Source: Clostridia bacterium
GTDB lineage: Bacteria > Bacillota > Clostridia > Christensenellales > Borkfalkiaceae
DNA: 34,773 bases
Reading direction: 5' to 3'
NCBI GenBank assembly: GCA_017453885.1
Contig: JAFTDZ010000109.1
Span: forward strand, 1 to 34,773
The notes below the pieces were generated by a model. That model saw only the letters and a list, made by a program, of their open reading frames with translations, made no database searches and had not been told where the DNA came from. The position numbers and the translations under genes were made by a program. Positions 1-34,773 of this stretch are shown here, in pieces (the first letter of the stretch is position 1; each line of letters begins with the position of its first letter).

Positions 1-3000
1 ATTATCTACGACTGTTGCCGTATAGGAAGAACCGCCTTGCTGATGCCAATCGGAAGCGCTCGGAACAAACGTACCTAAATCGTTCTTTTCAAGGCAAGTG
101 ATAGCATAAGATCCTGTTTTTATGACACCCGAGGGCATAAGCGCGTAATAGTTTACCGTATAAACTCCGTTATCGGTCGGAACGAATTTACCGTCCGTGA
201 CCGTTATTAAAGTATTATCGGGCGCTTTTACTTCGCAGACAAGTTTCGTATATCCCGAGAATACCGTTGCGCTGTCGTCATCAAGAGTGACCTCTCCCGT
301 TCTGAAAAACGCATTCGAAGTGACTGTCACCGTTTTTCCAACGTAAAAATCAGCAATATACACTGTCCCCGGTTTTTCCATCCACGCTTGCAGCGCGCCT
401 CTGTAATTTGAAAGGTGAGTCTTGAAAGCGTTGAACCTGTCTCCCGTTATCGCTACCGTAGTCCATCCCGTCGTAAGCGGATATTCGTATAACACGAGCG
501 ACTCGCCCGCGTCCGCTCCGCCGCCGAACAACGTAAATCTGCCCGTTGCGTTCGCTTTCAATCTTATGAACAGTGTATCGGCTTCCGCGCTTATACTGTC
601 GGCAAAGGCGGTATATCCCGACAAGAACCAAATATCCCAGTTCCAGTCGCCCGTACGCATATTTGTCACCGCAACGACGCCTTTTTCACCTTCGAATTCT
701 TCGAGATACTCAACGTAATAATTCCTGCCGTCACTTTCTTTGACATCGTTTTCGATGATAGAAGGATCGGAGAAATCCCAGATCGAGCCATTCTCCACTA
801 CGGAAAGCCCGACTTTTAATTTATATGCGCCGAAAACTTTTTCGCCATCCGTCGTCGTCGCGGAATATTTCACCGTATAAGTTCCCTTTTCTCTCTGCGT
901 GAATTTTCCGTTCGCGATATTTTCCGTTGTGCCGTCAGGATATACGACCACGCACTTAAGATCCGAGCAGTCCGCAAAAACGCTTGCGCTGTCGTCTATA
1001 AGCGTCACTTCTCCTTCTCCGACAGCCGTTTCGCTCGTTACCGTTCTGTAATTCGGTAACTGTGCCATTACGTATATTTCCGCCGTTCCCCATATTACCT
1101 GAAGATGCGATATATCGTCTGAAGTAACGTGTTCAAAAGTCAGAACCTCGCCCGTTTTATAAGAGATACCGAAGTGCGATACATCGTATTCGCCGAATTT
1201 ATAAGATAACTTCGACGGCGCGGACATAAGCACCTTTATCGTCACTTCGTCGATACTGTTGTCGTTCATATAGTTTTTCAGAGAATTGAATCTGATCCAC
1301 GGCGCACTACCGTAACTTTCTATATGATAACAGAAATTGCCGATAATATCCATATTTGCGTATCCGTCAGCAACGTTCGGATCGGCCTGATTTCCCATAT
1401 CGCTCATAATCGGCGTCCAACCGCCGTTATGTGCGCCCATATATGCGAATGCATCAGAAGTGTATTTCGATTTAAGAAACACTATTTCCGAAACCTTTTT
1501 CCCCGAAACTTCCGCTTCTGCGACGAGAGCGAAATTGATCTTTTCGGGATGCACCGTCCCGTTAAGTTTATTTACTTCGCCCGTATAAAGTCCGAGATCG
1601 TAATAAGTTACCGCCGCGCTTATCTGCGAATTACCGTTATACACGTTCGCGGTCGGTAATGCGTTGTCGAAGTTTATCGAATAAACTTTATCGAGAGCCG
1701 TGGTTATCTTTCGCGCTCCTACGCGGAAAGATAAGGCTGCGCATGCGCCGAGGCCGTCTGTCGGACGACAGATAAGCGTATAAGTCCCGTCGTGATCGAG
1801 GATCATCCCCGAAGTCGCCGCCGTTATCCTGCCGCACGACCACGTTTCAGCAACATAACCTGATTTCAACGAAAAAGACACTTGTTCGTCGGTGGCATAC
1901 GCACTCTTCAATCCCGAAACTATGCTTTCGGTCGCGCTGTTTCTGATAAATACGTCGTCGATGAATATAACGTATGGTCTGTCTGTATTTCCGACGGAAA
2001 TAAGCGGTTTTTCGCCCTTTGACATAGTGCTTACGAAACGTCCGAGATTGCCGACTTCGTCTTTCGATATATCGACATAGTTCCATACGTTCGTCGGTAT
2101 AACGCGTTCGCCCGAACCTGTCGTCAAAGTCCGCTCCGCACGATAATTGTCGGCGATATAAACGCTTACGGAAATATGCGTATCATCACCGAGTTCATTT
2201 ACGTCGAGCGCGTTTATTCTCGGCGTGATATAAATGTTCGTAGCGTCGCCTTTCGTAGAAACGAACATAGCAGAGCCTTTACTCGAAGATGAACATTTCA
2301 AACTTGTGAATTCGGCGAAAGTCTTTTCGGAATTCAACGACGTATACGCGGTATAAGAAAGTCCCGCATCGTCAAAAGCGTCGAGTTCTCCTTTTCCGAT
2401 AGGTTCTCTCGCAAATACTTCAAAACTCGCCGTGCCGACGTTTCCGAAAGCGTCTGCCGCCGATATCGAAAGCGTATATAATCCGACTTTCACAGGCATA
2501 AACCCATCGTTTTCCGTACTTACGTTTTCCCCGTCGGGATCGGTGACGACGACCGAAACGGTGCATTTTTCGCCTGAATTATCGCTCGCATTTATCGTCG
2601 GATAATAATATTTACTGCCCTTTTCGGCAATATTTTCACCCGTAAGGATAACAACCGGTTTACTCGTATCAACGACGGTCAGACGAACGGTCTTTACCGC
2701 TTTGCGGTTTCCGTCGCTTGCGATATACCTTATTTCATATCCGCCTAAACTTAAAATGTCGAACGCATCGTAAATAAGCGGGATCACCGCACCGTTTACA
2801 CTCTTGACAACCGCTACGTTCACTGCGTATTCGTTTCCGTCCGCATCTTTGGCAATCGGCATAACCACGTCGTAGCACGTACCGAGCACGACTTCTTCGG
2901 TTTCATCTTGCCAATTCAATATTTTAAGAGTTTCCGTATTGTTTTCATCGCTTTTTTCCTCGCCCGAGTTTTTACAGGAAACGAAAAATGCCGAAAGCGA

Positions 3001-3051
3001 TACACATAAACACAAGAAAAGTGTTTTAATCAAAAAATTAGTCTTTTCCAT
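1..3051 (-). CDS. Very large multidomain surface lipoprotein (Ig-like and carbohydrate-binding-like modules), 3' end outside window
   Basis: The frame is open from the ATG at 3051 to base 1 (1017 codons, no stop), so the C-terminus is missing. A GGAG site lies 5 to 9 nt before the ATG. Residues 1-26 form a lipoprotein signal ending in FFVSC (Cys26), so the protein should be anchored outside the membrane. After it come alternating modules: an Ig-like stretch at about 110-217, a jelly-roll-like stretch at about 220-390 ending in the VIFIDDVFI pattern typical of carbohydrate-binding modules, an Ig-like stretch at about 397-450, another jelly-roll-like stretch, then two clearly related Ig-like repeats at about 675-750 and 916-985 (GEVTL-IDDSASVF and GEVTL-DDDSATVF) with a jelly-roll stretch between. 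No catalytic domain is seen. It is the last visible gene of the glycan operon, 12 bp after its neighbour. A role in glycan binding at the cell surface is inferred from modules and context. Confidence 0.8.
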   Translation of the reverse strand, partial: MEKTNFLIKTLFLCLCVSLSAFFVSCKNSGEEKSDENNTETLKILNWQDETEEVVLGTCYDVVMPIAKDADGNEYAVNVAVVKSVNGAVIPLIYDAFDILSLGGYEIRYIASDGNRKAVKTVRLTVVDTSKPVVILTGENIAEKGSKYYYPTINASDNSGEKCTVSVVVTDPDGENVSTENDGFMPVKVGLYTLSISAADAFGNVGTASFEVFAREPIGKGELDAFDDAGLSYTAYTSLNSEKTFAEFTSLKCSSSSKGSAMFVSTKGDATNIYITPRINALDVNELGDDTHISVSVYIADNYRAERTLTTGSGERVIPTNVWNYVDISKDEVGNLGRFVSTMSKGEKPLISVGNTDRPYVIFIDDVFIRNSATESIVSGLKSAYATDEQVSFSLKSGYVAETWSCGRITAATSGMILDHDGTYTLICRPTDGLGACAALSFRVGARKITTALDKVYSINFDNALPTANVYNGNSQISAAVTYYDLGLYTGEVNKLNGTVHPEKINFALVAEAEVSGKKVSEIVFLKSKYTSDAFAYMGAHNGGWTPIMSDMGNQADPNVADGYANMDIIGNFCYHIESYGSAPWIRFNSLKNYMNDNSIDEVTIKVLMSAPSKLSYKFGEYDVSHFGISYKTGEVLTFEHVTSDDISHLQVIWGTAEIYVMAQLPNYRTVTSETAVGEGEVTLIDDSASVFADCSDLKCVVVYPDGTTENIANGKFTQREKGTYTVKYSATTTDGEKVFGAYKLKVGLSVVENGSIWDFSDPSIIENDVKESDGRNYYVEYLEEFEGEKGVVAVTNMRTGDWNWDIWFLSGYTAFADSISAEADTLFIRLKANATGRFTLFGGGADAGESLVLYEYPLTTGWTTVAITGDRFNAFKTHLSNYRGALQAWMEKPGTVYIADFYVGKTVTVTSNAFFRTGEVTLDDDSATVFSGYTKLVCEVKAPDNTLITVTDGKFVPTDNGVYTVNYYALMPSGVIKTGSYAITCLEKNDLGTFVPSASDWHQQGGSSYTATVVDN

Positions 3052-3063
3052 TGTTTTTCTCCA

Positions 3064-4260
3064 TTATACCTTCTCTATACGGAAATTGTCGAAATAATAC
3101 ACGCGGGATCCGTTTCCGCGCCTTTCCATAAACCCTAACTGAAAACTGTATTGACTGTTTATAAAGTTTTCAAGACTTGTAAGAGATATTGCCGTTTCCT
3201 GCCAGACTCCCTGCTCCGTAAGCGTAGTTCCCGCCCAATCCATCGCACCGTATCCGTTATAATAAGCATTTATCTCGACCAGATTTTCATACGTGGAACC
3301 TACAAGTTCAAAATCTCTGTAAGTGTCGAATTTAAGGACGTATTCGTCGAGATGTCCGACAAATTGCTTGAAATTTATCTCTTCTATCAGTGCGGGAACA
3401 AATTCTACCTTCGTCCAGGAAAACGATGTGGTATCATGATCGAATAATTCGACTTTCAGTACTTTTTCGCCCGACGGCGCAGTCAATCCGCAATCCGCCG
3501 CTCTGACCACCGAAACCGCCGGCAATATGCCCGCAGAATTATAGTTGGTCGGCTTGATCATAAGATGTTGATACGCATTTTCGAAATCGCATACTTCAAA
3601 ACTCGTTTCGGTCCGTTTCAGTATAAGCAGTTTTTCGGGACTGACGGAAACGTCGCTCAATATTATCTTCACGTCGTCAACATAAATCGTAGGCATCGTT
3701 TCCTGCGTCTTAAACATTATATATATCCCTTTACACATCGTCACGTCGTATTGCAATTCCACTACGGCGTATTGCGGAATATACTCTATTTCGTTCCATC
3801 CGGCATTTAACGCGAATTTCTGCTCCGGGCTTCTCGTGTTAGCCATTTTATCAAAATACAAACCGAGATTTATCTCGCAGACGCTTTCGGAATATATAGA
3901 CAACCTATATCCGTATATCTTCATTATGTCCGTATAACTGAACCCGAGAAGCGTCGATTCGAGCGGAAGATACATATAAGGATCCGCCATTCCGTTGCCC
4001 GGGCAGAGTTTCATGGACTTTTCTCCCGAACGAACGTATTCGGTATTTCGATTGAGAGTGATCGTTCCAAAATAAATAGGCATCCTTACGTTGAACAATC
4101 CCGCCTCGAAATCGTATAATACGGCTGTGGTTTCGGTTTTTTGCTCCGTTTCCGACAAATGGTCGTCCTTCTTTTCGATCGCGGCGTTATCCGAGCATGA
4201 AACCGCCATAATAAATACGACCGTAAATATAATCAGCAAACCCAATATCCTTTTTTTCAT
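3064..4260 (-). CDS. Lipoprotein with two carbohydrate-binding-like (jelly-roll) modules
   Basis: 398 aa. The start MKKRILG at 4260 is preferred over an upstream ATG at 4272 because a GGGGTG site sits 5 nt before it; it begins 1 bp after the stop of the upstream gene. A hydrophobic signal ends in MAVSC, a lipobox-like site. Two similar halves follow: about 48-210 opens with YDFEAG and closes with IYVDDVKI, and about 225-398 opens with CDFENA and closes with YYFDNFRI. This opening DFE plus closing DNF/DDV pattern is typical of non-catalytic beta-sandwich modules attached to glycosidases. No enzyme motif is visible. The gene is co-transcribed with GH123-like proteins, so binding of a surface glycan is the likely role, but the ligand cannot be read from the sequence. 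Confidence 0.82.
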   Translation of the reverse strand: MKKRILGLLIIFTVVFIMAVSCSDNAAIEKKDDHLSETEQKTETTAVLYDFEAGLFNVRMPIYFGTITLNRNTEYVRSGEKSMKLCPGNGMADPYMYLPLESTLLGFSYTDIMKIYGYRLSIYSESVCEINLGLYFDKMANTRSPEQKFALNAGWNEIEYIPQYAVVELQYDVTMCKGIYIMFKTQETMPTIYVDDVKIILSDVSVSPEKLLILKRTETSFEVCDFENAYQHLMIKPTNYNSAGILPAVSVVRAADCGLTAPSGEKVLKVELFDHDTTSFSWTKVEFVPALIEEINFKQFVGHLDEYVLKFDTYRDFELVGSTYENLVEINAYYNGYGAMDWAGTTLTEQGVWQETAISLTSLENFINSQYSFQLGFMERRGNGSRVYYFDNFRIEKV

Positions 4261-4261
4261 A

Positions 4262-6676
4262 TTACACCCCATATATCACAATACTACCTATGCCTATTTC
4301 CGTCGTGCCGGAGACCGCTACGGTTATTTCCGTGACTTCTCCGTTTCTTTCCCAGTTCACCGACGAGAACAAGTCGAGAATAAGTTGATTTTTGCCCGAC
4401 GAGAACGTCCCCGTAAGAACTTGCACTTTTCCGTATTTACTGTAAGTTACGTATATACGGAACAGCGCCGTTTCTCCGTAATTATACATGTCAACGATGT
4501 ATTTACCCGTGTCGGCATTTATCTCTTTCACGCTGTTGTGTCCTATGCTCACGGACTTATATTCCGAGGCGCCGCCAAGAACTATCTTCCAATACTCGCC
4601 TATGCGTTGAGTATCTGTCACATCGCCGCCGAGTTTTAATTCCACTACGTCGTTCGGTGCGGTGAATAATTTTTGCTTTCCGCCTATATACATACTGAAC
4701 TCAACCGTCTTATCGCCGTTTACCGCTTTTATCAAGAAATAGTTTTTGTCTTTATCAAGCGATTTACGCACCGTATAAACTCCGCCCTGCGGCGATATCT
4801 TAACGTCGTCCGAATAAAGTTCCGTGCCAGAAACGGCAGTCGCCGTAAGGACGTATTCGCTTATACCCGAAACAACGTTTTCGGTTATATCCGTAATAAA
4901 TACGCCGGTTTTGTTTATCGCCATTTCGAGAACGCTCAATAAAACATCTCTCGAACTTTCAAATTCTTTCGCCCCGCCGCCCGTCATATGCGCTCCGCTG
5001 TAAAACGAAGACGCTATGGTACGTATTATTTTAGACGCGTCCACTCCGTGTTCGGCATATTTCGCTTTCAGAATTTTTATAAGTTCGTAATCTTCCATAC
5101 TGTCGCGTATCGCGTCGAACCTTATCGTGCCTATCGGTCCGTCCACTTCGTACATTTTTCCGGGATAAACGAGATATCCGTCGCCGTTCGCCCCTTGCCC
5201 GCGGCTCGCTTCGGAATAAGGATCTTCCATATAATAAGAATCATTGCCCATACCCGTCACGTGAAAAGTATAATTCCATAACAAATTGCCGGTTATATCG
5301 TATTCCGCCATCATCCAACCTATGGCGTTCGCGCTTACCAGCGTGTCGTCGGTATGATAAGTAGGATACGGGAATTTAGGATCGTTACATGTGTACCACC
5401 ACTGTTCCGCTCCGTTGTAATATCCCGCCCTTTCTTCTGGGGAATCGTAGCCGTCGGGCTTGCCGCAAACACTGACGTAATTCGGATAATACCACCTGTT
5501 TCCGTCCGCGTCTTTAAGTATCGAATAATATCTGTGCGCAGTGCCGTAATCGTCGCTCGCATAATCGGTAACGACAAGCGCGACTTTTCCTACACTTTCC
5601 ACTATTTGACGACCGATCTCCGTTTGGAACGCGGTTTCCACGCTTAGTTCGGCCACTGTTTCGTCAAGCATTGCTTTGTATTTTTCAACGTAACCGGAAA
5701 CTGTTCCGGTCGTGTCCTGCCAAAGGAAAGGTTCGTCTATGCTTGACGCAAACAGCGCAAGTTTATCGACCATGTTTTCGCCGACTTCAAGACTTTTTCT
5801 CGCACAAGCGACTATCTGATTTTTAACGTATTCCGCCGGACCGTCTATCATGCCGAGCGTCGATATCCCTTTTTTGTACCATTTATACCACTCTTCGGCA
5901 TAATCACTTGTAGTCATAACGTGCGTCGGAGATATCCTGTGGTCGATAGCGTATTGTGTATATTTATCCTGCATTTCCTGCGAAATATCCATTTCCATCG
6001 AATAAATATATCCGTTTCCGCCGAAAAGACTTTTTGAAGTCGTTTCGCTCGGCACGGTGACGTCGTACACCTTCAATTCGATCGGCATCGTCAAATTCTT
6101 ATCTCCGACAGTGATCGTCGCCGTACCCGAATAGTTGCCATCCTTTGCATCCGACGGAATAAAGAAATTTATCCATGCACCGCCGTTTTCGCCTTTTCTC
6201 ACTACATTCTGCTTATAGAGAACGGCGTTTTCCTGTGGGATGATCGCATCTGGATACATGCCTGTCGGCGCGCCGTTACCGTAATAATTGCGCGAAACTT
6301 TGGTATATTTTAATGTAAATACTTCAAAATTCGTATTGGCTATCACCGCCCCCGAAGTATGCACGAGATTGCTTACCGAAACGGTAAACGACAACTCGTC
6401 TTTTGCGGTAACTATTATTTGACCGCTCTCATACTCGTTTTTCGCCGAAGACAAGACGATTTTGTCCGTCCGTAAGGAAGAATACTCTTTCGCGTCTACC
6501 GTTGCAAGCACTTTTTCGGTAGCGGGAACACTCCATATTTCGCAATCGGCGTTGCTTATACTCCCGCTTCCGTCGGATGAATTATTATCTCCGCCGTTCT
6601 GCGGCGCAGTCTGTCCGCAACCAGAAAAAGAGAGAACAAGCGCGATTGATAAAATAAACGCTGATAATTTTCTCAT
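4262..6676 (-). CDS. DUF4091/GH123-like glycosidase, lipoprotein
   Basis: 804 aa, preceded by AAAGGAG 7 nt before the ATG. The signal peptide ends in SFSGC (Cys20), so the enzyme is probably displayed on the outer face of the membrane. A beta-sandwich N-terminal region (about 55-210) is followed by a TIM-barrel-like region. The sequence SSIDEPFLW holds an adjacent Asp-Glu pair (about 314-315) matching the catalytic DE pair of GH123 beta-N-acetylgalactosaminidases; further family marks are NGDGYLVYPG and the RFDAIRDSMEDYE block near 525-545. The C-terminal about 200 residues look like added beta-sandwich domains. It is a paralogue of the next upstream gene, sharing SYHIDD/TYHTDD and GDG-LYPG blocks. 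Family membership is firm; activity on N-acetylgalactosamine is not, because DUF4091 relatives are poorly characterised. Confidence 0.85.
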   Translation of the reverse strand: MRKLSAFILSIALVLSFSGCGQTAPQNGGDNNSSDGSGSISNADCEIWSVPATEKVLATVDAKEYSSLRTDKIVLSSAKNEYESGQIIVTAKDELSFTVSVSNLVHTSGAVIANTNFEVFTLKYTKVSRNYYGNGAPTGMYPDAIIPQENAVLYKQNVVRKGENGGAWINFFIPSDAKDGNYSGTATITVGDKNLTMPIELKVYDVTVPSETTSKSLFGGNGYIYSMEMDISQEMQDKYTQYAIDHRISPTHVMTTSDYAEEWYKWYKKGISTLGMIDGPAEYVKNQIVACARKSLEVGENMVDKLALFASSIDEPFLWQDTTGTVSGYVEKYKAMLDETVAELSVETAFQTEIGRQIVESVGKVALVVTDYASDDYGTAHRYYSILKDADGNRWYYPNYVSVCGKPDGYDSPEERAGYYNGAEQWWYTCNDPKFPYPTYHTDDTLVSANAIGWMMAEYDITGNLLWNYTFHVTGMGNDSYYMEDPYSEASRGQGANGDGYLVYPGKMYEVDGPIGTIRFDAIRDSMEDYELIKILKAKYAEHGVDASKIIRTIASSFYSGAHMTGGGAKEFESSRDVLLSVLEMAINKTGVFITDITENVVSGISEYVLTATAVSGTELYSDDVKISPQGGVYTVRKSLDKDKNYFLIKAVNGDKTVEFSMYIGGKQKLFTAPNDVVELKLGGDVTDTQRIGEYWKIVLGGASEYKSVSIGHNSVKEINADTGKYIVDMYNYGETALFRIYVTYSKYGKVQVLTGTFSSGKNQLILDLFSSVNWERNGEVTEITVAVSGTTEIGIGSIVIYGV

Positions 6677-6692
6677 TTTACAACTCCTTTGA

Positions 6693-8909
6693 TCATTTTT
6701 TTAAATATATTTCCCCGAAACCGTATTCTCCGCTTTCGAAAAATTCAAATACCAACTTTGGAATGTTTTTTGCCCCGTCGATAAGCCTTATGCGATTCCA
6801 ACCCGTTCCGACTTCTCCTGCAAAGAGTTCTTCTCCGTCCGATAAAACTTTATATCCTGCTTTTTTCGTGGCCCTTATGAGAATATCAGCCGAAACATAT
6901 CGCTTTGCGACTTTTGATAATTCCAACCGCAGTTCGGGCTTGTTTCCCGGAAGAACAACATTTATTTCCCTTCGTATGTCGTCGCGGTTTATCGTGATAC
7001 TTCCCTTATTTACCGAAAAAACGCCTTTTTCATATAATTTTTCGTGCGGAATTATTTTCACTTTATTTTTTAACGGAAAAAATAAGTTTTTTTTGTCTTT
7101 TCCGATAAAAAACTCCGCATAGCTTGCGTTTTTTTCGGGATAAATCAATTGCGGTTCACCGTTTTCCCCTGTGAATCGACCATCCGAATAATATGCGTCC
7201 GAGCCACTTTCCGATCTTATTACGAAAACTTTTCTCAAACCGAGCTTTTCATAGGAAACCGTTGTTGTGTAATTTACATATAATTCGTAAAGTCTTATCA
7301 ACGTATCCCTTATTCTACGGAATTTCCCGTAGAAAGGATCAATTTTTATTCCGTCTGTAAACTCTGAAACGAGCAACGCAAATAACTTGCTGAAATCCAA
7401 GCCTTTTCGCCCATACTCTTTCTTTAAAAACTTTATTATTTCATACTCTTCATATCCGGATCTTATTGCTTTCAGTCTGATCGAACAAACGGGACCGAAT
7501 ATTCCGTAAGGCTTTCCGGGATATAGAAGAGCGCCGTCACCGTTCGCACCCGTCCCCATGTGAGCAAGAGAATAGGGATCGTCGAAAAAACGCATAGTGC
7601 CCGTAGTGTTGCATTCCTTAAAGAAATTTGCGCACCAGTACAGATTGCCCTCGATTCCGTATATCCCCATAAACCATCCGACCATCCGCGCGGCATACCC
7701 CGCGTCATCGATATGATAACTCGGATATGGCGCATTCGGAGTGTTGCAACCATACCACCACAATTCTTTTTGTCCTGAATATAAACTTCTTTGTCCGACG
7801 CTGTCTAATCCGTCGAAACGCGGACATAAAACAGTTTTTTCATTATAAACATATTTCGTGCCGTCGTCTTTTTTTACGGGACGCATAGTTACATTCGGTC
7901 TGTCTCTGTAATCGGTTATTAAGTGCGTGATTCCTTTCGCCGACTCAATCAGTTGTTTCCCGAAATCGTTTTTAAGGCGGTCGTCACTTTCGCATAACTC
8001 TATGAATCTTTGTACCGTTTCGTTAAATTTTCGCACGTGATATCCGACTTTGCCATCTGGATAAGAGCAATAAAACGGTTCGTCGATCATCCAGTCGTAG
8101 TAAACGACGTATGAAAACAAATCGATCTCCGTCTCAATGCTTTTTTCCTTCAACTGAATAAGTCTTGACAGTAAATCTTCATAGTCGGGAGTGTTTCCAT
8201 ATCTTTCGTTTTTTTCTTCCGCATAAGGAGACGGGATATTGACCGTGTTTGCACCGCGCGAAAGATATTCGGCAATGTCGTCCGCCCAAGAGGTTTTTCC
8301 GTCGGAATCTGGAATCGCCGAACATACGCGATGTCTTAAAAGGCAGTCGTTATATGCTTTGACCATTTCTTTCGACGTTTCGCCTTCATAATGAGCCATA
8401 TGTTCGCCGTTCAACGTAAAAATGCTTTTATGCGTTATTTCCGCAGGCAATTCCGCCGCACAAACTTCAAGCCTGACGACGATACCGATATCGTTTATAC
8501 GAAATACCCCCGAATAAACACCCGGAATCTGCTCTCTTGGAACAGTCACATCTATCCATATACAGACGTTTCCGTTGCCGGTTTCGTTTTCCCCGTGAAA
8601 AACGGGCGAATTTATCGGTATAAGCGCATCGGGATACCAACCTATGGGGAAACCGTTTTTTTGCCAATTTTTATCGACATAAATATACTTCTCGTAATAC
8701 AGTGCGAAATTATCTGCCGAAAAAACATTGCCTTCCCCGTCGAAAAGATCTTCGACCTTTATTCCGACCGTTTGTTTATCGTTGCCGAAAACCGCAATCT
8801 GACTGCTGTCTGTGCCGCCTTTCAAAGCGGTAAGGGTTAATTCGTGCTTTTCGACTATTTTATCGTATTTCAGTATCCTTTCGCAGGAATCGGCGCAACA
8901 GATCAACAT
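6693..8909 (-). CDS. DUF4091/GH123-like protein lacking a signal peptide
   Basis: 738 aa. It starts 6 bp after the substrate-binding protein gene and shows only a weak GGGAA about 14 nt upstream, so translation is perhaps coupled. The core is clearly homologous to the adjacent lipoprotein: YPSYHIDDAGYAARMVGW, GDGALLYPGKP and the RLKAIRSGYEEYE block are all present, and WMIDEPFY at about 273-280 keeps the Asp-Glu pair (276-277) expected for GH123-type catalysis. Unlike its paralogue it has no hydrophobic leader: residue 15 already aligns to the mature N-terminal beta-sandwich of the other. The likely location is therefore the cytoplasm, which would suit hydrolysis of imported oligosaccharides. 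Alternatively the true start was lost by mutation or sequencing error. The substrate is unknown. Confidence 0.82.
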   Translation of the reverse strand: MLICCADSCERILKYDKIVEKHELTLTALKGGTDSSQIAVFGNDKQTVGIKVEDLFDGEGNVFSADNFALYYEKYIYVDKNWQKNGFPIGWYPDALIPINSPVFHGENETGNGNVCIWIDVTVPREQIPGVYSGVFRINDIGIVVRLEVCAAELPAEITHKSIFTLNGEHMAHYEGETSKEMVKAYNDCLLRHRVCSAIPDSDGKTSWADDIAEYLSRGANTVNIPSPYAEEKNERYGNTPDYEDLLSRLIQLKEKSIETEIDLFSYVVYYDWMIDEPFYCSYPDGKVGYHVRKFNETVQRFIELCESDDRLKNDFGKQLIESAKGITHLITDYRDRPNVTMRPVKKDDGTKYVYNEKTVLCPRFDGLDSVGQRSLYSGQKELWWYGCNTPNAPYPSYHIDDAGYAARMVGWFMGIYGIEGNLYWCANFFKECNTTGTMRFFDDPYSLAHMGTGANGDGALLYPGKPYGIFGPVCSIRLKAIRSGYEEYEIIKFLKKEYGRKGLDFSKLFALLVSEFTDGIKIDPFYGKFRRIRDTLIRLYELYVNYTTTVSYEKLGLRKVFVIRSESGSDAYYSDGRFTGENGEPQLIYPEKNASYAEFFIGKDKKNLFFPLKNKVKIIPHEKLYEKGVFSVNKGSITINRDDIRREINVVLPGNKPELRLELSKVAKRYVSADILIRATKKAGYKVLSDGEELFAGEVGTGWNRIRLIDGAKNIPKLVFEFFESGEYGFGEIYLKK

Positions 8910-8915
8910 ATCGTT

Positions 8916-10541
8916 TTAAAGCATTCCCGCATTTCTTAACGCAGTATTCCACATTGCGTTATTATTCGCAGTGTAATAATCAATAGCGTTCTGATACAAA
9001 TCCTGCGCACTCGTATTTGTATAAACGAAAGTATTGAAAATATCGCTCGTATTACTTCCCGCCAGAATATTAAATCCGCCGTAACGTTGAAAGTCCGACA
9101 CTTTATTGTTTAATATCCTTGTAAACGGCGTCTGTAAATATTCGCTTACTTTGGTCTGCAAATACAACGTTGCCGATTGCTTTTTGTTGAGTTCGGCATA
9201 TTTTTCGGAACTCTGCGTCATGAAATCATATTTATACGGAAGTTTCCCGCCAGAAGAATAGCATGCAAACAGTTCGTTGGCTCTATCGGTAGCCATGTAT
9301 CTTACGAAATCTATCGCAAGATCTTTTGCCGTCGCATAAGAAGGTATAACGGTATGACAACTTCCGTTATTGGTGTACATAACGCCCCTTGCTTCTTTAA
9401 CTCTGTCGAAATCTTTTTGAGAAACGCCGCTGACCGAAGAACCGGTCTTGCCTGCATCTATCTCATCTATCACTTCGCAAAGAGTCGTATCGTCGTTTAT
9501 CGTATCGAGTTTTTCTATAAGAGAACTTACAACCGGCGTTCTCATCATAGACATTGTATCCGTATATCCTTCCGACTTATATCCTTCGGCGAGATCTTTC
9601 ATTTCATTCGAGAACCAGTCTCCCGAAAACATAAATAAACCGCGTCTTAAAAGCAGATAACTTTGTCCCGTTATAAAATCACGGTTGGGCGAACTTCTGT
9701 CGTAATAGCCGTTTGCTTCGTCTAAAAGTCTATCAAGTATTTCCCAACTTCTCATTCTTCCTTTTTCATAAAGAACATTTATGGAATTACGCACTCCGTC
9801 TTCGTCTATCGCATACGAAAAGTTTTCAAAATTCTGAACCCCTTCGTATTGTGCCCACCATTGAGCCGTAATATATTCGCTATACGTTATTTGCGACGCT
9901 ATATAAGAATACGTAAAGGGATATTCGGCGTTCGAGCCGTTCCAACTTTTGACTTTATCCATTATCCCGAACATTTCTTCGGTCGTTCTCGGGACGTTAA
10001 GTCCGAGTTCTTCGAATAAAGTCGCATTATAAACTATTCCGCCGACACCGAGATTCCACGGAACGGAATTATAGTACGTTTTAGTCTCGCCGTAAGGCGT
10101 AAACCCGAGTGACGAATAAACGCTAGGAAGCAGTTTATCTTTGAATTTGACGTTCTCGCCCGGTACGTCCGATTCCAAGATGCAATCGGATATTTCAACG
10201 AGATCTTTCGTACCGAAATAAGAGTCGAGATTTCCGGACATTATAAGATCTATCGTGTTGCCTTTCCCTGCTGCCATACGATCTTCGCCGTAATTCGTCT
10301 GATCGTTTATCACGGTGAAATAAGAATAATTCGGATACTTTTCCTGCACCCAATCGAGCGTCCCGAAGTCTTTTAATAATTCTTCAAGCCACTCGTAGCC
10401 GTAACCCGCATTCCAAAGATAAACTTCAAGCGTGTTATCGTCGTCGGATGCAACATTTTTTTGGGCACATCCAAAAAAACCCGTCATTACAACGATAAGA
10501 GAAATAAACAAACTAATTTTTCTTAAAAATCTCTTTTTCAT
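8916..10541 (-). CDS. ABC transporter sugar-binding lipoprotein (extracellular solute-binding protein family 1 type)
   Basis: 541 aa, with AGGAAAGG just before the ATG. The signal peptide ends in TGFFGC, a lipobox, so the protein is tethered outside the membrane. The mature part opens with TLEVYLWNAGYGYEWLEEL, the usual first strand and helix of the large family-1 (UgpB/MalE/LplA-like) oligosaccharide-binding proteins, and later has the GGIVYNATLFEELGL block and a C-terminal FVRYMATDRANELF block seen in this family. The length is at the large end, like LplA-type binding proteins. It lies directly downstream of two permease genes but is set off by a 118-bp gap with its own predicted promoter, which would allow higher expression of the binding protein. 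The substrate is presumably an oligosaccharide released by the neighbouring enzymes. Confidence 0.9.
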   Translation of the reverse strand: MKKRFLRKISLFISLIVVMTGFFGCAQKNVASDDDNTLEVYLWNAGYGYEWLEELLKDFGTLDWVQEKYPNYSYFTVINDQTNYGEDRMAAGKGNTIDLIMSGNLDSYFGTKDLVEISDCILESDVPGENVKFKDKLLPSVYSSLGFTPYGETKTYYNSVPWNLGVGGIVYNATLFEELGLNVPRTTEEMFGIMDKVKSWNGSNAEYPFTYSYIASQITYSEYITAQWWAQYEGVQNFENFSYAIDEDGVRNSINVLYEKGRMRSWEILDRLLDEANGYYDRSSPNRDFITGQSYLLLRRGLFMFSGDWFSNEMKDLAEGYKSEGYTDTMSMMRTPVVSSLIEKLDTINDDTTLCEVIDEIDAGKTGSSVSGVSQKDFDRVKEARGVMYTNNGSCHTVIPSYATAKDLAIDFVRYMATDRANELFACYSSGGKLPYKYDFMTQSSEKYAELNKKQSATLYLQTKVSEYLQTPFTRILNNKVSDFQRYGGFNILAGSNTSDIFNTFVYTNTSAQDLYQNAIDYYTANNNAMWNTALRNAGML

Positions 10542-10588
10542 AAAAACCTTTCCTTATTTATAATTTTTTGTTTGTTTCATCTTTAATT

Positions 10589-10617
10589 ATTATAAACCAA
10601 AAACTATTTTTTGGCAA
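10589..10617 (-). promoter_or_regulatory. Internal sigma-A-type promoter with overlapping palindrome, upstream of the binding-protein gene
   Basis: On the minus strand, -35 TTGCCA (10617-10612), a 17-bp spacer and -10 TATAAT (10594-10589) precede the binding-protein ATG by 47 bp. A perfect palindrome, CCAAAAA-N4-TTTTTGG (10597-10614), covers the end of the -35 box and the spacer, so it could be an operator. It could also fold in read-through RNA from the permease genes. Confidence 0.6.
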
Positions 10618-10659
10618 TATCAAAAAAATGAAAACGAATTCCAGAAATTGTCATGCTTA

Positions 10660-11571
10660 TTAGCCTTTCAATCCACCAACGCTCAAACTCGTCATCATTT
10701 TATTCGAGAAAACGAGAAACACGAGCAACATCGGAATCATAGCGGTGACAAGTCCTGCATAATATATTGAGGTCTTCCCCGTCCTTAAAAGCGTATTTTG
10801 CACGGAATACATCCCGGCCGAAATAGTAAGATAAGACGGCATATACAAAAGCGATGTCATCGCGTCATTCCAACTTGCTATAAAAGCATTTACGAGCAAT
10901 ACGGTTATCATAGGTATCGCCTGCGGCAACATTATCTTGAAAAATACTGTAAATTCTCCGCCGCCGTCTATATATACCGCTTCCGCATAAGACATAGGTA
11001 AATTTTTGAAAAAACCATAATACAGAAGAAACGTCGTTCCCCCGCTACCGAGCGAACCCACTATAAAAAATAAGGGATTATTATAAAGTCCAAGGTCCTG
11101 ATAAAGCTTGAACCACGCTCCGCCTGTTCCGACTATCGGAATTATCATTCTGAACATTATAACAGCATATATAATATTCCTGCCGCGAAACTTAAAACGT
11201 GAAATAACATATGGATACCACGTTCCCAACAGTACCGACAACGGTAAAGGTAACAAAAATTGCCAAATATTGTTCCAAATCATATCAACCAAAGTAATAC
11301 CGCCGGGCGTTCTTATCATTTTATAAACATCGATATAATTCTGGAATCTCCAAGTTTTCGGCAGTTTAAATGCATTGCCGTTTACAAGATCGAGATTATA
11401 TTCAACAAACGGTTTGAAAGAATTTGTAATAAGCCAAAACAACATATACAATATGCTTGCCGAATACAATGAAAAAATTATGAAAAAGATTGTAAACACC
11501 ACTCTTTCTCCGCGCGATCTTCTAATTTTTTCTTTTCTGTATTTCGAGTTTATTCTAACATTATTTCTCAT
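10660..11571 (-). CDS. Carbohydrate ABC transporter permease (MalG/UgpE type)
   Basis: 303 aa from the ATG at 11571, which has GGAG 9 nt upstream; a TTG at 11592 that overlaps the previous stop is possible but fits a ribosome site less well. It is an inner-membrane protein with about six hydrophobic segments, and carries the cytoplasmic coupling loop (EAA motif) SYAEAVYIDGGGEFTVFFKI-LP near residues 205-228, which contacts the ATPase. The N-terminus, with a first helix followed by a long external loop mentioning FKPFVEYN, is typical of the second permease of CUT1 sugar importers. It pairs with the permease encoded just upstream and the binding lipoprotein just downstream. No ATPase gene is in the cluster, so a shared MsmX-like ATPase is inferred. 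Confidence 0.92.
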   Translation of the reverse strand: MRNNVRINSKYRKEKIRRSRGERVVFTIFFIIFSLYSASILYMLFWLITNSFKPFVEYNLDLVNGNAFKLPKTWRFQNYIDVYKMIRTPGGITLVDMIWNNIWQFLLPLPLSVLLGTWYPYVISRFKFRGRNIIYAVIMFRMIIPIVGTGGAWFKLYQDLGLYNNPLFFIVGSLGSGGTTFLLYYGFFKNLPMSYAEAVYIDGGGEFTVFFKIMLPQAIPMITVLLVNAFIASWNDAMTSLLYMPSYLTISAGMYSVQNTLLRTGKTSIYYAGLVTAMIPMLLVFLVFSNKMMTSLSVGGLKG

Positions 11572-11588
11572 AAATCTTGTCTCCAAAA

Positions 11589-12542
11589 TCAATATTCTAC
11601 AACCGGAACTTTTTCAGTAAGCCATTTCGTAAACAAAATGATCGGCAGTCCTATTGCGGTAAACACCATGCCGGCGGCGGATATCGTGCCGTATGTCCCC
11701 GTTCCCCCGAACGTTCCGTTTCCGTAAACTTCGGTAAACATCCAATACGCTAACGTCGTCGTTTCAAACTTCCCTTGCGTAAAATAAAGTATCGGTCCGC
11801 TTGCTCCGAATATTCCCGCCATGCTTATTATCAACATAGTCGCGAAAGTCGGCCAAATAAGCGGCAGAATAATACTGAAACACTCTCTGAACGGCGTACA
11901 ACCGTCTAATTTCGCCGCTTCTATGACTTCGACGGGAATTCTCGCAAGCGCGCCATGGTAAAAAAGCATTCCCGTAAAGCCCGTCCATATCGTAAAAAAT
12001 ATCAATATAGGCGTCGCCGTCAATGAGTTTTGTAACAATCCTTCCACGGGCAACGGACGGCCTATCATTTCCATGACCACGCCGACCGGACCGTTGGGTT
12101 TTATAAATTCAGCAAAGCAAGCCGCAAGACAAAGTCCGGGAATAATGGCCGGTAAATAGAAAACTATCCTGTAAAATTTCCAACCTAAAATCTTTTTATA
12201 TATGAAAAAAGAAAAAATAAGATTGAGAAACATCATCGCAATATCTTTTGCGAAATACTTGAATGTGTTAAACAGCGCTATCCTGAGCGTACCGTTGGTA
12301 TCTTTCAAGGATTCGAAAACTGCTAAAAAATTGTTGAACGTGAATTCTTTTGTCCTGTTATCCTGAAAAGCAAGTACGAAAGAACTCGTGTTCACGTAAA
12401 CGTAAAACACAAAAAAAGATACTATCGGAAAAAATATTCCACCGATAATAAAAACAGCTCTGTTTTTATTTATCGGTTTTTTTACCGCTCTACCGATTTT
12501 AACCCTTTTATCAGATAACGATTTTTCATCCGTATTAAACAT
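11589..12542 (-). CDS. Carbohydrate ABC transporter permease (MalF/UgpA type)
   Basis: 317 aa. The ATG at 12542 overlaps the end of the GH2 gene by 8 bp and has GGGAG 9 nt upstream, so translation is coupled. The protein has about six membrane segments and the EAA coupling loop IPVEVIEAAKLDGCTPFREC near residues 211-230, followed by FSIILPLIWP, as in first permeases (MalF/UgpA) of CUT1 importers. An N-terminal cytoplasmic stretch rich in Lys and Arg precedes the first helix. With the adjacent second permease it should form the heterodimeric channel that takes up oligosaccharides bound by the downstream lipoprotein. Confidence 0.92.
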   Translation of the reverse strand: MFNTDEKSLSDKRVKIGRAVKKPINKNRAVFIIGGIFFPIVSFFVFYVYVNTSSFVLAFQDNRTKEFTFNNFLAVFESLKDTNGTLRIALFNTFKYFAKDIAMMFLNLIFSFFIYKKILGWKFYRIVFYLPAIIPGLCLAACFAEFIKPNGPVGVVMEMIGRPLPVEGLLQNSLTATPILIFFTIWTGFTGMLFYHGALARIPVEVIEAAKLDGCTPFRECFSIILPLIWPTFATMLIISMAGIFGASGPILYFTQGKFETTTLAYWMFTEVYGNGTFGGTGTYGTISAAGMVFTAIGLPIILFTKWLTEKVPVVEY

Positions 12543-14976
12543 TTGTGCCGTCTCCCAATATTTTATTTATGCTTATAAAAGAAATACTTTTTTTTATGTT
12601 TTCTATATCGCCGAAATACCTGAAAATAATACTCTTTTCTTTTTTATCGGTAAAATCCAAATAGTTTTCACTCAAATCTATATTTTCTGCGCCCGTATCA
12701 ACATATAGCTTGTTGACAAATCCGTTCGCACGTATTTTCACGATGCATTTGTCTTCGTCTTTGCGAAAAACATCAAAAGCAATCGTCGGTTCAACGTATT
12801 TATAGTCTTTCGGTTTCACGAAAAGCATCGTTTCTTTTGAAACCGGTTCATCGTCTTGTCCGAAAAGCTCCGCGACCATAAAAACCGAATCGACTCTTTT
12901 TAAGACGGTTTCGGAAAGTCTAATCCTCCCTATTGTTTTTACGGAAAACCCCAAAACGGAAACCTCGATTATTCCTTCTTCCAAAACGCCAAAACCATTA
13001 TCAGATATTTGCCATCTCGCTATACCATGAAACACATTCCGCGATTCGTTTGCAACCGAGAAAATCACGCTGTCTCCTTCGCATTCCGCTATCAGAAGAA
13101 CGGGAGCATAATATTTTTTCAATTCATAGGAAAGAGCCTTCTTCCTTCCGAAATAATCGACTGAAGAGTGAGATATACAAGGCCAACAATCGTTTAACTG
13201 CCAGTATATCGCTCCCATACATTTACCGCGCGTTTTTCGGAAATACTTTACTCCCTCGCCTATCGCTTGTGCCTGCAATAATTGAGAAAGGTATACCAGT
13301 TCTTTTAATTTTCCAACTTTGCCATACTTATCTTTTACATCGTGTAAGATCTTCTCTATACCGTCGAAGACTCCCGTCCGTTCACGCGAACGCAACACTG
13401 CGGGAATAAGTTCATTGCCGTCTGTTTCGGTAAACATTTTTATCGTGCGAATGTCGGGTAAAGATTCGTATCCAAATTCGGAACAGAACCTCACGTCGTC
13501 GCCTTTATAATAATCAAACGGTTTATCGGCAAACCAAACCCCCCAACAGTGCGAATCCCCGTAAGCGGGATTGTTCGTCTTATCAAAATTGCCCGTATTC
13601 GACGGAGAAGACTGCCAGTAAAATGTTTCGGGAGCGATCTCGCGCATTATTCTCGGAAATTCTTTCTCAAACAACCAAGTATAATCTTTTACTGCGTCTT
13701 TATTCTCCGTTCTGTCCTTTAATTTGTCTTCACCTTCGTTATTACCGCATATCAATCCCAAACACGCTCTGTGTTTTACGGCGTTTACGTTTTCTATCAA
13801 TTCGGCGACGTACTCTTCAAGTCCGCCATCCTCCAAACGAACGTCTTCACACGCTATCATATAGTCAAGCCACACAATCAGCCCATTTTTATCGCAAAAA
13901 TCATAGAAATATTCGTCCGGATAGTATCCTCCGCCCCATACCCTTATCAAATTACAATTCTGAAAAAGCGCGACTTCAAGTACATTCTGAACTTTCTTCC
14001 TTGTTATATGCGACAAGATACTGTCGGCAGGCACGTAATTCGCACCTAAAGCGAATATCTTTACCGAATTGACTTCAATCTCGAATTTTCTACCGATCTC
14101 GTCCGTTTCGACGTTTATTTTCATGGTTCTTAAACCGATATTACGGATGAGCGTATCCACCACCGTTCCGTCCGAAATCATTTCGATTTTTAAGCAATAC
14201 AGGTTTTGTTCGCCGTATCCGCGCGGCCACCACAATTTCGGGGAAGGCACGAATAATTCAACGTCGTTTTTTTCTGTGGTCGCACTCGCTATCTTCTCTT
14301 CCCCATATAAAAGCGTATATCTGAAAATCTCTTTCCCCAATGCATCGGCTTTGACTTTTATGCGCAAAGTCGCGCCGTCCGGACTATGCTCCTGATAAAT
14401 ATCCGTACTCTTTATGCGCGAATCAAAAGACAGCAATTCCGCGCCACCGATTATCCCGATATCCGGTAATACGGGAGCCCAATCCCAACCGAATGTAAAT
14501 ATCGGTTTCCGAATTTGCGCCGCACCTTTCATTGTTATAACTTCCGACCAAACGGGATGTGTTTTTTCTTTTTCCGCAATATATTTTGTAGGAGAGTAAA
14601 ATCGTATTTTCAGACTGTTCTTTCCCAAACGTAATATCTTTTCGCAATCAAATTCATAACTACGAAAAAAATTCTTCGTTCTTCCTATCCGCTGTCCGTT
14701 CAACAATATTTCACAAATCGTATCGAGCCCGCGAAAACGTAAAATCTGTTTTTGCCTTTTTAATTGCTCCGTCCCTACGATAAATTCAGCGTCGAATTCA
14801 TAGTCGTTATCGCTCAAAGCGAGCATTTCCTTTTCGTTTCCGTCATAATACGGATGTCTGATCGCACCGTTATCTATCAGGACGGAAAAAACGGAACAAG
14901 GAGTTTTCGCATAAAAAACGCCGTATTCCCCTACGTTTATACGCCAATTGTCTATTGAATATTTTATCATATCCAA
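12535..14976 (-). CDS. GH2 beta-mannosidase-like glycosidase
   Basis: 813 aa from a TTG with GGAGAA 8 nt upstream; an ATG two codons later (14970) overlaps the upstream stop as ATGA and is a real alternative. Architecture is that of GH2: a jelly-roll sugar-binding domain (about 1-180), an Ig-like domain (about 190-290), and a TIM barrel (about 300-620). NLIRVWGGGYYPDEYFYDFCD and CGNNEGE (acid/base Glu about 414) and RFCSEFGYESLP (nucleophile Glu about 500) match beta-mannosidases rather than beta-galactosidases. There is no signal peptide, so it acts in the cytoplasm, presumably removing terminal beta-mannosyl residues from imported oligosaccharides. Beta-mannosidase is the best fit, but GH2 exo-glucosaminidases share some motifs. 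Confidence 0.9.
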   Translation of the reverse strand: MDMIKYSIDNWRINVGEYGVFYAKTPCSVFSVLIDNGAIRHPYYDGNEKEMLALSDNDYEFDAEFIVGTEQLKRQKQILRFRGLDTICEILLNGQRIGRTKNFFRSYEFDCEKILRLGKNSLKIRFYSPTKYIAEKEKTHPVWSEVITMKGAAQIRKPIFTFGWDWAPVLPDIGIIGGAELLSFDSRIKSTDIYQEHSPDGATLRIKVKADALGKEIFRYTLLYGEEKIASATTEKNDVELFVPSPKLWWPRGYGEQNLYCLKIEMISDGTVVDTLIRNIGLRTMKINVETDEIGRKFEIEVNSVKIFALGANYVPADSILSHITRKKVQNVLEVALFQNCNLIRVWGGGYYPDEYFYDFCDKNGLIVWLDYMIACEDVRLEDGGLEEYVAELIENVNAVKHRACLGLICGNNEGEDKLKDRTENKDAVKDYTWLFEKEFPRIMREIAPETFYWQSSPSNTGNFDKTNNPAYGDSHCWGVWFADKPFDYYKGDDVRFCSEFGYESLPDIRTIKMFTETDGNELIPAVLRSRERTGVFDGIEKILHDVKDKYGKVGKLKELVYLSQLLQAQAIGEGVKYFRKTRGKCMGAIYWQLNDCWPCISHSSVDYFGRKKALSYELKKYYAPVLLIAECEGDSVIFSVANESRNVFHGIARWQISDNGFGVLEEGIIEVSVLGFSVKTIGRIRLSETVLKRVDSVFMVAELFGQDDEPVSKETMLFVKPKDYKYVEPTIAFDVFRKDEDKCIVKIRANGFVNKLYVDTGAENIDLSENYLDFTDKKEKSIIFRYFGDIENIKKSISFISINKILGDGTNV

Positions 14977-16301
14977 TTTTGATATTCTCCGATAAGATTT
15001 TTATATTGATAAAAAGAATTTTTCGGATATCTCTTGCAAGTTTCGAAATCGACGTAAACAAGCCCGAATCTACGGGTAAATCCCGACGACCACTCGAAAT
15101 TGTCCATTAAAGTCCACACGTAGTAACCTCTTACATCCACACCGTCGCACTTCGCTTTTATTAGTTCCGCCAGATACCGCCTTATGTATTCCGTCCTTAT
15201 CTGGTCTTCAACTTTTCCATCTATAAGACATTCGGAAAGAGAACAACCGTTTTCAGTCACATAGACGGGCTTGCCGTACCTTTTCTGCATGAATTTCGGG
15301 CCGTAATACATCGCTTTCGCCGTATTCATATAATCTCCCGACATATCGCCGAAAGTCGCGTTTGGAGAAGGTTTGGAAAAAACTATTTCGCCTAAAGCGT
15401 TCAGCTCCACGTTAGTCCCTATGTAAATGTTAAGACCGAGAAAATCGGGAATGCATTTTATGTATTCCATATCCCCGTCTTTAACAAAAGAAAGGTCAAT
15501 GTTTTGCTTTTCCACAAGTCTTTCGTCGTACTTGCCGAAAAATACGGGATCCCAAAATGTCGTATTACCAAACAACTCGTCGCCACACGTAAACATCGCT
15601 TTATACGCCGCGGCTTCCGCTTTCGCTTCGTTGGGTATAAGCGTTCTCGTCGTATTAACCATGCCGACTTTCACTTTGCATTTTGAATACTTTCTTAAAG
15701 AATAAGTCGCTGCCGCATTACAAAGCAACAAATTATGTAGGCATTCAAACGCTTGTTGCTTGCTCATTGCCGCATATCCGTTTCCGACGGGACGAAGACA
15801 CATAAAATCAATTACCGCTTCCGCTTCGTTCATAACGGAAAATAATTCTACTCTGTCACCGAAATTTTCAGCAACGATCTTCCCATATTCTTCAAACCTC
15901 TCTACGATTTCCCGATTTGAAAAACCGCCGTCCTCAAAAAGTTTTACGGGCATATCCCAATGGAAAAGCGTTACCATTGGCTTGATGTTTCTCTCAATTA
16001 ATCCGTCGATAAGTTTGTTATAATAATCTATTCCTTCTTTATTAACGGAACCGAAACCGTCAGGTTGTATCCTCGGCCACGATATCGAAAATCTATAACT
16101 GTTTACTCCGAGTTCTTTCAATAAATCCAAATCTTCCTGAACTTTATTATAAGAGTCGCACGCTTTGAAACAGGTCATCCCGTTTTGTATAAGACCTTTG
16201 CGCGAAAATTCGTCCCAGATTGACAAGCCCTTTCCGCCTTTATTATATGCGCCTTCGATTTGAGTCGCACTTGTTGCAACGCCGAATAAAAATTTATCCA
16301 T
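14967..16301 (-). CDS. GH1 beta-glycosidase (beta-glucosidase family)
   Basis: 444 aa, the normal family length, with GGAG 7 nt before the ATG. The GH1 N-terminal signature FLFGVATSATQIEGA is at residues 4-18 and the RFSISWPRIQP strand at about 70-80. The acid/base Glu is in the sequence VMNEAEAV (about 159); the usual NEP is NEA here. The nucleophile is in YVTENGCS (Glu about 350), and the aglycone-end WTLMDNFEWSSGF and GLVYVDFET blocks are intact. There is no signal peptide, so it is cytoplasmic. It lies between the TIM-barrel isomerase gene and the beta-mannosidase gene. The likely job is release of beta-linked glucose or a related sugar from an imported oligosaccharide or aryl glycoside. 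Lack of a family-6-phosphate recognition site was not tested. Confidence 0.93.
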   Translation of the reverse strand: MDKFLFGVATSATQIEGAYNKGGKGLSIWDEFSRKGLIQNGMTCFKACDSYNKVQEDLDLLKELGVNSYRFSISWPRIQPDGFGSVNKEGIDYYNKLIDGLIERNIKPMVTLFHWDMPVKLFEDGGFSNREIVERFEEYGKIVAENFGDRVELFSVMNEAEAVIDFMCLRPVGNGYAAMSKQQAFECLHNLLLCNAAATYSLRKYSKCKVKVGMVNTTRTLIPNEAKAEAAAYKAMFTCGDELFGNTTFWDPVFFGKYDERLVEKQNIDLSFVKDGDMEYIKCIPDFLGLNIYIGTNVELNALGEIVFSKPSPNATFGDMSGDYMNTAKAMYYGPKFMQKRYGKPVYVTENGCSLSECLIDGKVEDQIRTEYIRRYLAELIKAKCDGVDVRGYYVWTLMDNFEWSSGFTRRFGLVYVDFETCKRYPKNSFYQYKNLIGEYQNWI

Positions 16302-16315
16302 AGTGTTCTCCGTAA

Positions 16316-17155
16316 TTATATTTCAGCCTTTAAAAATGTTACCGCTTTACGAATATCTGAAACAGGATCTTCGCCGACTTCTCTCTCGACCGTCAAAAAT
16401 CCGTCGTAACCGACCGATTTCAATGCGGCGATATAATCTTTCCACGGAACGTCGCCGTCGCCGAGCGGCGTTTCGATGAAAAAACCTTCTTCGGATTGAT
16501 GTTCTACTCCGATCACATCCGAAATATAAAACGCTTCCGAATTTATCTTTTTTAATAATTTACCGTCTTTAGCGTGAGTGTGTACGATATAATCTTTAAG
16601 GTTTTTTACGCCTTCGACGGGATTTTCGCCTTGAACCATAGCAAGATTTGCGGGATCGAAATTCACGCCTTTACCTTTACTGTCGATCTCATCGAGAAAA
16701 CTTTTAAGCCGTGCGGAAGGTTCGGGACCTGTTTCGATTGCGAAATGTGCGCCAACATTTGCCGCACAGTCCGCTAATTCCTTATAAACGGACGCCATCG
16801 TTTCATACATCTTCGTATTTCTGTTTTCGGGAATCACGCCGATATGCGTCGTGATAGCGTTCACCCCGAACTCTTCGGCAAGATCAACGACTTTTTTCTG
16901 ATGTTCTATCTGTTCACGCATTTCATCGGGAAAATAAAACATTCTGTGTCCCATATCTCCGCACAACGCGGAAATTTCCATTTCGTTATCCGCTAAAAAT
17001 GCTTTTATGTTTTTAATTTCATCTTTGCTCATGCCGACGTATATCGTAGGGCTGCCGGCATATATCTGAAATCCGTTCACACCCATTTTTTTCGCAAGCA
17101 AAACGCCTTCTTTGAATTCCTTTCTCAAACTTTCGAGAAAAATACCTATTTTCAT
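16316..17155 (-). CDS. Sugar isomerase/epimerase-like TIM barrel (xylose isomerase-like AP2 superfamily)
   Basis: 279 aa. The ATG overlaps the upstream stop as ATGA and follows GGAGGTGGAG. The fold family is evident from KIGIFLESLRKEFKEG at the start, AIETGPEP (metal ligand Glu at about 140), GVNFDPANL (Asp), VHTHAKDG (His and Asp) and GFLTVEREVG (Glu) near the end: the Glu/Asp/His/Glu metal-binding set of xylose-isomerase-like barrels such as IolE, IolI and DgpC. It is cytoplasmic. It sits after two Gfo/Idh oxidoreductases. In known gut pathways such barrels epimerise keto-sugars or eliminate the aglycone from 3-keto-glycosides; either role would fit here. The exact reaction cannot be read from the sequence. 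Confidence 0.87.
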   Translation of the reverse strand: MKIGIFLESLRKEFKEGVLLAKKMGVNGFQIYAGSPTIYVGMSKDEIKNIKAFLADNEMEISALCGDMGHRMFYFPDEMREQIEHQKKVVDLAEEFGVNAITTHIGVIPENRNTKMYETMASVYKELADCAANVGAHFAIETGPEPSARLKSFLDEIDSKGKGVNFDPANLAMVQGENPVEGVKNLKDYIVHTHAKDGKLLKKINSEAFYISDVIGVEHQSEEGFFIETPLGDGDVPWKDYIAALKSVGYDGFLTVEREVGEDPVSDIRKAVTFLKAEI

Positions 17156-18195
17156 TTATTATCTCCACCTCCAAAAATGATTTTTTCTCCGCTTTTAGCG
17201 CTTTCATAAATGCTGTTTATTATTTTTTGTGTTTTCAGTGCTTCTCGCGCGCTTATTTCAAGCCTTTCTTTACCTTGCAACGCTTTGTAGAACTGTTCTA
17301 TTTGCCTTACGTGCATAAAACCCCAGTAATCTTTTCCGCCGCCATAAACTACGTCGGGGGCTGTCGTTTCCGCTCTTTCGGTACTTCCGTTGTTATACTC
17401 TATATAAGCATAGTCGTAAGTTAAAAAAGCCTTGCCTTTCTCAGCGAAGAATTTTATTGCCACAGGTTCGTCGCAACCGTAATTATTCATACAATAAAAA
17501 CCGTATTTAACCCCGTTTTTATATTCGATCATGCCTTCCGCGGTATCTTCGACCGTTACCGTTTTATGGCCGCGGTTAGCGATACTTGCGCCTATGCTGA
17601 CAATCTCGTCGTCGATTATCCAGTTTGCAAGATCGAGCGAATGTATGACCTGATCGATAACTACACCGCCGCCTTCTTTATCCCAAGTCCCTTTCCAGTC
17701 GGATTCCGAATAATAAGAGTCGGGACGCGACCATGTAAGTGTGGAAACCACGCTTTCGATTTTACCGAGTTTCCCGCTCGCAACAGCCTTTTTTACGAGC
17801 ACGGAAGAATCGTTATAGCGACATTGAAATATTACGCCGTACAATAGATTTTTCCGTTCCGCCATTTCTACGGTTTTCAGGCAATCTTCATATCCGATCC
17901 CCATCGGCTTTTCGGTCAAAACGGCAATACCTTTTTCAAAACACGCTCTCGCCATAGGCGTATGAAGATAATGTGGCGTGCATATATGAACGGCGTCGGG
18001 TTTTTCCTTGTCGAGCATTTCAATATAGTCGGTATACGCTCTGCAACCGTATTTCCCCGCCGTTTCTTTTGCCCGATCGGTTTTAATATCGCACACTGCG
18101 ACGAGTTCGGCAATGTCTTTCAGATATTTTATCGCGCCGAGATGCATAACGCTTATCCGTCCGACGCCGATCACAGCTATCCTTAATTTGTCCAT
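17152..18195 (-). CDS. Gfo/Idh/MocA-family NAD(P)-dependent oxidoreductase (second copy)
   Basis: 347 aa. Its ATG lies 1 bp after the stop of the first oxidoreductase. The N-terminal Rossmann domain starts RIAVIGVGRISVMHL, followed by VCDIKTDRA. The family EKP motif is in VLTEKPMGIG (about 95-104, Lys catalytic), and VVIDQVIHSLDLANWI (about 175-190) holds the conserved His/Asp catalytic segment that begins the C-terminal dehydratase-like domain. It would oxidise or reduce a secondary hydroxyl of a sugar or polyol in the cytoplasm using NAD(H) or NADP(H). It is only distantly similar to the adjacent oxidoreductase, so two different substrates or a hetero-oligomer are possible. Confidence 0.92.
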   Translation of the reverse strand: MDKLRIAVIGVGRISVMHLGAIKYLKDIAELVAVCDIKTDRAKETAGKYGCRAYTDYIEMLDKEKPDAVHICTPHYLHTPMARACFEKGIAVLTEKPMGIGYEDCLKTVEMAERKNLLYGVIFQCRYNDSSVLVKKAVASGKLGKIESVVSTLTWSRPDSYYSESDWKGTWDKEGGGVVIDQVIHSLDLANWIIDDEIVSIGASIANRGHKTVTVEDTAEGMIEYKNGVKYGFYCMNNYGCDEPVAIKFFAEKGKAFLTYDYAYIEYNNGSTERAETTAPDVVYGGGKDYWGFMHVRQIEQFYKALQGKERLEISAREALKTQKIINSIYESAKSGEKIIFGGGDNK

Positions 18196-18196
18196 A

Positions 18197-19258
18197 TCAC
18201 AGTATAACTTCTTTTCCCGTTTCGGCGGATTCGTATATCGCTTGCAGTATCTTCATTTCGTTCAAACCCTGTTCGCTCGTAAAATCGGGCTTTGCATTAC
18301 CCTGTATAACGTCAATAAAATGCACGAGATTTTGTCCGTGTCCGCCGTCGGGTTCAGGTATTCTCGGCGCTATATCCACAAGGCGACCGCACTCTTCGGT
18401 ATATATTCGATTATCTTCCGGAATATAACTGAATTTCAATCCCGCTTTTTCACCACGGAGTTCCAAAAAAGCCGTCTCCTTTTCTATATTCGACGCCCAA
18501 CTGAATTCTATCTGCAAACAAGCCCCGTTTTCAAATCGTATAAACCCCATCGCAAGATCCTCTACATCAAAAATCCCGTCGTCTTTCTTCTCTCCGAACT
18601 TCGAGTTAACGGAATCGCTTATGTCGCTGTTCGCAAATTTATTGTAAACGCAACCCGAGACCGAGACCGCTTTGGGATTGCCCATAAAATAAACGGCAAG
18701 GTCTATCATGTGAACGCCGAGATCGACCAAAGGACCGCCCCCCGATTGCGCTTTGGTAGTAAACCAGCCGCCTTTCCCGGGAATCCCGCGCCTTCTAATT
18801 ATGCCGCAACGCCCGCAATATAACTCGCCCGCTTTACCTTCGTCGATATATTGTTTGAAAAATTTAGATACGTTGAGATGCCGGTTGTTGCGCATCGCCA
18901 TATAAACTTTGCCACTCTCTTTTTCCGCGTCTATTAGTTTCTGCATTTCCGAAACGGAAATCGCATCCGGTTTTTCGGTGAAAACGTGCAAACCCTTTTT
19001 CAACGCCGCAACTCCTACGACAGAGTGTAAATAATTTGGCGCGCAAATGTCCACTGCTTCGACTTCGGGATCGTTTATAAGATCCTGCCAAGCCGTATAT
19101 CTATGCGCATCGGGCGGAAATTCCGGATCTTCCATTTTTGCCTCGACAATGTCGCAAAGCGCTACGATCTCAACGTTTTGCATTTTTTTGTATGCAGGCA
19201 AATGTGCATATTTGAATATCCCGCCGCAACCAACAATTCCTAGTTTTATTTTTTTCAT
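18197..19258 (-). CDS. Gfo/Idh/MocA-family NAD(P)-dependent oxidoreductase (first gene of the operon)
   Basis: 353 aa from the ATG at 19258, chosen because the Rossmann signature KKIKLGIVGCGGIFKYAHLP begins right there; upstream TTG (19309) and ATG (19270) starts would only add a non-conserved leader. Ribosome binding is weak, which is odd for the first gene of an operon. EKP motif: VFTEKPDAIS. The catalytic segment is PLVDLGVHMIDLAVYFMG. A Cys-rich insertion reading YCGRCGIIRRR near residue 140 replaces the usual linker. The protein should act on a sugar or glycoside hydroxyl in the cytoplasm. With the second oxidoreductase and the TIM barrel it forms a three-gene head of the operon suggestive of 3-keto-glycoside or inositol-like chemistry. 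Confidence 0.9.
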   Translation of the reverse strand: MKKIKLGIVGCGGIFKYAHLPAYKKMQNVEIVALCDIVEAKMEDPEFPPDAHRYTAWQDLINDPEVEAVDICAPNYLHSVVGVAALKKGLHVFTEKPDAISVSEMQKLIDAEKESGKVYMAMRNNRHLNVSKFFKQYIDEGKAGELYCGRCGIIRRRGIPGKGGWFTTKAQSGGGPLVDLGVHMIDLAVYFMGNPKAVSVSGCVYNKFANSDISDSVNSKFGEKKDDGIFDVEDLAMGFIRFENGACLQIEFSWASNIEKETAFLELRGEKAGLKFSYIPEDNRIYTEECGRLVDIAPRIPEPDGGHGQNLVHFIDVIQGNAKPDFTSEQGLNEMKILQAIYESAETGKEVIL

Positions 19259-19268
19259 AATTAATAAC

Positions 19269-19315
19269 ATAATATTGCTTAAATTTAGTTTGACGAATCC
19301 AAACGGCAATATTAT
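19269..19315. repeat. Nested inverted repeat in the operon leader, candidate operator or stem-loop
   Basis: A perfect 10-bp inverted repeat, ATAATATTGC (19269-19278) with GCAATATTAT (19306-19315), encloses a second one, GTTTG-N7-CAAAC (19288-19304). It lies between the predicted transcription start and the first gene of the operon. It could be an operator for the divergent AraC-type protein or another regulator, or an RNA hairpin that holds the weak ribosome site. Confidence 0.6.
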
Positions 19316-19335
19316 CCCTTTTTCTATCTATTTAT

Positions 19336-19365
19336 ATTTTACAACAAAAGAAGATTTATAATCAA
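19336..19365 (-). promoter_or_regulatory. Candidate promoter of the glycan operon
   Basis: On the minus strand, TTGATT (19365-19360), an 18-bp spacer and TAAAAT (19341-19336). Transcription would start near 19329, giving a leader of about 70 nt that contains the nested inverted repeat. No closer consensus match was seen in the 207-bp divergent region. Confidence 0.5.
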
Positions 19366-19410
19366 CATTAAAATAAAAACTATTCGTTCCAAAAATTGCG
19401 TTTTTAACTC

Positions 19411-19439
19411 TTGACTTATTAAAAGATTCATGATAAAAT
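19411..19439 (+). promoter_or_regulatory. Promoter of the AraC-family regulator gene
   Basis: TTGACT (19411-19416), a 17-bp spacer and TAAAAT (19434-19439), followed by AGGAGG at 19446-19451 and the ATG at 19466. A near-consensus sigma-A promoter. Confidence 0.75.
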
Positions 19440-19465
19440 ACAATTAGGAGGAAATTAGTAAAAAA

Positions 19466-20350
19466 ATGAACTATACCTACGATTTGGCGAAAATAGCAAA
19501 GAGGGAATCCGAAACGGGGAAAACACCGTCGGAAATGAAAAATCCTGCTAAATACGAATCCGACACTGATAGCTCCATCGTGCTGGAAACATCCAATACT
19601 TTTGACAGATGGGGCAATTACCATTTTCATCGCCATTTGGAATTATATTACATTATTTCAGGGGAAAAAGTGATTTTTTTGGGAAATAAAAAATATATCC
19701 TAAAAAAAGACGACGTTTTAATAATCGAAAGTTTTGTTCAACATCTCGTTCTGCCTGACAACGATTCAAGCAGACAATATCTTATAAAGTTGCCGGATAA
19801 TTACTGCTCGCAATATTTATCTTTTATGAAAGGGAGAAAATTAAAAACACCTTTCTTATCAAGCGAAAAAGCCATAGGGCTTAAAAAGTATTTTCATACA
19901 ATCGTAACTGAACACAACATGATGAATCCGATCCTCTTGTATGCAAATATAAATATGCTTTTGGGCGAGATAATCTCTTTATGCGACGTAGAAGAAAATA
20001 TGATCAACATCTCTAACGACAGGATTGAATTGATCGTAAATTATATAAACAAACACTACAGAGAAAAAATAAATCTAAAAACGCTTGCCGATGTTTTTAA
20101 TTACTCTCCTTATTATTTTTCACGTCTTTTTAATAGTCTATTCAATATCGGCGTACCAGAATATATTGCTTATGTCAGACTGAATAATACGATAGAAACT
20201 TTTATGACGACAGACATGTTTTTAACTGAAATTGCTTTGGCGAACGGATTTAATAGCATGCAGACTTTTTACCGGACATTTCATAAATACTACGGAGATA
20301 TTTCTGTTTCCGATTTAAAAAAAGTGGACGCAATAAAAGGAAGCAAGTAA
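19466..20350 (+). CDS. AraC-family transcriptional regulator
   Basis: 294 aa, preceded by AGGAGG 14 nt upstream. The N-terminal half (about 40-130) is a cupin-like ligand-binding domain: HFHRHLELYYIISGE gives the HxH plus Glu pattern and DDVLIIESFVQHLVL the second cupin motif. The C-terminal about 100 residues hold two helix-turn-helix units: INLKTLADVFNYSPYYFSRL and FLTEIALANGFNSMQTFYRT, followed by HKYYG, as in AraC/XylS proteins. It is divergent from the 12-gene glycan operon with a 207-bp shared promoter region, so it most likely senses a mono- or disaccharide product and activates that operon. Codon and base composition are AT-rich, like region A. Confidence 0.93.
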   Translation: MNYTYDLAKIAKRESETGKTPSEMKNPAKYESDTDSSIVLETSNTFDRWGNYHFHRHLELYYIISGEKVIFLGNKKYILKKDDVLIIESFVQHLVLPDNDSSRQYLIKLPDNYCSQYLSFMKGRKLKTPFLSSEKAIGLKKYFHTIVTEHNMMNPILLYANINMLLGEIISLCDVEENMINISNDRIELIVNYINKHYREKINLKTLADVFNYSPYYFSRLFNSLFNIGVPEYIAYVRLNNTIETFMTTDMFLTEIALANGFNSMQTFYRTFHKYYGDISVSDLKKVDAIKGSK

Positions 20351-20356
20351 TATTTG

Positions 20357-20383
20357 TCAAATTAAGTTTTTGTATTTCTGAAT
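20357..20383 (-). pseudogene. Scrap of an IS256-type transposase C-terminus (second copy)
   Basis: On the minus strand this reads QKYKNLI followed by a stop. The larger transposase remnant 66 bp away ends HKYENLI and a stop. The flanking DNA is similar for about 30 bp (20354-20383 versus 20420-20449). It is therefore the tail of an older copy or a partial duplication of the element's end, left just after the regulator gene. Confidence 0.55.
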
Positions 20384-20422
20384 AAACAGGGAATGTCAAG
20401 AAAGGTGTGTAAAATTTTTTTG

Positions 20423-20680
20423 TCAAATCAGATTTTCGTATTTATGCAGCCGCTCCTGAAGGGCGGGATAGACCGAAGGTTGGTTCCTGACCATAGCCCA
20501 ATCTCTGACTTTGCCGCCCTGCCATTTTCGGTAAAGTTCCGTTATTCGTAAATATAATAATTTCAGTAAGGCGTTTTCGTTCGGGAAAGCGCTTTTCTTC
20601 TTTACCTTAAGGATACTCGAATTTACTCTCTCTACCGCATTAGTCGTATACATAATTTTACGTATCACACTTTCGCTAAA
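20423..20680 (-). pseudogene. IS256-family transposase, C-terminal remnant
   Basis: About 86 codons remain. The block IRKIMYTTNAVERVNSSILK matches the C-terminal part of mutator-type (IS256) transposases, where the usual form is IRKVIYTTNAIE. It is followed by FPNENALLKLLYLRI and KVRDWAMVRNQ, also characteristic, and a natural stop at 20423. Everything upstream of FSESVIRKI is missing: the catalytic DDE residues are gone, so this copy cannot move itself. The reading frame that remains is free of stops, which suggests a rather recent deletion. Confidence 0.85.
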
Positions 20681-20684
20681 ACAA

Positions 20685-20723
20685 AAAGTGCGTAAGTCAT
20701 TTTTTTTCTAACTTACACACTTT
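20685..20723. repeat. Hairpin at the edge of the IS256 remnant
   Basis: AAAGTGCGTAAGT (20685-20697) and ACTTACACACTTT (20711-20723) form a 13-bp stem with one G-T mismatch around a T-rich 13-nt loop. It probably derives from abutting element ends. Confidence 0.55.
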
Positions 20724-20849
20724 ATTTTACAATCACCAAAAGCGATTGAGATTTGGAATTGACGGCGAGTTTGTTTCTAATCATTGCCTAATTCCGGACT
20801 CTTAAACCATTTCATTTGGCGTACAATTCTGTTATGCCGAAATAGTATT
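20724..20849. other. Unassigned AT-rich spacer
   Basis: No gene, promoter or repeat could be supported in this stretch between the IS256 remnant and the MITE-like element. Confidence 0.5.
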
Positions 20850-21164
20850 TAAGTGTAACACACCTTATCAATTGTTTTTTTAAGCGGCGATAATGCGGTC
20901 AATGCTATGTTAAAGCCCTTGACAATACGGAAGTATTGCCTGCGGTCTTTGCCTCGCCTTGACGAGTGGTAAAACATATTATTACGATAGTTATTTACTT
21001 CGCATTCTCGCCGCTTAAAATGCGAAGCACCGAAAAGTCGCCGTTTCAGATGATTTTTGTCGAACACGAGCGCAAACGTACTCGCGTACTTCAAGCGAAT
21101 GGTCGGCAAAAAGGGCTGAAACGCCGCCTTTTTCGGAAACTATTGATGAGATATGTTACACTTA
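20850..21164. mobile_element. MITE-like element with terminal inverted repeats and TA duplication
   Basis: A 311-bp unit (20852-21162) begins AGTGTAACACACCTTATCAA and ends with the inverse of AGTGTAACATATCTCATCAA. The ends match at 22 of 26 positions, then diverge, and are bounded on both sides by the dinucleotide TA, the target duplication used by IS630/Tc1/mariner-type elements. The inside is rich in small hairpins: CAATAC-GGAA-GTATTG near 20920, and CTTCGCATT with AATGCGAAG (9 bp) near 20998-21030. A stop-free frame of about 100 codons runs across it on the minus strand, but it includes both terminal repeats and no known domain, so I do not call it a gene. Confidence 0.65.
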
Positions 21165-21234
21165 TTATTACTTTTTCCACCACTTTGCATATTTTACAGT
21201 ATAACATGCCTCTCTTGTGTTCTAAGCAGCATAT

Positions 21235-21438
21235 TCAATATTTACTGTCATCTACTAAATCTGTCTTGATTTTCGTCTTTAATGTTTGGACTTCAAATTC
21301 ATATTGCTCTTTAGTCAACAATTTCCTGTCGTAGAAAATTTGCAAGGTCTCTAACTGTTTCTCAAGCAGCCACTTGTTGTCAGGTTTTAATTCCTTATCC
21401 GATATTTCATCCATATTGGTTTTGTTAAAATTATACAT
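21235..21438 (-). CDS. Small protein with SHOCT-like C-terminal motif
   Basis: 67 aa from the ATG at 21438, which lies 4 bp after the stop of the repeat-protein gene; a longer frame from 21522 would overlap that gene by 80 bp and is less likely. There is no strong ribosome site (GTTAGAAAT precedes), so translation may depend on the upstream gene. The segment LLEKQLETLQIFYDRKLLTK, then EQYEFEV, resembles the SHOCT motif, a roughly 30-residue helical hairpin found at the ends of many bacterial proteins. There are no membrane segments. The function is unknown. It may once have been the C-terminal end of the neighbouring protein, separated by a frameshift. Confidence 0.5.
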   Translation of the reverse strand: MYNFNKTNMDEISDKELKPDNKWLLEKQLETLQIFYDRKLLTKEQYEFEVQTLKTKIKTDLVDDSKY

Positions 21439-21442
21439 ATTT

Positions 21443-22384
21443 CTAACTTTGATATAAAAGTTCAAGTTCTTTTTCAATTTTTTTACTGTATAACCTGAAA
21501 AAGAAATTTTCTCCGCAATCAACGTCTATCATTTCTACGGATTTGATTTTTGCCCGTTCTTTTGCGATTTTATCCGCCATAGCGTCAAACGGCTTCAAAC
21601 CGCAATACGTTACCAACTGTTGCCAACTCTTTAAGTTCAACGCAACCCTTATCCGATCGGCACTGCAACATTTTCCGGGATCTCTCCGCCTGTTAAAATC
21701 CACTTCCGTTTTCGGCAATATCCTGTTATATTCTCTTTTGAAATCCGCAACGTAGTCCCGTTGATAAACCCTTTCCGTCAGATACTCTTCATATAGAACG
21801 GGGATGTGTTCTTCCAACCATTTCAAATATGTCGTTTTCCACTTGTACTTAAAAATACCGTAATACGGTAACTCTTCCGAATCCGCCATTTCGTCTTCTA
21901 TCGGCACCCTGTTGTATTTCTCGAAAAACGATACGAGACAATTTGACATATTTTCGTCATTCCATTTTGCTATCGGATATTCATCGAGCATTTCGAAAAT
22001 ACGCTTTTGTTCTTCACCGTCCAGCAGCTCCGACGCAAGCAAAAGCGCTCGTCTCCTTGTGCTCTTCGGAACTTCATACGACTTGCTGTTTTCGTCAAGC
22101 CATTGTCGCGCCGTCATTCCAAATAAATATTTGAAATTTGTGTGACACGGAAGGTCCGAGTTTTTCTGTAATTCCGTAACCGTCGGTAACCGATTGTTTT
22201 CTATGTAGAAATCGTTAATACAGTCTCGCGCTATCTTTTCAGACCATTGCAGAATCGGCACTCCCGTCGCGAGTTCAGTTAAAATCGCTATTTCTTCTTC
22301 TCTGTTCTTTTCCTTTGAAAGAAGCGAAATTGCCTTATAAATAGCGGTTTTTCTGGTGATCGGCAGTTCTTTCGTGAAATTCAT
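21443..22384 (-). CDS. Tandem-repeat protein resembling HNH-endonuclease-associated repeats
   Basis: 313 aa from the ATG at 22384, chosen over a TTG at 22390 because AGGAG lies 9 nt upstream. Two clear tandem units of about 90 residues are visible. Unit 1 has ILQWSEK, then FYIENNRLPTVTEL, then FKYLFGMTARQWLDEN; unit 2 has IAKWNDEN, then FFEKYNRVPIEDEM, then FKYKWKTTYLKWLEEH. A third, weaker copy is at about 215-275 (FKREYNRILPKTEV, then SWQQLVTYCG). The NR-x-P-x5-L...FG-x-W pattern resembles the repeat attached to homing HNH nucleases and thought to bind DNA. No HNH nuclease motif is present. It starts 33 bp after the premature stop of sigG, in the same direction, next to mobile-element debris. 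DNA binding is inferred; its role is unknown. Confidence 0.65.
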   Translation of the reverse strand: MNFTKELPITRKTAIYKAISLLSKEKNREEEIAILTELATGVPILQWSEKIARDCINDFYIENNRLPTVTELQKNSDLPCHTNFKYLFGMTARQWLDENSKSYEVPKSTRRRALLLASELLDGEEQKRIFEMLDEYPIAKWNDENMSNCLVSFFEKYNRVPIEDEMADSEELPYYGIFKYKWKTTYLKWLEEHIPVLYEEYLTERVYQRDYVADFKREYNRILPKTEVDFNRRRDPGKCCSADRIRVALNLKSWQQLVTYCGLKPFDAMADKIAKERAKIKSVEMIDVDCGENFFFRLYSKKIEKELELLYQS

Positions 22385-22417
22385 TGACAAGTTCTCCTTT
22401 CGCTTGTTTCATGAATT

Positions 22418-22720
22418 TCATCTTGCTAAAATGATCGGGACTGCGTAGGTGGAAAACTTCACGCCGACGGAAAGATCGAAGTTGTCTATCGCCTTGATAA
22501 GCCCCACGCAACCGGCTTGAAACACATCGTCCGAACACGCGCGCTTGGAATAAAACCGCTTTACTATCGACAGCACGAGCCGCATATTGCAGGTTATGAA
22601 TTCTTCCCTTGCGGCCTCGTCGCCCGAGGCTATCCTCTCGAGAAGTTCACGGCTCTTCGCCGCGGTGAGTTTCGGTAGCCCCGAAGTGTTCACGCCGCTG
22701 ATCTCAACTTTGTTTGACAT
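22418..22720 (-). pseudogene. sigG: Sporulation sigma factor SigG, truncated after region 2
   Basis: The 5' end is intact: GGAGG 5 nt before the ATG and the N-terminal NKVEISGVNTSGLP block that is diagnostic of SigG. Region 2 follows: RLVLSIVKRF, DDVFQAGCVGLIKAIDNFDL and VKFSTYAVPII. Full SigG is about 260 aa and continues with a segment close to GEIRRYLRDN; here the sequence instead reads LAR and a stop, giving 100 aa. Regions 3 and 4, which bind the -35 element, are absent, and no matching sequence occurs in any frame of the next 22 kb. It follows sigE by 107 bp as in other sporeformers. The protein could not work as a normal sigma factor; late forespore gene expression would be lost unless another copy or half exists elsewhere. 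Confidence 0.85.
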
Positions 22721-22750
22721 ACGTACCTCCTATGTAACGAGGGGATACAG

Positions 22751-22782
22751 TTAAATATCCGCAAAGTTGAAATTTTTATACC
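22751..22782 (-). promoter_or_regulatory. Candidate forespore (sigma-F/sigma-G) promoter of sigG
   Basis: On the minus strand, GGTATA (22782-22777), a 16-bp spacer and GGATATTTAA (22760-22751). The first box fits the GYWTA pattern of sigma-F; the second has the leading GG and central A of GGNNANAHTR but misses two positions. Its place, 31 bp before sigG, is where a sigma-F promoter is expected. Confidence 0.4.
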
Positions 22783-22827
22783 GGCTTTTTATAAAAGTTG
22801 CCCAAAACGCGCATTATCGGGCATTTT

Positions 22828-23535
22828 TCAGGCTTGATACATTTTGGAAAATTCCTTCTTCAGCCGCGTTACTATGCGCTTTTCGAGGCGGGAAATGTAC
22901 GACTGAGATATACCGAGAAGATCGGCTACTTCCTTTTGGGTGAGTTCGTCGCCGCCGGAAAGACCGAAGCGCAAGGTCATTATCTGCCGCTCGCGCGGGG
23001 AAAGGCTCTTTAACGCCTCGTATAAAAGTTCCTTTTCCACGCCCGTTTCGATATTTTTGAAAACGAAGTCGCTATCGGTGCCGATAACGTCGGAGAGGAG
23101 AAGTTCGTTGCCGTCCCAATCGACGTTGAGCGGTTCGTCGAAGGAAACTTCTCCCTTCTGCCGCACTATTCTGCGAAGATACATAAGTATCTCGTTCTCT
23201 ATACAGCGCGAGGCGTAGGTGGCGAGTTTTATCTTCTTATCCGTATTGAACGACCGCACCGCCTTGATAAGCCCTATCGTGCCTATGGAAACGAGGTCCT
23301 CGAGATCGACGCCGGTATTGTCGAATTTGCGCGCTATGTAAACGACGAGCCGAAGGTTATGCTCTATAAGGTTCTGCCCCGCCTCGTCGTTGCCTTCCAT
23401 CATCTCGGAGAGAAGTTCCTGCTCCTCGTCCGGCGAATACGGAAGGGGCAAGGCTTCGGTACCGCTGACGTAATCGACGCGGTCGCCGCCGAAGATCTTT
23501 ACGAAAAAATTTTTTAACAATTCGGATATTTTCAT
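22828..23535 (-). CDS. sigE: Sporulation sigma factor SigE (pro-sigma-E)
   Basis: 235 aa. The ATG at 23535 overlaps the spoIIGA stop as ATGA, with GGGTGG before it; a longer in-frame start at 23577 lies inside spoIIGA and is unlikely. An N-terminal pro-sequence of about 20 to 25 residues ([12 protein letters not shown]) precedes [13 protein letters not shown], where SpoIIGA would cut. Region 2 reads [20 protein letters not shown] and [20 protein letters not shown]; region 3/4 includes [20 protein letters not shown] and the -35-recognition helix-turn-helix [20 protein letters not shown]. These are near-identical to known SigE. It directs mother-cell transcription after activation by SpoIIGA. 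Confidence 0.97.
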
Positions 23536-24368
23536 ACGCCACCCGTAAGCAGCCCCGAATGAAGTATTACGTCGCACCGCATGGCGGCGTTATCGGGGCT
23601 GACGCCTATCATCGCATTATCTATTATATTACGATCTTCCCCGCAATATATCACCATACGCTCTATTTCAAAAACAAGTATCCTGCCTTTGCCCTTCAGC
23701 GTTCCGTAGGAAATATAGTGCGCGCCCTTCATTCTGAAAGTACCGCCGAGGATAAGCCTGTCAGCCACCTCTTTGCTGATGACAGAAACGGGCTTGCCGG
23801 TCTTGCCGTCGTAAAGGGTGTTGCCGGTATCTATCATCCCGTCGAGCCGCACGCTTCCGCTTCCGTCGAAAACGGACACTTCGCGCAAAAAGCCGCCTAT
23901 ATCAGCGGTTTTACGCGCATTGCCGAAAAGAACGCCGACGAGTTTCGCAAACAGATAGCCCGATAGGATTATAAAGCCGAACGCCACGTCGCCCGCGGCG
24001 GAAAGGATGGAAAAGCCCGCGTCGGAATCGAATTTCAACCCGAGAAGAAAACACACGCCGATCATCGCGCCGCCCGCGGCGAAGGTGTAAAGCAAAAAGT
24101 AGAGGAACGCCCTTACAAATCCGTAAATATCGTTATACCTGCCGGCAACGAGCGTAATTATCTCGCCGACTATCATCTTGAGAAGAAACGCCACCAAACC
24201 GCCTACGTTCATCAGCGGGAAAAACAAGGCGAAAAGCGTACCCAAAATCGCGGCTGCAATAAGTTGAAACTCCGTAAATTTTATCCTCGCCGTTTTCATC
24301 GCGCCTTTCAGAAGAAGATAATCGAGCACAAGATTGTCGATCACCGCGTATTCTATGTAAACTGCCAT
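23532..24368 (-). CDS. spoIIGA: Sigma-E processing peptidase SpoIIGA
   Basis: 278 aa, with GGAGG 6 nt before the ATG. The N-terminal half has about five membrane segments (first one [15 protein letters not shown]; others to about residue 150). The C-terminal half is an aspartic-protease-like domain with [19 protein letters not shown] near 175-193; the Asp of DTGN is the expected catalytic residue, working as a dimer. It cleaves the pro-sequence of SigE after receiving the forespore SpoIIR signal. Translation is coupled to sigE by a 4-bp overlap. The usual ftsZ gene is not upstream; a helicase gene read in the same direction is. Confidence 0.93.
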
Positions 24369-24389
24369 TCTGCCCTCCGTGTAGAAAAA

Positions 24390-24454
24390 ATTTTAGCACG
24401 GAAAGCGTTGCCGAAAAAGCGACGTTTTGTTTCTGTTTGAAACGTTTTGTCGAA
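24390..24454 (-). promoter_or_regulatory. spoIIGA-sigE promoter region with two candidate Spo0A boxes
   Basis: Two matches to the 0A box TGNCGAA occur on the plus strand: TGTCGAA at 24448-24454 and TGCCGAA at 24409-24415. A -10-like TAAAAT on the minus strand (24395-24390) lies downstream, with no good -35 at the normal distance. This resembles the Bacillus spoIIG promoter, where Spo0A replaces the -35 contact. One box would overlap the -35 region and the other lie about 39 bp upstream. Confidence 0.5.
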
Positions 24455-24465
24455 ACGGGCGCAAT

Positions 24466-24498
24466 AAAAAAACGCCGTTTTTCGCGCATTAACGACGT
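24466..24498 (-). terminator. Rho-independent terminator of the helicase gene
   Basis: On the minus strand, ACGTCGTT, an 11-nt loop, AACGGCGT and seven T residues: an 8-bp stem with one G-T pair, about 20 bp after the helicase stop. It separates helicase transcription from spoIIGA. Confidence 0.7.
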
Positions 24499-24516
24499 TT
24501 TTCGACTTGCTTTGGT

Positions 24517-26364
24517 TTATTTTACACCGCGCAGGAAAGCGATTGCCGCATCCTTTGAAGTAAAGCCTTTATACCTTACGGAATTTTGCGGTTGAGACGA
24601 AATGAATTCCTCGGCGGCGGGCCAGTCGTCGAAGATCACGAGGTCGTCCGGACAGCGAACGGCGTAGTATTTGAAACTTCTGCCCTTCTTTTTGAGTACG
24701 TATCTTATCTTCAGCGAGGCGAGCCGTTTACGCTCCTCTTCCTGCCGTTTCCTCTCCGCCGCTTTCCTCTCGTGCATGGCAAGCAGTTTCTTCGTGGTGA
24801 CGTTCTTCAGCGATAAGGCGTTTAGTATCTGCGCGGCGTCGCCCTTGGTGAGATGCCTGTTTTTCACGAGAGCCTCCCACTCGTCCGCGGGGACGTTCGC
24901 CTTAATATAATCCTTCTGCTTATCGGTGGCGGGCTCGAATTGCCAGCCGTAATATTCGGAGAGGTTCCATAGTTTTTCCTCGTCCTTATAATTGGCGTAA
25001 AAATAGGCGTAAGCCTTGTCGAGAGCGTCCTGCAGAGAAGTTTCTTCCGTTTCGGAATAGACGAATTTCCCCTCTCCCTCGTCGTAGCGGTAGAACATAA
25101 GGCGGGTTTTGCCGAGTTCGTTCATCGCTTTTACTCCTATACGGTCGCCGTCGGTGAACTGATAGACGAGGTCTCCGTTGCTCTTTTTTGTCCAGTTTAT
25201 CTTGCGGGTATTTACGCCCTGCTCCTTCGCAAACAGGTTGACCGCCTCAACGTTATACACCCAGTTTTCGGGGCAGTCGCACGCCTTCTCTACCGTATCC
25301 GGCATTTCGGTCAGCATCCCCTCGAGATATTTCAGCCTGCTTTCGGGTACGTCCTTTATATCGAGCCCCATAAGCGTCGGCGCGGTGCATATGTCGAGTT
25401 TACCCGATACGCCTACGCAATCGATAAGCGTAAGGTATTTTTTATCGGGCGCTTTGCGAAGCCCCCTGCCCACCATTTGCGTGTAGAGCGAAGGATTCTG
25501 CGTAGGACGGGCGATGATGACCGTTTCGATAAGTGGCATATCCGTGCCTTCGGTGAAAATCATACAGTTTACGATACACGGTATTTTCCGCTCGGTGAAG
25601 TCAGAAATTATTTCAGCGCGGTTTTTCGTCTGCTGGCTGACGACCACGGCGCCTTCGATCTCCGCGGCGATGTTCTGTGCGTGCGCCACGCTCGCGGCGA
25701 AAATAAGCGTTTGACCGCGCGCGTATTTTCTATAAACTTCCGCTATCTGCCTGTTGGCGGAAGTTATGTTTACCGCTTTATCGAGTTCGCCCGTGACGAA
25801 ATCGCCCATGCGGCGCTTTACGCCCCGAAGATCGTAGGAAACGTTGACGCGAAGGCATCTGACGTCCGAAAGGTATCCTTTCAATATTCCCCATTTAAGG
25901 TCGCGCTCGAAAATTATTTTTTCGAAAACATCGTCGAGCCGTACCTTGTCGCCGCGGTTAGGCGTGGCGGTAAAGCCGACGTGTATCCTCGGGCGGAAAT
26001 ACGAATAAATTTTTTTATAACTCGGCGCCGCCGCGTGATGAGCCTCGTCGGTAATTAAAATATCGAAATCGTAAGGCGAAAATTTATCAAGCCTTTTGAT
26101 CAGCGATTGAACGCTTGCCGAAACGACTTCTTCCCCGTGGCTGACGTTTTCGCCCTGCTCTATCCCGCAGGGGCAGTCGTAATACTTAAGCGGCTGATTG
26201 ACGAGTTCTTCGCGATGTGAAACTATAAGTACCCTGCCCGTTCTCCTTATGCGGGAGAAAACGACCGTTTTGCCAAGCCCCGTAGCCATGGAGACGAGCG
26301 CGCTTCCGCTTTTCATCCCGTCGATCGCCGCGACGCATTCTTTCTGATAATCCCTTAATTCCAT
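24517..26364 (-). CDS. DEAD/DEAH-box superfamily 2 helicase
   Basis: 615 aa from the ATG at 26364. The first residues, MELRDYQKECVAAID, are the Q-type motif that opens such helicases, and a consensus promoter ends 6 nt before it, so longer upstream frames cannot be used. Motif I MATGLGKT, motif II TDEAHH, motif III GFTATPNR and motif VI QMVGRGLRKAPD are all present, giving the SSL2/type III restriction-like class. Residues from about 360 on form an accessory region without a known nuclease motif: WNLSEYYGWQFEPATDKQK, then a Lys/Arg/Glu-rich coiled segment (AAERKRQEEERKRLASLK) and a final domain with DLVIFDDWPAAEEFI. It probably translocates on duplex DNA or RNA-DNA; the biological role is unknown. 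It is monocistronic. Confidence 0.88.
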   Translation of the reverse strand: MELRDYQKECVAAIDGMKSGSALVSMATGLGKTVVFSRIRRTGRVLIVSHREELVNQPLKYYDCPCGIEQGENVSHGEEVVSASVQSLIKRLDKFSPYDFDILITDEAHHAAAPSYKKIYSYFRPRIHVGFTATPNRGDKVRLDDVFEKIIFERDLKWGILKGYLSDVRCLRVNVSYDLRGVKRRMGDFVTGELDKAVNITSANRQIAEVYRKYARGQTLIFAASVAHAQNIAAEIEGAVVVSQQTKNRAEIISDFTERKIPCIVNCMIFTEGTDMPLIETVIIARPTQNPSLYTQMVGRGLRKAPDKKYLTLIDCVGVSGKLDICTAPTLMGLDIKDVPESRLKYLEGMLTEMPDTVEKACDCPENWVYNVEAVNLFAKEQGVNTRKINWTKKSNGDLVYQFTDGDRIGVKAMNELGKTRLMFYRYDEGEGKFVYSETEETSLQDALDKAYAYFYANYKDEEKLWNLSEYYGWQFEPATDKQKDYIKANVPADEWEALVKNRHLTKGDAAQILNALSLKNVTTKKLLAMHERKAAERKRQEEERKRLASLKIRYVLKKKGRSFKYYAVRCPDDLVIFDDWPAAEEFISSQPQNSVRYKGFTSKDAAIAFLRGVK

Positions 26365-26370
26365 GTTTAT

Positions 26371-26399
26371 ATTATACAACGTAAGGGAATAAGTGTCAA
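26371..26399 (-). promoter_or_regulatory. Consensus promoter giving a leaderless helicase mRNA
   Basis: Perfect TTGACA (26399-26394), a 17-bp spacer and perfect TATAAT (26376-26371). Only 6 nt separate the -10 from the ATG at 26364, so transcription should begin at or next to the start codon. There is no room for a ribosome site. Confidence 0.85.
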
Positions 26400-26436
26400 A
26401 CCGAACGGAAAAATTTTTCAATTTGCGAAAAATCGC

Positions 26437-26466
26437 TTTACAATCGGGATATAAAAGTGATAAAAT
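26437..26466 (+). promoter_or_regulatory. Promoter of the small lipoprotein gene
   Basis: TTTACA (26437-26442), an 18-bp spacer and TAAAAT (26461-26466), then AAGGAG at 26481-26486 and the ATG at 26496. It is divergent from the helicase promoter. Confidence 0.65.
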
Positions 26467-26495
26467 TGAATCAAAAAACAAAGGAGATTATTGCT

Positions 26496-26945
26496 ATGAA
26501 AAAATTTACACAAATCATCGCCGTAATGCTTTTCGCAATAGCGGCAATCACCCTCGTAGGTTGCTCCACTTATAAGTCCGTTAAAAAGACTTATGAAAAA
26601 GAAGGCTACAAACAGAGCGATAAAATCGAAGAATACAACGCCGCTTTCAAGAGCACTTTGGCCGATCTTCTCAACGAAGATAAAGAAGAAGAATACGGCG
26701 TTAAGATCAACGTTCACCTTCTCGTTAAAGACGAAACGGGTTCCGCTCTCGCCGCGTTGTCTTCCGATATGGTAGTTATACTCGAGTTCGATTGCTCCGA
26801 AGAAAAGATGAAAGAGTATATGAACGACGAAGATATGAAGTACGTTTACGGCAAACTGCAAGACACCGGTTACGTTAAAGGCACCTGCGTTTACGTTTAC
26901 GGTACCGGTACCGCGAAGTCCATTTGGGAAGAAAAAGTTAAATAA
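26496..26945 (+). CDS. Small lipoprotein of unknown function
   Basis: 149 aa. The start is set by AAGGAG 9 nt upstream; a longer frame beginning at 26457 would include the promoter. The signal peptide, MKKFTQIIAVMLFAIAAITL, then VGC, is a clear lipoprotein leader, so the protein sits on the outer face of the membrane. The mature part is highly charged (KSVKKTYEKEGYKQSDK) and has a beta-rich core (VKINVHLLVKDE, MVVILEFD) ending in YVKGTCVYVYGTGTAKSIWE. I recognise no family. The gene stands alone, between its own promoter and a terminator, and its codons are GC-richer than region A. Confidence 0.85.
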   Translation: MKKFTQIIAVMLFAIAAITLVGCSTYKSVKKTYEKEGYKQSDKIEEYNAAFKSTLADLLNEDKEEEYGVKINVHLLVKDETGSALAALSSDMVVILEFDCSEEKMKEYMNDEDMKYVYGKLQDTGYVKGTCVYVYGTGTAKSIWEEKVK

Positions 26946-26957
26946 TTTGACTTAAGC

Positions 26958-26986
26958 AAAGGCGGCTGAATTTTCGGCCGCTTTTT
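26958..26986 (+). terminator. Rho-independent terminator of the small lipoprotein gene
   Basis: GCGGC (26962-26966), a 10-nt loop, GCCGC (26977-26981) and a run of T residues, 12 to 40 bp after the stop. Confidence 0.75.
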
Positions 26987-26999
26987 CTTTGCAAAGTTT

Positions 27000-27028
27000 T
27001 TGACTTTTCCCGACGATTGTTTTATACT
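27000..27028 (+). promoter_or_regulatory. Promoter giving a leaderless gluQ mRNA
   Basis: TTGACT (27000-27005), a 17-bp spacer and TATACT (27023-27028), with the ATG at 27035, 6 nt after the -10. The geometry is identical to that of the helicase gene. No ribosome-binding site is present. Confidence 0.8.
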
Positions 27029-27034
27029 TGAACT

Positions 27035-27952
27035 ATGGAAAGACAAGTGACAGGCAGGTTTGCGCCGACGCCTTCGGGCAGGCTTCACCTCGGTAATATC
27101 TTCACCGCAATGATAGGTTACCTCTCCGTAAAATCACGGGGAGGAAAGTATCTTTTGCGGATAGAGGATCTTGACGCGGCGCGTTGCCCCAAAAGCCTTG
27201 CATACGCGATAATGCGTGATTTAGACTACTTCGGTTTTGAATTCGACGGCGAGATCATATGGCAGAGCGAACGCGCGGACGTTTATAAAAACTATTTCGA
27301 CATACTCGATCGGGAAGGGCTGATCTACCCGTGCTTTTGTTCGAGAGCGCAACTGCACGCTTCTACCGCGCCGCACGGCGACACACCCGTTTACGACGGA
27401 AAATGCCGCCTTCTCTCCCCCGCGGAGAGGCCGAAAAGAAAAGGAGCCGCAAGAGTTATCGTTCCCGACGAAACCGTCTCTTTTACCGACGGACTTTACG
27501 GGTACTGCGAACAAGACCTTAAAAAAGAGTGCGGCGATTTTATAGTGAGGAGAGCGGACGGGGTTTTCGCCTACCAACTCGCGGTGGTGGTTGACGACGG
27601 CGAGAGCGGCGTGACCGAAGTCGTCCGCGGTAGAGATCTCCTGCCTTCCTCTCCCCGCCAACTGTTTTTGTTTGATAAATTCGGTTTTCAACGACCGGAT
27701 TTTACGCACGTTCCGCTTATGATGGATGCGAACGGCGAGAGAATGAGTAAGCGCGAGGGAAAATCGAACCTGGAATATATAACGGCGAATTTTCCGGATC
27801 CGCGCCCCGTTATAGGTATGCTCGCGTTCAACTGCGGGCTGACGGATAAATTCGAACCGCTTTCCCTTAAGGAACTGATCCCGCTATACGACGTAAAAAA
27901 ACTGAAAAAGGAAGATATTATCCTTGACGATCGCGGACTTTTTTCAAAATAA
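27035..27952 (+). CDS. gluQ: Glutamyl-Q tRNA(Asp) synthetase
   Basis: 305 aa, the usual length of GluQ-RS (YadB) and much shorter than glutamyl-tRNA synthetase because the anticodon-binding domain is absent. It has GRFAPTPSGRLHLGNIFTAM with the HIGH-type HLGN signature (residues 18-21), LLRIEDLD, the zinc site Cys100-x-Cys102...Tyr120-x3-Cys124, the FTHVPLMMDANGERMSKREG stretch containing the KMSKS-type loop MSKRE, and GVTEVVRGRDLL. It attaches glutamate to queuosine at position 34 of tRNA(Asp), so the host should make or import queuosine. The end of the gene runs into a terminator shared with the next gene on the opposite strand. Confidence 0.92.
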   Translation: MERQVTGRFAPTPSGRLHLGNIFTAMIGYLSVKSRGGKYLLRIEDLDAARCPKSLAYAIMRDLDYFGFEFDGEIIWQSERADVYKNYFDILDREGLIYPCFCSRAQLHASTAPHGDTPVYDGKCRLLSPAERPKRKGAARVIVPDETVSFTDGLYGYCEQDLKKECGDFIVRRADGVFAYQLAVVVDDGESGVTEVVRGRDLLPSSPRQLFLFDKFGFQRPDFTHVPLMMDANGERMSKREGKSNLEYITANFPDPRPVIGMLAFNCGLTDKFEPLSLKELIPLYDVKKLKKEDIILDDRGLFSK

Positions 27953-27982
27953 AAGCCGCCGAGTAAAAAAACGGCGACTTTT
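27951..27982. terminator. Bidirectional terminator between gluQ and the small beta-rich gene
   Basis: AAAAGCCGCCG and CGGCGACTTTT form a stem with one mismatch around an A-rich loop, with T runs on either strand. It serves both converging genes. Confidence 0.75.
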
Positions 27983-27985
27983 GTT

Positions 27986-28237
27986 TTACAAAAGTTTTTC
28001 GACGAACCATTTGTTGAGATACGATTCGTAATAGAGAATTTTTATATGCCCTTCGATATCCACTTCGTAACGCGTTGCGACAAGCCCGCCTTCATGATCG
28101 GGCGGCGCGGATTTTACCGAAAGAATTTTATTTATTCTGTAAACGTGCCCGTCCTTCCATACGAGTGAAACGGGGCGTGAACTTCCGCCTGTATCGGTAA
28201 ACGTATATACGCCCACGTAAACCTTTTCGTACTGCAT
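27986..28237 (-). CDS. Small beta-rich protein of unknown function
   Basis: 83 aa from the ATG at 28237 (MQYEKVYVGVYTFTD). An ATG further upstream (28255) would overlap the predicted -10 box. No ribosome site is seen. The core SRPVSLVWKDGHVYRINKIL, then GHIKILYYESYLNKWFVEKL, has a repeated strand-Trp pattern and resembles small Bacillota proteins of about 80 to 90 aa with an R-P-x-W-x-D-G motif; I cannot name the family with certainty. It is probably cytoplasmic, as there is no signal or membrane segment. It is read towards gluQ. Confidence 0.7.
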   Translation of the reverse strand: MQYEKVYVGVYTFTDTGGSSRPVSLVWKDGHVYRINKILSVKSAPPDHEGGLVATRYEVDIEGHIKILYYESYLNKWFVEKLL

Positions 28238-28243
28238 GAAAAG

Positions 28244-28274
28244 ATTATGCCGCAACGGGCGGAATTTATGTGAA
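28244..28274 (-). promoter_or_regulatory. Possible promoter of the small beta-rich gene (leaderless geometry)
   Basis: On the minus strand, TTCACA (28274-28269), a long 19-bp spacer and CATAAT (28249-28244), 6 nt before the ATG. The spacing to the ATG equals that of the two other leaderless candidates, but the -35 and spacer are poorer. Confidence 0.45.
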
Positions 28275-28301
28275 AAATGCGGTTTATATGTGAAAAAGGC
28301 G
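28265..28301. repeat. Tandem direct repeat of 18-19 bp
   Basis: TTTATGTGAAAAATGCGG (28265-28282) is followed directly by TTTATATGTGAAAAAGGCG (28283-28301). It lies between two minus-strand genes and overlaps the possible -35 of the downstream gene. Confidence 0.6.
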
Positions 28302-28302
28302 A

Positions 28303-28503
28303 CTAATCTTTACTTTTATAATAAAGTTTACAATGGCAATAGCCTTCGAATTCCGGATCGGCTATCTGATCGCGAAACTCTTTGCACATACATTTGTTTT
28401 CTTCCGTGCGGGCAAGTCTGCACGGGCAGTAACCGCCTTTGCGCCTCAACCCTTCCCTTATGGTGGCAACTACTTCCTTATCCTCGTTCAGCCTTACAGC
28501 CAT
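28303..28503 (-). CDS. Ferredoxin:thioredoxin reductase catalytic-chain-like protein
   Basis: 66 aa, with AGGTGA 9 nt before the ATG. Three CxC motifs are spaced as in the catalytic beta chain of ferredoxin:thioredoxin reductase: YCPCRLAR (Cys26, Cys28), KCMCKEF (Cys38, Cys40) and GYCHCKLYY (Cys56, Cys58). In the known enzyme these ligate a [4Fe-4S] cluster next to a redox disulphide and pass electrons from ferredoxin to thioredoxin. This protein is shorter than plant and cyanobacterial chains (about 110 aa) and has no variable-chain partner nearby, as is usual for anaerobes. Role in thiol redox regulation is inferred. Confidence 0.85.
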   Translation of the reverse strand: MAVRLNEDKEVVATIREGLRRKGGYCPCRLARTEENKCMCKEFRDQIADPEFEGYCHCKLYYKSKD

Positions 28504-28531
28504 ATCGTATCACCTCTTGTCGTTTTAGGTA

Positions 28532-28560
28532 ATTATATCCCATCTGCGTAATTTTGTCAA
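28532..28560 (-). promoter_or_regulatory. Promoter of the ferredoxin:thioredoxin reductase-like gene
   Basis: Perfect TTGACA (28560-28555), a 17-bp spacer and perfect TATAAT (28537-28532), with a leader of about 25 nt carrying AGGTGA. Confidence 0.85.
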
Positions 28561-28602
28561 CGCAATAAATATAAAAAATTTAATTAAAAATGCCCGTATG
28601 CC

Positions 28603-28631
28603 TTGACAACTGCGGAAATATGTGGTATATT
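28603..28631 (+). promoter_or_regulatory. Upstream promoter (P1) of the RpiB-family gene
   Basis: TTGACA (28603-28608), a 17-bp spacer and TATATT (28626-28631). It leaves a leader of about 118 nt before the ATG. I found no riboswitch-like structure in that leader. Confidence 0.75.
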
Positions 28632-28707
28632 TCAATTTGGAGATACAGCGAGAATAAAAAGCCTTGAACGAAAAGTGAAAAGTGCAAAAAATTCTTTGCT
28701 TTATGTA

Positions 28708-28736
28708 TTGAAAAATTTTTTATTGCAATGTAAAAT
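28708..28736 (+). promoter_or_regulatory. Downstream promoter (P2) of the RpiB-family gene
   Basis: TTGAAA (28708-28713), a 17-bp spacer and TAAAAT (28731-28736) overlap the leader just before AAAGGAG. If used, the transcript would begin near the ribosome site. Confidence 0.4.
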
Positions 28737-28755
28737 AAAATAAAGGAGAAAAATT

Positions 28756-29331
28756 ATGAAAACTGTAAAAGACAAGTACCTTGTAGTCGGCGCGGACTTC
28801 GCCGGATACCCGCTTAAAGAAGCCGTTTGCGAACATCTGAGAGCAAAAGGTTGGAAAATAACCGACCTCGGCGTAAAGGCCGACAGCGACCCGAACGATA
28901 CCGAAAATATGTTCCACCGCGTGGGACTTCGCGTAGGGGCGCAAATAAGCGAAGGTAATTTTGAAAGAGCGCTTATCTTCTGCGGAACGGGTATGGGAAT
29001 ACATATAGCCGCAAGCAAATGCCCCCACGTTCACGCGGGCGTTGTGGAAAGCGTGCCCGCCGCGAGAAGGGCTATAACCGGAAACGGAGTTAACGTGCTT
29101 GCAATGGGCGCGTTCTACGTGGCGCCCGCTATGGGCTGCGATATTGCGGACGCATACCTTACTGCGGAACTCGGCAGCGACCAGACCTGGTGGCATAACT
29201 TCTATGAATTCCATAAACTCGCCATAGACGAACTCGAAGCGTTCGATTACGAAGAATATAAGAAGAACGGCTTCAAAATGGAACACCTCGGCGATTATCC
29301 GCTGAAACTCGAAACGAAGCCCGAAGAATAA
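28756..29331 (+). CDS. RpiB/LacA/LacB-family sugar-phosphate isomerase
   Basis: 191 aa, with AAGGAG 7 nt before the ATG. The family marks are GADFAGYPLKEAVCEHL near the N-terminus (Asp14 as the general-acid/base position) and FCGTGMGIHIAASK near residues 75-88, the anion-binding loop of RpiB (usual form CGTGIGMSIAANK), then RAITGNGVNVLAMGA. It is about 40 residues longer than RpiB, with a C-terminal tail KMEHLGDYPLKLETKPEE. Relatives of this length interconvert pentose or tetrulose phosphates, so the exact substrate (ribose-5-phosphate, galactose-6-phosphate or erythrulose phosphate) is open. It is cytoplasmic and monocistronic. Confidence 0.87.
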   Translation: MKTVKDKYLVVGADFAGYPLKEAVCEHLRAKGWKITDLGVKADSDPNDTENMFHRVGLRVGAQISEGNFERALIFCGTGMGIHIAASKCPHVHAGVVESVPAARRAITGNGVNVLAMGAFYVAPAMGCDIADAYLTAELGSDQTWWHNFYEFHKLAIDELEAFDYEEYKKNGFKMEHLGDYPLKLETKPEE

Positions 29332-29344
29332 TTTCAAACATACT

Positions 29345-29380
29345 AAAAACCCCGTAAAACACGCGTTTTACGGGGTTTTT
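29345..29380. terminator. Strong bidirectional terminator
   Basis: A perfect 16-bp stem, AAAAACCCCGTAAAAC with its complement GTTTTACGGGGTTTTT, around the tetraloop ACGC. It ends both the RpiB-family gene and the converging GH78-like gene. Confidence 0.9.
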
Positions 29381-29387
29381 TATATTT

Positions 29388-31469
29388 TCATCGACAATAT
29401 TTCATATAGAAATAAACAGGGATCGCGCTCCAGCCGTGGCAGAGCGAGCCGGCATAGTCGAAGTCGTCCGCCCCCTTCATCGTTTCCCAGAAGGTGGTGG
29501 CGTTATTATAGAGCATATAGCCCCACTTTTCGTCTATATCGCGAAGGACGAAATCGAGATACTTTTTATCGTGCCAAATAAGCGCCTCGTACTTATACAT
29601 AGACATCGAAAGGCTGACGGAAGTTAAGAAAGTCCCCTCTTTCGCAAGTAATTCCGCAACTTTTGCCCTTTGCGAAGGATCGCCCGCGCCGCAATGAAGA
29701 ATAAGCGAGTTGGCAAGTTCGCAATAAACGTAAAGTTCGCCATCCGCCTCGTAAGCGGCAAAACAGCCGAGTTCATCGTTCCAGAAAGTTTGCGCCATAG
29801 CGCGGCGGATCTTATCAGCGGTTTCAGCATAGTCGCTGTTTGTTTTCAGTTTTTCGGAAAGGTATGCCGCCGAGTCGAGCGCTTCGACCAAAAAGGCGTT
29901 GAGCGCGGAAGGATATTCTATCGCTCCGTCGCGAAGTTTTTTTTCGACGGAAAATTCGGGTAGTTCGTCGTCGAAATAGTTACACATTCCCTTCGTCCAC
30001 TCGTAAAAGTTCCATATCGTTTTGTCGCCGGCGAAAGACGGAACAAGCCCGTTTTTACCTGTGCGGGCGAGAAATGCGGAAAGCAACTTTTCAACCTGCG
30101 GATATAACTTCTCGGCAAGGGTAATATCTCCGCTGTACTCGACGTAATCTTTCAGCATCATAATCGACGCGAGAGAGAACGAAGGTATGCTGAATTTTGT
30201 TGCGCACGGCGCGGTTATATAGGAAAGACCGTCGTCACGAAGCCTGGACAAAAGCAAATCTATATTCGCGCGGGCGAAGCGGTATTCGTTGAAGGCGTAA
30301 AAACCGCAGAGCATCTGGTTCCTGCCGTCCATGGCGTAAAGCGCCTGTTCCCGCCAAGGGCAATCTTCGTAATGCTCGTGCATGCACTCTTTCAGAGTTC
30401 TGACGGATACCTCGTAAATCTTCTTCCTCAAGGCGTTATCCGTTTCAAACGGGACGACCGAAACGGGGTATTCGCAGTAATCAAGGCCGAAATACCGCAC
30501 CGTAACGCTGCCGCAATAAATATATACCTGCAGGTAGCGGCAACCCGTTCTGTTGATATGATCGGTGAAGCGGTTACGCCCCTTTACACCATGTATGACC
30601 GATACGAAATTGCGGAAACCGATTTTGGAACGGACGCGGAGATCGTCGAGATGTTCACCGAAAGCAACTTCTATATCCGCGTCTTTTTCAAGGTCGAGAT
30701 CGAAGGAAAGATAGCCGTTGCTCTCCTTGCCGAGATCGACTACGAAATAGATGTTTTCCCCGTTCGCCTTGAAGGTAACGCCGTCCGACGGGAAGGTCGG
30801 GCGAGCCTTACCGCCCGTTATTTCCGCCTGATTCCTGTGGGATAACCAAGCCTTCTGAAGTTTTTCGGACCTGTCGGCAATATCGTCCGCACGGAAAACG
30901 CCCTGCGCTTTTACAATGCACGGAATGTTGCCGCGAACGACCGTCCTCTCCGTAGGACGAGGAGAAAGCGGATAATCGACGTTTTTCAAAACGCTCTTTT
31001 CGTAACCGCAGGGAACTTCCTTCATATTTATTTCCGCAGTAAAGGTGTTGCCGTTGGCAAACTTCGGAATATCTCCGCTTTTGTAGCGAGGAGAAATCCT
31101 CGACAGCGTGTTTTCGTCAGTATAAAACAATATGTTTTTTTGACATACTATCTCCGCCGCGAGAGCCGCTTCCGCATTTACGAAGCGAAAATTATCCACG
31201 CCGTAAGTATAGGCGAGGATAGTAAATTCATTCTTCCCCTCTTTTATGTTTTCAAGGGGGATCTCGTCGTAAAATTTATTTTCGGGGTAGTCGTCAAAAC
31301 GGGCGCAAGCGAGAAATTTTCCGTTTATTTCAACGCAATAATTGCCGGTCACGCTGATTTTGAGAAGGTGCGGAGCCGCGGCGTCCTTCACCTGAAAAAC
31401 TCCCTTGAACTCGGCGTAAGCGTTAACGCCGCCGACGCGGGCGAATATCCATTTTGCCTTTTCCATCAT
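29388..31469 (-). CDS. GH78-like alpha-L-rhamnosidase-family protein
   Basis: 693 aa. Two ATGs in a row lie behind AAGGTGA; the second (31466) has the better spacing. There is no signal peptide. N-terminal beta-sandwich modules (WIFARVGGVNAYAEFKGVF, then ISVTGNYCVEINGK) are followed by an (alpha/alpha)6-barrel region. The block CPWREQALYAMDGR (about 365-385) corresponds to the GH78 segment carrying the catalytic acid (usual form CPQRDERLGWMGD), and TTFWETMKG near 665 corresponds to the base-bearing TxxWE segment; GSLCHGWSAIPVYF closes the domain. So the family is clear but the core motif deviates from typical rhamnosidases, and the substrate is uncertain. It is not linked to the glycan operon and has its own consensus promoter. 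Confidence 0.85.
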   Translation of the reverse strand: MMEKAKWIFARVGGVNAYAEFKGVFQVKDAAAPHLLKISVTGNYCVEINGKFLACARFDDYPENKFYDEIPLENIKEGKNEFTILAYTYGVDNFRFVNAEAALAAEIVCQKNILFYTDENTLSRISPRYKSGDIPKFANGNTFTAEINMKEVPCGYEKSVLKNVDYPLSPRPTERTVVRGNIPCIVKAQGVFRADDIADRSEKLQKAWLSHRNQAEITGGKARPTFPSDGVTFKANGENIYFVVDLGKESNGYLSFDLDLEKDADIEVAFGEHLDDLRVRSKIGFRNFVSVIHGVKGRNRFTDHINRTGCRYLQVYIYCGSVTVRYFGLDYCEYPVSVVPFETDNALRKKIYEVSVRTLKECMHEHYEDCPWREQALYAMDGRNQMLCGFYAFNEYRFARANIDLLLSRLRDDGLSYITAPCATKFSIPSFSLASIMMLKDYVEYSGDITLAEKLYPQVEKLLSAFLARTGKNGLVPSFAGDKTIWNFYEWTKGMCNYFDDELPEFSVEKKLRDGAIEYPSALNAFLVEALDSAAYLSEKLKTNSDYAETADKIRRAMAQTFWNDELGCFAAYEADGELYVYCELANSLILHCGAGDPSQRAKVAELLAKEGTFLTSVSLSMSMYKYEALIWHDKKYLDFVLRDIDEKWGYMLYNNATTFWETMKGADDFDYAGSLCHGWSAIPVYFYMKYCR

Positions 31470-31498
31470 TCACCTTAATTTTTAATTATTATACAATA

Positions 31499-31527
31499 AT
31501 TATAATACAACCCCCGAAAACTGTCAA
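31499..31527 (-). promoter_or_regulatory. Consensus promoter of the GH78-like gene
   Basis: TTGACA (31527-31522), a 17-bp spacer and TATAAT (31504-31499). A second TATAAT-like box lies 10 bp further on. The leader is about 24 nt and carries AAGGTGA. Confidence 0.85.
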
Positions 31528-31540
31528 TCGTTTGCGGTAA

Positions 31541-31566
31541 GCAAAAGGCGGGATAAAATCCCGCCC
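31541..31566 (-). terminator. Rho-independent terminator of the vWA lipoprotein gene
   Basis: GGCGGGAT, a TTT loop, ATCCCGCC, then TTTTG on the minus strand: a perfect 8-bp GC-rich stem, 17 bp after the stop. Confidence 0.85.
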
Positions 31567-31582
31567 GAATAAATTTTTCAGC

Positions 31583-33079
31583 CTATATAAGTTTGTGCTC
31601 CGAAACCTTTGCGACGAGTTGCCTGAACTCCGCTTTATATTCGTCGTCGGTGCAGCACCGCAAACTGCTAAGCGTTTGCAAAACGGCTTCAATAGAGGCG
31701 TTCGCCTTATACTTCGAATCGCGTATAAGGAGTGAAAACTCAACGACCGCCGCCGCGAAACGGTGATCTTCGCTCGTTTGCCCTAAATCGTTATATATAT
31801 TAACGAATGACTTAAAATACTCGCAGTCCTCTTCGGTAGAAGGATCTTTATACTTTATCTTTATATCGGCAACGCTTTCGGGATACGCACCGGTTTTGAG
31901 TTTTATTTCGTAGCAGATCATCGCGGCGGTGTTGCTGCCGAGTTCGCCCGCGTCCGTGTCGGAATTTTCAAAATCCTCTTTGGTAATGGTCTTGTTTTCG
32001 TAACCTATAAGGCGGTAGGCATCCACCACTTCTTTATTGAACGATATGCCGGACTTGACGTCCTTCGCCACAACGCAGAGGGAATTATCCATCTCGTCCA
32101 CAAGGACTTTTTTCGCCTCGGTAAGCGAATCTATATACGCGAAGTTGCCGTTGCCGTGGCGAGCGAGGGTTTCGAGCATATCGTCACGGTAGTTGCCCAT
32201 ACCGAAGCCGAGGCAGGTGAGATACACGCCCGTTTTAGCCTTTTCCTGAATAAATTCCTTCAGATCGCCCGTGGTTGAAAGCCCAACGTTGAAGTCGCCG
32301 TCGGTCGCTATTATAACGCGGTTGTTTCCGCCCGCAATGAAGTTCCTCTCCGCTGCCTCGTAAGCCTTTTCTATTCCGCCCGTGCCGTTGGTGGCGCCGT
32401 ATGCGACGAGGTCGTCTATCTTATTTTCGAGATAAGAACGGTCGCCCGCCTTCTTTCCGGAACAGACAACCCTCACTCCGCTCGCGTAGGTCACGATGGA
32501 AACCACGTCGTTTTCGTTAAGGTTGCCAAGCAGCATTTTGAAGGACTGTTTGACGAGCCCTATCCTGTTATCCGCGCCCATCGAGCCGGAAACGTCTATA
32601 AGGAATACTATATTGTTGCCCTGCGAATATCTTTCGAGAGTGGTCTCTTTGGTCTTTACGCCAACGGTAAGCAGGTAGTTTTCGCTGTTCCACGGGGCGA
32701 CCGAGAGTTCCGCCTTGGCGGAAAAGGTATCGCCGCTGTCCGGTATGGAATAGGAAAAGTAGTTGAGCAACTCGTCGGTGCGAACGGCGTTTTTGTTGAT
32801 AGGTTGCCCCTCGTTTATCATGCGGCGAAGGTTGGGATACGCCGCGGTGTTTGAATCCATACTGAAGTAACTTTCCGCCTCGTTTTCCGTGTTGACGAAC
32901 GGAAGTTCTTCGAGTTCGAAATAGGTTTCGCCGTCCATCTCTCCATAAAAGCCGAGGCCTTCCATTGCGGCGTCCCGATAAGCGCCGTTCCATCCGCCGA
33001 CGGCGTTATTCATGCTGCAAGAGGCGAATACCGCCAAAGAAATACAAAACGCTATTGCCGTGAGTTTTAACTTTTTCAT
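31583..33079 (-). CDS. YfbK-type von Willebrand factor A lipoprotein
   Basis: 498 aa, with GGAGG 7 nt before the ATG. The signal ends in AVFASC (Cys21), a lipobox. An N-terminal extension with SNTAAYPNLRRMINEGQPI, then AVRTDELLNYFSY, is the YfbK N-terminal domain. The vWA domain follows: FLIDVSGSMG (MIDAS residues Asp162, Ser164, Ser166), the MIDAS Thr region ATNGTGGIEKAYE, and VIIATDGDFNVG. The C-terminal block RFAAAVVEFSLLIRDSKY, then AEFRQLVAKV, is the DUF3520-type tail. Such proteins bind divalent metal and a partner ligand outside the cell. The partner is unknown; no adjacent gene obviously provides it. No clear promoter was found in the 100 bp upstream. Confidence 0.92.
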   Translation of the reverse strand: MKKLKLTAIAFCISLAVFASCSMNNAVGGWNGAYRDAAMEGLGFYGEMDGETYFELEELPFVNTENEAESYFSMDSNTAAYPNLRRMINEGQPINKNAVRTDELLNYFSYSIPDSGDTFSAKAELSVAPWNSENYLLTVGVKTKETTLERYSQGNNIVFLIDVSGSMGADNRIGLVKQSFKMLLGNLNENDVVSIVTYASGVRVVCSGKKAGDRSYLENKIDDLVAYGATNGTGGIEKAYEAAERNFIAGGNNRVIIATDGDFNVGLSTTGDLKEFIQEKAKTGVYLTCLGFGMGNYRDDMLETLARHGNGNFAYIDSLTEAKKVLVDEMDNSLCVVAKDVKSGISFNKEVVDAYRLIGYENKTITKEDFENSDTDAGELGSNTAAMICYEIKLKTGAYPESVADIKIKYKDPSTEEDCEYFKSFVNIYNDLGQTSEDHRFAAAVVEFSLLIRDSKYKANASIEAVLQTLSSLRCCTDDEYKAEFRQLVAKVSEHKLI

Positions 33080-33180
33080 AACTTACCTCCGATAATTCGA
33101 TTTACGGTTTTGCCCGTACGTATATAAGACTGCGAAAAACGGAAAAGTGTTACAATTTTTTCAAAAAATTTTCAAAAAAC

Positions 33181-33223
33181 AAAAAAATGCCGCGGTTCGG
33201 CGTGACGATACGGCAAACCGCGG
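33181..33223 (-). terminator. Rho-independent terminator of the MBL-rubredoxin operon
   Basis: On the minus strand, CCGCGGTT and AACCGCGG form an 8-bp stem around an 18-nt partly paired loop, followed by TTTTTTT. It lies 20 bp after the stop. Confidence 0.8.
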
Positions 33224-33242
33224 TGTAAAAATTATGCTTTAT

Positions 33243-34184
33243 TTATGCTTTGTTGAATTTTTCTTTGGGTTGACGGCAACGGGGGCACTTCCAGTCGGCG
33301 GGCAAATCCTCGAATGCTACGCCGCCGTTCTCCGCGGGGTCGTAAACGTAACCGCAGATCGAACAGACGTATTTGCCGGTGGCTTCGCCTTTCGTGAAGT
33401 CGAATTCGGCAAAAATCGTTTCCGGCGGATTATCGAGATCGACAACGCGTTTCGCCTCGAGGTTTTCGTAACCCTGCGGCGTGTGCGTTCCGCAATATAC
33501 CGTGGGGTGATTGCGAACGAATTCGCGAACGCGGTCAAGAGTTTCGCGCGCGGCGTCGGGATCGTCGTAAACGACGGAAAGTTTGTTGGCGTAAAGCGCC
33601 TCGTCAACATAGGTTATATCGCCGTGCAACATATAGAACAGCCCGTCGTTTTCAACAATTACGATGCTGTTGCCGTTCGTGTGGCCCTTCGCCCTGATGA
33701 AGTAAACGCCGTCAACTATCTTTTGGCTTGCAGGGAAATTATAATACGCCCCGTCGGTAAATTTTACGGGAACGATATTCGGAACGCCGCTCAATTCCGC
33801 GGCGGAAGTTTCGTCCTCATTCACGTAGATCTTCGCGTTCGGGAAGGAACGAAGTTCGCCGGAATGGTCGCCGTGCTTGTGCGTAAGAAGTATTTTAGTG
33901 ACCTGCTCCGGCTTATAGCCGAGGGCGGCGAACGCTTCCATATAACTGCATATATCCTTACCCGTGAAGGCGAAACTCTTTCCGTCGGGCTTTTCTTCCG
34001 GCGTGCCTGCGGGAAGGCCCGTATCGACTAAAATAACCTCGTCGCCCGTGTCGATAAGATAATTTTGCAGACTTCCGCGGTAACGGATGCCGTGGTCGAA
34101 CTTATCCGGCCCGTCTTCTCCGCCGAATGCGAAAGGTTGAGTGTAAAAACCGTCTTTTCTGAATTTTACCGCTTTTATTTCCAT
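33243..34184 (-). CDS. Metallo-beta-lactamase-fold hydrolase fused to a C-terminal rubredoxin
   Basis: 313 aa, with AAGGAG before the ATG. Residues about 35-240 form an MBL domain: [11 protein letters not shown] with the metal-binding His102-x-His104-x-Asp106-His107 set, [17 protein letters not shown] and CGTHTPQG supplying the remaining His/Asp ligands. Residues 271-313 are a complete rubredoxin: [13 protein letters not shown] with Cys274/Cys277 and KCPRCRQP with Cys300/Cys303, binding one iron. Flavodiiron and related proteins pair the same parts in other ways, but no flavodoxin domain is present. It shows a lactonase-like MBL (HxHxDH), so hydrolysis of a thioester or lactone, or an electron-coupled reaction, is possible. 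It is co-transcribed with the split-barrel gene upstream. Confidence 0.92.
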
Positions 34185-34206
34185 AATATGTTTCTCCTTC
34201 GATCTC

Positions 34207-34608
34207 TTATAAATTTATCGTTTCGGGCGCTGCCGTAAACGAACTGAACGTGGCGACGGCGTTTTTGAAATACAGCATCTGCATATTTCCGTCGTCGGGA
34301 TCGTACATACTTTTGAGCGAAGGCATCTTTTCGAGCATGACGACCTTCACGGCGCGGTCGTCATCGTTTACGAGTTCGCCAGCCACGCGAAGCCATTTAC
34401 CCCCCGAAAACGCGCAAATTTCCGCCTTGGGGTTCACGGCGAGTTGCTTGGATACGGGTTTTACTTTTCCCGTCTGGATATAAAGCCTGCCGTTATGTAC
34501 AAGCGCCGTGCCGAAAGGTCTTACCCGCGGTTGGTCACCTTCGACCGTGGCGAGATAGTAAACCTGCGCCTCGTCCAAAAAGGCGCTCACCTTTTCAATT
34601 CCGTTCAT
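34207..34608 (-). CDS. Pyridoxamine 5'-phosphate oxidase-family (FMN-binding split-barrel) protein
   Basis: 133 aa, with AGGAG 7 nt before the [23 protein letters not shown] near the N-terminus, [15 protein letters not shown], then [18 protein letters not shown] are typical of small FMN- or F420-binding split-barrel proteins that dimerise around the cofactor. It lacks the extra C-terminal strands of true PdxH, so pyridoxamine-phosphate oxidation is unlikely. It lies 22 bp upstream of the MBL-rubredoxin gene in the same direction; a shared redox role (flavin reduction or oxygen/NO detoxification) is an inference from that. Confidence 0.9.
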
Positions 34609-34655
34609 TTTTTATCTCCTAATATTATGATTTTTATTTTCGTTAAATAAATAAT

Positions 34656-34773
34656 TTACTTTTCCCAGTCGCCCTCGAGCAATTTATAGAGCAGAGTTCT
34701 GAAAGTATAAAATTCCTCGTCCGTGAGCCAATGCTCCTCGGCAAGGGTTTTGGGAACTTCCACCGCCCTGTCC
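34656..34773 (-). CDS. C-terminal end of an unidentified gene, cut by the window edge
   Basis: The last 38 codons are visible on the minus strand: DRAVEVPKTLAEEHWLTDE, then EFYTFRTLLYKLLEGDWEK and a stop at 34658-34656. The composition is acidic with aromatic residues and no membrane segment. The family cannot be told from this fragment. It probably heads the split-barrel/MBL-rubredoxin operon, since only 47 bp separate it from the next ATG. Confidence 0.6.
   Translation of the reverse strand, partial: DRAVEVPKTLAEEHWLTDEEFYTFRTLLYKLLEGDWEK

Follow-up and report, generated by a model that had tools for sequence, protein, structure and literature searches.

The window analysed here, 34,773 nt of DNA from a clostridial bacterium, contains an operon of 11 genes headed by two Gfo/Idh/MocA dehydrogenases (DH1 and DH2) and a TIM barrel, referred to below as the ETG barrel. 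We consider it rather likely that these three genes constitute a 3-keto redox module of some kind. On our best reading they may work as a relay in the manner of Escherichia coli YcjQRS and not in that of DgpABC, and the substrate of this AraC-regulated import and digestion operon would be a gluco- or manno-configured glycoside.

The three genes occupy positions 16316-19258 of the minus strand and overlap or lie 1 bp apart. Their coordinates and Pfam matches (Table 1) confirmed the gene content given in an earlier sequence-only reading of the window, that is, two Gfo/Idh/MocA genes and a xylose-isomerase-like barrel followed by GH1 and GH2. The spacing between consecutive genes of the operon is 1, -4, 14, -10, -8, -4, 118, 6, 16 and -11 bp, which makes this a single tightly coupled operon. 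The relative G030 keeps the order DH1-DH2-TIM-GH1-GH2-PermA-PermB-SBP-GH123 with protein identities of 46-85%; therefore, the arrangement is not due to chance. The AraC regulator is divergent from the operon's head; G030 has its counterpart, at 57% identity, and many related loci also carry a divergent AraC gene. The GH1 protein scored 429 bits with TIGR03356, for which the cut-off is 478.5, and the closest PDB match of the GH2 protein was beta-mannosidase 2vjx/2je8 (1.6e-105).

Table 1. Genes of the operon and its divergent regulator in the window
Feature	Position	Strand	Evidence
DH1, Gfo/Idh/MocA NAD(P) dehydrogenase, 353 aa	18197..19258	-	Pfam, PDB match, trees, motifs
DH2, Gfo/Idh/MocA NAD(P) dehydrogenase, 347 aa	17152..18195	-	Pfam, PDB match, trees, AF2/Foldseek
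ETG barrel, PF01261 metal-dependent TIM barrel, 279 aa	16316..17155	-	Pfam, AF2, Foldseek, alignments
GH1, beta-glucosidase-like	14967..16301	-	Pfam 1.7e-125; catalytic Glu motifs MNEAE, VTENG
GH2 beta-mannosidase	12535..14976	-	Pfam; catalytic motifs GNNE, SEFG
ABC sugar permease A	11589..12542	-	PF00528
ABC sugar permease B	10660..11592	-	PF00528
ABC sugar-binding lipoprotein	8916..10541	-	PF01547; TIGR03850 99 bits, below cut-off
GH123-like protein b	6693..8909	-	PF13320/PF22680
GH123-like lipoprotein a	4262..6676	-	PF13320/PF22680
Possible glycan-binding lipoprotein, last gene of the operon	3064..4272	-	PF18329 3.5e-05, just under cut-off
AraC-family regulator with cupin domain, divergent	19466..20350	+	PF12833/PF00165/PF07883

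Both dehydrogenases matched PF01408/PF22725/PF02894 in Pfam (E 1e-24 and 6e-29). The best solved relative of DH1 was DgpA (7xr9, E 1.9e-59), and DH1 is 34% identical to DgpA and 30% identical to YcjS. In two trees DH1, DgpA and E. coli YcjS formed one clade (support 100/99 and 99/96), while an exclusive clade of DgpA and DH1 was rejected (AU p 0.012). DH1 shows the shared signature RR-x-x-x-P ... GGGPL(V/I)D(L/I)G-H together with the EKP lysine, and it fell outside the clades of the inositol (IolG) and levoglucosan (LGDH) dehydrogenases. Membership among the levoglucosan dehydrogenases was rejected, the LgdA model NF052479 giving 119 of 650 bits and LGDH forming a separate clade. For 6 of 7 DH1 orthologues (53-60% identity), ThuA and/or a hydratase-like barrel of 322 aa lies less than 3 kb away on the same strand; this barrel, related to 2-hydroxy-3-keto-glucal hydratase, matches AtHYD at 4.9e-9, and ThuAB of rhizobia acts via 3-keto derivatives (PMC4765114, PMC7404187). 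Clade and neighbours thus support DH1 as a putative enzyme of the glycoside-3-dehydrogenase kind. In this respect the suggestion of a 3-keto-glycoside module, made in the sequence-only reading, is supported; the part of it that assigned cleavage to a DgpC-like barrel is not, as shown below.

DH2 matched 3q2i (5e-44) and 8tdi (1e-37) in the PDB, and in the tree it grouped with WlbA (support 100/98) and 8tdi (98/96), in a clade of uronoside C3-dehydrogenases that includes glucuronide-3-dehydrogenase. The top Foldseek matches of its AF2 model (pLDDT 84) include the same two proteins, at ranks 1 and 10, respectively. Directly before the conserved His, DH2 has an Asp where both 8tdi and WlbA have an Asn. 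Of 10 DH2 orthologue loci, 3 pair the orthologue with an enzyme of the DgpA/YcjS clade, 4 with the ETG barrel, and 2 each with the 322-aa barrel and with ThuA. We propose that DH2 acts as a 3-keto reductase or as a second C3 dehydrogenase. In a related module of the order DH1p-X280-DH2-ETG barrel, the 280-aa gene was considered as a second, Lgd-like barrel and was discarded, because by Pfam it encodes a short Gfo/Idh-like protein.

The ETG barrel matched PF01261 with an E value of 6e-34 and gave an AF2 model with a pLDDT of 95. When it was aligned with characterised PF01261 members, its putative metal ligands E141, D167, H194 and E257 were found intact, and position 143 was found to be Gly (E-T-G) where DgpC, OGE, AtHYD and IolE have His. 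This Gly, two positions after Glu141, is present in 80 of 80 homologues. Besides AtHYD and IolE, CGE and OGE carry the His according to published work, and it is important in CGE and essential in OGE, where the H134A variant is dead. His is likewise absent at this position from UlaE, FrlC, Hyi, YcjR and a tagatose 3-epimerase, all of them characterised epimerases or isomerases. The profile of the ETG barrel matched the DgpC chain 7xrf at an E value of only 0.26 and YcjR 6wn6 at only 0.0011, with YcjR at Foldseek rank 37, and by profile-profile scores against epimerases, lyases and hydratases the barrel is no closer to epimerases than to His-bearing barrels. In Paenibacillus and Cohnella the ETG barrel adjoins an E-N-H-G barrel, a pairing reminiscent of eliminase-plus-hydratase pairs. 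The family has at least 565 relatives in one species-level genome collection, and its members occur with 3-dehydrogenases in clostridia and Paenibacillaceae and also on contigs labelled Planctomycetota, Latescibacterota, Lentisphaerae and Verrucomicrobia.

Partner enzymes were sought in the genome that holds the window (G000, 81% complete) and in G030, which has the same operon and is 95% complete. A search for DgpB with PF19906 (CGDB) gave no match in the former and none above cut-off in 61 genomes of the family, in agreement with the sequence-only reading, which had found no small DgpB-like partner. ThuA was found in neither of the two genomes. The operon holds one barrel only, and none of the PF01261 proteins of G000 or G030 is a barrel bearing the His. 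A DgpC/DgpB partner was looked for by the PF19906 search and among all PF01261 proteins of G000 and two relatives, and none fits. With the His in none of its other PF01261 barrels, no ThuA and no CGDB, G030 has no recognised eliminase or hydratase at hand, whereas GH1 and GH2 are present.

In the relay that we propose, DH1 would oxidise the C3 hydroxyl of an imported glycoside with NAD+, as its clade and neighbours suggest. The ETG barrel, with a divalent metal on Glu141/Asp167/His194/Glu257, would bind the resulting 3-keto sugar and shift a proton beside the ketone, at C2 or C4, to yield an isomer or epimer; for this least certain step, the fold, the set of metal ligands and the missing His point to an isomerase or epimerase. 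DH2 would then reduce the new 3-keto sugar and restore NAD+, and GH1 and the GH2 beta-mannosidase would hydrolyse the product by the ordinary route. The whole chain, a redox-neutral relay of C3 oxidation, keto-sugar isomerisation or epimerisation, reduction and hydrolysis by GH1/GH2, is offered as a plausible proposal that falls short of being probable.

The closest logic, which the sequence-only reading did not name, is that of E. coli YcjQRS (ycjM-T), which converts a D-guloside to a D-glucoside via 3-keto intermediates. The ycj operon is built of the same components, namely a binding protein, two permeases, two dehydrogenases, one metal-dependent barrel and two glycoside-processing enzymes; YcjS belongs to the clade of DH1, and YcjR, like the ETG barrel, is without the lyase His. 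However, the 3-dehydro-D-guloside 4-epimerase YcjR is only a remote relative of the ETG barrel. DH2 is a Gfo/Idh/MocA protein by Pfam and hence unlike YcjQ, a zinc (MDR) dehydrogenase, and the glycoside enzymes are hydrolases in the operon studied here and phosphorylases in ycj. That the ETG barrel is not the orthologue of YcjR speaks against the relay, as do its profile scores, its pairing with an E-N-H-G barrel in Paenibacillus and Cohnella, the lack of kinship between DH2 and YcjQ and the 81% completeness of the genome. In addition, the ETG barrel in DH2 operons fills a slot that in other cases goes to ThuA or a hydratase-like barrel, which favours cleavage.

That operons of DH1 and DH2 can carry ThuA or an AtHYD-like barrel in this slot is an argument for the main rival explanation, in which DH1 would oxidise C3 of an O-glycoside, the ETG barrel alone would eliminate the aglycone and hydrate the glycal, and DH2 would reduce 3-keto-glucose or 3-keto-mannose to the sugar. 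Such a system would work like the levoglucosan LgdA-B1-B2-C or the Agrobacterium GlycDH/OGE/HYD/Gfo pathway, which follow the same dehydrogenase-barrel(s)-reductase logic. The AtHYD match of the 322-aa barrel and a D-P motif common to the ETG barrel and AtHYD are in its favour, and the bifunctional, Mn-dependent LgdB2, which both eliminates and hydrates, is a precedent (PMC7676230). On the other hand, the His of OGE, CGE, AtHYD and IolE is replaced by Gly throughout the ETG homologues, and where those pathways have two barrels (eliminase and hydratase), the operon has one, without E-x-H or H-x-H, and neither G000 nor G030 supplies a His-bearing second; DH1 is also outside the LGDH clade. DH1/DH2 orthologues of other clostridia adjoin ThuA of the trehalose pathway ThuAB; no ThuA was found in G000 or G030. 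Taken together, we hold elimination and hydration to be rather unlikely.

Oxidation of an aldose such as mannose at C1 by DH1 or DH2, giving a lactone that would feed an aldonate pathway while the barrel serves as isomerase, appears improbable. Another genome, G207, does have DH1, a mannosidase-type GH2 and the ETG barrel near gluconolactonase, UxuA, an FGGY kinase and KDPG aldolase, but these neighbours are absent from the operon in the window and none was seen in the G030 region; moreover, DH1 and DH2 group with C3 dehydrogenases, and the Gfo6 xylose 1-dehydrogenase model scored far below cut-off. We give very little credence to C-glycoside cleavage of the DgpA/DgpC type, the main idea of the sequence-only reading. 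DH1 is in the same wider clade as DgpA of the deglycosylation system DgpA-DgpB-DgpC (strain PUE), and a xylose-isomerase-like barrel is present; however, DgpB is missing, the barrel is not close to DgpC in sequence and has no His general base (E-x-H), DH1 and DgpA do not form a clade of their own, and the enzymes encoded downstream are O-glycosidases. Inositol or inosose catabolism by IolG with an IolE/IolI-like barrel, which that reading had regarded as an equal alternative, is just as hard to credit. The superfamilies are the same, but the curated models scored far under their cut-offs (TIGR04380 for IolG, 90 and 136 bits against 355; TIGR04379 for IolE, 34 against 290), the true IolGs form a separate clade (100/100), and no further iol genes are among those annotated in the window.

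The resemblance to the plant-drug-degrading DgpA system is limited to the first enzyme, and the partner that cuts the C-C bond is missing. The three genes, in a gut-type clostridial genome, may well form a cassette by which a sugar is oxidised at carbon 3, reworked as a keto-sugar and then reduced, to be cut up afterwards by ordinary enzymes. Research on the non-hydrolytic processing of glycosides through keto-sugars is recent, and only a few operons of this kind have been characterised. To this field the cassette adds a pair of dehydrogenases that recurs while the third enzyme can be exchanged, and it draws attention to a family that has yet to be characterised, the ETG barrels, which lack the histidine that known lyases depend on. 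We tentatively suggest that this family may be a new class of 3-keto-glycoside enzymes, either 3-keto epimerases that convert a sugar unit while the glycoside stays whole (at C2, for instance, from mannoside to glucoside), so that a standard glycosidase can remove it, or lyases whose base is not the canonical His, and that dehydrogenase pairs of the DH1 and DH2 clades would form a shared framework that takes one of several third enzymes (ETG barrel, AtHYD-like barrel or ThuA). Whether gut clostridia cleave glycosides by elimination or remodel the sugars of glycosides that stay intact depends on what the ETG barrel does.

The window corresponds to contig C282 of its own genome (2.27 Mb, 302 contigs, 81% complete). 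The two Gfo/Idh dehydrogenases (DH1 and DH2) and the TIM barrel (ETG barrel), followed by GH1 and GH2, that the sequence-only reading had described were all found in tandem on the minus strand, and the DH1, DH2 and barrel genes abut or overlap. Beyond GH1 and GH2, the latter with GH2 beta-mannosidases as its top PDB matches (1.6e-105), the operon continues with a pair of permeases and a binding protein, then a pair of GH123-like proteins and finally a lipoprotein. This gene order is shared, at 46-85% identity, with the relative G030, whose operon head has one additional phosphatase-like gene compared with the window: an alkaline-phosphatase-like protein (locus L032, 6201-7310) is encoded first in the sister operon and has no counterpart in the window operon. 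The binding protein and permeases constitute an ABC importer, and the operon carries no ATPase gene. Outside the operon, a GH78-like (alpha-L-rhamnosidase) protein is encoded, and a 315-aa ORF with no Pfam match lies downstream of a sporulation-type sigma factor and a membrane ORF, which we take to be SpoIIGA-like.

Positions of the features in the window
Feature	Position	Orientation
DH1	18197-19258	minus
DH2	17152-18195	minus
ETG barrel	16316-17155	minus
AraC regulator	19466-20350	divergent from operon
ABC importer	8916-12542	
315-aa ORF	21443-22390	
Sigma factor	22828-23577	
Membrane ORF	23532-24368	
GH78-like protein	29388-31469	

The solved structures nearest to DH1 were DgpA (1.9e-59) and DgpA1 (5e-52), followed by levoglucosan dehydrogenase (9e-29). 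In the maximum-likelihood tree, DH1 clustered at 100/99 support with DgpA, DgpA1 and YcjS, along with further dehydrogenases neighbouring ETG-type barrels, and the same grouping was obtained in a larger tree (99/96). This clade is separate from the LGDH clade and from the IolGs (proteins above the curated IolG cut-off); the levoglucosan pathway was rejected, as was inositol catabolism, earlier named as an equal alternative. DH1 shares the wider clade with DgpA, but an exclusive DgpA and DH1 pair was rejected (AU p 0.012). Common to DH1, DgpA and YcjS are the EKP lysine and an RR-x-x-x-P segment ahead of GGGPL(V/I)D(L/I)G-H. Among seven DH1 orthologues from other families of the order (53-60% identity), ThuA adjoins in four and a 322-aa barrel, with AtHYD (2-hydroxy-3-keto-glucal hydratase) as its second-best PDB match (4.9e-9), in three. 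Work on ThuAB has linked it to trehalose and maltitol derivatives of the 3-keto type (PMC4765114, PMC7404187). Because of the DgpA/YcjS clade, the shared motifs and the ThuA and hydratase-like neighbours, we consider DH1, on good grounds, to be a glycoside 3-dehydrogenase.

DH2 grouped in the trees with glucuronide-3-dehydrogenase and WlbA, in agreement with Foldseek analysis of its AF2 model (pLDDT 84). It carries Asp where these two carry Asn; therefore, uronoside specificity should not be assumed. Among ten DH2 orthologues from other clostridial families (45-54% identity), a DgpA/YcjS-clade enzyme adjoins in 3, the ETG barrel in 4, the 322-aa barrel in 2 and ThuA in 2, these being small samples with no shuffled control behind them. 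A four-gene module of a dehydrogenase, a Gfo/Idh-like protein of about 280 aa (weak Pfam match only), a DH2 orthologue and an ETG barrel recurs in the same bacterial family (L040, L042, L043, L044, L045, L046, L048, L051), usually with a divergent gene alongside, which in several cases is AraC-like.

The barrel was confidently modelled by AF2 as a TIM barrel (pLDDT 95). Its closest Foldseek match was the uncharacterised 3tva, then Art22, SCO6571, UlaE and tagatose 3-epimerases, with AtHYD, DfgA, YcjR and DgpC at ranks 17, 30, 37 and 43; sequence profiles likewise placed it distant from characterised enzymes. Alignment with characterised members gave E141, D167, H194 and E257 as metal-ligand positions. 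Two residues past E141 stands a Gly, at a position that the catalytic His occupies in OGE and in enzymes of the DgpC type (PMC8563793, PMC10628242). AtHYD and IolE align a His there; UlaE, FrlC, Hyi, YgbM, YcjR and a tagatose 3-epimerase lack one. All 80 barrel homologues carry E-T-G, and the His is absent across the family.

A second barrel is adjacent in 38 of the 80 homologues, with an E-x-H segment in 35. The usual order in Paenibacillus and Cohnella is AraC, dehydrogenase, E-N-H-G barrel and E-T-G barrel (L062, L071, L078, L080, L115, L117, L122, L124); no description of this two-barrel module turned up among the papers searched. The window has no E-N-H-G partner, and neither a PF01261 protein bearing that His, nor ThuA, nor CGDB (the DgpB family) was found in its own genome (81% complete) or G030 (95% complete). 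The reported absence of a small DgpB-like partner is thus confirmed, and the DgpA/DgpC-type C-glycoside system once proposed is not supported, given the missing CGDB and the Gly replacing the catalytic His; with two of three testable defining features lacking and the third, a DgpA-type dehydrogenase, giving a mixed result (wider clade shared, exclusive pair rejected), DgpABC membership was rejected. Elsewhere, L033 of genome G207 (2-19712) combines DH1, GH127, a mannosidase-type GH2 and the ETG barrel, near gluconolactonase, RraA-like protein, KDPG aldolase, FGGY kinase and UxuA mannonate dehydratase, possibly a mannoside-to-mannonate route.

We tentatively propose a relay in which the sugar would be oxidised at C3, a proton would shift beside the ketone, the keto-sugar would be reduced, and GH1 and the GH2 beta-mannosidase would hydrolyse the product; the genes present and their order, the clades, the metal-ligand positions and the family-wide lack of the His are observed, we infer the substrates, the direction of DH2 and the barrel chemistry, and the complete sequence is possible, if doubtful. 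YcjQRS in E. coli follows the same relay logic, and its operon is built from similar kinds of components, but YcjR is not an orthologue of the window barrel. The main rival, cleavage by elimination and hydration with the barrel using a different base, has in its favour that ThuA and hydratase-like barrels swap places with the ETG barrel in DH2 operons, and we regard it as rather unlikely. We concluded that the cassette is probably a new variant among 3-keto-glycoside redox systems.
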